A DNA stretch of 64,000 bases, taken from NCBI RefSeq assembly GCF_002954545.1, contig NZ_MSCH01000003.1, forward strand, positions 372,001-436,000, given 5' to 3'. Below are positions 1 through 64,000 of the stretch, one piece after another. The notes beneath the pieces were generated by a model. The model was not told where the DNA came from. It did no database searches and saw only the letters and a list, made by a program, of their open reading frames with translations. Made by a program: the position numbers and the translations under genes. The stretch comes from Psychrosphaera saromensis (lineage in GTDB: Bacteria > Pseudomonadota > Gammaproteobacteria > Enterobacterales > Alteromonadaceae). How positions within the stretch are numbered: position 1 is the stretch's first letter; every line of letters starts with the position of its first letter.

Positions 1-17
1 TTTTATAAGGTAATTGC

Positions 18-500
18 ATGTTAACGCGTTTGGAACAAACACAACAGAAGTATGGCGGCATGAATAAGATAATTGATTCGTGGTTAGCTGAACGACAAAA
101 GTTATTAGTCAAATATTGCAAACTAGCTGGTCTTCCGCCTTTTGAAAAAGAAACAAAGGCTTTACCCAAAAACAATTTAGTGAATAATTTTTGCCAACGA
201 CTGATTGATTATCTTTCAGCGGGGCATTTTGAAATATATAACGACGTAGTTAAAAAGTGCCAAGAGCATAGCCCTGAAAGTGCCATGTTAGCAGATAAGG
301 TTTATCCAAAAATAACCGCAACGACGGATGACTTAGTTAGCTTTAATGATAAATACGCATCATTAACTGATGACACTGACTTAGATGGTTTTGATACAGA
401 CTTATCCGTCATTGGCCAAATACTAGAAGCCAGATTGGAATTAGAAGATGAGTTAATTCATGTCTTCTATTTAAATAATACTGAACAACCAGCTACATAA
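18..500 (+). CDS. rsd: Rsd/AlgQ family regulator of sigma-70
   Basis: A 160-residue protein of the Rsd/AlgQ family, the anti-sigma factor that binds region 4 of the housekeeping sigma factor in the cytoplasm and shifts RNA polymerase towards alternative sigma factors in stationary phase. The N-terminal stretch (LTRLEQTQQKYGG, then VDSWL-like IIDSWLAERQ around residues 17-29) and the overall length fit the family. The ATG is preceded by an AAGG ribosome site at 7-10. It stands alone before a strong hairpin terminator. The function rests on family resemblance; no sigma-binding residue was tested. Confidence 0.9.
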   Translation: MLTRLEQTQQKYGGMNKIIDSWLAERQKLLVKYCKLAGLPPFEKETKALPKNNLVNNFCQRLIDYLSAGHFEIYNDVVKKCQEHSPESAMLADKVYPKITATTDDLVSFNDKYASLTDDTDLDGFDTDLSVIGQILEARLELEDELIHVFYLNNTEQPAT

Positions 501-551
501 AAAATGGCGGTAACTTAATTATAGAGTGCTTGTCACTTTATAACTCCCAAC

Positions 552-577
552 AAAAAAGGCGCTTATGCGCCTTTTTT
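552..577. terminator. Bidirectional intrinsic terminator between rsd and the FKBP gene
   Basis: An A-tract, a GGCGC stem, a TTAT loop, a GCGCC stem and a T-tract form a symmetrical hairpin. It sits between two convergent genes and can serve both. Confidence 0.85.
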
Positions 578-611
578 ATTATTCATATTTTACTGAAGCT
601 ATTGCTATTAA

Positions 612-1337
612 CTATTTAGTTTCAGCAATAGACAGTAATTCAACTTCAAATACTAAAGTTGAATAACCAGGAATTGAAGAACGACCACGTTCGCCATAAG
701 CTAAGTCATAAGGAATATAAAACTTATACTTAGAACCTACCGTCATGTGTTGTAAACCTTCAGTCCAACCCGCTATTACTTGGTTTAAACCAAATGTTGC
801 AGGTTCGCCACGCTCAACTGATGAGTCAAATACGCTACCATCAAGGAAAGTACCGTGATAATGAACAGTGACAGTATCAGTAGCTGCCGGTTTTGCACCT
901 TCGCTAGCCGTTAATACTTCAAACTGTAAACCAGATTCTGTAACTGTTACGCCTTCTTTTTTCGCATTTTCAGCTAAAAACGTTTCGCCAACGCCTTTTG
1001 CTGCAGCAGTAAGTTCTTTTTGCTTGTCTTCACGACGTTTATTAACTTCAGCTTCAAGCGCGATCATGACCGTTTTAATTTCGTCTTCAGTTAACTGAAC
1101 ATTTTCAGCTAATGCATCACGAATTCCGCCTAGTAATTTTTCTTGGTCTAAAACAATGCCAATTTCTGCATTTTTACTAAGATTATCATTTAAATAACGG
1201 CCCATAGATGCGCCTAACGCATAACTTTGTTTATCTAAATCTGTATTTAATTCAACAGTTTTTTGCTCTGCATTTCCGCACGCACTAATAAGGCTAATCG
1301 CAGCAGCTATAACTGAAAGCTTAATCGCTTTTCTCAT
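612..1337 (-). CDS. fkpA: FKBP-type peptidyl-prolyl isomerase, FkpA-like lipoprotein
   Basis: A periplasmic proline isomerase/chaperone of the FkpA/MIP type, 241 residues from the chosen start. The N-terminus is a lipoprotein signal ending in ISAC at about residue 20. A helical dimerisation domain follows (about 30-140), then a C-terminal FKBP domain containing VTVHYHGTFLDGSVFDSS and the Y-G-E-R loop. An in-frame ATG lies 12 bases upstream at 1349, but GGAG at proper spacing precedes the ATG at 1337, and that start gives a cleaner signal peptide. In E. coli fkpA neighbours slyX and yheV, as here. An outer-membrane or inner-membrane lipid anchor is inferred from the lipobox; E. coli FkpA itself is soluble. 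Confidence 0.9.
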   Translation of the reverse strand: MRKAIKLSVIAAAISLISACGNAEQKTVELNTDLDKQSYALGASMGRYLNDNLSKNAEIGIVLDQEKLLGGIRDALAENVQLTEDEIKTVMIALEAEVNKRREDKQKELTAAAKGVGETFLAENAKKEGVTVTESGLQFEVLTASEGAKPAATDTVTVHYHGTFLDGSVFDSSVERGEPATFGLNQVIAGWTEGLQHMTVGSKYKFYIPYDLAYGERGRSSIPGYSTLVFEVELLSIAETK

Positions 1338-1490
1338 TATATTCTCCATAGTTAAGGTAAGGTTGGCAGTAAATTTAATAAGAAACTTCTTTCATAAAAA
1401 TCTAATGCTACAATTTTGGTTCCGAAGTGGCCTATACTAGCGAGTATCGCCATAAAGAAAAACCTAAAAAACACAAATAAGGCAATTAGT

Positions 1491-2693
1491 TTGCATATTT
1501 TTTCTCGTTTAAGCTTAACAATTATTTTATCTAGCTACTTGATAAGTGGATGTCAGCCTCAAATTTCAGATTTTGTATCTCAATCTGAGCACAACCAAAA
1601 TGGTTCATTTGCCGCTAGCGTATCTAGCTCTGGTAAATACTCAGTTTCATCTTCTTTATATCATGGCGTTTCCCTGTGGGATTTGAATACCAATGGCGTG
1701 AAATACAATTGGTACCAAACACCAAAAGACCAGTCTTTTTCTATGTTTGATGATGGTAATGCAAAGGCTCAAGCCGATAACAACTTTGTGTTTGCCACTG
1801 CAATCGCGAACGACGATAGTTATGCGGTTCTTGCAGACAAAGAGAATTTTTCATTGTGGGATATAAGCACTGGCCAAAACCAAGGTTACTGGCAAGTTAG
1901 ACAATCTAAAGTGGTGTATAGAACCAAAACCATTAACGGGGCTACCAAGCAATTAAGTATTTATGATGTTGTCGATAGCAATAAATGCCTTAATCCATCG
2001 GTCGAGAAAAACGAACATTGCGTTGTTGTTGGTAATATAAGAGCGATAGATGTTTCCAACCAAGGCAAACATATATTAATTGGCAAAAGTAACGGTGTGG
2101 TAGTTCATATCACCATAGCTACCGGACGCCGCATAGAGTTTTTAGGTCATCAACAAGTGTTGTTAGACCAAGAGCAAAAACCATTTCATATTAATAACGC
2201 GATTAACAGTGTCGCCTTATCCCCTAACGGTTTATATGCTTTGTCTGGCTCAAGTGATCAAAGTGCTTATTTATGGAATACCAAAACTGGACAAGTCATT
2301 TATAAGTTTCAACACCATAATCGAGTGGTTCAAGTTGCTTTAGATGCTCAAGCTAGATTTGCATTCACCTCTGACAGCGGTGAGCAAGCAAGCATTTGGG
2401 ATTTAACGACTGGAAAAATGATATCGCAATTACAGTACATTAGTCGCCAAGAAGTATTCTCGTTTGCTCGGTTTAGCCATAATGGCCGTTATTTAGTGAC
2501 TGGCGCCCCTACCCGACAATTAACACTGTGGGATGTAAAAACGGGGAAACAAATTAAGCACTGGTTAGTCTCACCAAGAAAAAATAGTCGCCCGGCTAGT
2601 GCAGTAGTGTATAGTGCCGCGTTTATAAATAACGACACCCAAATAATCAGTGAAAGTTCATCTGGTTTAAGTGAAGTATGGGATATTAAGTAA
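1491..2693 (+). CDS. WD40-repeat lipoprotein
   Basis: A secreted lipoprotein with a beta-propeller of WD40 repeats. Repeated repeat-end motifs are visible: LWDLNTNG, LWDISTGQ, LWNTKTGQ, IWDLTTGK, LWDVKTGK and a final VWDIK. The reading frame can be extended to a TTG at 1416, but the TTG at 1491 has AAGG eight bases upstream and gives a compact lipoprotein signal (hydrophobic run ending LISGC). I therefore prefer 1491, about 400 residues. The stop overlaps the slyX ATG in TAATG, indicating translational coupling. No enzymatic domain is visible; a protein-binding scaffold role in the envelope is the family-based guess. It is an insertion relative to the E. coli fkpA-slyX order. Confidence 0.85.
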   Translation: MHIFSRLSLTIILSSYLISGCQPQISDFVSQSEHNQNGSFAASVSSSGKYSVSSSLYHGVSLWDLNTNGVKYNWYQTPKDQSFSMFDDGNAKAQADNNFVFATAIANDDSYAVLADKENFSLWDISTGQNQGYWQVRQSKVVYRTKTINGATKQLSIYDVVDSNKCLNPSVEKNEHCVVVGNIRAIDVSNQGKHILIGKSNGVVVHITIATGRRIEFLGHQQVLLDQEQKPFHINNAINSVALSPNGLYALSGSSDQSAYLWNTKTGQVIYKFQHHNRVVQVALDAQARFAFTSDSGEQASIWDLTTGKMISQLQYISRQEVFSFARFSHNGRYLVTGAPTRQLTLWDVKTGKQIKHWLVSPRKNSRPASAVVYSAAFINNDTQIISESSSGLSEVWDIK

Positions 2694-2920
2694 TGACTGA
2701 AAACATGACAGAAAAGCTAATTCAGAGATTGGAAGAGTTAGAGCATAAACAAGCGTTTCAAGACGACACAATTGAACAACTTCATCAAGAGATCACTGCG
2801 TTAAACTTAAAACAAGCTATGTTTAAACGTCAGATTGAATTACTAGCAGAAAAGGTAAGCTCCAATAAAAGCTCTAACCTTGCTGATGAATCAGAAGAAA
2901 CACCACCACCACATTATTAA
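2693..2920 (+). CDS. slyX: SlyX family protein
   Basis: A 75-residue protein that is almost entirely a predicted coiled coil (LIQRLEELEHKQAFQDDTIEQ and following heptads), ending in the characteristic PPPHY tail of SlyX. The molecular function of SlyX is unknown. The start codon overlaps the stop of the WD40 lipoprotein gene. Location between an fkpA homologue and yheV matches gamma-proteobacterial synteny. Confidence 0.92.
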   Translation: MTENMTEKLIQRLEELEHKQAFQDDTIEQLHQEITALNLKQAMFKRQIELLAEKVSSNKSSNLADESEETPPPHY

Positions 2921-3001
2921 TAAGACACTAAAAATATCACACTCATCACTATCCAGTTATAAAACTAGATAGTTAAAAGTGTGACTGTGTAATTTTAGCC
3001 T

Positions 3002-3208
3002 TTATTCATCTGGTGTGAATACACCAATCACTTGTTCAAACTGGCGAGTCGCACCTTGTACCGCGCCTTCAGGCTGTACCATTTGATGATGACATTTTAC
3101 GCACTCTACTTTTTCTACATTGTTCTCTAAAAACAACACCATAGTATCCATAGAATCACATTTTGGGCAGGTAGCCCCAGAAATAAATCGACGTTTGTTT
3201 TTACTCAT
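3002..3208 (-). CDS. yheV: YheV family zinc-ribbon protein
   Basis: A 68-residue protein with two knuckles, CPKC and CVKC, about 20 residues apart, forming a predicted zinc ribbon. The conserved YheV N-terminus (K-R-R-F-I-S-G-A-x-C-P-x-C) and C-terminus (VIGVFTPDE-like) are visible. A TTG-initiated extension of four codons exists, but the ATG at 3208 is preceded by GGGGA. Function is unknown in the family. It is convergent with slyX. Confidence 0.88.
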   Translation of the reverse strand: MSKNKRRFISGATCPKCDSMDTMVLFLENNVEKVECVKCHHQMVQPEGAVQGATRQFEQVIGVFTPDE

Positions 3209-3220
3209 CTTTCCCCACAA

Positions 3221-3721
3221 AAACTAAAATTTGCTATATGCGCCTATTTAACCAATTTTTGCGTTAGATTACACGCCAAATACCAACTCTCTTAAAGATT
3301 TAGTCAATTCAGAGCTATGTCAGCGGTGGGAGAATAAGCGAAATTTGTGACGGTATAGTCGTTCTCGGCTTTGTCTCCTGAGTCGCTCTACCTCCTGCAT
3401 CCATGCAGTCGTACATCAGACAAATTTGGTGATATAATCGCGCCGCTGCCAAGCTCCCGAAGGGCGAATTTAAAAGCTTCATAAGCTGTGTTATTGATTT
3501 TGACAAGGGAACAACCATTATCTTTAATCAATGCCTCGGCAATTGTTCCCTACATTGCTCTACCTACGCACAGTCCATGTGCTAGTTGCTTCTAAAACTT
3601 TTAATTTTCGCTGAATGACCAACTCTTTATGGGAGCTGGTATTATCCCTTGCGTTTATCGTGTGTGACGATACTATTCCGAACATAGATTTTATCCCTCA
3701 ACTTAATAAGTCATTTAATTC
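3221..3721. other. 501-base intergenic stretch with an atypical GC-richer core
   Basis: No convincing gene is seen. The part from about 3340 to 3475 is visibly richer in G and C than its surroundings and contains small palindromes: CTGCAT-CC-ATGCAG at 3395-3408 and a CCC-GAA-GGG hairpin near 3461. On the minus strand one frame stays open for over 50 codons across this core with no start or family resemblance. This composition and structure suggest an interspersed intergenic repeat or the remnant of a small mobile element, but only one copy is present in the window. Confidence 0.4.
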
Positions 3722-5632
3722 ATGTTGCATATATCCCAGCTCAATTTACAACTCGGTAACAAAGTTTTATTTTCAGGCGCAAATGCCACCATTTATCCGG
3801 GGCATAAAATAGGGATCATTGGCGCCAACGGTTGTGGTAAATCCACTTTATTTAATGTTATCCGTGGCGAACTAGGCACAGATAACGGCGATGTAAGTTA
3901 TCCAAAAAATTGGCAGCTTGCATGGGTGAAACAAGAAACCCCAAATGTAGATACATCAGCTATTGAATACGTTATTGATGGCGACATTAAGTACCGAGAG
4001 CTACAAGCTCAGTTGCAAATTGCAGAAGACAACAACGACGGCACTAAAATTGGCCATTTGCATCATGAGCTGGAAAATATTAATGCTTACACCATTAAAT
4101 CTAGAGCCGGTGAATTACTTAACGGCCTAGGGTTTGATGCCGAAGCTCAGCAAAAGCCAGTTAAAAGTTTCTCTGGTGGTTGGCGCATGCGCCTTAACTT
4201 AGCGCAAGCATTAATGATTGATAGTGACTGCTTACTGCTAGATGAACCAACTAACCACTTGGACTTAGATGCCGTTATCTGGTTAGAAAAATGGCTTAAA
4301 CGTTATGCTGGTACCATCTTATTAATTTCTCATGACAGAGACTTTATTGACAATATTTGCCAAGGTATTTTACACGTTGAACAACAGTCACTTAATAGTT
4401 ACACAGGTAATTACTCAAACTTTGAGAGACAACGTGCTGAAAAGTTATCGCAGCAGCAAGCGACATTTGAAAAACAACAAGTTGAAATAAAACACATTCA
4501 ATCCTTTATTGACCGTTTTAAAGCACAAGCGACTAAAGCAAAACAAGCACAAAGCCGTATTAAAATGCTGGAAAGAATGGAAGTTATTGCGCCGGCGCAT
4601 ACAGACTCACAATTCCATTTTGAATTTCCACCAGCCAAACAGCTACCCAATCCAATAATGAAGATGGAAAAAGTAAGTGCGGGTTACGGTGATACCACCA
4701 TATTAAGTGACATACATTTAAATTTAGTACCTGGAAGCCGCATTGGTTTATTGGGTAGAAATGGTGCTGGTAAATCTACCTTTATAAAAACGATTTCATT
4801 GTCTCAACCACCTCTTACTGGTGAGTTAGAACATTCCAAGCACCTTAATATTGGTTATTTCTCACAACATCAATTAGACAGACTACGCCCAGGTCATACA
4901 CCAGTACAACATATCACTATGCTGACCCCTGGCATATTGGAACAAGAAGCTAGAAATTACCTCGGTGGATTTGGTTTTAATGGTGACCAAGCGCTCGACA
5001 ATATCGACAGCTTTTCTGGTGGCGAAAAAGCCCGTTTAGTTTTGGCTCTTATCGTATTTGAAAAACCAAACCTATTGTTACTCGATGAACCAACCAATCA
5101 CTTAGACATTGAAATGCGTCAAGCGTTAACCATTGCACTACAAGGTTTTGAAGGCGCAATGATCTTAATATCCCATGACAGGCATTTACTGAAGTCGAGT
5201 TGTGATGAATTGTATTTAGTCGACAACGGAACCGTACAACCTTTTGATGGTGACTTAGAAGATTATCACGCTTGGTTATTAACCGAGACATTGAAAGAAG
5301 TAGCGGCAAATAAAAGTACTGACGATAAAGAAAACTCAGCAGCCACTAAAAAAGAACAAAAACGACTTGATGCAGAATTAAGAAAGAAAGTATCGCCTCT
5401 TAAAAAGCAAACCGACAAGCTAGAGAAACAACAAGAGAAGCTAGAGACTCGACTTAAACAAATAGAAGAGTTAATGGCAGATACCGAGCTATACACAGAA
5501 CAAAATAAGACTCAGCTAAATAAACTATTAAGCGAGCAAGCCAGTATTAAATCTGAATTAGAAACCATTGAACTTGAATGGTTTGAATTAGAAGAACAGA
5601 TTGAAGCAATACGCGAAGAATTTACGGCTTAG
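3722..5632 (+). CDS. yheS: ABC-F ATPase, YheS type
   Basis: A soluble ABC-F protein of 636 residues, the length of E. coli YheS (637). Two ATPase cassettes are complete: Walker A GANGCGKST at residues 34-42 and GRNGAGKST in the second half, signatures SGGWRMR and SGGEKAR, and Walker B runs LLLDEPTNHLD in both. A charged linker lies between cassettes and a lysine/glutamate-rich coiled-coil tail (about 545-630) follows. ABC-F proteins act on ribosomes rather than in membranes; a translation role is inferred from the family. In E. coli yheS lies in the same neighbourhood as yheV and slyX, supporting the assignment over Uup or EttA. Confidence 0.93.
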   Translation: MLHISQLNLQLGNKVLFSGANATIYPGHKIGIIGANGCGKSTLFNVIRGELGTDNGDVSYPKNWQLAWVKQETPNVDTSAIEYVIDGDIKYRELQAQLQIAEDNNDGTKIGHLHHELENINAYTIKSRAGELLNGLGFDAEAQQKPVKSFSGGWRMRLNLAQALMIDSDCLLLDEPTNHLDLDAVIWLEKWLKRYAGTILLISHDRDFIDNICQGILHVEQQSLNSYTGNYSNFERQRAEKLSQQQATFEKQQVEIKHIQSFIDRFKAQATKAKQAQSRIKMLERMEVIAPAHTDSQFHFEFPPAKQLPNPIMKMEKVSAGYGDTTILSDIHLNLVPGSRIGLLGRNGAGKSTFIKTISLSQPPLTGELEHSKHLNIGYFSQHQLDRLRPGHTPVQHITMLTPGILEQEARNYLGGFGFNGDQALDNIDSFSGGEKARLVLALIVFEKPNLLLLDEPTNHLDIEMRQALTIALQGFEGAMILISHDRHLLKSSCDELYLVDNGTVQPFDGDLEDYHAWLLTETLKEVAANKSTDDKENSAATKKEQKRLDAELRKKVSPLKKQTDKLEKQQEKLETRLKQIEELMADTELYTEQNKTQLNKLLSEQASIKSELETIELEWFELEEQIEAIREEFTA

Positions 5633-5680
5633 TTAGATCTAAGTTGTAAGTTGTAGCACACAAATAAATAAGAGATCTAA

Positions 5681-7381
5681 ATGAAATTTAAATTCACCTT
5701 AATGACTTTACTCTCGCTTTTATCCGTTTGTATCTTATCTGCTTGCAGTAGCAATGGAATATCAACGAGTGCATATACGCTAAAAAGTGGTGGAGTAATG
5801 CCAGAGTCCCAACAAGGCTTGTCGGTAAAACACGCTGATTTAAGCTTTGATATTAAACCAGAACAAAAAAATATTGTGGCCATAACCACCTTAACCTTAA
5901 TAGCGGATAAACCACGAGCTACGTTCTCCGTAGATTTAGACCGAGTCTTTACGGTTTCAGAAGTAGCCGTTAACAATGAAGTGCTTACACCTGATTTATA
6001 CTCAAACCCAAATGGAATGTTATTAATTAACCAACCAGTTTCTGGTGAATTTACGGTAACAATTTCTTATCAAGGGCAACCAAGAATTCCGGTAAGAGCC
6101 CCTTGGGATGGTGGCGTTATGTGGGAGACGACGCCAAATGGAGCAAGTTGGATTGCTAGCGCCGTTCAAGGTGAAGGTTGTGATCTGTTCTGGCCATGCA
6201 TTGATCATCCAAGTGGCGAACCAGTACGAGTTGATCAACATATTACCGTACCAAAACCTTTAGTAGCAGCCAGTAATGGTATTTTGTTAAGCGTAGATGA
6301 AGACGAATTTACAAGAACCTATCATTGGCAAACCAAATCAATGCATAACACGTATGGCATTGCCCTTAATATTGCCCCTTATGAGCTGTTAGAGACAAAA
6401 TACCAAAGTATCTATGGCAATACATTAGACATTCAGTTTTATCATTTACCTGAAACGACAGACAAAGCCAAAATACTGTTTAGTGAAATCCCAACCATGA
6501 TCAACTTTTTTGAACGTATGATTGGACCTTACCCTTTTGGTCAAGAAAAAGTAGGACTAGCTGAAACACCACACTTAGGTATGGAACACCAAACCATCAA
6601 TGCTTATGGCAACCAATATAAAAAAGATGAGTTTGGTTATGACTGGCTTATGCAACATGAATTTTCCCATGAATGGTTTGGCAATCAGCTTACCAATGAC
6701 AATTGGGATCACATGTGGTTACACGAAGGGTTTGGTTCTTATATGCAGCCATTATTTGCTCAATACTTACACGGTGATCTAGCTTATAAAGCACAATTGA
6801 ATAATCAACGTAAAAAGGTAGTAAGCAAGTCTCCTTTAGTTTCAAATACATTAAGAGAAGTCGAACAGGTTTACGAAGCAGAAACAGGCCCAGGTGGTGA
6901 CATTTACACTAAAGGCTCCTTAGTACTTCACACACTAAGAAACTTAATTGGTGATGATGCATTTTTTGCCGCCACAAAAGAACTTGTATACGGTACGGCC
7001 ACACCAAAACCTGGCAATTTCAATCCTGTATTTAAAAACACAGCTGACTTTATTAACATAGTAAATAAAGTAACAGGCAAAGACTTATCTTGGTTCTTTG
7101 ATGTCTATGTTTACCAAGCCGATTTACCTAAGTTAGTAGTAGATAGAACTGACAAGACCATTTCGATAAAATGGCAGATAGAAAACGACAAGCCATTTTT
7201 TATGCCTGTAGATATTCAAATGAATGGCAAGGTGATCACGCTAGATTTAACCAAACCGGTATCTCTTCCTATCAATAAAATGGACGTGATAATACTGGAC
7301 CCTAACAGTAAAATTCTAAAGTACGACCAACACATTGTTGATTATCAAAGGTTTCTTAAAAACAAGAGAAACAACTCCTAG
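5681..7381 (+). CDS. M1 family metallopeptidase, lipoprotein
   Basis: A zinc aminopeptidase of the M1 (gluzincin) family. A lipobox signal (LSAC at about 19-22) places it in the envelope. The substrate motif GMEH is at 300-303, HEFSH at 326-330, and the third zinc ligand is E349 exactly 18 residues after H330. E327 is the expected catalytic base. At 566 residues it lacks the long C-terminal helical domain of PepN (about 870), resembling the shorter secreted aminopeptidases of marine gammaproteobacteria. It would release N-terminal amino acids from peptides. It follows yheS by 48 bases and may share its transcript. Confidence 0.9.
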   Translation: MKFKFTLMTLLSLLSVCILSACSSNGISTSAYTLKSGGVMPESQQGLSVKHADLSFDIKPEQKNIVAITTLTLIADKPRATFSVDLDRVFTVSEVAVNNEVLTPDLYSNPNGMLLINQPVSGEFTVTISYQGQPRIPVRAPWDGGVMWETTPNGASWIASAVQGEGCDLFWPCIDHPSGEPVRVDQHITVPKPLVAASNGILLSVDEDEFTRTYHWQTKSMHNTYGIALNIAPYELLETKYQSIYGNTLDIQFYHLPETTDKAKILFSEIPTMINFFERMIGPYPFGQEKVGLAETPHLGMEHQTINAYGNQYKKDEFGYDWLMQHEFSHEWFGNQLTNDNWDHMWLHEGFGSYMQPLFAQYLHGDLAYKAQLNNQRKKVVSKSPLVSNTLREVEQVYEAETGPGGDIYTKGSLVLHTLRNLIGDDAFFAATKELVYGTATPKPGNFNPVFKNTADFINIVNKVTGKDLSWFFDVYVYQADLPKLVVDRTDKTISIKWQIENDKPFFMPVDIQMNGKVITLDLTKPVSLPINKMDVIILDPNSKILKYDQHIVDYQRFLKNKRNNS

Positions 7382-7413
7382 CACCTTACCTCTGAATTCT
7401 TTACTATCACTGA

Positions 7414-7929
7414 ATGAATATAATTACTCTATCTGCGTTCTGGCAATTTAGCCTCACACTTTATAAAAATGATTTAGTGCAGTCGACTCTGCTCACCTGG
7501 CAAAATGACGTTAACGCCAATGTTAATTTGGTGTTGCTGTGCGCTATGTTAAACCAGAAAAAAATAGCCTTAACCCAATCTCAGATAATGACTCTGCACA
7601 AGAAAGTTTCTGATTTTTCTAATCAGTACACCAAACCTTTAAGAGCTTTACGACATCGTTATAAAGAGGACATGGATTCAATTGAAGGTTATCCAGCTAT
7701 TAGACAAAAGCTTTTAGATGCAGAACTCATATTTGAACAGCAGGAGCAAAGTCTACTGCTAGCCATACTAACTCAGTTACTAGCTGAACAGACAGAGCAT
7801 ATGCCACCAGAGTTTCATGATAACCTAAACTTATACCAAAACGGGTTAACGAAAACAAAGTCCTCGGCTATCGATTTTAATATCGGCCATATGGTCAAAT
7901 TAACTGATCTAAATCAATATTTAGTTTAG
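7414..7929 (+). CDS. TIGR02444 family protein
   Basis: A 171-residue cytoplasmic protein of unknown function. The N-terminal pattern (FWQFSLTLYKNDLVQSTLL) and the mid-region pattern around PLRALRHRYK resemble the TIGR02444 (DUF2390) family, whose members are often next to a yheS-type ABC-F gene, as here. No catalytic motif is visible. It starts 32 bases after the M1 peptidase stop with no terminator between. Confidence 0.75.
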   Translation: MNIITLSAFWQFSLTLYKNDLVQSTLLTWQNDVNANVNLVLLCAMLNQKKIALTQSQIMTLHKKVSDFSNQYTKPLRALRHRYKEDMDSIEGYPAIRQKLLDAELIFEQQEQSLLLAILTQLLAEQTEHMPPEFHDNLNLYQNGLTKTKSSAIDFNIGHMVKLTDLNQYLV

Positions 7930-7953
7930 TCCTTTGCCTACTACAGAAAACAT

Positions 7954-7994
7954 TTGATCTAGATCATATCAACTATTAGCTAGCGCTCTACACT
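7954..7994 (+). promoter_or_regulatory. Probable FNR-type (class II) promoter of the small DUF3149-like gene
   Basis: TTGAT-CTAG-ATCAT at 7954-7967 matches nine of ten fixed positions of the FNR box TTGAT-N4-ATCAA. A -10 hexamer TACACT is at 7989-7994, predicting a start near 8001, so the box is centred about 41 bases upstream, the classic class II activation position. FNR control is inferred from sequence and geometry only. Confidence 0.6.
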
Positions 7995-8043
7995 GCCCCT
8001 ATCAGATTTATTTATATTCTTTCATATTGAAAAGGGGAACGTA

Positions 8044-8211
8044 ATGTTCAGAGATTTTTTTAGTGATCCCGTATTGTACTTAAGCTTTGGCATATTAAGT
8101 TTAACTGTTCTTTTGGGGGTATTTTATACCTGGTATTTCATTTCGCATGTTGTAAATGCAAAAGGTGAAAATACTGAGAATACTGAAAATATGAAAGGCA
8201 CAGATAAATAG
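8044..8211 (+). CDS. Small single-pass membrane protein, DUF3149-like
   Basis: A 55-residue protein. It begins MFRDFFSDPVLYLSFG, followed by a single hydrophobic helix (about 12-38) and a short charged tail with repeated EN-T-EN residues. This layout resembles the DUF3149 family of short membrane proteins. A strong AGGGGA ribosome site lies just upstream. The probable FNR-type promoter suggests use under low oxygen. No function is known; a role as a small subunit or regulator of a respiratory complex would be speculation. Confidence 0.7.
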   Translation: MFRDFFSDPVLYLSFGILSLTVLLGVFYTWYFISHVVNAKGENTENTENMKGTDK

Positions 8212-8259
8212 TTCAACTTATAGCGACAACCCAACCAATATAAGTCGCACTACCTTTAT

Positions 8260-8302
8260 GGCGTTTAAGTTAATCCGTTAACCTCTAAACGCCTATTTTT
8301 TT
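8260..8302 (+). terminator. Intrinsic terminator after the DUF3149-like gene
   Basis: GGCGTTTA at 8260-8267 pairs with TAAACGCC at 8286-8293 and is followed by a run of T residues. Confidence 0.75.
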
Positions 8303-8353
8303 CATCCGCATTCACACTCTATATTTAATCGTTCTCTTTCTAACAAATAAAAC

Positions 8354-8381
8354 TTGCGGCATAAAAGATACAATGTATCAT
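8354..8381 (+). promoter_or_regulatory. Candidate promoter with overlapping palindromic operator (Zur-like)
   Basis: A perfect 6-1-6 palindrome GATACA-A-TGTATC lies at 8367-8379. It overlaps a possible sigma-70 promoter: TTGCGG at 8354-8359 and TATCAT at 8376-8381, 16 bases apart. The palindrome partly resembles gamma-proteobacterial Zur sites (TGTTATA-A-TATAACA). Since the downstream locus looks zinc-related, Zur control is a reasonable inference; the match is not strong enough to be certain. Confidence 0.45.
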
Positions 8382-8421
8382 AAGGCCATATTTTTCTATT
8401 AATAATAGTATTTATAAACTC

Positions 8422-8709
8422 ATGTCTAGCAAGTTGATGACTATAATTAGGCTTATCTTAATCAGTGTTTTATTAAACACTGCTTTTTTACAGTCTGAAC
8501 ATCAATTAACACATCTTTCTCAAAATCATACTCTTGAGCAATGTGATATATGTTCACACCCATCTTATATTGATGATGTGATCATTCCCGCTTTATATGC
8601 AGTCCAAGTTTTTGATGATAATAACCAGATATTATTAAGTACCTTTGCTTTTGCAAAACAGACATATTCCAAAACTCGTCACGCTCGAGCTCCTCCTTTC
8701 ATCGCCTAA
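8422..8709 (+). CDS. Small exported protein with CxxC motif, upstream of the His-rich TonB receptor
   Basis: A 95-residue protein with an N-terminal hydrophobic helix/signal (about 5-24). After it come several histidines and an HTLEQCDICSHPS segment with a CxxC pair, and the protein ends in R-A-P-P-F-I-A. I do not recognise the family with confidence. Short proteins with a CxxC pair and an ARAPP-type ending do occur in front of zinc-type TonB receptors in marine gammaproteobacteria, from general recollection. The cysteines and histidines would suit metal binding in the periplasm. It shares a probable promoter with the receptor 170 bases downstream. Confidence 0.6.
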   Translation: MSSKLMTIIRLILISVLLNTAFLQSEHQLTHLSQNHTLEQCDICSHPSYIDDVIIPALYAVQVFDDNNQILLSTFAFAKQTYSKTRHARAPPFIA

Positions 8710-8879
8710 ACATTCCTACAAATGGTTTATTAATAAACCTCAAATTAGCTCGGCTTTCATCAAACAAAGCCGTTCTAAATGCGTTAGTTGTCAATCAACA
8801 TCCAACTTATGCTCGTAAATTTTTTAGTGACAGATTTAATCTTAGATTAAAGCGATAAGTCACCTTTCAGGCGGATATT

Positions 8880-11333
8880 ATGTTCAAGCAAGTTTGTGCT
8901 TTTTTAGCACTATTTATCGTATTACCAATATACGCAAACCAGTCTTTATCTGGCGTTGTGTATTCAAAAAACAAACATCAACAGCAAGTACCTGTAACCA
9001 ATGCAACTGTAGAAATTCATGGCCACAACCATGCAGAGTTAACCGATGAAAACGGTCATTTTGTTCTGCAACTAGAGAATAAAAACTCAAATAAAAGTTT
9101 TGAGTTGCACATAAGTGCAAAAGGTTATCAGCACAAAAACATTGTCCTGACACAACCTCTGGACACCAACAAACCAATGCAAATTGAGATGGTGTCGAGT
9201 GTTATGGAGCAGATTGATGTGTATGCATCGCCATTACATTCTTCCACTATAGAATCGGCGTCAGCTATTTCGGTTATTTCCGACGAAGAGCTACGTAACA
9301 AACATTCTTCTACTTTAGGCGACACGTTAAAGTCTGAATTAGGTGTACATTCAAGCTACTTTGGCCCAGTAAGCTCAAGTCCAATTATTCGTGGTTTAGA
9401 TGGTCCACGTGTCATGATCACTCAAAACAGCTTAGATGCCTCTGACGCATCACGAGTCGGTCCTGATCACGTAGTATCAACTGAAACATCAACGGTTAAA
9501 CAAATCGAAATTTTACGAGGCCCTGCCACTTTATTATTTGGTAATGGTGCGATTGGCGGTGTAGTGAATGTTGTTGATAACCGTGTACCAACCAATGATG
9601 ACTTTGAAGCAGATTATCAGGTATCACACAACACAGTAGCCAATGAGAACGAAGCGAGTGTTAACTTTAGTTCCGGACTAGCAGCGCAAGGTTTTGATAA
9701 TGTAGCTGTGCATTTTGATGCATTCACTCGTTCAGGTGACGACTATAAAATCCCAGAAGAAGCTGAGGCTCATGATGAAGAAGAGCATCATGACGACGAG
9801 GAACATGAGGAGCACGAAGAAGAGTTTGACGGCACCTTGGCAAACACAGCATCCGACGCTGATGGTTTTAATGTTGGAGCAAGTTACCTATTAGACTCTG
9901 GATTTGTCGGTGTATCTTTTGGACAACTTAATCGTTTATACGGCATCCCAGGACATACTCATGAGGAAGAAGAAGAGGAAGATCACGAGGAAGAAGAGCA
10001 CGAAGAAGAACTAGTACAAGGCGACATGACTCAAAACCGAGTACAAGTGCTAAGTGAATTTGAATTTAATCATTCCTTTGTTACTGGCCTACAAACAAAA
10101 TTCGGCTTTACTGACTACCAACACGCAGAACTTGAAAATGGCGAAAGAGCCACAGAGTTTAAAAACAAAACGTCACAGCTAAAGTCTGACCTTATCCTAG
10201 CGGAAATGGCTGGCTGGCATGCAGCGCTTTCTTTTGAATACAAACACTCTGATTTTTCAGCCATAGGTGAAGAGGCATTTACGCCAGCATCAGTGACAGA
10301 GAGTAAATCAGTTGCCTTACTGGAAGAGAAACACCTAGGTTCGGTTTTATTACAATTGGGCGCGAGAGTAGAGTCGATAGAAATAGAAGCGGATTTATCT
10401 TCATCTTCTATTGCTGACACAAAAAACACTTATGACTTTACGCCTGTTAGTTTATCCAGCGGAATAGTATGGGACTTCACAAAAGGTTATAACCTTGGTG
10501 TTTCTTTAACTCGTTCTGAGCGTGCGCCAAGTGCAAGTGAACTATTCTCTTATGGTGCTCATATAGGCACAGGCAGCTTTGAAGTGGGTTCGGTGTATGC
10601 AATTGAGTTTGATGAAGACGATCAACATAACGAACTTGTGTTATCCACAGAGCCAACAGAGTTAGAAACCGCCACCAATGCTGAATTAACCTTACGTAAA
10701 TTTAATGGTGACTTTGGTTTTATCGTTAACGTGTTTTACAACACCATCGATAACTTTTACTACTCAAAGCAAACCGGCTTAATGTCATCTGATTTAACTG
10801 AACATGACGAAGACGAGCACCACGATGAAGAAGAGCATGATGATGAAGGTCACGAAGAAGAACATGAGCACGAAGAAAGTGACTTACCGGTTTATAATAC
10901 ACAAGTTGCTAATGCCAAATTTTACGGCATAGAAAGCCAGTTTAAATGGCAGTTATCGCCTGAATTAAAATTGGTATTACAAGCTGACTCTATTATCGCC
11001 AAATTAACAAATGGTGAGTACTTACCGCGTATTCCACCAAACAGAGTTGGCGTTAGTGTTAACTATCAAGGCGACAATTGGGACATGGGTATTAACAACA
11101 TGTTTTATGCTGCACAAAATAAACTAGCGCCACTTGAAACAGAAACTGACTCATACAACATGACAGATATAGACATGGCGTATTATTTCCAAATGGGACA
11201 ACAAGACATGACCGCGTTTGCTAATATCAGAAACGTATTTAATGTAGCTGCTCGTGTGCATAGCTCGTACTTAAAAGACGTGACCTTGTTACCAGCAAGA
11301 GGATTACATATAGGTGTAAGAGGTAAGTTCTAA
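8880..11333 (+). CDS. TonB-dependent receptor with His/acid-rich loops, probable zinc receptor (ZnuD-like)
   Basis: An 817-residue outer-membrane receptor. Order: signal peptide (1-19), carboxypeptidase-regulatory-like beta domain (about 22-105), plug domain (about 120-235, with ILRGPATLLFGNGAIGGVVNV), then a 22-strand barrel ending in GKF. Three insertions rich in His, Asp and Glu stand out at about 293-317, 359-378 and 640-668, probably extracellular loops that capture divalent metal. Such loops characterise ZnuD-type zinc receptors. The paired small exported protein and candidate Zur-like palindrome agree. Copper or nickel cannot be excluded, and nickel would be meaningful given the urease genes 16 kb away. 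Confidence 0.85.
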   Translation: MFKQVCAFLALFIVLPIYANQSLSGVVYSKNKHQQQVPVTNATVEIHGHNHAELTDENGHFVLQLENKNSNKSFELHISAKGYQHKNIVLTQPLDTNKPMQIEMVSSVMEQIDVYASPLHSSTIESASAISVISDEELRNKHSSTLGDTLKSELGVHSSYFGPVSSSPIIRGLDGPRVMITQNSLDASDASRVGPDHVVSTETSTVKQIEILRGPATLLFGNGAIGGVVNVVDNRVPTNDDFEADYQVSHNTVANENEASVNFSSGLAAQGFDNVAVHFDAFTRSGDDYKIPEEAEAHDEEEHHDDEEHEEHEEEFDGTLANTASDADGFNVGASYLLDSGFVGVSFGQLNRLYGIPGHTHEEEEEEDHEEEEHEEELVQGDMTQNRVQVLSEFEFNHSFVTGLQTKFGFTDYQHAELENGERATEFKNKTSQLKSDLILAEMAGWHAALSFEYKHSDFSAIGEEAFTPASVTESKSVALLEEKHLGSVLLQLGARVESIEIEADLSSSSIADTKNTYDFTPVSLSSGIVWDFTKGYNLGVSLTRSERAPSASELFSYGAHIGTGSFEVGSVYAIEFDEDDQHNELVLSTEPTELETATNAELTLRKFNGDFGFIVNVFYNTIDNFYYSKQTGLMSSDLTEHDEDEHHDEEEHDDEGHEEEHEHEESDLPVYNTQVANAKFYGIESQFKWQLSPELKLVLQADSIIAKLTNGEYLPRIPPNRVGVSVNYQGDNWDMGINNMFYAAQNKLAPLETETDSYNMTDIDMAYYFQMGQQDMTAFANIRNVFNVAARVHSSYLKDVTLLPARGLHIGVRGKF

Positions 11334-11358
11334 ACAGTATTAGGTTATTTCCGCCAAT

Positions 11359-11388
11359 AAAAAAGCCAATGTATTCATTGGCTTTTTT
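11359..11388. terminator. Bidirectional intrinsic terminator
   Basis: AAAAAAGCCAATG, a TATT loop, and CATTGGCTTTTTT form a perfect hairpin between the convergent TonB receptor and the small membrane protein gene. Confidence 0.88.
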
Positions 11389-11423
11389 ATTGCTTATTGA
11401 AAGTAATTTATAACTAAGTCCGG

Positions 11424-11660
11424 CTACCTTTCAAAATAAGAGTCAGGCTTAAACATCGCGGCATCATAAATAGACCACAAGTGTATAAGTCCAGCAAAAA
11501 TAACAGGAACAATTAAAAACCATAATGCATAACCGATAGTAACTAGCATAAATATAACAATTGCAGATAAAACATTACCTTGAATGAGCTGCCCTAGCCC
11601 AGGAATAAATACATTACATAATGCGGCTAATACGTTACCTGTTGAACCTTGTCCTGACAT
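11424..11660 (-). CDS. Small TM2-like membrane protein
   Basis: A 78-residue protein with two hydrophobic helices. The first contains the NVFIPGLGQLIQGN segment typical of TM2-type and related small membrane proteins; the second covers about 37-63. It ends with a short soluble tail (AAMFKPDSYFER). A GGAGG-like ribosome site lies upstream of the ATG. Function is unknown. It follows envZ on the same strand by 86 bases and could be co-transcribed, though an AT-rich inverted repeat lies between. Confidence 0.65.
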   Translation of the reverse strand: MSGQGSTGNVLAALCNVFIPGLGQLIQGNVLSAIVIFMLVTIGYALWFLIVPVIFAGLIHLWSIYDAAMFKPDSYFER

Positions 11661-11746
11661 ACTTTCCTCCAGTAATTAAATAACTAACACGTCTACTTCA
11701 TTATTTTAGGTTAGCAAACACTAACTAAAATTATACTAATCTGCCA

Positions 11747-13057
11747 CTAAGTGACTTTTATTATCGGCAATGTGACTTTTGCCATTAAACCACCTTGGAC
11801 TCGATTTTTCAAAATTACCTCACCATGGTGTGAATCAACTATCTTTTTAATAATCGCTAAACCTAAACCACTGCCTTCTCCGCCACGAGCGATATCACCC
11901 TGGTAAAATGGTTCAAATAACTTACTCACATCGTCTTCTGTAATACCCGGCCCAAAATCTGAAACTGAAAAATAAAACATATTGGTTTTTTCATCCAACC
12001 CAGTTTCAATCAATACTTTATCATCTGAGTATCTAAGCGCATTTTCTAACAAGTTAGTGAACACTCGCTTAATGGCAATCGGTCGTATCATTTGAGCTTT
12101 CACTCTTTGATCAAAAGAGGTTTCAAATTCTCGTTGTTTATTTAACTTCACTGACTCAAGTACATCGTTTAGTAACGCATTTACGTCTGTTGCAACTAGC
12201 GCTTCTTCTTTATGGTGACGAATAAAAGCAATAAATTGATCGATGATCATATTCATATCTTCAATATCGTTAACGATACCATCTTTTAAGTAATCTTCAT
12301 TAGGCCCCATCATTTCCGTGGCCAATCTAATTCGTGTTAATGGCGTTCGCAAGTCATGAGAAACCCCGGCCATTAACAAACTTCTATCTTTTTCTAATTG
12401 TTTAATGCCCGCTGACATCTGATTAAATGCACGTGTCACCGCCACAATTTCAGTTGAACCTATCTCTTTCAGTTGCTCTGGAAAATCACCTTGACCGACT
12501 TCTTTCGCAGCACTTTCCAATGACTTAAGCGGTCTATTTAATTGACGAGCAAAAACCCAACCACCAGCCACACTTAAAATACCAATGGCAATTAAATAAA
12601 TAGTGAAAGGCGAAAGGTTTCTTTCTTCCAACCCATCCAAAGGTAATCGCACCCAATAATTTGGCGCTTGAGGTGCTTTGACCCAAAAATAATAATTCTC
12701 ACCTTCTGATATTCTTACTTCCGTTTCACCACCTAACTGCTTTGACATTTGCTCTGAAAAATATGGATAAATTTTAGCTTGTAACAGGCCCTTATCTTCA
12801 GCTTGCTGGTGAGTCAGGACTTCAATTTGTGTGGTTTCAATAAATTCATTGGATAATTGTCTAGGAATTTTTATCCCTTGGGTATCGGGAATGAACAATA
12901 CTTTAACTTGTTTAGCTAATAAGTTATTCACTTGTTGGTAACTTGGCTCAATGACGTAAAACAAGACACTCACCAAGGACACAATTTGGTTAATGAGTAG
13001 TAGTGAGCCAACTAAAAAAACGGTCTGACCAAAAGAGCTCTTAGGCAATAATTTCAT
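11747..13057 (-). CDS. envZ: Osmosensor-type histidine kinase EnvZ
   Basis: The inner-membrane kinase partner of OmpR. Two membrane helices (about 12-36 and 150-172) bracket a periplasmic domain. HAMP follows (about 170-225), then the phosphoacceptor box [12 protein letters not shown] with H234, and an ATPase domain with N-box ([12 protein letters not shown]), DFGPGI and [10 protein letters not shown]. Length 436 compares with 450 in E. coli EnvZ. It autophosphorylates and transfers to OmpR to control porins and other envelope genes. It lies 72 bases downstream of ompR, with a hairpin between. Confidence 0.93.
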
Positions 13058-13084
13058 AACAACTTCATTTCAATTTGGATAAAG

Positions 13085-13104
13085 GCCAACTCACATGAGT
13101 TGGC
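13085..13104 (-). other. Intercistronic hairpin between ompR and envZ
   Basis: GCCAACTC and its perfect complement GAGTTGGC are separated by ACAT. No T-tract follows on the minus strand, so it is more likely an mRNA processing or stability element, or a weak attenuator, than a terminator. Confidence 0.5.
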
Positions 13105-13129
13105 ATAACGAGGCGGGATAAAATGCAGA

Positions 13130-13849
13130 CTAACCTTTTCCGTCGGGAATGAATACATAACCAACGCCCCAAACCGTCTGTATATATCTTGGTTTGGTAT
13201 GGTCCTCTTCAATCATCTTACGTAAACGACTAACTTGTACATCTATACTTCTTTCCAGAGCTGAGTAATCTCGGCCACGGGCTAAGTTCATTAACTTGTC
13301 ACGAGACAAAGGTTCTCTAGCGTGGCTGATCAGCGTTTTTAAAACAGCAAACTCGCCACTGGTTAATGGCATTATTTTACTACCATGATGCATTTCACGG
13401 GTGGCTAAGTTTAGCGTGAACTCGCCAAAGCTAACTTCTTCTTCTTCCATCGTTGGAGCGCCAGGAACATCTTTTGATTTACGACGAAGGATGGCTCTTA
13501 TTCTGGCTAATAACTCCCTTGGATTAAACGGTTTAGCCAGATAATCATCAGCGCCCAGCTCAAGGCCAATAATACGGTCAACTTCATCACCTTTGGCCGT
13601 TAACATAATAATTGGAATTTGATTGTTATTTTGGCGTAAACGACGACAAATAGATAAGCCATCTTCGCCAGGCAACATTAGGTCTAAGACAATTAAATGA
13701 AAGTTTTCTCGTTCTAATAAACGGTTCATTTGCTCTGAGTTAGAAGCACTTCTTACGATAAAAGATTGTTCTGTTAAGTAACGATCTAACAAGCTACGCA
13801 AGCGCATGTCATCATCAACAACCAAAATTTTGGTGGTTTCGCTTTCCAT
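13130..13849 (-). CDS. ompR: Response regulator OmpR
   Basis: A 239-residue two-component regulator. Receiver domain: acidic pocket V-D-D-D at 11-14, phosphoacceptor D56 in LIVLDLMLPGEDG, and conserved K106 in LAKPFNPRELLARIRA. The C-terminal winged-helix domain ends IQTVWGVGYVFIPDGKG, nearly identical to E. coli OmpR. An upstream ATG gives 22 extra residues, but these do not match the family. The start at 13849 is preceded by GGAT and begins MESETTKILVVDDD, which does. It is the first gene of the ompR-envZ operon. Confidence 0.95.
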   Translation of the reverse strand: MESETTKILVVDDDMRLRSLLDRYLTEQSFIVRSASNSEQMNRLLERENFHLIVLDLMLPGEDGLSICRRLRQNNNQIPIIMLTAKGDEVDRIIGLELGADDYLAKPFNPRELLARIRAILRRKSKDVPGAPTMEEEEVSFGEFTLNLATREMHHGSKIMPLTSGEFAVLKTLISHAREPLSRDKLMNLARGRDYSALERSIDVQVSRLRKMIEEDHTKPRYIQTVWGVGYVFIPDGKG

Positions 13850-14008
13850 TTTTTTATCCAATCTATTTTTACTATGGGTCGAATATAAAAGAAAAGCGTC
13901 GGTTTGCCAAAGCATCTCTATAATTAGGTTGTTACAAAGTTTTACAGAGGGTTTTAACGAGGAGGGTTTTACGGCTAATAAATTGCGTTAATGCTGAAAA
14001 GTAAAAAG

Positions 14009-15655
14009 TTATTTAGCTTCAATAACTAATTGAAAGTCTTCTATTCTAACGATTGAAGGTCCTTTACGAACTGTGTTTGTAATACCTTTACTGCCGAAGT
14101 CAAAGTATAAACCGCCATACAAAGTGTGATTAACTTTAACCACAACATTTTCCATATATTCACGACGACGTTGACCTAACGTTTTACGGTAATTTATGGT
14201 TTTATTTATTTTATTCTCTAATTGAACCATTTCAGCTTTGGCTGCATCTTTTTGAGCGCCACCAACTAAAGAAGGCATATTAGCTTGTAACAACTCTTGT
14301 CTTTCTTGTAACTCTTCTATTTGCTGCCAGAAGCTATCTTCTTTTTGCTTAAATACATCATAAGTTCTATTCATGGAAATATGAGTAACCGTATCTGACG
14401 GCGCACCTAAATGACCAGCTTCAATATACTTACTAATATTGTAATGCCCGCCAATGATCTTACCGCGAGGCACTCGTCCTTTACCGACAACAATAGAAGC
14501 GGCTGTCACATTACAATGCGATATTTGTTTATGTATAAACACATCACGCTTTGCCACTACATCTACATGATTGGCAAAGGCAACATTTACTCGGTTACCC
14601 GACTCTAATAAACAGTTATTTCTGCGCCCATCAACTTCTTCATCTAACGACTTACCTGAAGCGCCAGATAAAACCGTTAATTCACCACGACAACGTATGC
14701 TTGCGGACTCAACAAAACCCGATATAAGTACATCACCAGAGGCGATAATTTTCATTTCTGGTGAAACATCACCAAGTATAATCACAGTTCCGTTAAATCT
14801 AACGTGGCCTTGTTTTGGCGTTAATTCAGTTAACGTGTATACATCGTCAACTTCCATACGATTATCAATTAATCGTGCCAAACCTTCTTTGTTTGCCAGT
14901 AATATATTTTCATTTTCTGGGTCAACAAGAGTACCGGAAGTCACTTCCATCCTGACGTCTTTCCCAGGATTGGCTTTTAACGTTTCGCCTAAGACATTAC
15001 GCCCGTCGACACCCGCTGTAAGTGGTGTTTTTTGATAAATCTTTTCGCCCGGCTTAACCGTATCTATATCACCTAAGTCTTTAAGATCTACTTTGCCATC
15101 GGCCATTTCGGTTGGTTTACGGATTTTATCGGAGAACAATTCTACAAGAGGTTTAAATTTGGCATTTTTACCATGCTTAGGTTCTTTACCTACAGCAATA
15201 ACAGAGTCAAAAATTTCACCAGGGTGGGCATCAAAACTATTTTCCAGTAAAGCCTCAACTCGAGAACGTTTTAGACCAAAGCTTACTCTTTTGCTTTTGC
15301 AGGCTTTTTTAATATCATCAACGCTGGCAATTTTTCCGCCCCAAGGCATTTCAACCTGGGCTTTAGCCGACATTTTGTCAGCTGAAACTTTAATAGTAAC
15401 AACGGCATCTCTAACTTCAGCAAAGTCACGCGTAAACTTCCTTGGCTGATTTACACCGTTCTTAATTTCCATAACTAATTCATTAACCGACTCAACAAGC
15501 TCGAACAATGATTCTTTTTTCACATAGGTTTTATAGAATGTACTGTCCGCATGCGCTTTCAGTAAATCAGCAACCTCAAAGATGGGACTCTTCGCATGGC
15601 AATCTATTTCAATAGAAATAGCCATACCATCCTGTGAAAAATTAATATCAGACAA
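14009..15655 (-). CDS. FapA (DUF342) family protein
   Basis: A 548-residue cytoplasmic protein of the FapA/DUF342 family. The central part (about 230-400) contains the glycine-spaced beta-helix typical of the family (for example VRFNGTVIILGDVSPEMKI, then ASGDVLISGFVESASI). A coiled-coil stretch (about 430-485) and a C-terminal beta domain follow. Family members have been linked to flagellar assembly or polar localisation. No flagellar gene is adjacent here, so the role is open. It is transcribed towards ompR but with its own 5' region. Confidence 0.85.
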   Translation of the reverse strand: MSDINFSQDGMAISIEIDCHAKSPIFEVADLLKAHADSTFYKTYVKKESLFELVESVNELVMEIKNGVNQPRKFTRDFAEVRDAVVTIKVSADKMSAKAQVEMPWGGKIASVDDIKKACKSKRVSFGLKRSRVEALLENSFDAHPGEIFDSVIAVGKEPKHGKNAKFKPLVELFSDKIRKPTEMADGKVDLKDLGDIDTVKPGEKIYQKTPLTAGVDGRNVLGETLKANPGKDVRMEVTSGTLVDPENENILLANKEGLARLIDNRMEVDDVYTLTELTPKQGHVRFNGTVIILGDVSPEMKIIASGDVLISGFVESASIRCRGELTVLSGASGKSLDEEVDGRRNNCLLESGNRVNVAFANHVDVVAKRDVFIHKQISHCNVTAASIVVGKGRVPRGKIIGGHYNISKYIEAGHLGAPSDTVTHISMNRTYDVFKQKEDSFWQQIEELQERQELLQANMPSLVGGAQKDAAKAEMVQLENKINKTINYRKTLGQRRREYMENVVVKVNHTLYGGLYFDFGSKGITNTVRKGPSIVRIEDFQLVIEAK

Positions 15656-16217
15656 AGAAAACCTTTTTATATTTATTATTATTTTATTAGATTAAAAATA
15701 GTTAGTAGAACTCTATCGGCTAATTTTATAAAAAATCCAACCTTGGCTGAATTTTAATCATAAAAAAATACTAGAGTCGTTTTATAACCTAGTATTGGCA
15801 ATAATCCAAACAGCCGTTATCACTAGTAACTGAATTAGCATAAAAACGAGGGCGAATTTTAATCTTTAGCCCATAGAATACACAAGCATTATATCGATAA
15901 CGTGCTTAACATACTGATATTTTATCAAAAAATAGTCATTAACTTACCAATATACAGTTACCAATTGTATTAAAAGCCGTACAAGCTCAATGTAAAAACA
16001 GAAAGTCACGGTGAAAGGATTGTGAAAAGATGCTCATACCTGCAGATTTTTATAGCTCATTTTACAATTAAGAAGCATAAAAGCAGCTATAAAAAAAACA
16101 GTAACATGCAGCAGAGCTAATAAGGAACTATGCAAATAGCACTATATAAAATAGCTTTTTAGCTGAAAAACAAAACAATTGATTAAACAATAAGCAAATA
16201 AAGCGAAAAACAAAAAA
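15656..16217. other. AT-rich intergenic stretch without a recognisable gene
   Basis: About 560 bases upstream of the FapA-family gene and the tRNA. No reading frame with coding character was seen. It contains one copy of the ACCAATTGNATTAA motif (15960-15973). It probably carries promoters for the flanking FapA gene and tRNA, but no site could be assigned with confidence. Confidence 0.4.
15960..15973 (+). repeat. Intergenic motif ACCAATTGNATTAA, copy 1
   Basis: ACCAATTGTATTAA. The same 14-mer with a different eighth-plus-one base occurs at 18898 and 32564, always between genes. Confidence 0.45.
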
Positions 16218-16257
16218 CAGGGAGTGACAAGCAAAACAACATTGCTTATACTCCCTG
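16218..16257 (-). terminator. Intrinsic terminator reading leftwards, opposite the tRNA
   Basis: CAGGGAG at 16218-16224 pairs with CTCCCTG at 16251-16257, with an inner AAGC/GCTT pairing. On the minus strand the hairpin is followed by TTTTTTG-TTTTT. It is a good terminator for a minus-strand transcript that would run antisense through the tRNA, or for a short unannotated minus-strand RNA. Confidence 0.6.
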
Positions 16258-16303
16258 CCGTTTTCAGCAAGAAACTATTTTTGCAATTGAGAACAAATGG
16301 AAT

Positions 16304-16380
16304 GCCCCCTTAGCTCAGTTGGTTAGAGCATACGACTCATAATCGTCAGGTCCCCTGTTCGAGTCAGGGAGGGGGCACCA
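16304..16380 (+). tRNA. tRNA with CAT anticodon, probably tRNA-Ile2 (lysidine type)
   Basis: A 77-base cloverleaf with acceptor stem GCCCCCT/AGGGGGC, D-arm GCTC...GAGC, anticodon loop CTCATAA, T-loop TTCGAGT and encoded CCA. The anticodon CAT fits elongator Met or Ile2. The anticodon stem ACGA/TCGT with a C-rich acceptor stem resembles E. coli ileX/ileY more than metT/metU, so Ile2 (needing TilS modification) is favoured. The Met alternative is not excluded. Confidence 0.95.
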
Positions 16381-16448
16381 TTTTCCGCTTTAAAGACTTA
16401 TCCCCACTAGCTCTAAATTAATCACTCATTTAATTACTTTAATCGCCA

Positions 16449-17099
16449 CTAGCGTTTTTGCGCCTTTACATAATCCATTATGCTATCGGATGATAATTTA
16501 AACATGATTGAAATATCCATACCAAAACTCTTCAAGCCTTTAGCTGTCCACTTATTGCAGGTATTCATTAAATAATAATTGCCGACGCCTTGGTAAAATT
16601 GGCTATCACCATAAAGCCCTAATTGAGTTGATATTAGTGAGTCCTGACTATCCCTAGCAAAGCTAGCTGAGATGAATTGCATTAATAATGCTATTTCGTC
16701 ATCGGTTAGTAACAATAATTCTATGTCGCTTTCAGGGAAGAACTTAGCCACTTCCTTATTAATTCCTACCACATGAACCACCGAATCCGTTGGCATTAAC
16801 ATAGCCTGCAACGCTAAACCTGCGGTGATCTCTTTCGCTTGGTAAAAGCCTTTATCGCCCCAACCAAATTCAATATACGAACTGCGGGGAAACCGGACAG
16901 CCAATTCAGGAAGTTCAGCGGTAGCGTTAATGGTTGGAACGATTAATGAGGTATGCCAGCCGTGACTAACAACATAAACTTGATTATCCCCTAAACCAGA
17001 ATAAGCCTCTGGCGATTCAATGACGTTAGGTTCTGTTGAGCAGGTGGAAATAACCACGGAAAGAAAAACAATAACGAATAAAGCCGTTAAATAGCGCAT
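16449..17099 (-). CDS. TIGR02117 (DUF2459) family protein
   Basis: A 216-residue protein with an N-terminal signal or membrane anchor (about 1-20, with a cysteine at 20 that could be a lipidation site). The family-typical VYVVSHGWHTSLIVP segment is near 42-56, YIEFGWGDKGFY near 75-86, and NTCNKWTA near 178-185 with a conserved cysteine. The pattern suggests a cysteine/histidine hydrolase-like fold, but function is unknown. I recall the TIGR02117 model as having been named for its presence near urease genes, and urease lies about 10 kb away. It stands alone here. Confidence 0.8.
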   Translation of the reverse strand: MRYLTALFVIVFLSVVISTCSTEPNVIESPEAYSGLGDNQVYVVSHGWHTSLIVPTINATAELPELAVRFPRSSYIEFGWGDKGFYQAKEITAGLALQAMLMPTDSVVHVVGINKEVAKFFPESDIELLLLTDDEIALLMQFISASFARDSQDSLISTQLGLYGDSQFYQGVGNYYLMNTCNKWTAKGLKSFGMDISIMFKLSSDSIMDYVKAQKR

Positions 17100-17436
17100 G
17101 AATAACTTAATCCTTTTGAATGACTTGCTTATATCGATAAAGAGACAAAATAATACTCAAACAAGTACTCTCCTTTTTTACATTGCCACCCACTTTAAAT
17201 GAAGTTTATCTAGGAGTTTAACTAACTGTCAAATTAAGGAGTGTGGTGTTTTTATTTGTGAGCTATTTTAAAAAGCCAAAACTGACAACCTGCATAAAGG
17301 GCGCCCCCTAAAATTCATAAAAGGGGAATTTAGCAATTACATTATAAAACTAGAATATTAACCCGCAGGTGACACAATCTTTTGATTTTAAGATCTTAAG
17401 CCCTTGCCTTAGATCTTAAAAAGAAAACCAGCTCCC
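17100..17436. other. Intergenic stretch with two inverted repeats
   Basis: No gene seen. CCCCT at 17305 pairs with AGGGG at 17332. A longer hairpin at 17386-17421 (TTTTAAGATCT with AGATCTTAAAA) lies just past the permease stop and probably terminates that minus-strand gene. Confidence 0.5.
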
Positions 17437-18876
17437 TTATTCATGCAAAAACATAAACTTCAGCACAAACAACGCCGTTAGCGCCCACACGCCCAATGAC
17501 ACTTGGTTAGACTTACCCGTCCCAACTTTGAGTACGGTATAAGTAATAAAGCCAAACGCGATGCCATTGGAGATAGAAAAGGTAAACGCCATCATTACTG
17601 TGGTAGAGACAGCTGGTGCGTATTCAGTTAAGTCATCCCAGTCTAGTCCCTTTAAAGAACTCATCATCAACATGGCCACATAAATAAGTGCGCCATCAAC
17701 GGCAAATCCCGGCAGCATTCTAGCTAGTGGTAAAAAGAATACACCGACAGCAAATAACAAACCTATCGTTACTGCGGTTAAGCCTGTGCGCCCACCAACA
17801 GAAACACCAGCGGCAGACTCAACATAAGATGTCACCGGTGGACAACCGAAAGCGGTACCGATCACCGATGAAATTGAATCGGCTTTCAGTGACTTACTTA
17901 AGCCTTTAATCTTGCCATTTTTATCTTGTAACTTAGCACGCTCAGCAACGCCCATTAAGGTGCCTGCAGTATCGAATATATTAACAAATAAGAAAGTCAC
18001 TATGACTGGTATTAAAGCTACCTGAAAAGCACCAACAATGTCAGCTTTCCATAAAATAGGCTCAAGTGCAGAAAATTCTGGAATTGCTAATAAGCCGTTG
18101 TAACTGACAAAACCAGTGGCAGGTGCGAACGACTTAGCGGCTTCAGATACAACAAAGAAATCAGTAGGTAAAACCCAAGTCATAATAAATGCAATTAAGG
18201 TAGTGGCAGCAATTCCAATAAGAACACCACCAAACACTTTCCGATAACTTAAGATAGCGATCAGTAAGAAGCTTAAAAAACCAAGCGCTGGTGCTTCAGG
18301 ACCAAACTCACCAAAACCAAAGTGGGTAAGGTCAGCAATAGAAACTATGTTATCTGGATTAGCAACAACAATACCGGTAAAACGCAAACCAACAAAACCA
18401 AGAAATAAACCAACACCTGCTGTCATTGCCAAGCGCAAACTCATGGGAATACTATCTAGCATCCATTCCCTTAGGCGAGTCACACTCATTAAGACAAACA
18501 ATACACCAGAGAGAAATACCGTTCCCAAGGCAATTTCCCAGCTATAACCCATAGCACCAACCACAGTGAAAGTGAAAAATGCATTTAAGCCCATGCCCGG
18601 CGCAAGGCCAACTGGCCAGTTCGCATACATACCCATAAAAATAGTAGCTATAGCGGCACCAATACAAGTGGCTAGAAATAGTCCATCAAATGGCATACCT
18701 GAATTTGACATGATAATTGGGTTTAAAAACATAATGTAAGACATAGTTACAAACGTGGTAATGCCCGCCATAATTTCGGTTTTTACCGTGGTATTATTTG
18801 CAGAAAGCTTAAACCAGCGTTCTAAAAAACCTACGCTTTTGGGCTCATTGTCGTAAGTTTCATCAACTTGTTTCAT
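17437..18876 (-). CDS. NCS2 permease, AzgA-type (guanine/hypoxanthine/adenine)
   Basis: A polytopic inner-membrane transporter of 479 residues with about 12-14 helices, of the AzgA/GhxP branch of the NCS2 superfamily. Diagnostic stretches are TEIMAGITTFVTMSYIMFLNP near the N-terminus, APGMGLNAFFTF (about 92-103), and GCPPVTSYVESAAGVSVGGRTG (about 343-364). It should import purine bases with protons. It is divergent from the adenosine deaminase gene, and their shared upstream region carries purine-type operator palindromes, so it is probably part of the same regulon. The exact substrate cannot be read from the sequence. Confidence 0.9.
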   Translation of the reverse strand: MKQVDETYDNEPKSVGFLERWFKLSANNTTVKTEIMAGITTFVTMSYIMFLNPIIMSNSGMPFDGLFLATCIGAAIATIFMGMYANWPVGLAPGMGLNAFFTFTVVGAMGYSWEIALGTVFLSGVLFVLMSVTRLREWMLDSIPMSLRLAMTAGVGLFLGFVGLRFTGIVVANPDNIVSIADLTHFGFGEFGPEAPALGFLSFLLIAILSYRKVFGGVLIGIAATTLIAFIMTWVLPTDFFVVSEAAKSFAPATGFVSYNGLLAIPEFSALEPILWKADIVGAFQVALIPVIVTFLFVNIFDTAGTLMGVAERAKLQDKNGKIKGLSKSLKADSISSVIGTAFGCPPVTSYVESAAGVSVGGRTGLTAVTIGLLFAVGVFFLPLARMLPGFAVDGALIYVAMLMMSSLKGLDWDDLTEYAPAVSTTVMMAFTFSISNGIAFGFITYTVLKVGTGKSNQVSLGVWALTALFVLKFMFLHE

Positions 18877-18897
18877 AACTTTAGTTCTCTTTGTTAT

Positions 18898-18911
18898 ACC
18901 AATTGCATTAA
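18898..18911 (+). repeat. Intergenic motif ACCAATTGNATTAA, copy 2
   Basis: ACCAATTGCATTAA immediately upstream of the AzgA-type permease start. Confidence 0.45.
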
Positions 18912-18981
18912 TGGAGTCTTCAATTCGGCGATTGTTTTACCGATAAAGGATTCTGTTTTATGCTAACAAACTCACAAACCC

Positions 18982-18995
18982 TGACATTTATGTCA
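18982..18995. promoter_or_regulatory. Purine-type operator, TGACAT-TT-ATGTCA
   Basis: A perfect 14-base palindrome in the divergent azgA-like/adenosine deaminase region. Read on the minus strand it begins TTGACA, a consensus -35 box pointing to the permease. It shares the TTGAC-N6-GTCA layout with operators at 21964, 47514, 54082, 56681 and 62878. Confidence 0.55.
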
Positions 18996-19063
18996 ACATT
19001 TATCAGCCACTCAACAGATGAATATTATTAGTTTATTGCCACTGGTGAAGTTAAATCACTTAT

Positions 19064-19083
19064 AAAAGCTGACACTTATGATA
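19064..19083 (+). promoter_or_regulatory. Probable second operator before the adenosine deaminase gene
   Basis: AAAAGCTGACAC at 19064-19075 is identical over 12 bases to the left part of the xdhA operator (47507-47518). The right half (ATGATA) is degenerate. CTGACA would match five of six bases of a -35 box for the adenosine deaminase gene. Confidence 0.4.
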
Positions 19084-19188
19084 ACTTTCACTGAATATGT
19101 ATCAGTTGTAAAAACTGAATACTAAATTACCAACAGTGTAAGTAGGTGCAAGCTTTAAACCTCCGCCTTATAGAACAAAAGGATAAGC

Positions 19189-20664
19189 ATGTTTTCATCA
19201 TTAAAATATTTCACAAGTTTGGCTCTAGTGGCTAGCTCATTAATATTCTGTCAAAGCTTTGCCGTTGCAGCAACGTCGGGAGAACTGTCTGAAAAAAAAC
19301 AAACCAATGCCAATTGGTTTAACAAATTTAAACAGCAAGCCTCTGACAAACAGCTTTATGACTTTTTATATAACATGCCTAAAGGTGCCGACTTGCATCA
19401 TCATGCAAGCGGCAGTAACTTCCCTCGTTGGTGGTATGAACTTGCGACTAATACTCAGCTCAATGGCGGTTATCGTTATTACACAAAAACAAAATTAACC
19501 TTATGCCAAGGTTATGGCCAAAATACATTTGGTTATGGTTCTCCAACATTAACTTTTGTGAATATAAGTGAATACACTTATGAAAAGCTTAGTGCTTGTG
19601 AACAAAAAAATTATAAAGAAATTAGTAAATTAACCAACGCAGAAAAAAAAGCCTGGGAACAAAGTATATGGTTAGATAAAGACTACGAAGGCCGAGATGA
19701 GTTTTTCCAAACCCATTGGCAACGTTTAAATGAGTTGTCAGACAATCCATATATCGCAGCGGAATTACTAGTACGTAATATGCAAGCGTTTGCCAATGAA
19801 GGTGTTATCTACCTTGAAAGTCAATTTAATGTGGCTGGCTTTATAACACCGAAAGGAAAACCGCAAAGCCAAGAGAAAGCATTAACCATCCTTAAACAAC
19901 GTTTAGCTCAAGACGATGCCAAACAAACTGGTGTTGAAGTTAAGCTGATTTACCAACTATTACGCTTTACGCCTAATGCAGAACAACAACTAACTGACAT
20001 CTATAAATTTGTTGATCAAAATCGTGACATGTATGTGGGCATTAACATGGTTGGCCGTGAAGATAATGGCAAAGGTCATCCACTACGATTTTTAGCAACC
20101 TTACGTGAACTAAGACAACAATACCCTGCAATTGCACTAACTATTCATGCAGGAGAAGTAGATGAACCAAACTTTCATATCAGAGATACATTACTGCTAG
20201 GCGCAGACCGAATTGGTCATGGCGTTAATTTATTAGGCGACCCACAAACTTTATTACTAATGCGTCATAACCATTATTTAATCGAAATAAACTTGGTCAG
20301 CAACTTGTTATTGGAATACGTTGATGAGTTTAAACAACATCCTTTCCCTGAGTATCTACGCACTGGTATTCCAGTGGCTTTATCAACCGATGACCGTGGG
20401 ATGTTTCATTCAAACTTAACCGATGAATTCTTTATTGCGGTTAAAACCTTTAACTTGTCCTGGCAAGAAGTGCTAACCCTGAGTAACAACTCACTCAAAT
20501 ATAGCTTTTTAGACCCACAAACAAAACAGGCTATGCTTGATAAATATCAGCAAAACATGAAGACGTTTGAGCAAAACTTTAAACAAAGCGGGGCAAGCAG
20601 TTTGCAGAAGCCCGCGGTGTTAAATCAGTTCATTCGCCGTCAATATCCACAATTAACTCATTAG
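19189..20664 (+). CDS. Exported adenosine deaminase-like protein (ADGF/ADA family)
   Basis: A 491-residue amidohydrolase with a Sec signal peptide (1-28, cleavage after AVA), so it should act in the periplasm. Metal-binding D-L-H-H-H is at 68-72 after MPKGA. HAGE is the catalytic region, RIGHGVNLL supplies the next motif, and STDD is near residue 405. These are the four signature motifs of adenosine deaminases, and the length with a long N-terminal region fits the growth-factor-like (ADGF/CECR1) branch. It would convert adenosine or deoxyadenosine to inosine before transport. It is followed after 10 bases by an unknown lipoprotein gene. Adenosine as substrate is inferred from family and from the purine cluster. 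Confidence 0.85.
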   Translation: MFSSLKYFTSLALVASSLIFCQSFAVAATSGELSEKKQTNANWFNKFKQQASDKQLYDFLYNMPKGADLHHHASGSNFPRWWYELATNTQLNGGYRYYTKTKLTLCQGYGQNTFGYGSPTLTFVNISEYTYEKLSACEQKNYKEISKLTNAEKKAWEQSIWLDKDYEGRDEFFQTHWQRLNELSDNPYIAAELLVRNMQAFANEGVIYLESQFNVAGFITPKGKPQSQEKALTILKQRLAQDDAKQTGVEVKLIYQLLRFTPNAEQQLTDIYKFVDQNRDMYVGINMVGREDNGKGHPLRFLATLRELRQQYPAIALTIHAGEVDEPNFHIRDTLLLGADRIGHGVNLLGDPQTLLLMRHNHYLIEINLVSNLLLEYVDEFKQHPFPEYLRTGIPVALSTDDRGMFHSNLTDEFFIAVKTFNLSWQEVLTLSNNSLKYSFLDPQTKQAMLDKYQQNMKTFEQNFKQSGASSLQKPAVLNQFIRRQYPQLTH

Positions 20665-20674
20665 GCTGCCTTTT

Positions 20675-21718
20675 ATGAAAAATGTATTTAGTCACCATTT
20701 ATTTAGCAACCGCACCTTTAATCAGCTCATTTTTAACCAGAGTACTTTTACTTGCAAAAGAGCTAATTTAAAACAGCTAACCATCGTATTTATCAGCTTA
20801 TTTTTAATCAGTTGTACCCAAGCTGACAAATCTTATACTCAAGTAGTCGCTAATGCCCAGCTAACTGAGGTAGCCAGTACCATTAACCTAGAAAACAATA
20901 AAGCAGCTTTAAAAACTGTCGCCGATGTAGATTACGCACAATGGAGCCAAGAAGAAAAACAGTCAGCTCTGTTATTAACGGCATTAGGTTGTATCGACAT
21001 TAGTACTAACGATAGCAAGCAATCAACGTCAGTAAATGACTGTGAAGCTCTAGCGCCTTTATCCATTGATTATCCAAGCGTCCCATCTTCGCTAACATTG
21101 TTATTGAATCAATTGGTAAGCCAAAAAATTGTGCAAGGTTACAATGTTAAAGAACAAACGTTGGTTACATCAAATGAGACTGGTGACAACATTATCCTTT
21201 ATGGTCATAGTTCTTTGATACACGCAAAACAGTTAATTAGTCTATTAACCATTAGTAATATTGATTTTATCTGGCAAGTTATTGCAAAAGAATCAGCCTT
21301 TAATATTCGTGATGATTGGCAAGATATTCAGCCTGACGAGAAAATATCGAGAGTACGAATAGCCAAAGAATACGATGTGCGATTTACCTTTGCAGATAAC
21401 GCAGAACAACTACGCTTTATGCCTTTAATTAATCAATATGCCAAAAAAGACAGTGACGATGAAACTGGATTAATTAAAAACGCTTGGTGGCAGCCTTTTT
21501 ACCGCACGTTTGCTCCTCAGCAATCTTTTATGCCAGTTAAAAGAATCTCGTTACAAGCTGACGGATTTGTCGCATCTACACTTGTATTACCCGCTGATTT
21601 AACCAGCATCTTAAATTTGATTAAAAGCAATTTATCACAAACCGACGTGATTATTTCCAGCGAAGATGTATGGGTAAACCCAGCGTTTTATCGTTACCTT
21701 GAGGGCGACTATAAATAG
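20675..21718 (+). CDS. Unrecognised lipoprotein in the purine cluster
   Basis: A 347-residue protein that I do not recognise. The signal region is long: a lysine-containing stretch, then TIVFISLFLISC with the lipid cysteine near residue 47. Internal ATG codons further in (none with a better ribosome site) do not clearly give a shorter start. The mature part is mixed alpha/beta, with a repeated hydrophobic pattern (LLLNQLVSQKIVQGYN, LISLLTISNIDFIWQVI) and no obvious catalytic motif. It starts 10 bases after the exported adenosine deaminase, so the two are almost certainly co-transcribed. A role in periplasmic nucleotide or nucleoside handling is an inference from that pairing alone. Confidence 0.75.
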   Translation: MKNVFSHHLFSNRTFNQLIFNQSTFTCKRANLKQLTIVFISLFLISCTQADKSYTQVVANAQLTEVASTINLENNKAALKTVADVDYAQWSQEEKQSALLLTALGCIDISTNDSKQSTSVNDCEALAPLSIDYPSVPSSLTLLLNQLVSQKIVQGYNVKEQTLVTSNETGDNIILYGHSSLIHAKQLISLLTISNIDFIWQVIAKESAFNIRDDWQDIQPDEKISRVRIAKEYDVRFTFADNAEQLRFMPLINQYAKKDSDDETGLIKNAWWQPFYRTFAPQQSFMPVKRISLQADGFVASTLVLPADLTSILNLIKSNLSQTDVIISSEDVWVNPAFYRYLEGDYK

Positions 21719-22087
21719 TAATAGCTAACTCCCAGTTCGTTAGTGAAACATTAATAAAAAGCGCTAACGAGAAAGTCCAATAGTGCTATTAATTCAAATA
21801 GCACTATTAATAAAGCATTAGCTACACGTTAGCACTAGCTTAGTGCAATTGCTCCAATCTAGTGCTGAACAGTCTACTCCCCAAACCTTTTTAGTATACA
21901 CACCAAGTTTCCCACCTAATAAATTAACCAACAAAAACAACTCCTTAGAAGAGAAAAACAGAGTTGACACTTGAGTCAACTAAATGGCATTAATTCTGCT
22001 TTAGTTAGCCTAATAAAATAATAAAAACTAACTGAAACTGGCCATCGAGCTAGTACTTTCGATAAAAATTTAGGGGAATATTCTATT
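21719..22087. other. Intergenic region with a perfect 12-base inverted repeat
   Basis: AATAGTGCTATT at 21779-21790 and its exact complement at 21797-21808 form a strong hairpin without a T-tract. Smaller CGTTAG/CTAACG pairs and several TAGTGC copies surround it. It may end the adenosine deaminase-lipoprotein transcript or stabilise it. The operator at 21964 and the promoter of the next receptor gene occupy the right part. Confidence 0.5.
21964..21979 (+). promoter_or_regulatory. Purine-type operator overlapping a -35 box
   Basis: TTGACACTTGAGTCAA: TTGAC and GTCAA separated by six bases, inside a wider AGTTGAC/GTCAACT repeat. The first six bases are a consensus -35 (TTGACA) facing the TonB receptor gene. 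The -10 is less clear (ATTAAT at 21989). Confidence 0.5.
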
Positions 22088-24577
22088 ATGTCATTACGTG
22101 CATATAAAACCACTTACCTTGCTTCTGCTATTGCGTTAAGCCTTAGTATGTCAGCGAATACTTTCGCGGCAGATGAAGCAGAAGAACCAACCGATAAAGA
22201 AATTGAAAAAATTGAAGTGAGAGGCTCTCTAGGCAGCCTTCCTGGACAAGCTGTTGAGTCGGTATTTGGTTTTGGTAAGTCAATTTTAGAAACCCCTCGT
22301 TCTGCCTCAACCATCAGCCAAGAGCAGATGGAACGTTTTAGTGTTAGTGACATAGATGAATTAGTTGCTTTTGCACCTGGTACATTTACCCAATCTTTCT
22401 TTGGTGTTGCAGGATCGTTAGATGTCCGTGGTACGCCAGGTGAAACTTATTTTCGTGGTGTTAAACGTCTAGATAACCCAGGTAATTACCCAACACCAAT
22501 TGGAGCGTCAAGCCGAGTTGATATTGTACGAGGCCCAGCATCACCTATTTATGGTCCGGCCAAAATAGGCGGTTACTTAAACTTTAACCCTAAATCTGCA
22601 CGCGCTAGCGGTGGTCAATATTTAGATGAAAACACTGGCGGCTTTTCTTATACAACAGGAAGTTGGGATAAAAATGTAATTACCGCAGAAATCGGCGGAC
22701 CAACCAAAGTTGCGGGTAAAGATGCTGGTTTTTACTTATACGGTGAAATTGAAAACTCTGGTAGTTTTTACGAAAATACAAAAACAGATCAAACTGTATT
22801 ACAAGCGGCATTTAACATTGATGTAGCCGACAATCTTCGTTTTGAATTTGGCGGTATGTACCATGATTACGATGGCAATCAAGTTGCTGGTTGGAATCGA
22901 CTTACTCAAGATTTAGTTGATAACGGTACTTATATTACCGGTACAGCGCAACCACTAGACACAGATGGCGACACTTATATCTCGCATCAAGAATATAATG
23001 CAGCGGGGGTTGATCAATATATTTGGCAAGTGCCAATGAATCAAACAACGGCGGATCTTATTCCAGCGATTATGGCTTTAGAAAATGTTGGTACAACAAC
23101 ATTAGATCCTAGCCAGGTATTAGTAGCAGAAGATGATGAACTGACCAATACCGTTCAAACATTGTATTTTGATGCTATGTATTACACAGACAACGGTTGG
23201 GAAATTAAAAACCAATTGTTTTATGAAGGATACGAGAATAACAATGAAAATGCCTACGGGTTTTCTCAATATCACGATAGCTGGGTAATAGAAGATAAAA
23301 TCGTTTTCTCTACTGAATTAGAACTTGATGACATGGTAGCGCAAATACAAATATCACCGTCATTGCGTTATGTTGATTTTGAGCATGGTGAAGACTGGAA
23401 GAATGAATACTTTGACCGTCGTGACTTAACAATGGCTTCAGGTTCACTTGACCGTCGTTTGTTAGCAACGTCAATTGATGATGATTACACCGAGTGGTAC
23501 GAAGGTAATTACCTAGACATTGGTTTTGCCGCTATGGTCGACTTAACTTGGGAGTCAGGTTTAAATCTTGTTCTTGGTGCACGTTACGACTCATTTGATA
23601 TGGAAAGCCACACCGACGTCGATAAATTATTACTAGGAAACTATGGTTCTGGTTTTGTTATTACTTCTGACGATGGTAAATACTTATTAAATGACTTTGG
23701 TGCCGACTCTGCCAACTATACAGCTGCTGATATTACAGCACCTGTAGATGCTGAAGATACGGTTGATGGTATTTCTTGGAACACCAGTCTTTCGTACAAA
23801 TTTGATATTGGTTTAATTCCATATATCACAGCAGCTGAACAGTCGACTATTATTGTTGGCCAAGGTGCTGAGATTAAAACCGGCGCTATATACTCAGGTG
23901 GCGTTTTCGATAAATCTACCTTAATGGAATATGGTGTTAAAGGTACATTCTTAGAAGACTCTCTTTACTTTGCACTTTCAAACTACAAGCAAGAACGTAC
24001 AGATACCAAAGCACAATCGACTACACTAAATAACGTAACAGAAACCGAAGGGACTGAGCTTGAAGTGCGTTGGGTAGTGACTGATGACTTAGTTGTATCT
24101 GCAGGTTATACCAATGTTAAAGTGATGAATTTAACCGCGATAGAAGATGGTGGTCAATATGGTTTCTTCGGTGCTGAAGATATGCCATTAGTTGAACCTT
24201 CACTTGCTTATGGTGGTGTAGTTGGCGGTCCAAATCCTAGTAGCAATAACCCTGAAGGCCTTAAAGCTGGTATTCCAGAAAACATTTACTCTTTCACGGC
24301 TAGTTATGATTTCCAAAATGGATTTTCAGCCAACGCCAGTGTTATTGATGTAGATTCGGCCTATTCAGGTTATTCACAAGCTGTGTTACTTCCTGCTTAT
24401 ACTTTAGTAAATGCAGGTGTGTTGTATCAGGCGGATACATGGTCAGCGAGTCTTAACGTTAAAAACTTAACTGATGAAACTTACTACCGTGCAAACTTCC
24501 CTGACTTATTTGGTAGTGCAGTTGTTTTACCTGAGCTACCTCGTAGCGTTCAAGCTAAGTTCACGTACAACTTTTAA
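22088..24577 (+). CDS. TonB-dependent receptor, probably for nucleosides or purines
   Basis: An 829-residue outer-membrane receptor: signal peptide (1-28), a TonB box-like EKIEVRG (about 40-47), a plug (about 65-190 with VDIVRGPASPIYGPAKIGGYLNF) and a barrel ending in AKFTYNF. It has no metal-binding loops like the 8.9-kb receptor. The substrate is inferred from location between purine enzymes and from the purine-type operator upstream: nucleosides, nucleotides or nucleobases. It is followed by its own terminator. Confidence 0.85.
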   Translation: MSLRAYKTTYLASAIALSLSMSANTFAADEAEEPTDKEIEKIEVRGSLGSLPGQAVESVFGFGKSILETPRSASTISQEQMERFSVSDIDELVAFAPGTFTQSFFGVAGSLDVRGTPGETYFRGVKRLDNPGNYPTPIGASSRVDIVRGPASPIYGPAKIGGYLNFNPKSARASGGQYLDENTGGFSYTTGSWDKNVITAEIGGPTKVAGKDAGFYLYGEIENSGSFYENTKTDQTVLQAAFNIDVADNLRFEFGGMYHDYDGNQVAGWNRLTQDLVDNGTYITGTAQPLDTDGDTYISHQEYNAAGVDQYIWQVPMNQTTADLIPAIMALENVGTTTLDPSQVLVAEDDELTNTVQTLYFDAMYYTDNGWEIKNQLFYEGYENNNENAYGFSQYHDSWVIEDKIVFSTELELDDMVAQIQISPSLRYVDFEHGEDWKNEYFDRRDLTMASGSLDRRLLATSIDDDYTEWYEGNYLDIGFAAMVDLTWESGLNLVLGARYDSFDMESHTDVDKLLLGNYGSGFVITSDDGKYLLNDFGADSANYTAADITAPVDAEDTVDGISWNTSLSYKFDIGLIPYITAAEQSTIIVGQGAEIKTGAIYSGGVFDKSTLMEYGVKGTFLEDSLYFALSNYKQERTDTKAQSTTLNNVTETEGTELEVRWVVTDDLVVSAGYTNVKVMNLTAIEDGGQYGFFGAEDMPLVEPSLAYGGVVGGPNPSSNNPEGLKAGIPENIYSFTASYDFQNGFSANASVIDVDSAYSGYSQAVLLPAYTLVNAGVLYQADTWSASLNVKNLTDETYYRANFPDLFGSAVVLPELPRSVQAKFTYNF

Positions 24578-24627
24578 GCTGTAAATTTTTAATTATGATG
24601 TTAAAAATAAGAGCTCAGCTCTAAGAC

Positions 24628-24663
24628 AAAGCGAAGCATATAACCAATATGTTTCGCTTTTTT
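24628..24663 (+). terminator. Intrinsic terminator after the TonB receptor gene
   Basis: AAAGCGAAGCATAT pairs with ATATGTTTCGCTTT (one mismatch) and is followed by T residues. Confidence 0.8.
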
Positions 24664-24707
24664 AGCTTTTAATGACGTTCACAACAATTAATATATGAGG
24701 AAATATA

Positions 24708-25811
24708 ATGAAGTATTCCTATCGATTATGTTTATTTTTTGGTTTAACGGCGCTGCTTAGTGCATGCAACCAAAATACATCAGCTACAAGCCAACAAAAT
24801 AGCCCTATCGAAGTTAAAGTCGTGGTGGTGAACATGTTTGAAATTGGTGAAGACTCTGGCGATAAAGCCGGTGAATTTCAAATGTGGAAACAAGGCCAGA
24901 AATTAGATACTCGGTATCCATTTCCACAGTCTTTTCATGACTTATATTACAATGAAGACACTGGTGTTTTAGGTATGGTCACTGGGATGGGAACCGCGCG
25001 TTCTGCCTCAGCAATAATGGCATTAGGACTTGACCCTCGTTTTGATCTAACCAAAGCATATTGGTTGGTTGCAGGGATTGCTGGCGTTGATCCACATGAT
25101 GCATCAATCGGCTCTGCGGTATGGGCAACTTGGTTAGTAGATGGTGATTTAGCCCATGAAATTGATACTCGTGAAATACCTAAAGATTGGAACACTGGAT
25201 TTTTCCCGCTGTTCTCACATGGCCCATATACAGACAAAACCGTGAAAGATACGAGCCATAAATCAGCTGGCGAAGTGTATAAAATCAATGGCGAACTGGC
25301 TGAATGGGCTTATCAACTAACCAAAGATACTCCGCTAACAGATTACCCTGCGATGCAAAAACTCAGAGCTAAATACGTTAATTATCCAAAAGCTCAATTA
25401 CCACCGTTTGTTTTAAAAGGTGACCACGTTGCTGCATCTACATTTTGGCATGGCAAGTTACTTAATGAGTGGGCAAATTCATGGTCTAAATTTTGGAGTG
25501 ACGGTGAAGCAAACTATGTTACATCTGGCATGGAAGATACAGGCACGTATCAATCTTTAGTTTATTTAGACCGAGCTGGTAAAGCAGACAAAAGTCGCTT
25601 TATGGTGCTAAGAACGGCGAGTAACTACAGCATGCCACCAGATAGTTTATCGGCAGCGGAAAACTTAAAACTGGAAAGTGGTGAAAATGGCTTTGCAGGG
25701 ATGACTTCATCACTAGAGTCGGCTTACTCAGTCGGTAGTATTGTGGTTGACGATATAGTGGCTAATTGGTCAATTTATAAAAACACAGCGCCATATCAAG
25801 TTAAGCCCTGA
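24708..25811 (+). CDS. Purine nucleoside permease/NUP family lipoprotein
   Basis: A 367-residue lipoprotein (LLSAC lipobox at about 16-20) of the NUP family (purine nucleoside permease, PF06516). Glycine-rich motifs TGMGTARSASAIMALG and VAGIAGVDP, then GMEDTGTY and RTASNYSMPP, resemble the phosphate/nucleoside pocket of the nucleoside phosphorylase superfamily. No membrane helices follow the signal, so despite the family name a periplasmic nucleoside-binding or nucleoside-cleaving enzyme is more likely than a transporter. With the exported adenosine deaminase it could strip bases from nucleosides outside the inner membrane. A strong GAGGA site precedes the ATG. Confidence 0.85.
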   Translation: MKYSYRLCLFFGLTALLSACNQNTSATSQQNSPIEVKVVVVNMFEIGEDSGDKAGEFQMWKQGQKLDTRYPFPQSFHDLYYNEDTGVLGMVTGMGTARSASAIMALGLDPRFDLTKAYWLVAGIAGVDPHDASIGSAVWATWLVDGDLAHEIDTREIPKDWNTGFFPLFSHGPYTDKTVKDTSHKSAGEVYKINGELAEWAYQLTKDTPLTDYPAMQKLRAKYVNYPKAQLPPFVLKGDHVAASTFWHGKLLNEWANSWSKFWSDGEANYVTSGMEDTGTYQSLVYLDRAGKADKSRFMVLRTASNYSMPPDSLSAAENLKLESGENGFAGMTSSLESAYSVGSIVVDDIVANWSIYKNTAPYQVKP

Positions 25812-25911
25812 TTAATTGGTGATTAGTCGTTAGTTAGTTGATTAATTAATAAAAATAACGGATGTAGTTAACTAACATCTCACAGCATAGCTAAAGGTAT
25901 TATTAGCGATT

Positions 25912-27237
25912 ATGGAAATATTATATAAGGTTGAGGATAAGCCACCTGTAGGTACATCGATTTTGCTAGCAGCGCAGCATTTATTGGCGGCCTTAAGTGC
26001 AATAATCACAGTACCATTAGTCATTGGTGGCGTTTTAAAACTACCGGTAGAAGATACTATTGTTTTAGTAAATGCGGCAATGTTGATATCCGGTGTGGTT
26101 ACTATTATTCAATGCCGAGGGGTTGGTCCTGTCGGAATTAGACTGCCTTGTGTGATGGGCACCAGCTTCACCTTTGTTGGTGTCTCTATTGCAATTGGTT
26201 TTGAATATGGCGTTGCTGGTATTTTAGGCTCCGCCTTGGTCGCTTCTCTTGTTATGATAATTGGCAGTTTCTTTATGCCAATTATCAGAAAGTTTTTTCC
26301 TCCTGTTGTTACCGGCACTGTGGTTACCTTAATTGGCCTGTCATTAATTCCCGTTGCAGTTGATTGGTTGGCTGGCGGTCAAGTAGGCCAAGAGGGTTAT
26401 GCATCCCTGTCTAATCTAGCAATAGGTTTACTGGTATTAGTGACTGTGGTGGGCTTATCTATTTTTGCTAAAGGATTATTATCCGCAGCGTCAGTTGTTA
26501 TTGGTATGTTAGTGGGTTACCTCATTTGTTTAGGCTTAGGATTAATTGACTTTAAACCTGTGCAAGATTCGCCGCTAATTTCTTTACCTAGCCCTTTTCA
26601 CTTTGGTTTAAGTTTTCCAATTAGTGGGATCATAGGTATGTCTATCGCCTACTTAGTAACTATCGTTGAATCTACAGGTGACTTTCTGGCGTTATCCAAT
26701 GTCACCAAAACAAAATTAACCGGTAAAAAATTATCCAGTGGTATTTTATGTGATGGTTTAGGTTCAGCCTTGGCCTCGGTATTTTCTACTACACCCTTTT
26801 CTTCATTTTCACAGAACGTTGGGATTGTTGGTATGACCGGAGTAGCAAGTCGATATGTTGTTGCTATTACCGGCGCTATGTTAGTCCTTGCTGGATTATT
26901 TCCAATTTTAGGTGCTATGGTGGTTTCTATTCCCCTGCCAGTATTAGGCGGTGCAGGCTTAGTTATGTTTGCCATGATCATCACAGCTGGAGTGAATATT
27001 TTATCCACTACACAGCATACAAAAAGAAATGGAATGATCATCGCCGTTAGTATCGCCTCTGGCATGGCCGTTACGTTTCGTCCTGAATTGCTAAGCCAAT
27101 TACCTGAGTCTTTAAAGATTATTTTAGCCTCTGGCATTACCACAGGTTCAATTATCGCTTTAATATTGAATATTATCTTGCCGAACCCTGATACGGTTAT
27201 AGAGACAGAGAATGCAGAATTGAAGGTGGAAAATTAA
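25912..27237 (+). CDS. NCS2 (NAT) family xanthine/uric acid permease
   Basis: An inner-membrane transporter of 441 residues with about 12-14 helices. The NAT hallmarks are present: the Q-H pair in the first helix (AAQHLLAAL, about 20-28), ESTGDFLALSNV (about 252-263) and the signature region SFSQNVGIVGMTGVASR (about 299-315). These place it with nucleobase:proton symporters of the XanP/UapA type rather than with AzgA. Xanthine or urate is the likely substrate. It ends five bases before the ureD start and so probably leads the urease transcript. Confidence 0.9.
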   Translation: MEILYKVEDKPPVGTSILLAAQHLLAALSAIITVPLVIGGVLKLPVEDTIVLVNAAMLISGVVTIIQCRGVGPVGIRLPCVMGTSFTFVGVSIAIGFEYGVAGILGSALVASLVMIIGSFFMPIIRKFFPPVVTGTVVTLIGLSLIPVAVDWLAGGQVGQEGYASLSNLAIGLLVLVTVVGLSIFAKGLLSAASVVIGMLVGYLICLGLGLIDFKPVQDSPLISLPSPFHFGLSFPISGIIGMSIAYLVTIVESTGDFLALSNVTKTKLTGKKLSSGILCDGLGSALASVFSTTPFSSFSQNVGIVGMTGVASRYVVAITGAMLVLAGLFPILGAMVVSIPLPVLGGAGLVMFAMIITAGVNILSTTQHTKRNGMIIAVSIASGMAVTFRPELLSQLPESLKIILASGITTGSIIALILNIILPNPDTVIETENAELKVEN

Positions 27238-27242
27238 TAACA

Positions 27243-28178
27243 ATGACAACTAATGCAGTGAGCAAGGAGTTAACAATTACGAGTACTCCAACGACCCAAA
27301 CTACTACCCCATTAAAAAATGCATGGCTTGCAAGCTTGTCTTTAGAATTTAGTTTAACGCCCAACGGCAGCCAACTTACCCGTACCAAGCGCAATGGGCC
27401 CTTGAGTGTGCAAAAAGCGTTTTATCCAGAAGGGCGCGACTGTGCCCATATTTATTTATTGCATCCACCAGCAGGTATTGTATCTGGTGATGAACTGCAC
27501 ATTGATATACAGGTAAATGAACAAGCGCATTGTTTAGTGACTACCCCGGGAGCAAATCGCTTTTATCGCGCCCGTGAAGACTTAACCATTGGTGACTCAA
27601 AACAAGTTCAGCATTGTGGTATTTCAGTTAAACAAGCCGCTAAATGTGAAAACTTTCCACTTGAAACCATTGTTTATGAAGGTGCCGATGGTTTTAATAC
27701 CGTTGATGTCTATGTAGACAGCGATAGCAGTTATTTAGGTTGGGATATTACCTGTTTAGGTTTACCGAGTTCTGGCCAACTTTTTAAACATGGCAGTTAC
27801 ACTCAATTAAACCGAGTTTATTGTGAAGACAGGTTAATTTATCACGACAGAATTTCGATTAAACCAGACAATCAGATACATCAGCATATTGCCGGTTTAA
27901 ACAACCACAGCGTATTTGCGACTTTTATGGCTTATGCCGCGAAAGGACAAATCACTGACGCCGACAACAAAATGTTAATTGAGCAATTACGCGATTGCAT
28001 GATTGCCGCAGACGCACAGCACAAAGTCAGCGTTAGCCAAATACGTCAGTTACTGATAATACGTTATTTAGGTGATAGTGCAGAAGAGTGCAAAGCCTTG
28101 TTTATCATTTTATGGCAAACAATACGGCCACTATATTTAAATAAAGCAGCCAATGTACCGCGCGTTTGGCATACGTAA
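27243..28178 (+). CDS. ureD: Urease accessory protein UreD
   Basis: A 311-residue cytoplasmic chaperone that binds apo-urease and, with UreF and UreG, forms the nickel-insertion complex. Family-typical stretches are FYPEGRDCAHIYLLHPPAGIV (about 60-80, given in part), TTPGANRFYRA and the LGWDITCLGLPSSG segment. The length fits the family. It is the first gene of the urease block ureDABCEFG and is separated from the NCS2 permease by five bases. Confidence 0.92.
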   Translation: MTTNAVSKELTITSTPTTQTTTPLKNAWLASLSLEFSLTPNGSQLTRTKRNGPLSVQKAFYPEGRDCAHIYLLHPPAGIVSGDELHIDIQVNEQAHCLVTTPGANRFYRAREDLTIGDSKQVQHCGISVKQAAKCENFPLETIVYEGADGFNTVDVYVDSDSSYLGWDITCLGLPSSGQLFKHGSYTQLNRVYCEDRLIYHDRISIKPDNQIHQHIAGLNNHSVFATFMAYAAKGQITDADNKMLIEQLRDCMIAADAQHKVSVSQIRQLLIIRYLGDSAEECKALFIILWQTIRPLYLNKAANVPRVWHT

Positions 28179-28258
28179 ACAGTACTCATAAAAATTAATT
28201 TGAGCATCCGTTTTAGATGCTTCTATTTAGAAAAGAACACAACACAGTCGAGAATATT

Positions 28259-28561
28259 ATGGATTTATTACCAAGAGAAAAAGACAAATTACTTATCTTT
28301 ACCGCAGCCTTGTTAGCTGAACGTCGTTTAAAACGAGGGGTGAAATTAAATTACCCTGAAGCGATGGCTTATATCTCAATGGAGATCATTGAAGGCGCAC
28401 GTGATGGTAAAACCGTTGCTGAGATGATGGATTACGGTCGTACCTTATTAACGCGTGAGCAAGTGATGGACGGCGTGTCTGAGCTAATTCCTGAAGTGCA
28501 AGTTGAGGCGACGTTTCCGGACGGTACTAAGCTAGTCACCGTTCACAACCCGATTATTTAA
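28259..28561 (+). CDS. ureA: Urease gamma subunit
   Basis: Exactly 100 residues, the standard length of bacterial UreA. It begins [18 protein letters not shown] and contains [19 protein letters not shown], then a VTVHNPI-like C-terminus. A longer frame with an upstream ATG exists at 28217, but its 14 extra residues are not family-like. Structural subunit of the nickel urease, paired with UreB and UreC. Confidence 0.96.
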
Positions 28562-28602
28562 TCTAGGGTTTTACTAATGAGCAAATCACAAGTGAGAAAA
28601 CT

Positions 28603-28932
28603 ATGATCCCTGGTGAAATAAAAACTGACAGTGGCAATCGTGAGCTTAACGTAGGCCGCGAGCAGATAACCGTAACCGTTGCTAACTCAGGTGACCGACC
28701 TATTCAAGTTGGCTCGCATTATCATTTTTACGAAGTGAATCGCGCGTTGATTTTTGAGCGTGCAATCACCAAAGGTTATCGTTTAGATATTACCTCAAGT
28801 ACGGCGGTTCGTTTTGAGCCGGGTCAAGAAAGAGAAGTTACTCTCATCCCTTATCGCGGTAAGCGTCGAGTATTCGGCTTTCGTGGTGATATTCAAGGTG
28901 ATGTTGATGGTAAAAAAGAGGGAGATAAGTAG
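28603..28932 (+). CDS. ureB: Urease beta subunit
   Basis: A 109-residue beta subunit. It begins [16 protein letters not shown], then [14 protein letters not shown] (the conserved histidine motif), [16 protein letters not shown] and the [10 protein letters not shown]-terminal motif. It ends two bases before the ureC start, indicating coupled translation. Confidence 0.96.
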
Positions 28933-28934
28933 TC

Positions 28935-30638
28935 ATGGCAACGATTGATAAACATTCTTATGCACATATGTTTGGTCCAACAGTTGGTGATCGTGTGCGT
29001 TTAGCCGACACCGACTTATGGATTGAAGTAGAAAAAGATTTTACTGAATACGGCGAAGAAGTCACTTTTGGTGGCGGGAAAGTTATTCGAGATGGTATGG
29101 GACAAAGCCAGGCGTCCTGTTTTGAAACCGTAGATTTGGTCATTACCAATGCACTTATTCTTGATCACTGGGGCATAGTAAAAGCTGACGTCGGCATTAA
29201 AGATGGCCGCATCGCGATTATTGGTAAAGCTGGCAACCCTGATATTCAAGATAATATTGATATTGAAATTGGTGCAGGTACTGAAGTTATTGCGGGTGAA
29301 GGCCAAATATTAACGGCCGGTGGAATTGATGCGCATATCCATTTTATTTGCCCACAACAAATTGAAGAAGCCCAAATGTCAGGGGTCACCACTATGATTG
29401 GCGGTGGTACAGGTCCAGCAACAGGCACCAAGGCAACGACTTGTACGCCAGGTCCGTGGAATATTCATAAAATGTTGCAAGCGACCAATGACTTTGCAAT
29501 GAACTTTGGCTTTTTAGGCAAAGGCAATGTGAGTTTGCCACAAGCTTTAGAAGAGCAAATTGAAGCAGGTGTTTGTGGTTTAAAATTGCATGAAGACTGG
29601 GGCACAACGCCAGCGGCTATTGATAACTGCTTATCCGTTGCTGAACGATATGATGTTCAAGTTGCGATTCATACAGATACGCTAAATGAATCTGGCTTTT
29701 TAGAAGATACATTAGGTGCATTTAAAGGGCGCACTATTCACACTTATCACACCGAAGGTGCTGGCGGTGGTCATTCACCAGATATTATTCGCGCTTGTGG
29801 TGAGCCTAACGTATTACCTTCATCAACTAATCCTACGCGTCCTTATACGATTAATACGATAGATGAACATTTAGATATGTTGATGGTATGTCATCACCTC
29901 AATCCATCTATTCCAGAAGACATTGCCTTTGCTGATTCTCGTATTCGTAAAGAGAGTATTGCCGCCGAAGATATTATGCATGACCTAGGCGCAATCAGTA
30001 TGATCTCTTCTGATTCACAAGCCATGGGACGTGTTGGTGAAATGATCACCCGCACTTGGCAAACTGCTCACAAAATGAAACAACAACGCGGCCCTTTAGC
30101 ACCTGATACAGAACGTAACGATAACTTCCGCGCTAAGCGTTATATCGCCAAATACACAATTAATCCGGCCATCAGTCACGGAATTAGCCATGAAGTTGGG
30201 TCGATTGAAGTTGGCAAATTAGCGGATTTAGTATTATGGAAACCCGCATTTTTTGGTATAAAACCGTCGATGATCATCAAGTCTGGTTTTATCGCAGCGG
30301 CGCCAATGGGGGATGCAAACGCATCTATTCCAACGCCACAGCCTGTGTATTATCGCCCAATGTTTGGTGCTTTTGGTAGTGCGTCGGCTAAAACGTCGAT
30401 GACCTTTATGTCGCAAGCGTCAATTGACGCTAACGTGCCTGAGAAAATAGGCATGACTCGAATGATTGGAGTGTGTAAAAACACTCGTAATATCGGCAAA
30501 GACGATATGATCCACAATAGTTGGCAGCCAAAAATTGAAGTTGACGCACAAACTTATGAAGTAAGAGCCAATGGCGAATTACTCACTTGTGAACCTGCGA
30601 CGTCACTTCCTCTTTCTCAACTTTACTGCCTATTTTAA
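28935..30638 (+). CDS. ureC: Urease alpha (catalytic) subunit
   Basis: The catalytic subunit that hydrolyses urea to ammonia and carbamate. All active-site residues fall on Klebsiella numbering without gaps: H134 and H136 (IDAHIHF), carbamylated K217 with H219 (GLKLHEDWG), H246, H272, flap H320 (MVCHHLNP) and D360 ([10 protein letters not shown]). Length 567 equals the family norm. It should bind two nickel ions. The residue agreement makes an active enzyme very likely, provided nickel is supplied. Confidence 0.98.
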
Positions 30639-30660
30639 ATAGACTTATTTAAGGACTTAC

Positions 30661-31155
30661 ATGTTAAAAGCATATGAACGTTTTGATCATATTCACAGTG
30701 AAATTACAGACTCAATCACACTCGATCAAGACACCCGTAAAAAAGCGCGCATTAAAGGTAAAACTGACGGCGGATTAGACATTGGCATTTTTATGGAGCG
30801 CGGCCACCCATTATTGGTCGGTGAAATATTAAAAACTGAATGCGGTTTATTTATTGAAGTAAAAGGACTTGAAGAGCCAGTATCTACTGCGGTTGCAACT
30901 GACTGGTTGGCATTTTGTAAAGTGTGTTATCACTTAGGCAATCGCCACACGTCATTGCAGATTGGTGAGCTGTGGGTGCGTTTTAAGCCAGATCATGTAT
31001 TAGAAGAATTAGCTGAAAAGTATGGCTTAACTATCAATCATACTCCCGCTATTTTTGAACCTGAAAACGGCGCTTATGGTAAAGGTGGGCATTCCCATAG
31101 CCACTCGCATGAGCATGATGAGAAACATGAGCACGGACATTCACATGCCCACTAG
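30661..31155 (+). CDS. ureE: Urease nickel metallochaperone UreE
   Basis: A 164-residue nickel-delivery protein. An N-terminal beta domain and a central [14 protein letters not shown] segment carry the conserved dimer nickel site. The C-terminal tail (about 142-164) contains ten histidines alternating with S, G, E and A, a nickel-storage tail as in Klebsiella UreE. Its last codons overlap the ureF start. Confidence 0.95.
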
Positions 31156-31867
31156 CTCAAATACTCAACTTGCGAGTAAACCACAGGCAGATCCGATAAA
31201 ACTTAATCGGCTTTTGCAGCTGTGTAGTGCAAATTTACCCGTTGGCGGATTTTCATTTTCCCAAGGTTTGGAATATGCCGTTGAAATGGGTTGGCTAACG
31301 TCACCAGAAACAGCCGCAAGCTGGATAAATATCAACTTGGAAGAGTCAATAGCACAAACTGACTTAGCAATTTTACAACGCTTATATCAAGCGTTAAGCA
31401 ACAATAACTTTGATGCGTTTAATACTTGGAATCAACACTTGATAGCTTGTCGTGAAAGTCATGAGTTATTACTGGCAGACTTAGCTATGGGTAAAGCATT
31501 AGTGCGTTTGTTAAGGCAATTAAATAGCATAGACAGCCAAGCTTATGAACCAATTTTAGCGTCAACAGAAATTAGCTTTGTTAGTGCTTTTGCCATCTGC
31601 GCTTACTTGTTTGAGCTTGACCTTCTGTCGGCACAAAGTGGTTATTGCTGGACCTATATCGACAACCAAGTGGCGGCGGCGACTAAGTTAATTCCGCTTG
31701 GTCAAACTCAAGCACAAAACTTACTGTTTGAATTAACAGAAAATACACAATTGATTATCGAAAAGTCGAACTGCATTGCAGATGATGATGTTGGCACTAG
31801 CTTACCGCATTTAGCAATGGCAAGTGCCTGGCATGAAACCCAATATTCACGACTATTTCGTTCATGA
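31145..31867 (+). CDS. ureF: Urease accessory protein UreF
   Basis: A helical urease chaperone that couples UreD to UreG. The family core begins [20 protein letters not shown] and includes [11 protein letters not shown] and [17 protein letters not shown]. The chosen ATG at 31145 gives 240 residues and overlaps ureE by 11 bases. An in-frame ATG at 31127 would add six residues and cannot be excluded; the still longer frame from 31055 runs through the ureE His tail and is unlikely. Confidence 0.92.
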
Positions 31868-31916
31868 ATAACAAATAAATTTCTGACAAAAGAAAAGATA
31901 AAAAGAGAACAAATAA

Positions 31917-32528
31917 ATGAAAAAACAAGTTTTACGCATCGGCGTTGGTGGTCCAGTAGGATCAGGGAAAACTGCATTATTACGTCAATTATGTATAGCA
32001 TTGCGTGATAAGTACAGCATGGCTGTGGTTACTAACGATATTTATACCCGCGAAGATGCTGAGTTTTTAACTAAAAATGATGCGCTGTCAGCAGACAGAA
32101 TTATGGGTGTTGAAACAGGTGGTTGTCCGCATACTGCAATCCGTGAAGATGCATCAATGAACTTAGCTGCTATTGATGAGTTACAAGAGTTACACCCAGA
32201 TTTAGATTTTGTTTTAGTTGAAAGTGGTGGTGATAATTTAAGTGCGACGTTTAGCCCGGAATTATCTGATTTAACCATATACGTTATTGATGTTTCAGCG
32301 GGCGATAAAATCCCACGTAAAGGTGGTCCTGGTATTACTAAGTCTGACTTGTTAATTATTAATAAAATTGATGTAGCTGATTTAGTTGGCGCGTCATTGG
32401 AAGTAATGGACAGAGATACTAAGAAAATGCGTGGCGACGGAAAATTCATATTCTCTAATATGAAAACCCAACAAGGTTTGGCGGAAATAATAGAATTTAT
32501 TGAACAAGAAGGTATGTTGAAAATTTAA
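31917..32528 (+). CDS. ureG: Urease accessory GTPase UreG
   Basis: A 203-residue SIMIBI GTPase that powers nickel insertion. P-loop G-G-P-V-G-S-G-K-T is at 11-19; [13 protein letters not shown], the metal-binding C-P-H motif in [29 protein letters not shown] and the base-recognising [12 protein letters not shown] are all present. It is the last gene of the urease block, 49 bases after ureF. Confidence 0.97.
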
Positions 32529-32563
32529 TTTTCAGCATTGATTTACTCATAAACCAAATTTAT

Positions 32564-32577
32564 ACCAATTGAATTAA
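32564..32577 (+). repeat. Intergenic motif ACCAATTGNATTAA, copy 3
   Basis: ACCAATTGAATTAA in the short gap between ureG and the next small gene; the AAGGA that follows serves as the ribosome site of that gene. Confidence 0.45.
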
Positions 32578-32586
32578 GGAATTAAC

Positions 32587-32778
32587 ATGAAATTTTTAAC
32601 AATACTTATTAGCTTACTTTTTATATTCAGTGCTCAAGTAGCCGCACATCCAGATCATAGTTTAACTGAGAATTCTCATGCTATTTATCACGCTGTGTTT
32701 TGGGCTTTATTTGCTGTGGTAGTTTACAAAGGCTATACATGGTTTAAAAATAAGAAGTCTGAAAAAAATCAGGATTGA
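32587..32778 (+). CDS. Small exported/membrane protein after ureG
   Basis: A 63-residue protein with a signal-like N-terminus (about 1-19, likely cleaved before HPDHS), a His-containing segment (HPDHS...H...YH) and one membrane helix (about 33-52), then a lysine-rich tail. An AAGGA ribosome site precedes the ATG and a terminator follows, so it looks like the last gene of the urease operon. I do not recognise the family. The histidine-rich mature N-terminus next to urease genes suggests a link to nickel, but this is speculation. Confidence 0.65.
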   Translation: MKFLTILISLLFIFSAQVAAHPDHSLTENSHAIYHAVFWALFAVVVYKGYTWFKNKKSEKNQD

Positions 32779-32803
32779 TAATTAGGGGCTGTTTATAAAT
32801 AAG

Positions 32804-32854
32804 ATTGCTGTAGTGGATACGTCTTTAGATAAGGCTCCATTACAGCAATTTTTG
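32804..32854 (+). terminator. Intrinsic terminator at the end of the urease operon
   Basis: ATTGCTGTAGTGGA at 32804 pairs with TCCATTACAGCAAT ending at 32849 (one G-T pair) and is followed by TTTTT. It lies between the convergent small gene and the TetR gene. Confidence 0.75.
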
Positions 32855-32882
32855 TCGCTTTTTAAAGGTTAAACAGCTGAGC

Positions 32883-33509
32883 TTATTTGATACCACAGCC
32901 TTTAAGAATGATCTGCGTTAATGAAGCAACCACCTCTTCAAAATCTTGATCTTGCATATTATCTTTATCTAAAGCTGCCACAACCTGCACATTAAAATCT
33001 GCGTAGTGTTGAGTAGAACTCCATATTAAAAACAATAAATGATGCGGATTAACCTTGTCGATTAAACCTTGCTCAACCCAAGACTCAATAACCGCAACTT
33101 TGCTTGCAAGCCATGTTTTAAAGTCGCTATTAAGGTAGTCATTTAGCACTGGCGCACCATGAATAATTTCACTGGCGAATATTCTCGAAGCATCCGGATC
33201 ATCTTTCGCGTGCATTACTTTTGCTCGAATATAATCACTCAATGCTTGTTTTGGTTCGTTGTCCACATTTAGGGTGTCGTAGTCGGTATTCCACGCAGCA
33301 ATAATGCTGCTAAGCAATTGCTGATATAAGTCAGTTTTGTCTTTAAAGTAGTAATGGATATTGGCTCTGGCGATGTCGGCTCGTTCAGCTATGCGCTTAA
33401 TTGATGCACCTTTAAAACCATGAGTTACAAATTCTTTTTTTGCAGCATCGAAGATAATGGCTTTATTCTTTTGCCTGATACGGCCTTCTTGCTCCTTCAC
33501 TTTTGTCAC
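32883..33509 (-). CDS. TetR family regulator, RutR-like
   Basis: A 208-residue repressor-type protein. The N-terminal helix-turn-helix is clear (GFKGASIKRIAERADIARANIHYYFKDK, given here only as the region about 31-58). The C-terminal ligand domain resembles the RutR/YcdC type (FASEIIHGAPVLNDYL, then HLLFLIWSSTQHYADF). RutR of E. coli binds pyrimidines and recognises TTGACCA-N2-TGGTCAA. Start codon is GTG at 33509 with a strong AGGAGTT site. As the last gene of the purine operon, and with RutR-like operators elsewhere in the window, it is the leading candidate for the local purine/nucleoside regulator. The ligand is unknown. Confidence 0.88.
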   Translation of the reverse strand: MTKVKEQEGRIRQKNKAIIFDAAKKEFVTHGFKGASIKRIAERADIARANIHYYFKDKTDLYQQLLSSIIAAWNTDYDTLNVDNEPKQALSDYIRAKVMHAKDDPDASRIFASEIIHGAPVLNDYLNSDFKTWLASKVAVIESWVEQGLIDKVNPHHLLFLIWSSTQHYADFNVQVVAALDKDNMQDQDFEEVVASLTQIILKGCGIK

Positions 33510-33531
33510 AATAACTCCTATAAAACAATTA

Positions 33532-33554
33532 ACGTTAGGATTTAATCTAAACGT
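33532..33554. promoter_or_regulatory. Imperfect palindrome upstream of the TetR gene
   Basis: ACGTTAGGATT...ATCTAAACGT arms match at 18 of 23 positions, ending about 23 bases before the GTG start. It may be an autoregulatory site. A separate TCAGCGGC/GCCGCTGA repeat (33554-33591) lies just beyond and could be a weak end signal for malate synthase. Confidence 0.3.
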
Positions 33555-33633
33555 CAGCGGCAGATTTAACGATATTAATATAGGCCGCTGATAATGTTAA
33601 CAATTAGAAAGTAAAAAACCAATTTTTTACAAC

Positions 33634-35877
33634 CTATATAAGCTCAGCCTTCAATTCAACACGACGCTGATGTAATAACGGCTCTGTGTAACCACTTGGT
33701 TGTTCTTTACCTTTTAAAATTAAATCGACTGCAGCCTGAAACGCAATATTAGTATCAAAGTCAGCTGACATAGGTCTATACGTTGGGTCTGCTTGGTTTT
33801 GAGAGTCAACCACCGCGGCCATTCGATACAAAGATCCCATCACTTGCTCTTGGCTTAACATGTCGTGTAACAACCAATTACAAATGTGCTGACTAGAAAT
33901 ACGTAACGTTGCTCTATCTTCCATACGACCAACGTTATCAATGTCTGGTACTTTTGAGCAGCCCGTACCTTGGTCAATCCAACGTACCACGTAACCTAAT
34001 AAACCTTGAACATTATTATCTAACTCATGCTGTATGTCAGCGGCCGTTAACTGTTGTTTATTTTTTAATAGTGGAATAGTTAACAAATCGGTTAAACCAT
34101 CATCCACTTGCTTCGTTGCAAACTGCTTAAGCATTTCATCTTGAATATCACTGACATTAACCTGATGATAATGCAGAACATGTAAGGTAGCAGCGGTTGG
34201 CGATGGCACCCAAGCACAGTTAGCGCCTGATTTTGGATGAGCAATTTTAGTCTCAACCATAGCGGCCATTTCATCGGGTGTTGCCCACATGCCTTTGCCT
34301 ATTTGCGCTTTGCCTTTTAAGCCCGCTTGTAAGCCGATACGCACATTACGTTTCTCATACGCGTCAATCCACGGTTCGTTCTTCATTAACTCTTTACGTG
34401 CCATTGGGCCTGCTTGCATACTGGTATGGATTTCATCACCAGTACGGTCCAAAAATCCGGTGTTAATAAAGGCAATACGGTCTTTAGTCGCTCGGATACA
34501 TTCTTTTAAGTTAACCGATGTGCGGCGCTCTTCATCCATAATTCCCAATTTAATGGTATTGGTTGCTAAACCTAAACATGACTCAATACGAGTAAATAAC
34601 GCATTACTAAATGCCACTTCAGCAGGGCCATGCATTTTAGGTTTTACAATGTAAATACTGCCTTGGCGTGAGTTTACAAATTGAGAATTACGTTTTAAAT
34701 CATGCAGGGAAATTAGTGTAGTGATCAATCCATCTAAAATACCTTCAGGGACTTGCTGATTGTCAGCGGTTAGCACCGCATCATTTGTCATTAAGTGACC
34801 GACATTGCGAATAAATAACAAACTACGTCCTGGCAAGGTTAAGGTTTGATTATCTACTGTGCTGTAGGTTCTGTCGGGATTAAGTTTTCTAGTAATTGTG
34901 ACGCCATTTTTCTCTAACTGTTCGGTTAAGTCACCTTTCATTAAACCTAACCAATTACGGTAAACACTGGTTTTATCTTCGGCATCAACCGCCGCAATTG
35001 AGTCTTCACAGTCTTGAATCGCCGTTAACGCTGACTCTAAAATAATGTCGGCTACCGAGGCCGCATCAGCTTTGGCCACAGGCGAACTTGGATCAATTTT
35101 AATCTCTATATGAAGGCCGTTATTTTTGCACAAAATTGCACTTGGTTTTTGTCCATCACCGTTATACGCAACAAACTTTTCAGGCTGCTTTAAACTCACT
35201 TGCTGTCCTGACTTGAGTGTTATAACTAATTGAGACGCTAACACTTGATAACCAGTTACATCACTATGGCTACCAGAAGTTAACGGAATAACACTGTCTA
35301 AAAATTTACGAGCATAAGCGGTTACTTTGGCGCCACGGATTGGGTTGTAACCTTTGCCAGCGGCTGCGTTGTCATCGTCACTGATAACGTCTGTGCCATA
35401 AAGTGCATCGTACAAACTGCCCCAACGTGCGTTGGCTGCATTTAATGCAAAACGTGCATTCATTAGTGGCACGACTAATTGTGGTCCTGCAACCACAGCG
35501 ACTTCTTCATCCACTTGTGTTGTGGTGATAGAAAAGTCTTCTTGTTCTGCCACTATGTAACCAATATCAGTTAAAAACGTCTGGTACTTTCTCTGGTGAT
35601 CAAGCACTTTACTGTGCTCAAGCTGTGATGCTTTATCTGTCGGGTTAACGTGTTGAGGGGCAGAATTTGCTAAATGCCACGCATCTATTTGTGCTTGAAA
35701 CTCTTCTCGTTTTTCAAGTAAGGCTTTATTTTTAGGCATGAATTCATCAAAGATATTCGCCATAGATTGCCAAAAATGATCAGCCTTGATACCTGAATCT
35801 GGCAGCACTTCATTTTCTACCAAGTTGTATAACGACTCAGCAACTTGATAACCGTGTTTTATTACTCGCGTGTTCAT
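33634..35877 (-). CDS. glcB: Malate synthase G
   Basis: Condenses glyoxylate with acetyl-CoA to malate. At 747 residues it is the G isoform (E. coli 723). The TIM-barrel core includes [30 protein letters not shown], and [18 protein letters not shown] with the expected catalytic and magnesium residues, and the C-terminal domain has [17 protein letters not shown]. An ATG 15 bases upstream exists, but AGGATAGG directly precedes the ATG at 35877. It follows puuD by about 46 bases, so in this operon it would consume the glyoxylate released from ureidoglycolate. Confidence 0.96.
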
Positions 35878-35923
35878 AAACCTATCCTTCATCGCATTAA
35901 TCAGAGCTATATTTTAGTCCCGA

Positions 35924-37117
35924 TTATTTACTAATTTGTTGTAACCAAGTCGCTAATTGACCGCGCTCTTGATCCGTCATTTTAGTCTTATTCATAAATG
36001 GCATGTCTTTAGCGTCGACAACTCGTGCTTGTATGCGTGGCGCCCATTGTTTAATTGAAGCTTCACCATTAAATACCACACCACCTTGAGCTACCGTGAA
36101 AATGTCGTCGGTATTTTGTTCTGAATGACAGGCACTACAACGCCTTTCTATAATTGCTTGTACTTGCTCCATACTAACTTCTTGTTCTAGCTGCTCAGCA
36201 CTAATTTCTACTTTAGCTGGCGCAATGACATAAGCTAGCGCAATGGTTGCGGCCACGGCTCCAACAATAATACCTGGCTTATTTTTACCGAAATGACGAA
36301 GTACAAAATATTGTCTAACCGCTGCCGTGGTTAATATAAGCGCCATCAATACAACCCAACCGGCATTGTGATTAAATGTCATTGGATAGTGGTTAGAGAT
36401 CATAATAAAGATCACGGGCAAGGTAATATAAGTATTATGAGTTGAGCGTAATTTGGCGTTCAAACCATATTTAGAGTCTGGTTTTGAACCATCTTCTACC
36501 GCTTTCACCAAAGCACGCTGTGCGGGCATAATGCCAAAGAACACATTACCCGCCATGATAGTTCCGATAACTGCGCCCATGTGCATATAAGCACCACGAG
36601 CACTAAATACTTGCATCAAGCTGTAAGATAACCAAGTGCCTAATGCCAGTAAAATAACGGCTAAAATTAAACTATGATCTTTAAGTTTAGTTCTCACTAA
36701 AACTTCATACGTTCCAACACCAACAACAATTGAACCTAAGCCATATAAAATAGCTTGCAGCTGAGTAAGCTCGGCAACACTAGAGTCAATAAGGTAAGTT
36801 TCAGCCCCTACATAAAACATTAGCGATAATAAAAAGAAGCCAGTGATCCATGTGGTGTACGCTTCCCACTTAAACCAATGCAACATAGTTGGCATTTTTG
36901 GTGGCGCAAGTTTGTATTTGGCTACCTCATAAAAACCACCGCCATGGATAGCCCATAAATCACCAGAAATACCTTTGTCGACTTTTTCTTGTGGTGGCGT
37001 TTCTAAGTGATTATCTAGCCACACAAAATAAAATGATGCGCCAATCCAAGCAATTCCTACCACTACATGTGCAAAGCGAATGACTAAATTTAGCCAATCT
37101 GTAATATACGGATCCAT
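35924..37117 (-). CDS. puuD: Membrane urate oxidase PuuD with cytochrome c domain
   Basis: A 397-residue integral membrane enzyme. About eight to nine helices form a DUF989-type domain with many conserved histidines (RFAHVVVGIAWIG, MHMG, STHNTY, ISNHYP). A C-terminal cytochrome c domain has the haem motif CSACH at 327-331 and likely axial Met in MPFMNKTKM. This architecture is that of PuuD, which oxidises urate to 5-hydroxyisourate and passes electrons to the respiratory chain rather than to oxygen with peroxide release. No soluble uricase or HpxO is seen in the window, and PuuD completes the path between XDH and UraH. Confidence 0.92.
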   Translation of the reverse strand: MDPYITDWLNLVIRFAHVVVGIAWIGASFYFVWLDNHLETPPQEKVDKGISGDLWAIHGGGFYEVAKYKLAPPKMPTMLHWFKWEAYTTWITGFFLLSLMFYVGAETYLIDSSVAELTQLQAILYGLGSIVVGVGTYEVLVRTKLKDHSLILAVILLALGTWLSYSLMQVFSARGAYMHMGAVIGTIMAGNVFFGIMPAQRALVKAVEDGSKPDSKYGLNAKLRSTHNTYITLPVIFIMISNHYPMTFNHNAGWVVLMALILTTAAVRQYFVLRHFGKNKPGIIVGAVAATIALAYVIAPAKVEISAEQLEQEVSMEQVQAIIERRCSACHSEQNTDDIFTVAQGGVVFNGEASIKQWAPRIQARVVDAKDMPFMNKTKMTDQERGQLATWLQQISK

Positions 37118-37185
37118 AATTTTTCTCGATTCTTGTTATGTTTTAATAATTCTTTTAATGCGTATTTTAATAGCACTTGTTAAAT

Positions 37186-38472
37186 TTAAACTTTTTCACC
37201 CATTACATGGGTGGCTTTTACATGACGTTCGTCACCTAACATACTCAGAATAAATAGCTTTTCAGATAGTTGAGTACAATGCTGCATTCGTCTGTCCATT
37301 AACGCAGTTGCATGATAATCAAGAACCACAAAGTCAGCTTCTGCACCTTTAGTGAAATTACCAATTGTGCCTTCCAGGTCCAACGCGATAGCACCGCCAA
37401 GCGTGGCTAAATAGAACGACTGAAAAGGACTTAACTTATCACCACGTAACTGTTGAGTTTTATAACCATCACTCATCGTACTTAACATAGAAAATGTAGT
37501 ACCAGCTCCAATATCAGAGCCCATTCCAACATTGATATCGAACTGCTTAGCTTGGGTAAGATTAAACAAACCACTGCCTAAAAACAGATTTGAACTCGGG
37601 CAAAAAGCAATAGCGGAGTCGGTTTCACCTAAACGCTGACATTCAGAGTCGTGTAAATGCACACCGTGGGCAAACACACTTCGGCGGCCTAACAATTTAC
37701 TCTTGTCGTAAACATCTAAATACCCATCACTTTCTGGGAATAACTCTTTTACCCAGGCAATTTCATTGAGGTTTTCACTTAAGTGCGTATGCAAATAAAC
37801 ACTTGGGTTTTCTGCTAGTAATTGCCCCGCTTTATCTAATTGTTCTGGTGACGATGTTGGCGCAAATCTAGGTGTAATTGCGTACTGTAAGCGGTCGACG
37901 TTATGCCATTTTTCAATTAATTGTTTTGACTCTTGATAACCTAATTCTGCCGTGTCTGATAAATCTTCAGGGCAATTACGATCCATCAAGACTTTGCCAC
38001 AAATCATTCTAAGTTTTTTCTGTTGGGCGGCGGTAAAAAATGCATCGACCGAGGCTTTATGAACTGTACCAAATACCAATGCCGTTGTGGTTCCAGCATC
38101 TAACAACTGCTCTAAGAAGAAATCAGCAACCGCTTTTGCATGATCAAAATCACTAAATTGTTTTTCAAATGGGAAGGTATAATTTTCTAACCACTCAAGT
38201 AACTGTTCACCATAAGAGGCGATCATCTCGGTTTGCGGATAATGCACGTGCGTGTCGATAAAACCCGGCATGATCAAACCATTTTCATAGTGAGTCACTT
38301 GGATGCTGTCATCAATATTGGGTAACAGCTCAGCTGCGCTGCCAACCTGTTCCACTAAGCCGTCTTTTATGATCAATAGGCCATCTTCAAAATATTGATA
38401 ACTTTCTTCCAATGCAACTTTGGCAGGGTCTGCCAAAAAATGAAGAAGCTCACCACGATATACTTTTAACAT
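37186..38472 (-). CDS. guaD: Guanine deaminase
   Basis: A 428-residue amidohydrolase. PGFIDTHVHYPQ (about 69-80) carries the zinc-binding HxH and the guanine deaminase-type continuation; FGTVHKAS, HTHLSENLNEI, FAHGVHL and GMGSDIGAGT supply the remaining metal and substrate residues. It converts guanine to xanthine for XDH. An AAGG site precedes the ATG. It is part of the minus-strand purine operon. Confidence 0.93.
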   Translation of the reverse strand: MLKVYRGELLHFLADPAKVALEESYQYFEDGLLIIKDGLVEQVGSAAELLPNIDDSIQVTHYENGLIMPGFIDTHVHYPQTEMIASYGEQLLEWLENYTFPFEKQFSDFDHAKAVADFFLEQLLDAGTTTALVFGTVHKASVDAFFTAAQQKKLRMICGKVLMDRNCPEDLSDTAELGYQESKQLIEKWHNVDRLQYAITPRFAPTSSPEQLDKAGQLLAENPSVYLHTHLSENLNEIAWVKELFPESDGYLDVYDKSKLLGRRSVFAHGVHLHDSECQRLGETDSAIAFCPSSNLFLGSGLFNLTQAKQFDINVGMGSDIGAGTTFSMLSTMSDGYKTQQLRGDKLSPFQSFYLATLGGAIALDLEGTIGNFTKGAEADFVVLDYHATALMDRRMQHCTQLSEKLFILSMLGDERHVKATHVMGEKV

Positions 38473-38630
38473 CTTTTTTTACCTTAATTAATAACGCTGA
38501 TTTTATGCATCAAAAACGTTATTTTTATATTCTGTTTATTTTTTCTTAGCTGTTTTCTTAGCTACTTTTTATTTAGCTGCTGTCTGTTTAACTACTTGGC
38601 TAACTATTCTTAAACTATCTTCGAATAACG

Positions 38631-39128
38631 CTAACTCTGGGCTATCACTAACGCGCCGTCGAGTTCCAATACATCACAGTTACCACCTTCTCCACCTCGG
38701 TCTATCACAAGGAAGTCACTTTCGCTGTTTAGTGCTAAACAGAAATGATGCCAAGTGCCTTTGTGATAGTTTACACCTTGGTTAGAGTCAGCTAAAAACA
38801 CTTCAATTTTGTTAACATCAAATTCCCCAGCAGGCGCAACCACGACCAAATATGGATTATTCCCCATAGGAATGAATGCTTGGCTACCTAAAGGATGACG
38901 TTCCATCATCTTGATTGCGATGGGCTGCTCTAGTGGTGTTGAACGGAAAATATTAACCAATACTCGCCCGTCTTTGTCATTAACATCTACCTTAGCTAAG
39001 TCGTGATAACGCTGGGTAAAACCATCATTAATGGCAAAGTTATTAGCTTGTTCATTCGCTTCAATTACATCACCAAAGACTTTAAATGCATCTTTGGTTA
39101 ATGGCTTTGGCATACATTTTTTTAACAT
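38631..39128 (-). CDS. allA: Ureidoglycolate lyase
   Basis: A 165-residue cupin-like enzyme that cleaves ureidoglycolate to glyoxylate and urea. The family pattern is clear: KPLTKDAFKVFGDVIEA near the N-terminus, ERHPLGSQAFIPM (about 81-93), and GTWHHFCLALN (about 124-134) with metal-binding type histidines. It acts after allantoicase; the urea feeds urease and the glyoxylate feeds malate synthase. A GGAAA site precedes the ATG. A gap of about 150 bases to guaD holds nothing recognisable. Confidence 0.93.
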   Translation of the reverse strand: MLKKCMPKPLTKDAFKVFGDVIEANEQANNFAINDGFTQRYHDLAKVDVNDKDGRVLVNIFRSTPLEQPIAIKMMERHPLGSQAFIPMGNNPYLVVVAPAGEFDVNKIEVFLADSNQGVNYHKGTWHHFCLALNSESDFLVIDRGGEGGNCDVLELDGALVIAQS

Positions 39129-39174
39129 GATATTTTCCAGTTATGGCTTTTCAGCTAATTTACAATAAGCCGAA

Positions 39175-39516
39175 CTAGCTGCCACGATATGTTGAATAAC
39201 CATACGCGGTTAATAACAAAGGAATGTGGTAATGCGAACCGCCTGCGTCAATTTCAAATACGATATCAACATAAGGATAAAATCCTTTTTCGTTATTCGC
39301 GTTAAAGTAAACCGCAGTCGCAAAATGCATACGGTAAATACCAGCAGGTAACACCTCACCGTCGGCTAATAAATTAGGTAAACGCCCGTCTTGATTGGTG
39401 ACGCCGCCATTAACTTCCTGCCAATCATTACCCTTTTGGGCAAATAAAGTGATAGGTACATTTTTAGCGGGTAAACCGCGTGTAACATCTAATATGTGGG
39501 TAGTAATTTGACTCAT
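39175..39516 (-). CDS. uraH: 5-hydroxyisourate hydrolase
   Basis: A 113-residue transthyretin-like protein ending in the diagnostic YRGS tetrapeptide. The N-terminal THILDVTRGLPAKNVPI contains the catalytic histidine region. It hydrolyses 5-hydroxyisourate from PuuD to OHCU. No signal peptide is present, so it is cytoplasmic. A GGGAA site precedes the ATG. Confidence 0.96.
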   Translation of the reverse strand: MSQITTHILDVTRGLPAKNVPITLFAQKGNDWQEVNGGVTNQDGRLPNLLADGEVLPAGIYRMHFATAVYFNANNEKGFYPYVDIVFEIDAGGSHYHIPLLLTAYGYSTYRGS

Positions 39517-39540
39517 ATCTATTCCCTGTTCTTAGTGCTT

Positions 39541-39582
39541 CAGTTTCGAGTTTCGAGTTTCGAGTTTCGAGTTTCGAGTTTA
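39541..39582. repeat. Seven-base tandem repeat array between uraD and uraH
   Basis: Six head-to-tail 7-base units: CAGTTTC, four exact GAGTTTC, then GAGTTTA. The last unit supplies the uraD stop codon (TAA on the minus strand). The array fills most of the gap before uraH, so changes in copy number would alter the distance between the two genes without touching coding sequence. Confidence 0.9.
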
Positions 39583-40083
39583 AGATAGCGATTTTGTGAT
39601 GCGCAGTTGAAAGATTTTTCTTTGTTCTTCCGCGGCATTAACTAACTCTTGTGCTCTGTTATTTGGTAAACGCGCTTGCAGTAAATCAGACATTTGTTGT
39701 GCGCTTTTACCTGTGGCACACACAATAAAAATAAAACCGAATTTGGCTTCATAATCTGTATTACCTTGAGCAAGCAGATTCAGTACATCTTCATCTGCCT
39801 CTTTAACTAAACCTTGTTCGTTGCCAGCTAATTCTTTGGTGTTGGCGTACTTAGCTCGTAGGCTAGAGACATCACCAATTTTAGGATGACCTTCAAAGGC
39901 TTCCAGGTAATCGGCTTCTGCAAGTCCTTGCCATGCTAAGTCAGCTTGTTGCTCTAGTACTTGCTGAGACGCAAATGGACGCGCCTGCACCATAACGTTA
40001 ACCCAGGTACTTGATGTACAACATTGCATAAACATGTGCGTTGCTTGCTCTGTATTCAGCGTATTTAGCTGTTCTAAATTCAT
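39580..40083 (-). CDS. uraD: OHCU decarboxylase
   Basis: A 167-residue helical enzyme that converts 2-oxo-4-hydroxy-4-carboxy-5-ureidoimidazoline to S-allantoin. The catalytic histidine is H66 in FEGHPKIGD, followed by the conserved S-L-R-A-K-Y-A and QGLVKEADEDVLNLL segments. It starts three bases after the allantoicase stop. Its stop codon lies in a 7-base tandem repeat. Confidence 0.95.
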   Translation of the reverse strand: MNLEQLNTLNTEQATHMFMQCCTSSTWVNVMVQARPFASQQVLEQQADLAWQGLAEADYLEAFEGHPKIGDVSSLRAKYANTKELAGNEQGLVKEADEDVLNLLAQGNTDYEAKFGFIFIVCATGKSAQQMSDLLQARLPNNRAQELVNAAEEQRKIFQLRITKSLS

Positions 40084-40086
40084 ATA

Positions 40087-41145
40087 TTAAAAGCCTGTTT
40101 TACCAAAAACGCGAAGTCGAGATATACCACCATCTGGGTAAATACTTAATCTTACGTGGGTAAATGCTTGTGTATTGTCGGGAATAATCTCGCTAAGAAA
40201 TAAGTGCTCACGATGGGCATACAATTTAGTTTGGATAATAACGGGCTGCCATTTGTCTTCTTGAGCACCATTAGTAAAGTCATCACTGTCGCTTACCATA
40301 GCTTCTAACTTAAAGGTGTCAGGGAAGTTACCTTTAAAATGGCACGTATCTACAATCACTTTTTCAATACTGCCTTTGCTGGCAAGTTTAACGATTGACC
40401 AATCAGGACCTGGATCACGACGGCGCTTTGTTTCCCAACCGTCGCCCATATCTTTACCGCGACCTGGCATGATCAGATTGTTTTTATCGCTGAAAAACAT
40501 GTCAGAAACCAACAAGGCTTTTGCGCCATTTTTGATATACGCTAGGTCGATTAACTCGCCATCAACAAAGTCATTCCAGTTCACATCAGCTTCACCGTAA
40601 ACGCGAAAACGAGCAATACCGCCATCAGGGAACATATTTAAACGTACGTGAGTCCAAGATGTATCTTCAGTTATTTCAAACATATTTTGGCTATGCGCAT
40701 CCACAGATACTTCTTTTAAGATAGTGTGCCAAACCGTGCTTTTATTTGGTTGAACATCGCTCACACAAGCTTCTACTGAAACCGTTTGAGGCGCGTTACC
40801 ACGGAAGTAATTGGTGTCTATATCAAAACCACGAATCACACCTTTAATGCCAAGACGGACAATACACCAGTCAAATTCACGACCATTATCACGGCCATAA
40901 CTACGACGAGATTCCCAACCGTCCATCCATTTACCACGGTCGGTAAATTTACCGTCGATAAAAATACCACGACCTTCTTTCAGTAAGTTTTCCATTCCAG
41001 CAAAAAAGTCATCACTGCAGGATAAGGTTTCACCACCAACTCGAGCGCTGGCTAAATCGACGCAATGGGTTTTAAATTTGCGTTCTAATTCAAGTGGCTC
41101 ACCGCTTAATTTATTTTGTTCTTGAGTGTTTATATCTGACATCAT
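40087..41145 (-). CDS. alc: Allantoicase
   Basis: A 352-residue enzyme with two repeated beta-jelly-roll allantoicase domains (about 30-175 and 205-350). Each half carries the same motifs: W-E-(S/T)-(R/K)-R-R and HVRLN/HVRLS followed by (F/Y)PDGGI-(A/S)-R-(F/L)-R-V-(Y/F)-G. It hydrolyses allantoate to ureidoglycolate and urea. Two ATG codons open the frame (41145 and 41142); either is possible. Confidence 0.96.
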   Translation of the reverse strand: MMSDINTQEQNKLSGEPLELERKFKTHCVDLASARVGGETLSCSDDFFAGMENLLKEGRGIFIDGKFTDRGKWMDGWESRRSYGRDNGREFDWCIVRLGIKGVIRGFDIDTNYFRGNAPQTVSVEACVSDVQPNKSTVWHTILKEVSVDAHSQNMFEITEDTSWTHVRLNMFPDGGIARFRVYGEADVNWNDFVDGELIDLAYIKNGAKALLVSDMFFSDKNNLIMPGRGKDMGDGWETKRRRDPGPDWSIVKLASKGSIEKVIVDTCHFKGNFPDTFKLEAMVSDSDDFTNGAQEDKWQPVIIQTKLYAHREHLFLSEIIPDNTQAFTHVRLSIYPDGGISRLRVFGKTGF

Positions 41146-41226
41146 CGCTTGGTTTTCCTACCTAAAAATCTATTAATTAATATTCTGTATTTGTCATGTT
41201 CTGACGGCTTATGGTTAGTCTTTTAA

Positions 41227-42588
41227 CTATCCTTTTAACCGGCCTTTTAGAAGAGGACGCCCTTTTGGCTCATTAATAAATTCGTCTTGTTGATAAACAT
41301 GATGACCACGGACATAAGTATGCAGCACTTGCCCAGTGACTTTACGGCCAGCATAAGGAGTTATGTTATGGCGGTGTTTGATCATTTCGTTAGTAATGGT
41401 GAATTCTGCATCCGGATCAAACACTAAAAAGTCAGCATGATTGCCCACTTTAATAGCCCCTTTAACTGAATCTAAACCTGCAAACTTGGCGGTTTCTGTC
41501 GACATTAAACGCGTAATATCCACTAAGCTGAAACCACGTTCTTTTGCTTCCGTCCAAATTAATGAAATACCAAATTGTAAGGCCGAAATTCCGCCCCAAG
41601 CTTTTTCAATATCGCCGGTATCAATATGTTTTAATTCTGGCGTGCAAGGGGAGTGGTCGGAAACAATAAAGTCTAAACGACCATCCGTAATGGCTTGCCA
41701 TAAATGTTCGCGATTTTTATTTTCACGAATTGGCGGACAACATTTAAATAAGGTTTTGCCATCGGGAATAGTTTCAGAGGCAATGGTTAAATAATGCGGA
41801 CAGGTTTCTGCACTAAAACGTAATCCTTCTTTTTTAGCTTGTTCGATGGTATCGAGCGCTTCGTCAGACGATAAATGCACGATATGTACTTTGCAGTTAT
41901 CGCCTTTTTGTTTTGACTCTCTGGCCATATCGACCATTAACGAAATCGCCTCGTTCTCCCAACTTTTTGGCCGTGACGCTAAAAAGCTATTATATTCTTT
42001 GGTGATCTCTACATGATCAAAATTGCCACAATCTAACTCAGCATGGATAAGATATGGCACATCATGTTTAGCTAATATCGGCATGGCGGCACGAATATCT
42101 TTAGCTTCCACATTTGGAAACTCGGCAATTCCAGAGTCGATTAAAAACGACTTAACACCTAATACACCGGCATTGAGTAACTCGTCTAAATCATCGATAT
42201 TTTGTGGAATAACTCCGCCCCAAAAACCGCAATCAACCCATAATTTGTCGTCAACCGAGTCGAGCTTTTCCTGGAATGCTGCTTTGGTTGTGGTTACTGG
42301 AATACAATTTAATGGCATATCAACCAAGGCAGTAATGCCACCAGCGGCAGCGGCTTGCGTAGCAGTATTAAATCCTTCCCATTCAGTACGTCCAGGCTCA
42401 TTAATATGCACGTGTGAGTCGACCAATCCTGGCATGATCACTTTGTCTTTATAATCTTGAACTGGACAAGATGGTGCTTGTCCATACGGATGAATTTTGA
42501 AAATCAATTGGTCTTTTACTTCAATACAAGCGGCTTTCATTTCGCCGTCAATAATGACGTTTTCACTTTGTAGGGCAAAATGTTTCAT
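41227..42588 (-). CDS. allB: Allantoinase
   Basis: A 453-residue dinuclear amidohydrolase. DSHVHINEPGRTEWEGF holds the first metal ligands; GVKSFLIDSG carries the lysine expected to be carbamylated; HAELDC, HIVHLSS and SDHSPC complete the site. It hydrolyses allantoin to allantoate. The frame could extend 35 codons upstream inside xdhC, but the ATG at 42588 overlaps the xdhC stop as ATGA and begins with family-like sequence, so it is the start. Confidence 0.95.
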   Translation of the reverse strand: MKHFALQSENVIIDGEMKAACIEVKDQLIFKIHPYGQAPSCPVQDYKDKVIMPGLVDSHVHINEPGRTEWEGFNTATQAAAAGGITALVDMPLNCIPVTTTKAAFQEKLDSVDDKLWVDCGFWGGVIPQNIDDLDELLNAGVLGVKSFLIDSGIAEFPNVEAKDIRAAMPILAKHDVPYLIHAELDCGNFDHVEITKEYNSFLASRPKSWENEAISLMVDMARESKQKGDNCKVHIVHLSSDEALDTIEQAKKEGLRFSAETCPHYLTIASETIPDGKTLFKCCPPIRENKNREHLWQAITDGRLDFIVSDHSPCTPELKHIDTGDIEKAWGGISALQFGISLIWTEAKERGFSLVDITRLMSTETAKFAGLDSVKGAIKVGNHADFLVFDPDAEFTITNEMIKHRHNITPYAGRKVTGQVLHTYVRGHHVYQQDEFINEPKGRPLLKGRLKG

Positions 42589-43607
42589 TTTACGTCTCCG
42601 TTTTCTAGCTCTTTGCTTTGTGTATTTTCTACCACTGATTGTTGTTCGCCAGTCGCATCTTGCATTGATAGGAGTTGCTTTATTTCTTGCCAAGCAACGC
42701 CTTTGCTTTTTTTATTAGTTTTATTATCAGAAACCGATAGCAGCGACTGATAAGACTCTATAATTTCGCCTGCTACGCTAATCGCAACTTCCATTGGCAT
42801 TTTGCCTACGACTTGCTCTAGCCCAATTGGACAATTCATGCGTTCAACAAGAGATTGTTTTACGTCTCTGTGTTTATAACGTTGTTGGAAACGACGCCAC
42901 TTGGTATCGGATGCAATTAAGCCTAAGTAGTGAAAATCTTCACGTTTTAAAATCGCTAAGCTAATTTCAAAGTCCAGTTGATGATTGTGCGTCATCACTA
43001 CATTTAACGTATTACTTGGCATAGAAGCCACTTCGCTCGCGGGATCATCACTAAGTAATTTTGTTACGTTGGCATATTGTTCACAATTAACCGGAAACTG
43101 AGATTCGCGGTTATCGACCCAAGTAATATGACAAGGCAAACCTGCCAACATAGGAATTAACGCCTGCGCCACATGACCGGCACCAAATACCGCAATATGA
43201 ATTTTACTGGCGGCAAAACATTCAAATAATAAACTGGCATTGCCACCACAACATTGCCCTAATTGACTGCCCAGTTGGAAGTGTTCAATTAGCTGACAAT
43301 CTTTATTTTGCTGTAATAACTGTTGTGCTTTTTTTATCGCTTTATATTCAAGATGACCGCCACCGATAGTGTCAAAGCTCTGGTTTTGACTAACCACCAT
43401 TTTTGTTCCACTGTCTCTTGGCGTTGAACCACTCACGCCAATAATAGTAATTAATACAAACGCTTTACCCTGGCGGTTTAAATTAAAACTAGCTTGATCC
43501 CACTTTAATTTATGCCCTGAGCTTTCAGTAAATAAATGGGTGTTATTCGAATTTGAGCCAGAATCAAAATCATCATCAAAGTCAGTTATATTATTCCCTC
43601 TAATCAT
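42585..43607 (-). CDS. xdhC: XdhC, xanthine dehydrogenase maturation factor
   Basis: A 340-residue molybdenum cofactor chaperone that binds, sulphurates and inserts the cofactor into XdhB. The N-terminal XdhC/CoxI domain has VSGSTPRDSGTKMVV and GGGHLEYKA, then GQCCGGN. A Rossmann-like C-terminal half contains VFGAGHVAQAL. The first 20 or so residues are acidic and serine/asparagine-rich and look like a variable extension. It overlaps both neighbours (start with the xdhB stop, stop with the allB start). Confidence 0.93.
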   Translation of the reverse strand: MIRGNNITDFDDDFDSGSNSNNTHLFTESSGHKLKWDQASFNLNRQGKAFVLITIIGVSGSTPRDSGTKMVVSQNQSFDTIGGGHLEYKAIKKAQQLLQQNKDCQLIEHFQLGSQLGQCCGGNASLLFECFAASKIHIAVFGAGHVAQALIPMLAGLPCHITWVDNRESQFPVNCEQYANVTKLLSDDPASEVASMPSNTLNVVMTHNHQLDFEISLAILKREDFHYLGLIASDTKWRRFQQRYKHRDVKQSLVERMNCPIGLEQVVGKMPMEVAISVAGEIIESYQSLLSVSDNKTNKKSKGVAWQEIKQLLSMQDATGEQQSVVENTQSKELENGDVK

Positions 43608-45979
43608 CAGCCTTTACCATCTGCTTTTAACGCTTCAACAGCCCAAAGCACACGTTCTGGTGTTGCTGGCGTATCAAGCGCAGGACTTACTTTATAGTCC
43701 GCGACACTAGCAATCGCATCTTTTAACGCAGACCATACTGACATGCCCAACATAAATGGAGGTTCACCGACCGCTTTTGAATTATAAATAGTGTGTTCAC
43801 GGTTTGGCGCATCTGGTAATAAAGCAACACGGAAATCTTCCGGCGCATCATTAATCGCAGGTATTTTGTAAGTTGCCGGATTATTAGAAAGTAAACGACC
43901 TTGTTCATTCCACACAAGTTCTTCGGTGGTTAACCATCCCATGCCTTGTACAAAGGCACCTTCAATTTGTCCGATATCAATAGCCGGATTAATTGAGTGA
44001 CCCACATCTTGTAAAATGTCGGTCCGTAAGGTTTTGTATTCACCCGTTAATGTGTCAATTATAACTTCAGATACTGACGCTCCCGTTGCGTAATAGAAAA
44101 ACGGACGTCCTTTACCCGTTGCACGGTCAAAATGTATTTTAGGGGTTTTATAAAAGCCAGTAGACGATAACGAGACTCTTGCCATATAAGCCATTTGGGC
44201 AAATTCAGCGAAACTAAACATGTGCTCACCAACCAACACCTGGCTGTTGGCAAAACTAACCTGCTCTGCCGTTACTTGATATGTTTCACAAGCAAAATCA
44301 ATTAAACGCTGTTTGATAATTTTTGCTGCCGCTTCCGCCGCTTTACCGTTTAAGTCGGTGCCAGAAGATGCTGCAGTTGGTGATGAATTAGGGACTTTGT
44401 CGGTACGAGCCGACGAACTAGCTACCGTGTCTACATCTACCTGAAATTCTTCCGCCACTATTTGCGCGACTTTGGTATTTAAGCCTTGGCCCATTTCTGT
44501 GCCGCCATGACTTAAATGAATAGTGCCGTCGGTATAAACATGAACCAAAGCACCAGCCTGATTTAAATGCTGAGCGGTAAATGAAATACCAAACTTAACA
44601 GGAGTTAACGCTATGCCTTTTTTCAGTATGCTGCTTTCTTGATTAAATTTTGTGATCGCTTTACGACGTGCTTGATAGTCAGAACTTTCCTCTAGCGTAC
44701 TAATGATCTCAGCTAAGTTATTATGCTCAACGGTTTGATGATAATGCGTTTCATCACGACCTTGCTCACCATATAAATTCACTTTTCTGATATCGAGCGG
44801 GTCTTTGCCTAAATGGCGTGCAATGGCATCCATCACCATCTCTATCGTCATCATGCCTTGTGGCCCACCAAAACCTCGGTAAGCGGTATGGGAAACGGTA
44901 TTTAACTTACAACGATTGCCCGTTACTTTAGCCTGATCTAAAAAGTAAGCATTATCAGAATGGAACATAGCTCGGTCGACGATAGCGTCTGATAAATCTG
45001 GTGAATAACCACAGTTACCATTTACTTCAATATTAATGCCTTTGATTTGACCTTTGTCATCAAACCCAACGGTGTAGTTGTTTTCAAAAGGATGACGTTT
45101 GCCAGTCATTACCATGTCGTCCATTCGTCCTAGTTTGAATTTAACTGGACGTTTGGTTTCGTTGGCTAATAATGCCGCGATACATGCCCAAGGCGCAGCT
45201 TGAGTTTCTTTACCACCAAAACCTCCGCCCATGCGGCGCATATCAACTAACACTTTGTTTAATGGAATATCTAACACTTCAGCAACAAGCTTTTGTACTT
45301 CGCTTGGATGTTGTGACGAAGTGAAAATATTCATGCCGCCATCTTCCGTTGGCTCAGCTGTAGACACTTGGCCCTCAAGATACATGTGCTCTTGACCACC
45401 AACCATAATCTCACCAGATAACTGATGTGGCGCTTTGGCAATAGCCGAGTCTGAATCGCCGCGTTTCATGGTTGCAGGTGGGCGAACAAAGTTTTGTTTC
45501 GCTAATGCATCTTTCACTGTTAATACAGATTCAAGTTCTTGGTATTCGATTTTTGCTAGTGTTACAGCTTTACGTGCAAGGTCGTAACTTGTTGCGGCTA
45601 CAGCAAAAATAGGTTGGCCAATGTATTCAACTTTGCCAATGGCTAATACAGGATCGCCAGGGAAAACAGGACCAATATCGGTATGTCCAGGTACGTCGTC
45701 CACAGTGATAACTTTTATCACACCTTCGGCAGCTTTAACGGCAGATAAATCCATAGAAATAATATTGGCGTGAGCTTGGGTAGATTGACCTACCGCAGCA
45801 TGCAATTCGCCACGTAATGATGGACGGTCGTCCACATATATTGCTTCACCAGCGACTTGCTTGTCGGCACTTTCATGTTTTTTGGAACGTCCGACACCGC
45901 CCAAACCAACATTTGCTTGGCCTTGCTTTAATTCTGTTTGGCTTGGTGAAGATGAGCTTACCTTGATCAGACTACGCAT
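43607..45979 (-). CDS. xdhB: Xanthine dehydrogenase, molybdopterin-binding subunit
   Basis: The 790-residue large subunit of xanthine dehydrogenase. Molybdopterin-site motifs are GGGFGGKETQAA (about 250-261), YRGFGGPQGM (about 367-376), GGTEMGQGLNTK (about 493-504) and the catalytic glutamate region AVGEPPFML near 738. It oxidises hypoxanthine and xanthine to urate with XdhA. It overlaps xdhA by eight bases and xdhC by one, so the three are translationally coupled. Confidence 0.96.
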   Translation of the reverse strand: MRSLIKVSSSSPSQTELKQGQANVGLGGVGRSKKHESADKQVAGEAIYVDDRPSLRGELHAAVGQSTQAHANIISMDLSAVKAAEGVIKVITVDDVPGHTDIGPVFPGDPVLAIGKVEYIGQPIFAVAATSYDLARKAVTLAKIEYQELESVLTVKDALAKQNFVRPPATMKRGDSDSAIAKAPHQLSGEIMVGGQEHMYLEGQVSTAEPTEDGGMNIFTSSQHPSEVQKLVAEVLDIPLNKVLVDMRRMGGGFGGKETQAAPWACIAALLANETKRPVKFKLGRMDDMVMTGKRHPFENNYTVGFDDKGQIKGINIEVNGNCGYSPDLSDAIVDRAMFHSDNAYFLDQAKVTGNRCKLNTVSHTAYRGFGGPQGMMTIEMVMDAIARHLGKDPLDIRKVNLYGEQGRDETHYHQTVEHNNLAEIISTLEESSDYQARRKAITKFNQESSILKKGIALTPVKFGISFTAQHLNQAGALVHVYTDGTIHLSHGGTEMGQGLNTKVAQIVAEEFQVDVDTVASSSARTDKVPNSSPTAASSGTDLNGKAAEAAAKIIKQRLIDFACETYQVTAEQVSFANSQVLVGEHMFSFAEFAQMAYMARVSLSSTGFYKTPKIHFDRATGKGRPFFYYATGASVSEVIIDTLTGEYKTLRTDILQDVGHSINPAIDIGQIEGAFVQGMGWLTTEELVWNEQGRLLSNNPATYKIPAINDAPEDFRVALLPDAPNREHTIYNSKAVGEPPFMLGMSVWSALKDAIASVADYKVSPALDTPATPERVLWAVEALKADGKG

Positions 45980-47435
45980 AATTCATTACTCGAGTTTCTA
46001 TAGTTTTGTTTTGTAGCTCTAAATAGCATTTTTCAATTAAGTTTTGAGCGACTGTCATACGATATTTATCTGATGCTCTTACATCCGACATTGGCTGAAA
46101 ATCAGTTGCCAGCGCCAATTTAGCTTCAGCTACCGACTCCTTGTTTAAACTTTTACCTTGTAATGCTTGCTCTGTCGCCGACGCTCGTTTTGGAATGCCA
46201 GCCATGCCACCAAAAGCTAGACGAACATTGGTAATTTTACCGCCACCGTCTTGCTCAATAAAAAATGCCGCTAATACGGCCGAAATATCATCATCAATAC
46301 GCTTAGATATTTTATACAACTTTAACGTTTGCCCTGTGACAGGTTTTGGAATTTGAATCGACTTAATAAATTCTGACGGCTTAAGCACCGTTTTTTTGTA
46401 ATCGACAAAGTAATCTTCGACTAGGATAGTGCGTTCTTCACCATTTAAATGAAGTGTCATGCTTGCACCTAACGCGATTAACGCTGGAGGCATATCACCA
46501 ATAGGCGATGCGTTGCCAACATTGCCGCCTAAGGTGCCAGTATTACGTACTTGTTTAGAACCAATACGTTCAATCATATCGCCTAGCTCAGGATAATAAT
46601 GATGCAAGGTGTCGATGAATTTACTGTAAGGCAAAGCCGAGCCGATAATAATTTCAGCCTCAGTTTCTGTCATGTTGGTTAATTCTTTAACATTACCCAC
46701 ATAAACTAATTTATCTATGGTGGCTAAGTTTTGTGTTACTGAAAGCGCTAAGTCTGTTCCACCAGCGACTAACGTTGAATTAGGTTCACTTGTTAATTCA
46801 TAAGCCAATTCAGCGATATTTTTTGGCGAAATAAAATCATGGTTATTGCCTGATAAAGCGGGCTTAGGTAATTTTTGTAGTTCGATAAGCTTACAGAGTG
46901 TTTGCTGATAATGTTGCGCAAACGAATCTTGCTCTGTGCTTTTATTTGCTGTGATAGCCGCTTCTATAATTGAGCGATACCCAGTACAACGACATAAGTT
47001 ACCAGCCAATGCTTCCAATACGTCACTGCGACTTGGTGTCTGATTATGTTTATGTAGAGCAAACGACGACATTACAAAGCCAGGAGTACAAAAACCACAT
47101 TGTGAACCGTGATTATCAACAATAGTTTGCTGAGCGTGATGCAACTTAGCGCCGTCTTTTAAGTCTTCAACTGTGATCAATTGTTTACCATGCAAGCTAC
47201 CAACAAAGGTTATGCATGAGTTAATAGATTTGTAATTAAGTTGGTCTGGCTTGTTCTCGTCTAGCTCAGCCAATACAACAGTACACGCGCCGCAATCACC
47301 TGAAGCACAACCTTCTTTGGTACCCGACTTAAACTGTATTTCACGTAGGTATTGTAAAACCGTCAAATTAGGATCGATGTTTTCAATTACCACATCGTCG
47401 TTATTCAATAAAAAACGAACTTTGCTGGTTTTCAT
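45972..47435 (-). CDS. xdhA: Xanthine dehydrogenase, iron-sulphur/FAD subunit
   Basis: A 487-residue fused small subunit. The N-terminal plant-ferredoxin-type 2Fe-2S domain has GCASGDCGACTVVL. The second 2Fe-2S domain has GSQCGFCTPGFVMS and NLCRCTGYRSI. The FAD domain (about 195-480) includes LVAGGTDLAL and NTGTLGGNVGNASPIGD. It moves electrons from the molybdenum site to NAD or another acceptor. It is the first gene of the minus-strand purine operon, with a probable operator-promoter 60-95 bases upstream. Confidence 0.96.
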   Translation of the reverse strand: MKTSKVRFLLNNDDVVIENIDPNLTVLQYLREIQFKSGTKEGCASGDCGACTVVLAELDENKPDQLNYKSINSCITFVGSLHGKQLITVEDLKDGAKLHHAQQTIVDNHGSQCGFCTPGFVMSSFALHKHNQTPSRSDVLEALAGNLCRCTGYRSIIEAAITANKSTEQDSFAQHYQQTLCKLIELQKLPKPALSGNNHDFISPKNIAELAYELTSEPNSTLVAGGTDLALSVTQNLATIDKLVYVGNVKELTNMTETEAEIIIGSALPYSKFIDTLHHYYPELGDMIERIGSKQVRNTGTLGGNVGNASPIGDMPPALIALGASMTLHLNGEERTILVEDYFVDYKKTVLKPSEFIKSIQIPKPVTGQTLKLYKISKRIDDDISAVLAAFFIEQDGGGKITNVRLAFGGMAGIPKRASATEQALQGKSLNKESVAEAKLALATDFQPMSDVRASDKYRMTVAQNLIEKCYLELQNKTIETRVMNYA

Positions 47436-47491
47436 AATGTGTTCCGTAGTTGTGTACTGGTGAAATCGAGACGTACAATTTCTGATTGGTT

Positions 47492-47530
47492 AATATATTA
47501 AAAAATAAAAGCTGACACAAGTGTCAGCTT
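47492..47530 (-). promoter_or_regulatory. xdhA promoter with overlapping palindromic operator
   Basis: AAGCTGACAC and its exact complement, separated by AA, occupy 47509-47530. The core TGACAC-N2-GTGTCA matches the purine-type operator. On the minus strand TTGTGT (47520-47515), a 17-base spacer and TATATT (47497-47492) form a promoter for xdhA. Because a T-rich run follows the hairpin on the minus strand, the same DNA could also act as a terminator for transcripts entering from the right. Confidence 0.5.
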
Positions 47531-47662
47531 AGCAGAATTTCATACAATTAATACACAGAAGAACATCTTTCATCTATCGATGTTAACTATCTGCAAATAT
47601 AGGTCGAAAATGCCGATAAAGGGAATGTATTGCAGAAGAATAGAAAAAGGTTTGGATAAAAC

Positions 47663-47690
47663 ACAGCCAGCTATTAATTTTTCTGGCTGT
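47663..47690 (-). terminator. Possible terminator after the Ser/Asp-rich protein gene
   Basis: ACAGCCAG and CTGGCTGT pair across a 12-base loop, followed on the minus strand by GTTTTATCC. A second hairpin (TTGCCGTG/CACGGCAA, 47729-47755) lies closer to the gene. The 360-base gap otherwise shows no gene I can support. Confidence 0.45.
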
Positions 47691-47795
47691 TTAGAATGGC
47701 GGCTATGCTGCTTATGCCGTGTTACTTGTTGCCGTGTTATATAAAAGCACGGCAATAAAATCACTGGAATACAAAAGCTCTAAAATAGAAACGCT

Positions 47796-48491
47796 TTAGA
47801 GTTTGGATATCGCAACATACTTACTTACCGAGGTATTGGTAATTTGATCAAGACTCAGTTTCTCTATTACGCTCAACGTTTTCACTATCTCATTTAATGT
47901 TGATTGTTCATCCGCTGACATTGTTGAAAATTCCGGTGAACCTACAACTTCCATTAATGTTTTATTATTTTCACTAACGGTTTGTTTAAAATCAGATTTT
48001 GTTTTTGCACTAGCCACATCATTAATAATTGTTCTTGCACTGCCCAGAGCACTTTGCAACTCGTCTATACCGACAGAACCAAAGGTGTCAGTTTCATCTC
48101 TAACACTTAAACTTTGCTCTAAGTCATCAATATAACTTATCAAAGTTTGAGTCATCATCTCAGAAACTGCATCTGCATCAGCCTCGCTAGCAGTGTCGTC
48201 TTCACCTTTAAGCATTGAATATTCAGTACTGGTTATTAGTCCATACTCATGCAACCTCACAACTAAGGTTTTAATATCTGCGCTAGTAAGAGAATCGCCC
48301 CTGAAAAATTCATTATCAATCGCATTAAATTTTTGTGCTCGAGTTGATAACGAAATATCGTCATCGCTACTCGCCGCTGCAGCTTGTTCGGTAGTAGTTG
48401 ATGCAGCATCAGAATCAACACTTTCTGTTGAAGTAACACCCGAGTAGGTTTGGCTAAGAGGAGTTGAGGTTGTGTTTATAGTATTGAGCAT
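47796..48491 (-). CDS. Unrecognised Ser/Thr/Asp-rich cytoplasmic protein
   Basis: A 231-residue acidic protein without signal peptide or membrane helix. The first 45 residues are low-complexity Ser/Thr/Ala, then come D-D-D-I-S-L-S-T-R-A-Q-K-F and a largely helical remainder with regularly spaced leucines. The SLSTRAQK stretch recalls flagellar and secretion-associated proteins, but no family is recognised. A single-gene transcript is likely, with hairpins downstream. Coding status is supported by length and plausible codon use on this strand. Confidence 0.6.
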   Translation of the reverse strand: MLNTINTTSTPLSQTYSGVTSTESVDSDAASTTTEQAAAASSDDDISLSTRAQKFNAIDNEFFRGDSLTSADIKTLVVRLHEYGLITSTEYSMLKGEDDTASEADADAVSEMMTQTLISYIDDLEQSLSVRDETDTFGSVGIDELQSALGSARTIINDVASAKTKSDFKQTVSENNKTLMEVVGSPEFSTMSADEQSTLNEIVKTLSVIEKLSLDQITNTSVSKYVAISKL

Positions 48492-48696
48492 AATCGTGTT
48501 CGGCTAAATTGTTAATTTAAGTACGTTTACTTAAGCAAGAAGCAGTCCTATTTTTGCACTAAGATCCTTTTTTCTTACACTTTTTTTGCATTATTGCCAA
48601 TTACTCTCAGGTCATAAATACCAAAATAGCTATCTCTGAGGCAAGTATCCCTCAAGCATAACTTTCAGATATAGCTTTCAACAATAGGATCCTCAT

Positions 48697-50127
48697 ATGT
48701 TTAATTTAGTTTGGAATAAACAATTGCTTTTACTGGGCGCTTTCAGCTCAGTTTTATTTATTACCGGATGCGATACCGATGATAGTGATAGTGATAGTGA
48801 TACGACTGAAACCTATACGGAAGAATTCACTGATGCCGACTTCACAGCCACGGACTGGACAGAAGCAACTCACAGTAAGGACGCTGATCCTGACTTCACA
48901 GAGGTGTTTGATAACACACAAGTGAAACGTTTCGACTTTGTTATCAGCGAAGAACGCTGGCAAGCTATGTTAGACAATATGACCGATATTTACGGTACAT
49001 TTGGCCAATCTTCAGGTGGTCCAGGTTTGAGCGACACAGATGAAGATCCAATCTTTATGCCTGCCGACGTTTATTACGAAGACACCCAGTGGTACAGAGT
49101 GGGTATTCGTTTTAAAGGAAACTCTTCTCTACAAACGAGCTGGCAAGCTGGAATACTTAAATTGTCTTTTAAAATGGACTTTGACGAATTTGAAGATGAC
49201 TACCCGCAAATAGACAACCAACGTTTTTATGGCTTTAAGAAATTCAGCTTAAAAAACAACTACGACGATGACTCTCAGCTACGTGAAAAAGTAGCATCCG
49301 ATGTATTTAAAAATGCAGGCATGGCTGTATCTAACACTGCATTTTACACTGTATATGTTGACCACGGTGATGGCCCTGAATACTTTGGCCTTTATACCTT
49401 AGTTGAAGAAATTGATGACACAGTTATTGATACTCAATTCAGTAGTGACGACGGTAATTTATATAAACCAGAAGATGATGGTGCAACCTTTATTGACGGC
49501 AGCTTCAATGAAGATGACTTTGAAAAGAAAACAAACGAGGACGAAGAAGATTGGTCCGACATAATTGCTTTATTTGACGCCCTACACGATGACACGAGAA
49601 CAAGCAGCCCTGAAACATGGAGAAGCAACTTAGAAACCGTGTTCAATGTAGACGGTTTTCTTAAATATTTAGCGATTAATGGCGCGATTCAAAACTGGGA
49701 TACTTATGGTGTAATGCCGCATAACTTCTACCTTTATAACGACCCTGACACATCTAAGTTGACTTGGATCCCTTGGGATAATAATGAAGCATTACAAGAT
49801 GGCAAGCAGGGCGGTGCACTCAACCTTAACTTCTCAGACCTGAATGACAATAGCTGGCCTCTTATCGCTAAAATCTATGCCGACGAAGAGTACAAAGCGA
49901 TTTACGACGCTTATCTGTTAGATGTTATTAACGACGCATTTGAGATAAGTAAAATGCAAGCAATATACGATACTTACTCGGCATTAATAGAACCTTATGC
50001 AACGTCTGAATTATCTGGTTATTCATTCTTGAACAGTAGTACTGACTTTTATGAAGCGGTTACTGAACTCAATGAGCATGTTGAAGATAGAACTGATGCA
50101 GTCACCAATTATCTGGATGAACAATAA
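48697..50127 (+). CDS. CotH-kinase family lipoprotein
   Basis: A 476-residue exported protein: lipobox FITGC (about 21-25), then an Asp-Ser repeat encoded by several GATAGT hexamers, then a CotH kinase-like domain (about 60-440). Visible motifs are VGIRFKGNSSLQ (about 129-140), FSLKNNYDDDSQLREKVASDVF (part), FGLYTLVEEIDD (about 229-240) and TWIPWDNNEAL, which fit the atypical protein-kinase fold of CotH. Bacterial members phosphorylate secreted or surface proteins, or serve as exopolysaccharide-associated factors; the target here is unknown. The protein is very acidic, as expected for a marine exported protein. Own AGGA site and downstream terminator: a single-gene unit. Confidence 0.85.
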   Translation: MFNLVWNKQLLLLGAFSSVLFITGCDTDDSDSDSDTTETYTEEFTDADFTATDWTEATHSKDADPDFTEVFDNTQVKRFDFVISEERWQAMLDNMTDIYGTFGQSSGGPGLSDTDEDPIFMPADVYYEDTQWYRVGIRFKGNSSLQTSWQAGILKLSFKMDFDEFEDDYPQIDNQRFYGFKKFSLKNNYDDDSQLREKVASDVFKNAGMAVSNTAFYTVYVDHGDGPEYFGLYTLVEEIDDTVIDTQFSSDDGNLYKPEDDGATFIDGSFNEDDFEKKTNEDEEDWSDIIALFDALHDDTRTSSPETWRSNLETVFNVDGFLKYLAINGAIQNWDTYGVMPHNFYLYNDPDTSKLTWIPWDNNEALQDGKQGGALNLNFSDLNDNSWPLIAKIYADEEYKAIYDAYLLDVINDAFEISKMQAIYDTYSALIEPYATSELSGYSFLNSSTDFYEAVTELNEHVEDRTDAVTNYLDEQ

Positions 50128-50182
50128 CATGTAAACCACTGTGTTTTGATTAACCGACTTTATTAACCACTTTGTTAATTCT

Positions 50183-50216
50183 AAAATGCCATTCATTAAT
50201 TGAATGGCATTTTTTT
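50183..50216 (+). terminator. Intrinsic terminator after the CotH-like gene
   Basis: AATGCCATTCA, a TTAAT loop and TGAATGGCATT form an 11-base stem followed by T residues. Confidence 0.88.
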
Positions 50217-50287
50217 GATCTTTTATCGGCTTAAGACTGTATTACAAACTATAACCTTGTTAAAACAGCTTATCTAAAAGGTCACTT

Positions 50288-51229
50288 ATGAATATTCTTG
50301 TCACTGGCGGTACCGGCTTTATTGGTAGACCTTTATGCTCATTCTTGCAAAATGCAGGGCATAAACTTGTTATTCAAACCAGATCTGCTCAATCGACTAA
50401 TATCGCCTCTGCTAAAACGAGCATCAAATCGACTGCCGACAACAGTAATATCAAAAGAATTTATCAATTGAGTCAGCTCAATAGTAACGACAAATTTGAT
50501 GTTGTTATAAATCTGACTGGTGAACCTATAGCTGATAAAAGATGGTCAAAAAAACAAAAGCAGGAAATATTACGTAGCCGAATAGATAAAACTGAAGAGC
50601 TTATCCAGTTCTTCCAACAAGCAAATAACAAACCTGCCGTATTCATTAGCGGATCAGCTATTGGCTATTACGGAATAGCGCCGTCAAATAACGAGATTAA
50701 TGACGATGCTACAGACAAAGAAAAAGGCGACGATAGTTTTTCCAGTCAACTATGCCAAAAGTGGGAGTTAAGCGCACGACAAGCCGAAAAGCTAGGTATT
50801 AGAACTTGCTTATTGCGCACTGGAATTGTTTTAGGGATAAACGGTGGTGCGCTGAAAAAAATGTTACCGCCTTTTAAATTAGGACTCGGTGGAAAAATAG
50901 GTTCTGGCACTCAATGGATGCCTTGGATACATATTGATGACATGATTGGTTTAATTGATTTATGCATCAATAACAAGGATATAAGCGGCGCAATTAATTG
51001 CACTGCACCTAATCCAGTAACCAATTTAACCTTCACAAAAACATTAGCTGCAGCCATAAATCGCCCTGCTATTTTCCCTATGCCTGCCTTTGTTATAAAA
51101 CTATTAATGGGGCAAATGGGGGAAGAATTATTATTAAATGGTAAAAAAGTGGTTCCTAAAAAAGCGTTAGATTTTGGTTATCAATTTAAATATCAGCAAT
51201 TAGACATTGCACTTAAAGACATTGTTTAA
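50288..51229 (+). CDS. TIGR01777 family NAD(P)-binding epimerase-like protein (YfcH type)
   Basis: A 313-residue member of the extended short-chain dehydrogenase family. The Rossmann glycine motif GGTGFIG is at 7-13. The family-specific NLTGEPIADKRWSKKQKQEI (about 76-95) and SGSAIGYYG with the catalytic tyrosine (about 118-126) are clear, and the DUF1731 C-terminal region (MGEELLLNGKKVVPKKALDFGY) is present. Substrate is unknown for the family. It is unrelated to the purine genes and stands as a single gene with an AAAAGG site. Confidence 0.88.
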   Translation: MNILVTGGTGFIGRPLCSFLQNAGHKLVIQTRSAQSTNIASAKTSIKSTADNSNIKRIYQLSQLNSNDKFDVVINLTGEPIADKRWSKKQKQEILRSRIDKTEELIQFFQQANNKPAVFISGSAIGYYGIAPSNNEINDDATDKEKGDDSFSSQLCQKWELSARQAEKLGIRTCLLRTGIVLGINGGALKKMLPPFKLGLGGKIGSGTQWMPWIHIDDMIGLIDLCINNKDISGAINCTAPNPVTNLTFTKTLAAAINRPAIFPMPAFVIKLLMGQMGEELLLNGKKVVPKKALDFGYQFKYQQLDIALKDIV

Positions 51230-51281
51230 TGTTCAGTGCTTATCTCTGAGCTAATAAGTAAAATAAGATAAGTCTCTTCTA

Positions 51282-52214
51282 TCAAAGGTGCTTTTCATCA
51301 ATAAAACCTTGGTCTGCCAGCTGTTGTAAAATAACCGCACATTTTTCCTTTAACATATCTCTTAATAACCGAATAGCCGGGGTAATCGATTGTCTACTTG
51401 GGCAAACCAACCAAAGCTCGCTGGTCCTTGGTTGGTATTCAGGCATAACACTGACTATTCTTTTCGCAAGTAAATCGTCGGCAACATCCAAACAGGATTT
51501 CACTGCAAAGCCATGACCTGCCACACACCAACGTCTGACTAAATCACCGTCGTTGGATGCGCGATTCCCAGACATTCTAATTTTGTATTCTTGGTCGTTT
51601 GAGGAAAAGGTCCAAACGTCATTGATCACGTCATGCAATTGATAAAACAAACCATTATGACCGGCTAACTCTTGGGGATGAGTTGGCGTACCATTTTGCG
51701 CTAAGTATTCCTTGGTCGCAGATAAAATCCCAGGCACGTTACAAATTTTAAAACCATACAAATTCGTCTCCGATGGTGAGCCATAACGCAAAGCCACATC
51801 TACCGCATCTCGATAAAAATCAATATTACTGTCGCTGACATTAAGCTTTAACCCAACCTTTGGGTGCTCTTGCACAAATTCATCAAGCCAAGGTGCCACT
51901 AAGTTACGTCCCAAGTCAGACGACAACGCAATCCTCAGCTCACCTTCCACGCTACCTTGCTCATCCTGCATATTTTGTTTTGCTTGAGTTAAGGTTAACA
52001 ATGCTTGTTCACACTGGGGAATATACCTTTCTCCGGCGCTAGACAAGCGTAACTGGCGTGTAGTACGAATAAACAATTGCATGCCTAAAGCGGCCTCAAC
52101 TCGTTTTATTGCAGCACTTGCGGTGGCCATTCTCATATCCAAACTGGCGGCAGCTGCGGTGATACTTCTAAATTCAGCCACTTTTACGATGACCTGCAAA
52201 TCTTCTAATAACAT
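51282..52214 (-). CDS. LysR family transcriptional regulator
   Basis: A 310-residue LysR-type regulator. The winged helix-turn-helix covers about 1-60 (FRSITAAAASLDMRMATASAAIKRVE region), followed by an effector domain of the periplasmic-binding fold. An upstream ATG adds 14 residues, but AGGAG lies exactly before the ATG at 52214. It is divergent from the oxidoreductase-monooxygenase pair, which is the usual arrangement for a LysR regulator and its target; the effector is unknown. Confidence 0.9.
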   Translation of the reverse strand: MLLEDLQVIVKVAEFRSITAAAASLDMRMATASAAIKRVEAALGMQLFIRTTRQLRLSSAGERYIPQCEQALLTLTQAKQNMQDEQGSVEGELRIALSSDLGRNLVAPWLDEFVQEHPKVGLKLNVSDSNIDFYRDAVDVALRYGSPSETNLYGFKICNVPGILSATKEYLAQNGTPTHPQELAGHNGLFYQLHDVINDVWTFSSNDQEYKIRMSGNRASNDGDLVRRWCVAGHGFAVKSCLDVADDLLAKRIVSVMPEYQPRTSELWLVCPSRQSITPAIRLLRDMLKEKCAVILQQLADQGFIDEKHL

Positions 52215-52462
52215 AAATCTCCTAACAGCATAAATTTCTAACAACATGATTGTCAAAAATCCTTTGATAATGATTCAATTATTATGCTGTTTATCTTTAC
52301 TAAAGCAAGTCCTAGAATTAACCACATCAGCAATACGAACAAATATACACAGAGCAAACAAACCGAATTACTAACTTAAATCACTAAATCAGATAAAGAG
52401 CTTGTATCAACACAAGATATCAATAGCCAATAAATTTGAGTTTATAAATAAAGAGAAAAATT

Positions 52463-53491
52463 ATGAAAGCAATTGCCTATAAAAAATCATTACCAATCGA
52501 CCAAGCTGACTCACTAATTGATATTGAATTACCACAACCTATCGCCACAGGTCGTGACATATTAGTAAAAGTGAATGCCATAGCGGTAAATCCAGTTGAC
52601 TATAAAGTACGCCTAAACATGCCTCCAGCAGAAGGCGAAGCTAAAGTATTAGGTTGGGATGCCGTTGGTGAAGTTATTGCAACGGGTGAATCAGCACAAA
52701 ACTTTAAACCTGGTGATGTGGTTTATTACGCTGGTGACTTTACTCGCCAAGGTAGTAATGCTGAATATCAATTAGTGGACGAACGTATTGTTGGTTTAAA
52801 ACCTAAGAGTGTTAGCGACGCAGAAGCAGCAGCATTGCCATTAACGACAATTACAGCTTACGAATTATTGTTTGAACATTTAAATATCAAGCAACAAAAA
52901 GCCGGCTCAACAGAAAAATCTAAAGAAGTTTTATTAGTGGTTGGCGCTGCAGGTGGTGTTGGTTCTATTTTAGTTCAGTTAGCGAAAGCAATTACTGGTG
53001 CAACCATTATTGCAACGGCATCAAGACCAAGCTCTAAAGAATGGGTGACAAATCTTGGCGCTGACTATGTGGTTGATCACACTCAAGCATTACAACCTCA
53101 AATTGAGGCCTTAAATATTGGTCAAGTAACACACGTTGCTAGCTTAAATGGCACTGAGTCTTACTTTGATACTTATATTGAGTTGCTAGCGCCATTTGGC
53201 AAAATAGCTATGATTGACGATCCAGAAAATAGCCTAGATGTCATGAAGTTAAAAATGAAAAGCTTGTCTTTACATATCGAGTTTATGTTTGCTCGCTCTA
53301 TGTTTAATGCCAGCGACATTGACGAGCAAGGTAAATTATTAAACCAAGTTGCGCAGTTAATTGACTCAGGTTTTATAAAAACGACCTTAGGCAAAAACTT
53401 AGGTGCTATTAATGCGGCAAACTTGAAGTTAGCGCATAAAGAACTAGAAACCGGTAAATCGATTGGCAAAATCGTTTTACAAGGCTTCTAA
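52463..53491 (+). CDS. Zinc-type alcohol dehydrogenase-like (quinone oxidoreductase) protein
   Basis: A 342-residue medium-chain dehydrogenase. The N-terminal GroES-like domain (about 25-130) lacks the structural-zinc cysteine cluster; the Rossmann motif GAAGGVGSILVQLAK is at about 156-170. This pattern fits NADPH-dependent quinone oxidoreductase or enone reductase types. It is followed after 38 bases by a small quinol monooxygenase-like gene, suggesting detoxification of quinones or reactive carbonyls. Likely controlled by the divergent LysR gene. Confidence 0.88.
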   Translation: MKAIAYKKSLPIDQADSLIDIELPQPIATGRDILVKVNAIAVNPVDYKVRLNMPPAEGEAKVLGWDAVGEVIATGESAQNFKPGDVVYYAGDFTRQGSNAEYQLVDERIVGLKPKSVSDAEAAALPLTTITAYELLFEHLNIKQQKAGSTEKSKEVLLVVGAAGGVGSILVQLAKAITGATIIATASRPSSKEWVTNLGADYVVDHTQALQPQIEALNIGQVTHVASLNGTESYFDTYIELLAPFGKIAMIDDPENSLDVMKLKMKSLSLHIEFMFARSMFNASDIDEQGKLLNQVAQLIDSGFIKTTLGKNLGAINAANLKLAHKELETGKSIGKIVLQGF

Positions 53492-53529
53492 CCATTTGTT
53501 AATCAGATAAATAAATATAGGATTTTACT

Positions 53530-53820
53530 ATGTCAAAACTTACCATTGTTGCAAATATTACCGCTAAAGCGGGTAAAGAAGAATTAGTAAAAAGCGAACT
53601 GATAAAGCTAATTGCTATTACTCGTAAAGAGCAAGGTTGTATCAATTACGACTTACATCAGGACAATCAAAACCCAGCGCATTTTATGTTTTATGAAAAT
53701 TGGGAAAGCCGTGAATTATGGCAAACCCATATGAACAATAAACATTTAGCAGAGTATGTAGCTGCGACGGAAGACGCCGTTGATGCATTTATACTGAACG
53801 AGATGACAACCGTCGAGTAA
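53530..53820 (+). CDS. Antibiotic biosynthesis monooxygenase domain protein (YgiN-like)
   Basis: A 96-residue single-domain ABM-fold protein. The pattern I-T-A-K-A-G-K-E...L...EQGCINYDLHQD...FMFYENWES...H is typical of YgiN-type quinol monooxygenases, which act as dimers without cofactor. It is co-oriented with the quinone oxidoreductase-like gene 38 bases upstream. Exact substrate is unknown. Confidence 0.88.
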   Translation: MSKLTIVANITAKAGKEELVKSELIKLIAITRKEQGCINYDLHQDNQNPAHFMFYENWESRELWQTHMNNKHLAEYVAATEDAVDAFILNEMTTVE

Positions 53821-53834
53821 TGTTTATAGCAAAC

Positions 53835-53867
53835 GCACTAGGTCTACTATTGGCCTAGTGCTTTTTT
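53835..53867 (+). terminator. Intrinsic terminator after the ABM gene
   Basis: GCACTAGG and CCTAGTGC pair across about 11 bases, followed by TTTTTT. Confidence 0.85.
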
Positions 53868-53896
53868 ATATGCTTTTTTTATATGCTTTTTTATAA
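53860..53896 (+). repeat. Triplicated T-tract unit behind the terminator
   Basis: Three near-identical 12-13-base units of the form GCTTTTTTATAT run head to tail from the terminator tail, the third ending in ATAA. Confidence 0.7.
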
Positions 53897-54081
53897 ACCT
53901 TTTATACAAACATTGAAACACACATCACATAAATACAGTTAACAATCCCCAACCTCCATAAAGCCTCAATAGAAGCATAGTCACAACACAACCATTATTT
54001 CCGCAGCCAATGTAAATACTATTTATTTTAAGACTAGATGGGGTTTTTAAATGAAAGTTTTTTATTTGTATCAATTTTATA
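53897..54081. other. Intergenic stretch before the xapX-deoD promoter
   Basis: No gene seen. The stretch is AT-rich and leads into the operator-promoter at 54082. Confidence 0.4.
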
Positions 54082-54109
54082 TTGACCAAATGGTCAGGAA
54101 AGTTATTAT
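54082..54109 (+). promoter_or_regulatory. Promoter with RutR-like operator before the xapX-like gene and deoD
   Basis: TTGACCAAATGGTCAG at 54082-54097 matches 15 of 16 positions of the RutR-type palindrome TTGACCA-N2-TGGTCAA. TTGACC (54082-54087) is a good -35, and TATTAT (54104-54109) 16 bases on is a good -10, so the operator covers the -35 and part of the spacer: repression is the likely outcome of binding. Confidence 0.65.
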
Positions 54110-54197
54110 TAGCCGCAATTAATCAATACATCCAATTTCAGTTCAATTGACCTTGTAATAAATACTAAGTCAGTGACAGAATAAAAAAGGAATTATT

Positions 54198-54368
54198 GTG
54201 GTAGAACTATTAACCGCATTAGCAACCGGTGCTTTAGTCGGTGTTTTATTCTCTTTATTTAAATTACCCTTACCTGCCCCACCTGTTTTGTCGGGTATCG
54301 TTGGTATTTTCGGTATTTATTTAGGGGGAGTTGGCTACCAGTGGATTATTGAGCGCTTTTCTAGCTAA
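54198..54368 (+). CDS. XapX-domain small membrane protein
   Basis: A 56-residue protein with two hydrophobic helices (about 3-20 and 30-50) joined by LPLPAPPVLSG. The A-P-P-V motif between helices is the hallmark of the XapX (DUF1427) family, named from the E. coli xanthosine operon. Start is GTG with an AAAAAAGG ribosome site. Its place between a nucleoside operator and deoD supports a link to nucleoside use; the molecular role is unknown. Confidence 0.8.
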   Translation: MVELLTALATGALVGVLFSLFKLPLPAPPVLSGIVGIFGIYLGGVGYQWIIERFSS

Positions 54369-54587
54369 AGTCGCTTATTTATAAAGATCATTCACTAAAG
54401 AGCGCTTACTAAAATCGTTTACTTTGTTTATAGTAAACAGCACAGCCGAGCTTTTAATAGCTTATGTTTTAAACAGCTTATAATTTTAATTAAATTGTCA
54501 GTAAAAAATCCTTGATAGCAGACAGTCATATCGCAGTCTGGCTTGAAACTTACTGAGTTATACTTCTTAACAAAAAGGTTAACTCTT
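54369..54587. other. Gap between the xapX-like gene and deoD
   Basis: 219 bases. No terminator and no clear second promoter were seen, so deoD may be read from the same promoter. An in-frame ATG-like extension of deoD (from 54543) lies here but is not family-like. Confidence 0.35.
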
Positions 54588-55292
54588 ATGTCTACAGCAC
54601 ATATTGAAGCCCAAATGGGCGATTTCGCAGAAACGGTATTAATGCCAGGCGACCCTCTTAGAGCAAAATTTATTGCCGAAAACTTTCTAGACGATGCTAA
54701 ATGCGTAACACGCGTTCGTAATATGTTTGGTTACACGGGTACTTATAAAGGTAAACGCATCTCAGTTATGGGTTCTGGAATGGGTATTCCTAGCGTATCA
54801 ATTTACGCAACTGAGCTTTACAAAGACTATGGCGTAGAAGAGATCATACGCATTGGCTCATGTGGCGCAGTACGTGATGACATTCATGTACGTGATATTG
54901 TTATTGGTATGGCAGCAAGCACAGACTCAAACGTTAACCGTCAACGTTTAGGTAATGTTGATTTTGCAGCTTGCGCTGACTTCTCTTTGTTGAAGAAGGT
55001 TGTCGATACCGCTGAAAAATTAAAAACACCAGTTCACGTTGGTAACATTTTCACTGCAGATTTGTTCTATACACCAAATCCTGAAATGTTTGCTCAAATG
55101 GAAAAATACGGCATGTTAGCGGTAGAAATGGAAGCGGCTGGCCTTTACGGTGTTGCTGCTGAATATGGCAAAAAAGCATTAACGGTATTAACAGTTAGTG
55201 ACCATATTAAAACGGGTGAAGTAACGACAGCTGATGAACGTGAAACGACGTTTAAAGATATGATGGAATTAACGTTAGAAAGTATTCTGTAA
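54588..55292 (+). CDS. deoD: Purine nucleoside phosphorylase DeoD
   Basis: A 234-residue hexameric phosphorylase that splits purine (deoxy)nucleosides with phosphate into base and (deoxy)ribose 1-phosphate. The family start [20 protein letters not shown] is conserved; [13 protein letters not shown] contacts phosphate, [13 protein letters not shown] the ribose, and the catalytic aspartate is in [10 protein letters not shown]. An ORF extension of 15 codons upstream is not family-like. Convergent with deoB, which uses its sugar phosphate product. Confidence 0.96.
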
Positions 55293-55340
55293 CGTAAAAA
55301 ACGCTTTCTATATAAAGCTTCTGGCTTAAAAAACAGATAC

Positions 55341-55375
55341 AAAAAAGGGTTAACTGATTCAGTTAACCCTTTTTT
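55341..55375. terminator. Bidirectional intrinsic terminator between deoD and deoB
   Basis: A-tract, GGGTTAACTG, short loop, CAGTTAACCC, T-tract: a near-perfect symmetrical hairpin between convergent genes. Confidence 0.9.
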
Positions 55376-55406
55376 AATACTCAAGATTTGTTATCTAACC
55401 TAAGCT

Positions 55407-56621
55407 TTATTTAAAGTTTAGTTCCGTTAAGAAGCTAGTACCATAATCCATATCTTCAACGTTAAACAACTCAGCAACCGTTTGTCCTAAGTCGGCAAAC
55501 GTTTTACGCTCACCTAAGTCAACGGCACCAATATTATGATGATAAGCCAATACTGGAACATACTCACGAGTATGGTCGCTGCCCGGCCAAGTTGGATCAC
55601 AACCATGATCGGCAGTTAACAGGAGTACATCGTCATCCGCCATTGCTGCGTATACTTCTGGCAATCTAGCATCAAACGCTTCTAATTCTTGCGCGTAACC
55701 AACGGGGTTACGTCTGTGACCAAAGTCTTGGTCAAAATTAACTAAGTTAGTAAAAATCAACGTGTTGTCATTGGCTGTTTTTATATGCTTTATGCTGGCA
55801 TCTAACAGGGCATCTAAACCAGTCGCTTTGGTTTTTTCACTGATACCTTGATGAGCAAATATATCCGCTATTTTACCTACGCTTATTACGTGTGTTCCAG
55901 CCTCTGCTATTTTATCTAATACCGTTGGTGCAGGCGGTAATACTGAATAATCACGACGATTACCAGTTCTTGCAAATTCAGCAGGTGTTTCACCAACAAA
56001 AGGTCTGGCGATAACACGCCCAATATTTAAGTCGTCCAACTGCTCTCGCACGATTTCACAATATTTATATAAATTGTCGAGACCAAAATGGGTTTCATGT
56101 GCAGCAATTTGGAAAACACTATCGCCCGAGGTATAACAAATTGGTAAACCCGTTTTTATATGTTCTTCACCTAACTGCTCTAAAATTGTAGTGCCAGATG
56201 CATGGCAATTACCTAACATTCCGTCAAAGCCAGTCGCTTTATTTATCTTGTCAATTAAGTCGCTAGGGAACGAGTTTTCTTTATCAAGGAAGTAACCCCA
56301 ATCAAATAATACCGGAACACCAGCCATTTCCCAGTGTCCACTTGGCGTATCTTTACCTGTGCTGATCTCGCGAGCATAGCCATGAGCACCTTTACTAGCC
56401 AATCCACCTTTATGAGGTACTGAAATATTGGATGCGCCTTTGCATGCGTCAAATAATCCTAAAGCCGCCAAATTAGGTAAATTTATTTCATTACCCGTTT
56501 CATCTAAATAGGCTTTAGCCAAATTTGCTAAGGTATTTGCCCCAACATCACCAAAGCTTTCAGCATCAGGAGAATACCCTATACCAAAACTATCCATTAC
56601 TAATATAATTGCTGTAGACAT
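55407..56621 (-). CDS. deoB: Phosphopentomutase
   Basis: A 404-residue alkaline-phosphatase-fold mutase interconverting (deoxy)ribose 1- and 5-phosphates. [22 protein letters not shown] at the N-terminus holds metal ligands; [16 protein letters not shown] carries the phosphoacceptor threonine; [10 protein letters not shown] and [11 protein letters not shown] complete the bimetal site. AGGG precedes the ATG. A RutR-like operator lies about 60 bases upstream. Confidence 0.96.
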
Positions 56622-56680
56622 TACGAGCCCTATTCGATGTATAAACCGAAATAATTTATGTATAAACTACGTATAAAAAC

Positions 56681-56696
56681 ATGACCACATGGTCAA
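56681..56696 (-). promoter_or_regulatory. RutR-like operator upstream of deoB
   Basis: Read on the minus strand: TTGACCATGTGGTCAT, 15 of 16 fixed-plus-free positions of TTGACCA-N2-TGGTCAA. TTGACC can serve as the -35 of deoB; TATACG 15 bases on is a fair -10. It may also affect udk, which diverges from the same region. Confidence 0.6.
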
Positions 56697-56878
56697 CTTG
56701 TGTTAATTTATCATCATTTGAAATTAGGGTAAACGATGATATTAAGATCACAGCAATAACAATTGTCGCTGTGTGAAAAATCATTTCCTAAAATGCACTT
56801 ATATCATTTGGCTTTTTGGATTAATTTGCTAGTCTATTCACCGAATTTTATGAACCTGCGTAACCAACAGGCAAGACA

Positions 56879-57520
56879 TTGAAACCAACTATTATTACAA
56901 TTGCAGGTCCGTCTGCATCAGGCAAAACACTGTTTGCACAAACAATTCATGACGAGTTAATTGAAGAGTTGGGTGAAGGTGGAATATCCATCATATACGA
57001 AGATGCCTACTATCGAGATCAATCTCACCTCTCAATGGAAGAACGTGTTGAAACCAACTACGATCATCCAGATGCATTTGAACATGACTTATTAACTGAG
57101 CACTTAGAAAAGCTCACTAATAACGAACCAATTCAAAGTCCAGTATATTGTTACAAAACACATACTCGAACGGCTGAAACTAACGCTTTTGCTCCAACCA
57201 AAATAATTTTGGTTGAAGGTATTTTATTACTTTCTAATAAAAAACTCAGAGAGCAGTTTGATATTAAAGTGTACATGGATACTCCTTTGGATATTTGTTT
57301 AATCCGAAGAATTAAACGTGACATTGTTGAACGTCAACGTAGTGTTGAGTCGGTTACCAACCAGTATTTAGAAACGGTAAGACCTATGTACCATCAGTAC
57401 ATTGAACCTTCCAAAGCTTGGGCTGACATTGTTGTCACAAGAGGCGGAAAAAATAGAATGGCGATTGAAGTAATAAAAGCAAAAATTCGCCAAATTTCAC
57501 AACTACCACCACAAAAATAA
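56879..57520 (+). CDS. udk: Uridine kinase
   Basis: A 213-residue kinase phosphorylating uridine and cytidine to UMP and CMP. The P-loop G-P-S-A-S-G-K-T is at 10-17; IYEDAYYRDQSHLSMEER, YDHPDAFEHDLL and the RRIKRDIVERQRS segment are family-typical. The start is a TTG at 56879 with AGG upstream; no in-frame ATG precedes the P-loop. It leads the plus-strand salvage genes and is followed after 16 bases by the nucleoside transporter. Confidence 0.94.
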   Translation: MKPTIITIAGPSASGKTLFAQTIHDELIEELGEGGISIIYEDAYYRDQSHLSMEERVETNYDHPDAFEHDLLTEHLEKLTNNEPIQSPVYCYKTHTRTAETNAFAPTKIILVEGILLLSNKKLREQFDIKVYMDTPLDICLIRRIKRDIVERQRSVESVTNQYLETVRPMYHQYIEPSKAWADIVVTRGGKNRMAIEVIKAKIRQISQLPPQK

Positions 57521-57536
57521 TTAAAAAAGGGTGATC

Positions 57537-58784
57537 ATGGATTTATCAATGCTTAGAGGTTTAGTAGGGATTGTAGCGTTACTCGTTATCGCCTACACCT
57601 TATCAGACGGTAAAAAACAAATTAACTATCGTACAGTAGGATTCGCTTTTGCGGTTCAGCTTTTACTTGGAGCCTTTGTTTTATATCTTCCATTTGGTAA
57701 AGACGTTTTATTGTCTATTACTGGTGGCGTTCAAGGTGTTATTGATAGCGCCAAAGAAGGTATTAACTTCTTGTTTGGTGGCTTAGGCACAGACGCCATG
57801 TACAGCAATGGCGTTGGCTTTGTATTTGCTATCCGTGTTTTACCTAATATTATCTTTTTCTCATCTTTAATCGCGGTTCTTTATTATTTAGGCGTTATGC
57901 AATGGGTAATAAAAATCATTGGCGGTGGATTACAAAAATTATTAAAAACCAGTAAAGCAGAATCTCTTTCTGCCACCGCAAATATTTTTGTTGGGCAAAC
58001 TGAAGCGCCATTGGTTGTGCGCCCTTATATTGCAAAAATGACCCAATCAGAATTATTTGCCATTATGGTTGGTGGTTTAGCTTCAGTTGCAGGCTCGGTA
58101 ATGGTTGGTTATGCCGGACTTGGTATTGAACTAAAATACCTAATTGCTGCATCTTTTATGGCCGCCCCTGGTGGTTTATTAATGGCAAAAATAATTTGTC
58201 CTGAAAAAGAACCTGAAAGAATAATTGAAGAATCAGTCGAGATTGATAAATTTGACGAAAATAAACCGGCAAATGTAATTGACGCTGCTGCCTCTGGTGC
58301 AGCATCAGGCCTTAAATTAGCAGTAAATGTTGGTGCTATGTTATTGGCCTTTATTGCATTAATAGCTTTGTTTAATACGATTGTTGGCGGCATATCTAGC
58401 ATGTTTGGTTTTGAAGGTATTACCATCGAATTTATTCTTGGTTACCTGTTTGCACCATTTGCCTTTATCGTCGGTGTACCATTTGAAGAAATGTTACAAG
58501 CTGGTAGTTTTATTGGTCAAAAGGTTGTGATTAATGAATTCTTTGCTTACACAAACTTTGTCGACGTCAAAGGTGCATTGTCACCGGTAACTCAAGTCAT
58601 TATTACCTTTGCTTTGTGTGGTTTTGCTAACTTATCATCTATCGCTATTTTACTTGGTGGTATTGGTTCAATGGCGCCGAGCCGTCGTCCAGATATCGCA
58701 AGACTTGGTATGCGCGCTATGATTGCCGCAACCTTAGCTAATCTTATGAGCGCCGCAATTGCTGGCTTCTTCTTTGCCTTGTAG
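57537..58784 (+). CDS. NupC-family concentrative nucleoside transporter
   Basis: A 415-residue inner-membrane transporter of the CNT family with about 8-10 helices. [17 protein letters not shown] (about 154-170) is the CNT signature including the substrate-contacting [15 protein letters not shown] and the C-terminal [21 protein letters not shown] are also diagnostic. It should take up nucleosides with protons or sodium. A GTG two codons earlier is possible, but AAGGGTG places the ATG at 57537. Confidence 0.94.
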
Positions 58785-58805
58785 GCCTGACGTTAGGAAA
58801 TGAAT

Positions 58806-59579
58806 ATGACTGACTTAAAAGCAGTAGCACAACGTGCATTATCCTTAATGGATTTAACCAGTTTAACCAATACAGAAACCGATGCTGACATTATCAAATT
58901 ATGTCAGCAAGCCAAATCACCAGCTGGTGAAACTGCCGCTATTTGTATTTACCCACGATTTATACCACTGGCAAAAAAAATACTAAAAGCGCAAGAAACT
59001 CCGCATGTAAAAATAGCCACTGTGGCTAACTTCCCTGCAGGCAATGACGATTTAGACATTGCCCTTGCTGAAACCAAAGCGGCTGTTGCTTATGGCGCTG
59101 ATGAAGTCGACTTAGTATTTCCATACAAAGCCTTAATAGCTGGTAATGAAAATATTGGCTTTGATATGGTCAAAGTGTGTAAACAGGCTTGTATTGGTAA
59201 AGCCAAATTAAAAGTGATCATTGAAACCGGTGAATTAAAAACACCTGAGTTAATTAAACGAGCAAGTGAAATTGCCATTAATGCCGGTGCTGACTTTATT
59301 AAAACATCAACCGGTAAAGTAGCCGTTAACGCAACACCTGAAGCTGCTAAAATTATGTTAGAAGTGATTAAAAACAAAAATATAGATGTTGGTTTTAAAC
59401 CTGCTGGCGGCGTTAAAAATGCACAAGATGCTGATGTATATTTATCACTAGCGGATCAAATCCTTGGTGAAGAATGGGCAACAGCTGAGCATTTCCGATT
59501 TGGAGCCAGTAGCTTATTAGCAAGCCTGCTAGATACCTTAGGCCATAAAGTTGATACGAGTTCAGCAAGCGGTTATTAA
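58806..59579 (+). CDS. deoC: Deoxyribose-phosphate aldolase
   Basis: A 257-residue class I aldolase that splits deoxyribose 5-phosphate into glyceraldehyde 3-phosphate and acetaldehyde. It begins [20 protein letters not shown] like E. coli DeoC. The Schiff-base lysine is in DFIKTSTGK and the second active lysine in VGFKPAGGV. An ATG six bases upstream is too close to the AGGA site, so 58806 is preferred. Confidence 0.96.
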
Positions 59580-59641
59580 TTCCTAACTAGTTGCTATCAA
59601 TACTAGAATACTAAATACATCAGACAATAAAGAAGCAGACT

Positions 59642-60220
59642 ATGGCACAACTTTACTTTTATTATTCGTCAATGAATGCCGGAAAATCTACTCATTTATT
59701 GCAGTCATCGTATAACTATCATGAGCGTGGATTGCGCACCGCAATCTACACAGCTCAAATTGATGACCGTTTTGCTAAAGGTAAAGTTGCTTCAAGACTA
59801 GGTATAGATGCCGACGCTTATTTGTTCGACGACAGTAAAAACTTATTGTCTGAAATTGAACAAATGCACGCAGATCAAAAATTAGATTGTGTACTGATTG
59901 ATGAAGCCCAATTCTTAACCACCGAACATGTTAAGCAATTAACCGACGTGGTGGACCTATTAAATATTCCAGTCCTCGCTTACGGTATTCGTACCGACTT
60001 CTTAGGGCAAACCTTCTCAGGTAGCGCCGCATTATTAGCCTGGGCTGATAAATTAGTTGAGTTAAAAACCATTTGCCATTGTGGCCGCAAAGCCAATTTT
60101 GTTATTAGACAAGACGCCAATGGCATAGCAGTAAAAGATGGTGCGCAGGTGGAAGTTGGCGGTAACGAACGTTACGAACCACTTTGCCGAGCTCACTTTA
60201 AACAGCTAGTTTGGAATTAA
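59642..60220 (+). CDS. tdk: Thymidine kinase
   Basis: A 192-residue type II thymidine kinase. P-loop SSMNAGKST (about 9-17), DEAQF (about 87-91), lid-like [14 protein letters not shown] and a zinc-binding set CHCGRKA...C near the C-terminus. It phosphorylates thymidine and deoxyuridine. It opposes thymidine phosphorylase DeoA functionally: salvage versus catabolism. Confidence 0.96.
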
Positions 60221-60278
60221 TTGAAGCTTAATGTCTTAACGAAACACAATCACTTATTCATACACTAACGGGAAAAAC

Positions 60279-60905
60279 ATGGCCATTTTTGAAAGCACTC
60301 ATCCACTGGTAAAACACAAAGTTAGTTTGTTACGTGACATTGATATATCCGTTAAAGCGTTTCGTGAGCTAACTAAAGAAGTTGCCGTATTACTTACTGT
60401 AGAAGCCACACAACACTTTGAATTAACACAAGTGCCACTTACTTGCTGGTCAGGTGACATTCAAGTTCCTATGGTCGCAAAACCTCAACCAACCTTAGTG
60501 CCAATTTTAAGAGCTGGTTTAGGTATGTTAGATGGTGCATTAACTATCTTACCTTGTGCCAAAATAAGTGTGGTTGGCTTACGCCGTGATGAAAAGACTT
60601 TAGATCCAGAAACTTACTACGAAAACATAATCAACGATATTGAAAGCAGAACGGCAATTATTATTGACCCTATGTTAGCCACTGGTGGCACGGCCATCTC
60701 AACCATAGATTTGCTTAAAAAATCAGGCTGTAAACACATAGTTGCTTTGTTTTTAGTTGCAGCACCAGAAGGCATTCAAGCATTAGTCGATGTGCATCCA
60801 GATGTGGATTTGATCATAGGTACAATAGATGAAAGATTGAATGAAAATGGATACATTTTGCCTGGTTTAGGCGATGCGGGTGATAAGATATTCGGCACGC
60901 TTTAG
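60279..60905 (+). CDS. upp: Uracil phosphoribosyltransferase
   Basis: A 208-residue enzyme making UMP from uracil and PRPP. It carries HPLVKHKVSLLRD at the N-terminus, the PRPP loop DPMLATGGTAIS (about 131-142) and the uracil-binding GYILPGLGDAGDK C-terminus. Its TAG stop begins the 8-base repeat array that follows. Confidence 0.97.
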   Translation: MAIFESTHPLVKHKVSLLRDIDISVKAFRELTKEVAVLLTVEATQHFELTQVPLTCWSGDIQVPMVAKPQPTLVPILRAGLGMLDGALTILPCAKISVVGLRRDEKTLDPETYYENIINDIESRTAIIIDPMLATGGTAISTIDLLKKSGCKHIVALFLVAAPEGIQALVDVHPDVDLIIGTIDERLNENGYILPGLGDAGDKIFGTL

Positions 60906-61030
60906 GTTTGAAGGCTATAAGGCTATAAGGCTATAAGGCTATAAGGTTTTAAGGTTTTAAGGTTTTAAGGTTTTAAGGTTTTAAGGCTATAAAGCTGGAA
61001 GGTTTTAGGGTTTGAAGGCTTTAAGTTTTA
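60903..61030. repeat. Sixteen-unit 8-base tandem array starting at the upp stop codon
   Basis: In strict 8-base register from 60903: TAGGTTTG (containing the upp stop), four AAGGCTAT, five AAGGTTTT, AAGGCTAT, AAAGCTGG, AAGGTTTT, AGGGTTTG, AAGGCTTT, AAGTTTTA. Ten of the sixteen are exact copies of one of two variants. It lies between convergent upp and deoA. Confidence 0.92.
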
Positions 61031-61042
61031 ATTATCAGTGGA

Positions 61043-61082
61043 GAGAGCCGAGTTGCGAATCTTAACTCGTATCTCGGCTCTC
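61043..61082. terminator. Strong hairpin between convergent upp and deoA
   Basis: GAGAGCCGAG and CTCGGCTCTC form a perfect 10-base stem, with an inner GAGTT/AACTC pairing. No T-tract follows on either strand, so it may be an end-protection hairpin or a factor-dependent terminator rather than an intrinsic one. Confidence 0.6.
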
Positions 61083-61100
61083 GCAGCTCGATACTAATAT

Positions 61101-62405
61101 TTAACTATAAATCACTGGCGCTAGCTTTGGCTTAGCGTCTGAGAAGCTCAATGCTCCTAGATATTGCTCTGCCGCTAACTTTGCTCCAGCTTCATCTTTC
61201 GCATGCACACGTGCTATTACATCGCCAGATGTTACCTTTTCACCAAGTGGTAAAATAGCATCAAAACCAACAGTGTGATCAACCAACTGACCTGGTGCAG
61301 TTCTTCCTCCACCTAAGCCAACCACTGACATACCAATATCACGAGTATTCATTTGTGCTAAATAGCCACTTTGCGCCGCTTTAATATCAACAATCACGTT
61401 AGCTTTTTGCATTGCTGCCCAAGGCTGTTCAATATAATTTGTTGGACCGCCTAACGCTGCAACCATCTTGTCAAAAATCTCAGCTGCTTTGCCTGAGTCT
61501 AAGGCGTTATTAATTTGTTTTTCTGCTGAACTCGCATCAAGTGCTAAACCAGAATTAACCAACATAGCCGTCGCTAGAGACTTCACCACGGTATGTAAAC
61601 GTGGGTCAATAAATTCACCCGTTAAATACTGTACAGTCTCAAACATTTCAAGCGCATTACCTGCAGTGACACCAAGTACTTGGTTCATGTCGGTAATAAT
61701 CGCTTGGGTTTTTACCCCTGCGTTATTGGCCACACTGCTGATGCTTTCTGCCAATGCTTGTGCATCTTCTAATGACGTCATCATAGCGCCATTACCGACT
61801 TTCACATCCATCACTAACGTATCAAGACCTGCCGCTAATTTTTTAGATAAAATAGAAGCGGTGATCAATGGAATAGACTCTACCGTTGCAGTGACATCTC
61901 TGATTGAATAAAGACGTTTGTCCGCCGGAGCCAAATTATCAGTTTGCGAAATAATAGCAACGCCTAGCTCTTTTACTATTTTCTTGAACTGAGGAATAGT
62001 TGGCTGAACGTTAAAGCCTGCAATACTTTCTAACTTATCAGACGTACCACCAGTGTGGCCTAAACCACGGCCAGAGATCATAGGAACATAACCACCACAC
62101 GCGCCAACAATAGCAGCCAGCATAAAGCTAACTTTGTCACCAACACCACCCGTTGAATGTTTATCAACGATAGGGCGGTCATAACCTTCCCAGCTTAAAA
62201 CGTCGCCTGAGTGCATCATGGATGTGGTTAATGTTACTTTTTCTTCGGTGTTTAAGCTGTTTTGGAAAATAGCCATTGCCATCGCGCCCACTTGAGCATC
62301 TGAAAACGAACCGTCGACTAAGCCATCAACAAAGCGCTGAATTTCTTGTTGCTTTAATACACCACCATCACGTTTTATTCTTATAATTTCTTGAGGTAAT
62401 AACAT
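61101..62405 (-). CDS. deoA: Thymidine phosphorylase
   Basis: A 434-residue enzyme converting thymidine and phosphate to thymine and deoxyribose 1-phosphate. The signature region V-D-K-H-S-T-G-G-V-G-D-K-V-S (about 80-93) and SGRGLGHTGGTSDKLES are conserved. The frame runs 28 codons further upstream into cdd, but the ATG at 62405 has an AAGGA site and begins MLLPQEIIRIKRDG like the family. It follows cdd closely; one transcript from the operator at 62878 is likely. Confidence 0.95.
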   Translation of the reverse strand: MLLPQEIIRIKRDGGVLKQQEIQRFVDGLVDGSFSDAQVGAMAMAIFQNSLNTEEKVTLTTSMMHSGDVLSWEGYDRPIVDKHSTGGVGDKVSFMLAAIVGACGGYVPMISGRGLGHTGGTSDKLESIAGFNVQPTIPQFKKIVKELGVAIISQTDNLAPADKRLYSIRDVTATVESIPLITASILSKKLAAGLDTLVMDVKVGNGAMMTSLEDAQALAESISSVANNAGVKTQAIITDMNQVLGVTAGNALEMFETVQYLTGEFIDPRLHTVVKSLATAMLVNSGLALDASSAEKQINNALDSGKAAEIFDKMVAALGGPTNYIEQPWAAMQKANVIVDIKAAQSGYLAQMNTRDIGMSVVGLGGGRTAPGQLVDHTVGFDAILPLGEKVTSGDVIARVHAKDEAGAKLAAEQYLGALSFSDAKPKLAPVIYS

Positions 62406-62415
62406 GTACTTGTCC

Positions 62416-62835
62416 TTAAACGTTAGATAATTGTTTTGGTGTAAAGGCATCCGGTAAAAGACCAGATACTGTCCATATTTTTTGTACATTTTTATGATTT
62501 ACCGCAACCACAGGTGCATCGTTGGCAAAGAACTCAGAGATCACTTGTCTGCAAGCGCCACAAGGTGGTGTTAACTCATCTTGTTCTGTGTAAATCACGA
62601 TAAGCTGAAATTCCTGCTCACCATTAATAACGGCATTACTAATACAGTTACGCTCAGCACAAACCGTTAAACCGTAAGACGCATTTTCAACGTTACAGCC
62701 TTTAACAATATTACCGTTAGCAGTTAATGCCGCAGCACCAACATGGAAGTTGCTATAAGGTGCATAAGCCTTGTTGTATGCGTCTTTGGCAGCATCTACA
62801 AGTTCTTGAGTAAGTAGCTCTTTTAAGTCAGTCAT
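62416..62835 (-). CDS. cdd: Cytidine deaminase, short tetrameric type
   Basis: Deaminates cytidine and deoxycytidine to uridine and deoxyuridine. It carries YAPYSNFHVGAA, the proton-shuttling glutamate in CAERN and zinc-binding PPCGACRQ; at about 139 residues it is the short form, unlike the 294-residue E. coli enzyme. An ATG at 62865 adds ten polar residues (MNDDNNNETI). The predicted transcription start, from the -35 TTGACC at 62893, falls near 62859, downstream of that ATG, so 62835 is favoured even though its ribosome site is weak. Confidence 0.93.
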   Translation of the reverse strand: MTDLKELLTQELVDAAKDAYNKAYAPYSNFHVGAAALTANGNIVKGCNVENASYGLTVCAERNCISNAVINGEQEFQLIVIYTEQDELTPPCGACRQVISEFFANDAPVVAVNHKNVQKIWTVSGLLPDAFTPKQLSNV

Positions 62836-62877
62836 AATAGTTTCATTGTTATTATCGTCATTCATACAATAGCATTG

Positions 62878-62893
62878 TTGACCATTTGGTCAA
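62878..62893 (-). promoter_or_regulatory. RutR-like operator of cdd-deoA
   Basis: A perfect palindrome TTGACCA-N2-TGGTCAA. On the minus strand TTGACC is the -35, with TATTGT 16 bases on as -10. Of the copies in this window it fits the RutR consensus exactly. Confidence 0.7.
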
Positions 62894-62933
62894 GTAATAA
62901 CTATTGTGTGTTAATCACTTTATTTTGCTCATA

Positions 62934-62962
62934 AAAAAACCGCACTAAATAGTGCGGTTTTT
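62934..62962. terminator. Bidirectional-looking intrinsic terminator after the right-edge TonB receptor
   Basis: A-tract, CCGCACT, AAAT loop, AGTGCGG, T-tract. On the minus strand it ends the TonB receptor gene before the cdd promoter. Confidence 0.88.
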
Positions 62963-62986
62963 AATTTAAGGCTTAATCAAATTCGA

Positions 62987-64000
62987 TTAGAATTTATATT
63001 TAATACCAATTTTAGCGCTCCAAGTAGACTCTCTGTCTTGGAACTCAACTGGTGAATCACCAGCTTCTACGCCATTACTTTCATAAACGTATTGGCCAGC
63101 ATCATTGATTGAGTAACCAAATATTGCGTCACTTGTTGAACCAAATGGGTTTTGATAAACACGCGCTGATTTAGCATCAATTAATGCTAATGCATTGTTG
63201 ATATCTATATAGAATATACCTTTATGACCATCTAAGAAGCCAGGTAACTCTTGTTCAAAGCGTAAATCCATTGTAGTTGTCCATGGACCACGGAATGAAT
63301 TTTTATCTAAATAACCACCGCTTGTTGAAGCACCAATAGTATTTAAATCAGCAATGATTTCTTCATAGCTTAAGCCATTAACAAAATCGACAGCTGGATC
63401 ATCAGCACCTGTTGGGATATAAGCTAACGCACTAGTTGTTAAATCTAGGTTACCAGATAACCCATCTTCATCATTAGTTCCAAGTAACCAGCTGTATGGT
63501 TTAGCTGATTTACGTTCCCAGAACATTGAGAAGTTAGAGTTATAACCAGAAACTAGTTCAGTATTATAAGAAAGACTAAATGTTAGTCGATGCTTAGTCT
63601 CAAATGCTGACGTTCCAATCTCAGGACTTTCAGGGTCAATTACAGGGTTATATTCATAAGCTGTATTTGTTGAAGTACCTGTAGCTGAAATACGATCTTG
63701 TACATCAGAGTGAGTGTATGAGAAGTTAGCATTAAAGCCACTTTCAAAACGTTTAGCAATTGAAAGTGATTCAATCAGTGTATGTCCACCTGAACTATTG
63801 CTCAGTAGAGTATCACGATTGCTTCTATTTTCATCCGTTCTAGTATAGATAGGACGACCTTCAACTGTGTATCCGTCGATACCTTTAGAAGTATCTAGGG
63901 TACGTGATAAATCAGACCAGATAAGATCAGTTTCAATATCCTTATACAACACCTCAGCACTAACATACCAGTCTTCACCTAGACCGATGCTAGATAAATC
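62987..64000 (-). CDS. TonB-dependent receptor, C-terminal part (cut by the window edge)
   Basis: The frame is open to the right edge, so at least 338 C-terminal residues of a larger outer-membrane receptor are present; the true start lies outside. The barrel strands alternate as expected, and the end IGIKYKF terminates in phenylalanine. The segment MDLRFEQELPGF-x-x-G-HKGIFYIDINNAL resembles the end of Oar-type receptors with a carboxypeptidase-regulatory domain. Proximity to the salvage genes hints at nucleoside or DNA-derived substrates, without proof. Confidence 0.85.
   Translation of the reverse strand, partial: DLSSIGLGEDWYVSAEVLYKDIETDLIWSDLSRTLDTSKGIDGYTVEGRPIYTRTDENRSNRDTLLSNSSGGHTLIESLSIAKRFESGFNANFSYTHSDVQDRISATGTSTNTAYEYNPVIDPESPEIGTSAFETKHRLTFSLSYNTELVSGYNSNFSMFWERKSAKPYSWLLGTNDEDGLSGNLDLTTSALAYIPTGADDPAVDFVNGLSYEEIIADLNTIGASTSGGYLDKNSFRGPWTTTMDLRFEQELPGFLDGHKGIFYIDINNALALIDAKSARVYQNPFGSTSDAIFGYSINDAGQYVYESNGVEAGDSPVEFQDRESTWSAKIGIKYKF

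Follow-up and report, generated by a model that had tools for sequence, protein, structure and literature searches.

Comparison of related genomes indicates that three palindromes in the nucleoside salvage cluster of Psychrosphaera saromensis are candidate operators of a local repressor, the TetR protein B; we put the probability of this reading at about 0.8. Control of nucleoside salvage by a RutR-like TetR regulator in place of DeoR and CytR, which regulate the deo genes in Escherichia coli, is a well-supported prediction. The evidence consists of the sites themselves, their conservation, their linkage to and co-occurrence with B and not with a second protein, A, and their overlap with promoter-like elements. 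Protein A, a RutR-like TetR protein encoded at 32883..33509 on the minus strand, had been put forward as the regulator in the first-pass annotation; on present evidence it is not part of the regulon, and B appears to be the better candidate.

Palindromes of the salvage cluster

The window, i.e. the whole stretch of DNA analysed, has 64 000 nucleotides. The three palindromes of the type TTGACCA-N2-TGGTCAA (the RutR motif in E. coli) described there by the first-pass annotation are all present: operators 1 (TTGACCAAATGGTCAG, 54082..54097) and 2 (ATGACCACATGGTCAA, 56681..56696) have one mismatch each, and operator 3 (TTGACCATTTGGTCAA, 62878..62893) is perfect. Operator 1 lies upstream of xapX-deoD, composed of a gene for an xapX-like small protein of 56 amino acids (54198..54368, plus strand; TIGR03510, 64.2 bits, cut-off 27.8) and the purine-nucleoside phosphorylase gene deoD (54588..55292, plus strand; TIGR00107, over cut-off). 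Operator 2 occupies the gap between the cluster-type copy of deoB (phosphopentomutase; 55407..56621, minus strand) and the divergent candidate operon udk-nupC-deoC-tdk-upp (56879..60905, plus strand; NCBIfam matches). A second deoB, of the classic type, is found at C6:3110075 and has no site. Operator 3 is upstream of cdd-deoA on the minus strand, encoding cytidine deaminase (62416..62832; NF004064) and thymidine phosphorylase (61101..62405; TIGR02643), both over cut-off. The cdd reading frame opens at 62865, and 62832 is the likelier start, judged by the position of the -10-like element and by the relatives. The 3' part of a gene for a TonB-dependent receptor (62987..64000, minus strand; 1057 amino acids in full) follows and runs past the window end. 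The gene for B (G000:C6:438821-439450), divergent from this receptor gene, is outside the window, 2.8 kb beyond its end.

With up to three mismatches, the palindrome has 11 matches in the window against 3.69 expected, and none of 100 shuffles reaches 11. At one mismatch or fewer, there are four places in the 3.6-Mb genome; the three reported sites are among them and are the only intergenic ones, and the controls give one place (reversed pattern) and 0.75 (first-order Markov genome of window composition, mean of four runs). There is no genome-wide excess at up to two mismatches (22 places, against 30 for the reversed control), and the only ones of the 22 outside mechanically called open reading frames of at least 80 amino acids are the three reported sites and the stem-like C6:2364909. 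As this last scan is not enriched and all the extra places except one are inside reading frames, we claim no further targets in P. saromensis beyond the weak sites before B described below. The match at C6:3134614 is close to the 5' end of its reading frame.

Conservation of the site in related genomes

The promoters of relatives were compared, and the palindrome recurs upstream of cdd-deoA, between deoB and udk-nupC and at the promoter of the regulator itself; fewer genomes have it before deoD operons. Among 44 distinct cdd promoters (identical ones entered once, that of the window among them), 37 have a site with at most two mismatches. Within 400 bp upstream, such sites are found at cdd in 11 of 16 genomes with B and in none of eight without it, at deoB in 11/18 copies compared with 0/32, and at udk in 14/15 genomes compared with 0/2, these counts not being independent because the genomes are related by common ancestry. 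The reversed control pattern gives none at these three genes in B genomes and one among the 32 non-B deoB copies. Three of the seven deoB misses in B genomes are classic-type copies. The B promoter has a site in nine of 17 genomes (control, 2/17), and TonB receptor genes have one upstream in nine of 21 cases (control, 2/21); some additional sites precede nucleases and TonB receptors.

In the genomes with B, no site of this quality was found upstream of nupC (0/14), tdk (0/16) or upp (0/14), and only one upstream of deoC (1/15). This near-absence is consistent with transcription of these genes from the udk promoter. Sites are also infrequent upstream of xapX (3/13) and deoD (1/17) in B genomes; two of the three at xapX, in G037 and G008, fall within add, the gene before xapX, and we do not treat them as promoter sites. 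In the congeners, the site lies in a matching island of 72 bp (G002) or 49 bp (G001), followed by an EEP-family gene, xapX and deoD. There are exceptions to the general pattern: G019 carries B and the cluster genes, yet its cdd, deoB and udk are all without a site, the cdd of G036 has none although B is present, and G039 and L273 have no cdd site. The upstream scoring excluded genes aligned from residue 15 or later or with less than 120 bp upstream, which removed the cdd of G015 (perfect site) and the cdd of G024 and deoB of G036 (no site).

Two RutR-like proteins and the choice of regulator

Protein B has 209 amino acids and belongs to the RutR-like (YcdC) group of TetR proteins, with the domains TetR_N (PF00440, 39.6 bits) and TetR_C_3, the YcdC-like C-terminal domain (PF08362, 155.1 bits), both over cut-off. 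It scores below both RutR equivalog cut-offs (TIGR03613, 162.7 bits, cut-off 368; NF011584, 140.4, cut-off 230). A profile of 17 B proteins finds E. coli RutR as the nearest solved relative (E 7e-44), with 31 per cent identity to B. Like RutR, B has Lys52 in the recognition helix, and it retains four of the five uracil-pocket residues named for RutR in PMC10891134 (W77, W167, Q171 and Q179), where the role of Lys52 is also given. The fifth, Y97, is F or I in all 17 aligned B orthologues, so the ligand of B may differ from that of RutR. The B protein of G046 also has F at W167.

Of 17 genomes with B, 14 have its gene in one locus with cdd-deoA. Among named loci with B at 60 per cent identity or more (Colwellia, Thalassotalea, Litorilituus, Cognaticolwellia, Pseudocolwellia and others), cdd is within the fetched stretch in 34 of 44, several of the remaining ten being short contigs. 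The B promoter of P. saromensis has two weaker candidate sites, with three and four mismatches; the nearer, 78 bp before B, is positioned as in the Colwellia loci.

The genome has 13 TetR_N matches, and co-occurrence was compared for A and B; a different regulator might thus bind the sites, B being merely their neighbour. We consider this improbable, since site presence follows B presence across genomes, B is linked to the salvage genes and is itself preceded by candidate sites, and other RutR-like proteins (in G016, G043 and several Halomonas and Billgrantia) have the same palindrome before their own genes.

Slightly less probable still is an action of A at the sites, alone or together with B. 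A is RutR-like in having the YcdC-like C-terminal domain and a TIGR03613 match of 189 bits, which is below the cut-off of 368, as is its NF011584 score (164.2, cut-off 230). It adjoins cdd-deoA in G015, where B does not, and is near deoD in G046; as A and B are about 39 per cent identical, cross-binding is conceivable in the seven genomes that carry both. Against this, at least one site is found at these genes in nine of ten genomes with B and without A, and in none of three with A and without B. One genome of the latter kind, G010, has kept the cluster genes; its best matches before cdd, deoB, udk and deoD have five mismatches. A also forms a separate, fully supported group in the tree, has Arg at the position of the DNA-contacting Lys52, and is surrounded in the window by genes of purine and urea catabolism. 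None of ten A orthologues has a site with at most two mismatches in the 400 bp upstream (best three in G061; five or six in the other nine). A as the regulator of the sites was rejected on co-occurrence, tree and promoter content. The RutR-like TetR control suggested by the first-pass annotation is upheld by the conservation of the sites and by the absence of CytR and DeoR equivalogs among the proteins scored in the genome (see below), with B in the place that it had given to A. A search for an operator of A's own, upstream of ten A genes, gave no widely shared palindrome; an AACCA-N2-TGGTT variant was found in the window and G002 only.

Operator position and proposed regulation

The palindrome reads nearly the same on both strands, and the mere orientation of its TTGACC half towards a gene is therefore weak evidence for a -35 box. 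At xapX-deoD and cdd, a -10-like element lies 16 bp past the TTGACC half (TATTAT at 54104..54109, plus strand, identical in G001 and G002; TATTGT at 62866..62871, minus strand). Spacer 16 is the best offset tried in class I cdd promoters, giving at least four of six -10 matches in 13 of 17 (second best, spacer 11, 10/17), and spacer 15 gives as many in 20 of 26 udk promoters, identical promoters being counted once; the sites were chosen at up to two mismatches, so their mutual likeness is partly due to selection. For deoB, no spacing of 15 to 18 is among the six best offsets. The -10 offset thus supports the divergent udk-nupC as the promoter at the middle site, with the candidate element GTTAAT (56702..56707, plus strand) 15 bp past ATGACC. 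The earlier assignment of TTGACC as the -35 box holds for cdd and xapX-deoD, and for the middle site moves from deoB to udk; at these three promoters of P. saromensis, the operator overlaps the predicted -35 box. In 19 class II cdd promoters, it is not at -35 and closely follows a -10-like hexamer. This puts the cdd operator of other lineages at the likely transcription start, and the -35 overlap is not general; both positions would suit repression. That the palindromes are strong -35 boxes, symmetrical by chance, agrees with the match at xapX-deoD and cdd in P. saromensis and is nevertheless hardly credible, being largely refuted by the class II positions and by the recurrence of whole palindromes at the same genes, where they are missing when B is missing.

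From these data we infer a model of regulation by B that includes binding, repression, ligand and operon structure. A ligand-free B dimer would sit on TTGACCA-N2-TGGTCAA and keep RNA polymerase off the promoters of cdd-deoA, udk-nupC-deoC-tdk-upp (and/or deoB) and xapX-deoD. Breakdown of nucleic acids would raise the level of a nucleobase or nucleoside, which B would bind and leave the DNA, and the uptake and salvage genes would be switched on. Also induced, here or in related species, would be nucleases, a TonB receptor and B, along with the genes that follow B, for an EEP-family protein and an alkaline phosphatase.

A relative of RutR appears to have taken over the genes of nucleoside use in Psychrosphaera, Colwellia, Thalassotalea and related marine bacteria, and probably also controls genes that digest external DNA and RNA. 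We somewhat favour the broader proposal that nucleic-acid foraging in Psychrosphaera, Colwellia and their relatives has this protein as its master repressor, with one operator type for nucleases, phosphatase, TonB receptors, nucleoside uptake and salvage, replacing DeoR/CytR, the cdd operator having changed place (-35 box or start site) with the regulon retained. Extracellular DNA in the sea is a source of phosphorus, nitrogen and carbon (PMC8289736). If the proposal is true, a local, conserved regulator joins nucleases to nucleoside uptake and breakdown, which would provide a testable switch for the use of DNA as food by marine bacteria such as Colwellia. It would plainly show a pyrimidine-sensing repressor family taking on a new gene set, and an operator kept while its position relative to the promoter changed.

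No CytR equivalog was found in the P. saromensis genome (its two LacI-family proteins score 203.9 and 161.9, cut-off 436) and no DeoR equivalog (the single full-length DeoR-family protein scores 72.6, cut-off 244; a short second PF08220 match, in a 155-aa frame, was left out of the scoring). DeoR and CytR of E. coli have the same kind of target genes and belong to different protein families. The lineage-specific regulator 'DeoR*', predicted for nucleoside use in Shewanella (PMC3223726), resembles B in this role, but is of the Crp family, not TetR, and of another lineage. RutR has a mosaic distribution in Proteobacteria with taxon-specific motif changes (68 genomes, 13 taxa in Table 1 of PMC5343134), and the relevant passages of that paper file its regulons under pyrimidine catabolism and do not mention salvage, cdd or deo. 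No prior account of the present regulon was found in the literature searched, RegPrecise and the supplements of PMC5343134 not being covered. The candidate targets of B (deo, cdd, udk and nupC) differ from rut and car, those described for RutR in PMC10891134. In the E. coli-type rut regulon the regulator is beside the rut genes, whereas rutA has no tblastn match (E ≤ 1e-8) in any of 80 named B-like loci, the search being confined to the loci; the E. coli rut promoter has no closer match to the palindrome than one with three mismatches.

Palindromes of the nucleoside salvage cluster

A sequence check confirmed the three copies of the palindrome TTGACCA-N2-TGGTCAA that the first-pass annotation had placed at 54082 (xapX-deoD), 56681 (deoB) and 62878 (cdd-deoA). 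With at most one mismatch, the pattern is found at only four places in the 3.6-Mb genome, against one for the reversed control pattern and 0.75 expected in a random genome with the dinucleotide make-up of the window; the reported sites make up three of the four and fall inside 8.8 kb. At up to two mismatches there is no genome-wide excess over the reversed control (22 places versus 30), and outside ORFs of at least 80 aa the 22 comprise only the three reported sites and one stem-like place. The fourth near-perfect match (contig C6, 2561824-2561839) lies within a coding sequence, about 170 bp ahead of a pyrF-like gene (named by eye). The identical 16 bases recur in the close congener G002 (C1:7067), and the match is probably due to chance and coding conservation.

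The genes flanked by the sites were identified with NCBIfam as xapX-like, deoD, deoB, udk, nupC, deoC, tdk, upp, deoA and cdd. Short tandem repeats, GGCTATAA units and then GGTTTTAA units, directly follow upp (60905-61020). A second deoB copy (C6:3110075-3111316), 61% identical, is of a type seen in congeners without regulator B (see below) and has no operator. None of the proteins of this genome scanned (two of the LacI family and the full-length one of two DeoR-type matches, the other being short) reaches the CytR or DeoR cut-offs; the best scores are to GalR and RbsR for the former and to SrlR and AgaR for the latter, none of them reaching the cut-off.

Two RutR-like proteins and the distribution of the sites

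The genome encodes two RutR-like TetR proteins, about 39% identical. Protein A (32883-33509) scores under the RutR cut-off and is surrounded by urease, urate oxidase, ureidoglycolate lyase and malate synthase genes. This purine-to-urea block extends from 27243 to 39128; its malate synthase is of type G, and its urate oxidase has a cytochrome c-like C-terminus (below cut-off). Protein B (C6:438821-439450), beyond the window end, is divergent from the TonB receptor gene adjoining cdd. Behind it lie genes for two proteins that look exported (by eye), one of the endonuclease/exonuclease/phosphatase (EEP) family and the other an alkaline phosphatase. In a tree that has 94 rows (43 B, 9 A) once near-copies are taken out, A and B form separate, fully supported groups; a tenth A ortholog (G061), unlabelled, falls inside the A group, and Escherichia coli RutR is on a long branch of unsure position.

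B orthologs (at least 62% identity) occur in 17 of the 78 genomes compared and A orthologs (at least 67%) in 10. The deo, cdd and udk regions were fetched, in genomes without B only around deoB and some cdd genes, and 400 bp upstream were scored for sites with at most two mismatches. Sites precede deoB in 11 of 18 copies in B genomes versus 0 of 32 in others, cdd in 11 of 16 (12 of 17 rows, the window's genome being counted twice) versus 0 of 8, and udk in 14 of 15 versus 0 of 2 (Fisher p = 8.5e-7, 0.002 and 0.022, respectively, values that ignore shared ancestry). Genome-wide, at most one mismatch is found at 65 places in the 17 B genomes (control 27) and at 134 in the 61 others (control 107), some of which hold other RutR-like proteins with their own sites.

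The first-pass annotation suggested A as the possible regulator of the sites. This is very improbable, whether A acts alone or together with B. A adjoins cdd-deoA in G015 and is near deoD in G046; however, at least one site at cdd, deoB or udk is present in nine of the ten genomes with B and no A (exception G019) and in none of the three with A and no B (G010, G049 and G061). Genomes with both have such sites in six of seven cases, the exception being G036, which, like G039, is only about 80% complete, so that gene absences there are uncertain. An operator for A itself was searched for and not found, and none of the ten A orthologs has a site with at most two mismatches upstream. Judged from sequence, the telling case for B rather than A is G010, which has A at 84% identity, lacks B and retains the cluster-type deoD, deoB, udk and cdd; the best palindrome matches at these genes have five mismatches.

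We therefore favour B as the putative repressor of nucleoside salvage, in place of DeoR and CytR. Scanning named genomes with an alignment of B proteins yielded 80 loci, 44 with B at 60% identity or more, of which 34 have cdd within the fetched stretch; among the closest are Psychrosphaera sp. F3M07 and one uncultured Psychrosphaera. The palindrome is kept in relatives: of 44 distinct cdd promoters (all B-type and cluster loci), 37 have a site with at most two mismatches and 31 with at most one. The remaining seven are those of G039, G041 (3 mismatches), G019, G036, G034 (3 mismatches), G010 (no B) and L273.

The TonB receptor gene adjoining cdd (62987-64000, on to C6:438160; L029:988-4161) is 72-74% identical to copies in Thalassotalea/Colwellia loci (L145, L149, L259, L264, L266, L268 and L269). 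Its identity to the receptors found at that position in the closest congeners, G001 and G002, is just 36-38%, although the genes alongside, from udk to cdd, are 84-99% identical there. These values suggest that the receptor gene was exchanged within the locus.

Operator, promoter and ligand

In an alignment of 75 sites (37 cdd, 23 deoB, 2 xapX and 13 B promoters), the core TGACCA-N2-TGGTCA has the consensus base at each position in 66 to 75 sites, and the outer bases vary; as the sites were chosen at up to two mismatches, this likeness comes partly from selection. In class I cdd promoters (n = 17, including that of the window) the operator is 33-90 bp from the start codon, and a -10-like hexamer follows TTGACC at a spacer of 16 in 13. 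In class II (n = 19) it is at most 32 bp from the start, and the best -10-like position ends exactly at its beginning in 11, which would place the operator at the likely transcription start, as predicted from sequence, before the ribosome site. The cdd site of G008, 195 bp away, is in neither class. An operator workable at either position is what would be expected of a repressor. The conserved -10-like offset in the deoB/udk gap is that of udk (20 of 26), and spacings of 15 to 18 are absent from the six best -10-like offsets of the deoB promoter. The proposed overlap of the palindrome with a -35 box holds for cdd, xapX-deoD and udk in the window's genome, but is not general, class II cdd promoters being different.

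Candidate autoregulatory sites with at most two mismatches precede B itself in 9 of 17 genomes (control 2). Ahead of B in the window's genome are CTGACCATACAGTCAA (C6:438512, 3 mismatches), variants of which occupy the corresponding position in G001 and G002, and a nearer candidate, CCAACTACTTGGTCAA (4 mismatches, 78 bp before B), also with variants in these congeners, whose position matches that of TTAACTATATGGTCAA in Colwellia loci L236, L237 and L239.

B aligns with RutR along nearly its whole length. For RutR, the Fig. 5 legend of PMC10891134 gives as uracil contacts Q171, W167, W77, Y97 (via water) and Q179 (contributed by the second chain). Of these residues, B keeps W77, W167, Q171 and Q179, whereas all 17 B sequences have F or I in place of Y97; from the contacts kept, the inducer is likely to be a nucleobase or nucleoside. 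Lys52, which contacts a DNA base in a homology model in PMC10891134, is retained in B and is Arg in A.

Novelty and reach of the regulon

The E. coli rut promoter carries a version of the palindrome with three mismatches. The same palindrome is found upstream of the genes for other RutR-like proteins (G016, G043, several Halomonas, Billgrantia; L201:1309-1324, L202:2675-2690 and most of loci L299-L313), and the motif therefore probably predates the B regulon. RutR regulons have been surveyed in 68 proteobacterial genomes under pyrimidine catabolism (PMC5343134), the accessible text of which makes no mention of nucleoside salvage as a RutR target; for Shewanella nucleoside use, PMC3223726 predicts a Crp-family regulator. 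Full-text literature searches, which do not extend to RegPrecise and most subscription papers, gave no account of this regulon. Its novelty would lie in the conserved gene set, a RutR-like repressor being of a known kind.

The 16 other B genomes have 61 places with at most one mismatch (control 26). Of 20 places in B genomes examined outside the main cluster, 13 are intergenic and seven inside ORFs, one of these (L218) counted so only because the start of its ORF was set at a TTG that is part of the site. Genes that suit the use or uptake of nucleic acids follow seven of the intergenic places: endonuclease I, S1/P1 nuclease, an EEP-family protein, a phosphoribosyltransferase, a TonB receptor and, by eye, a second TonB-receptor-like protein and a PreT-like oxidoreductase (NCBIfam yields GltD-type families below cut-off). 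The other six precede genes that do not fit: alginate lyase, M4 peptidase and, by eye, PckA-, Pgi-, chemoreceptor- and PolA-like genes. This mixture suggests that a wider nucleic-acid foraging regulon is likely to be real, diluted by chance hits.

The deoD-operon site is followed in G001 and G002 by genes for an EEP-family protein (called by eye in G001), xapX and deoD; in G032 the gene order is an EEP-family gene (by eye), adenosine deaminase, xapX, deoD. The window's genome keeps the site and lacks the EEP-family gene there; the simpler reading is that this gene was lost from its deoD operon.
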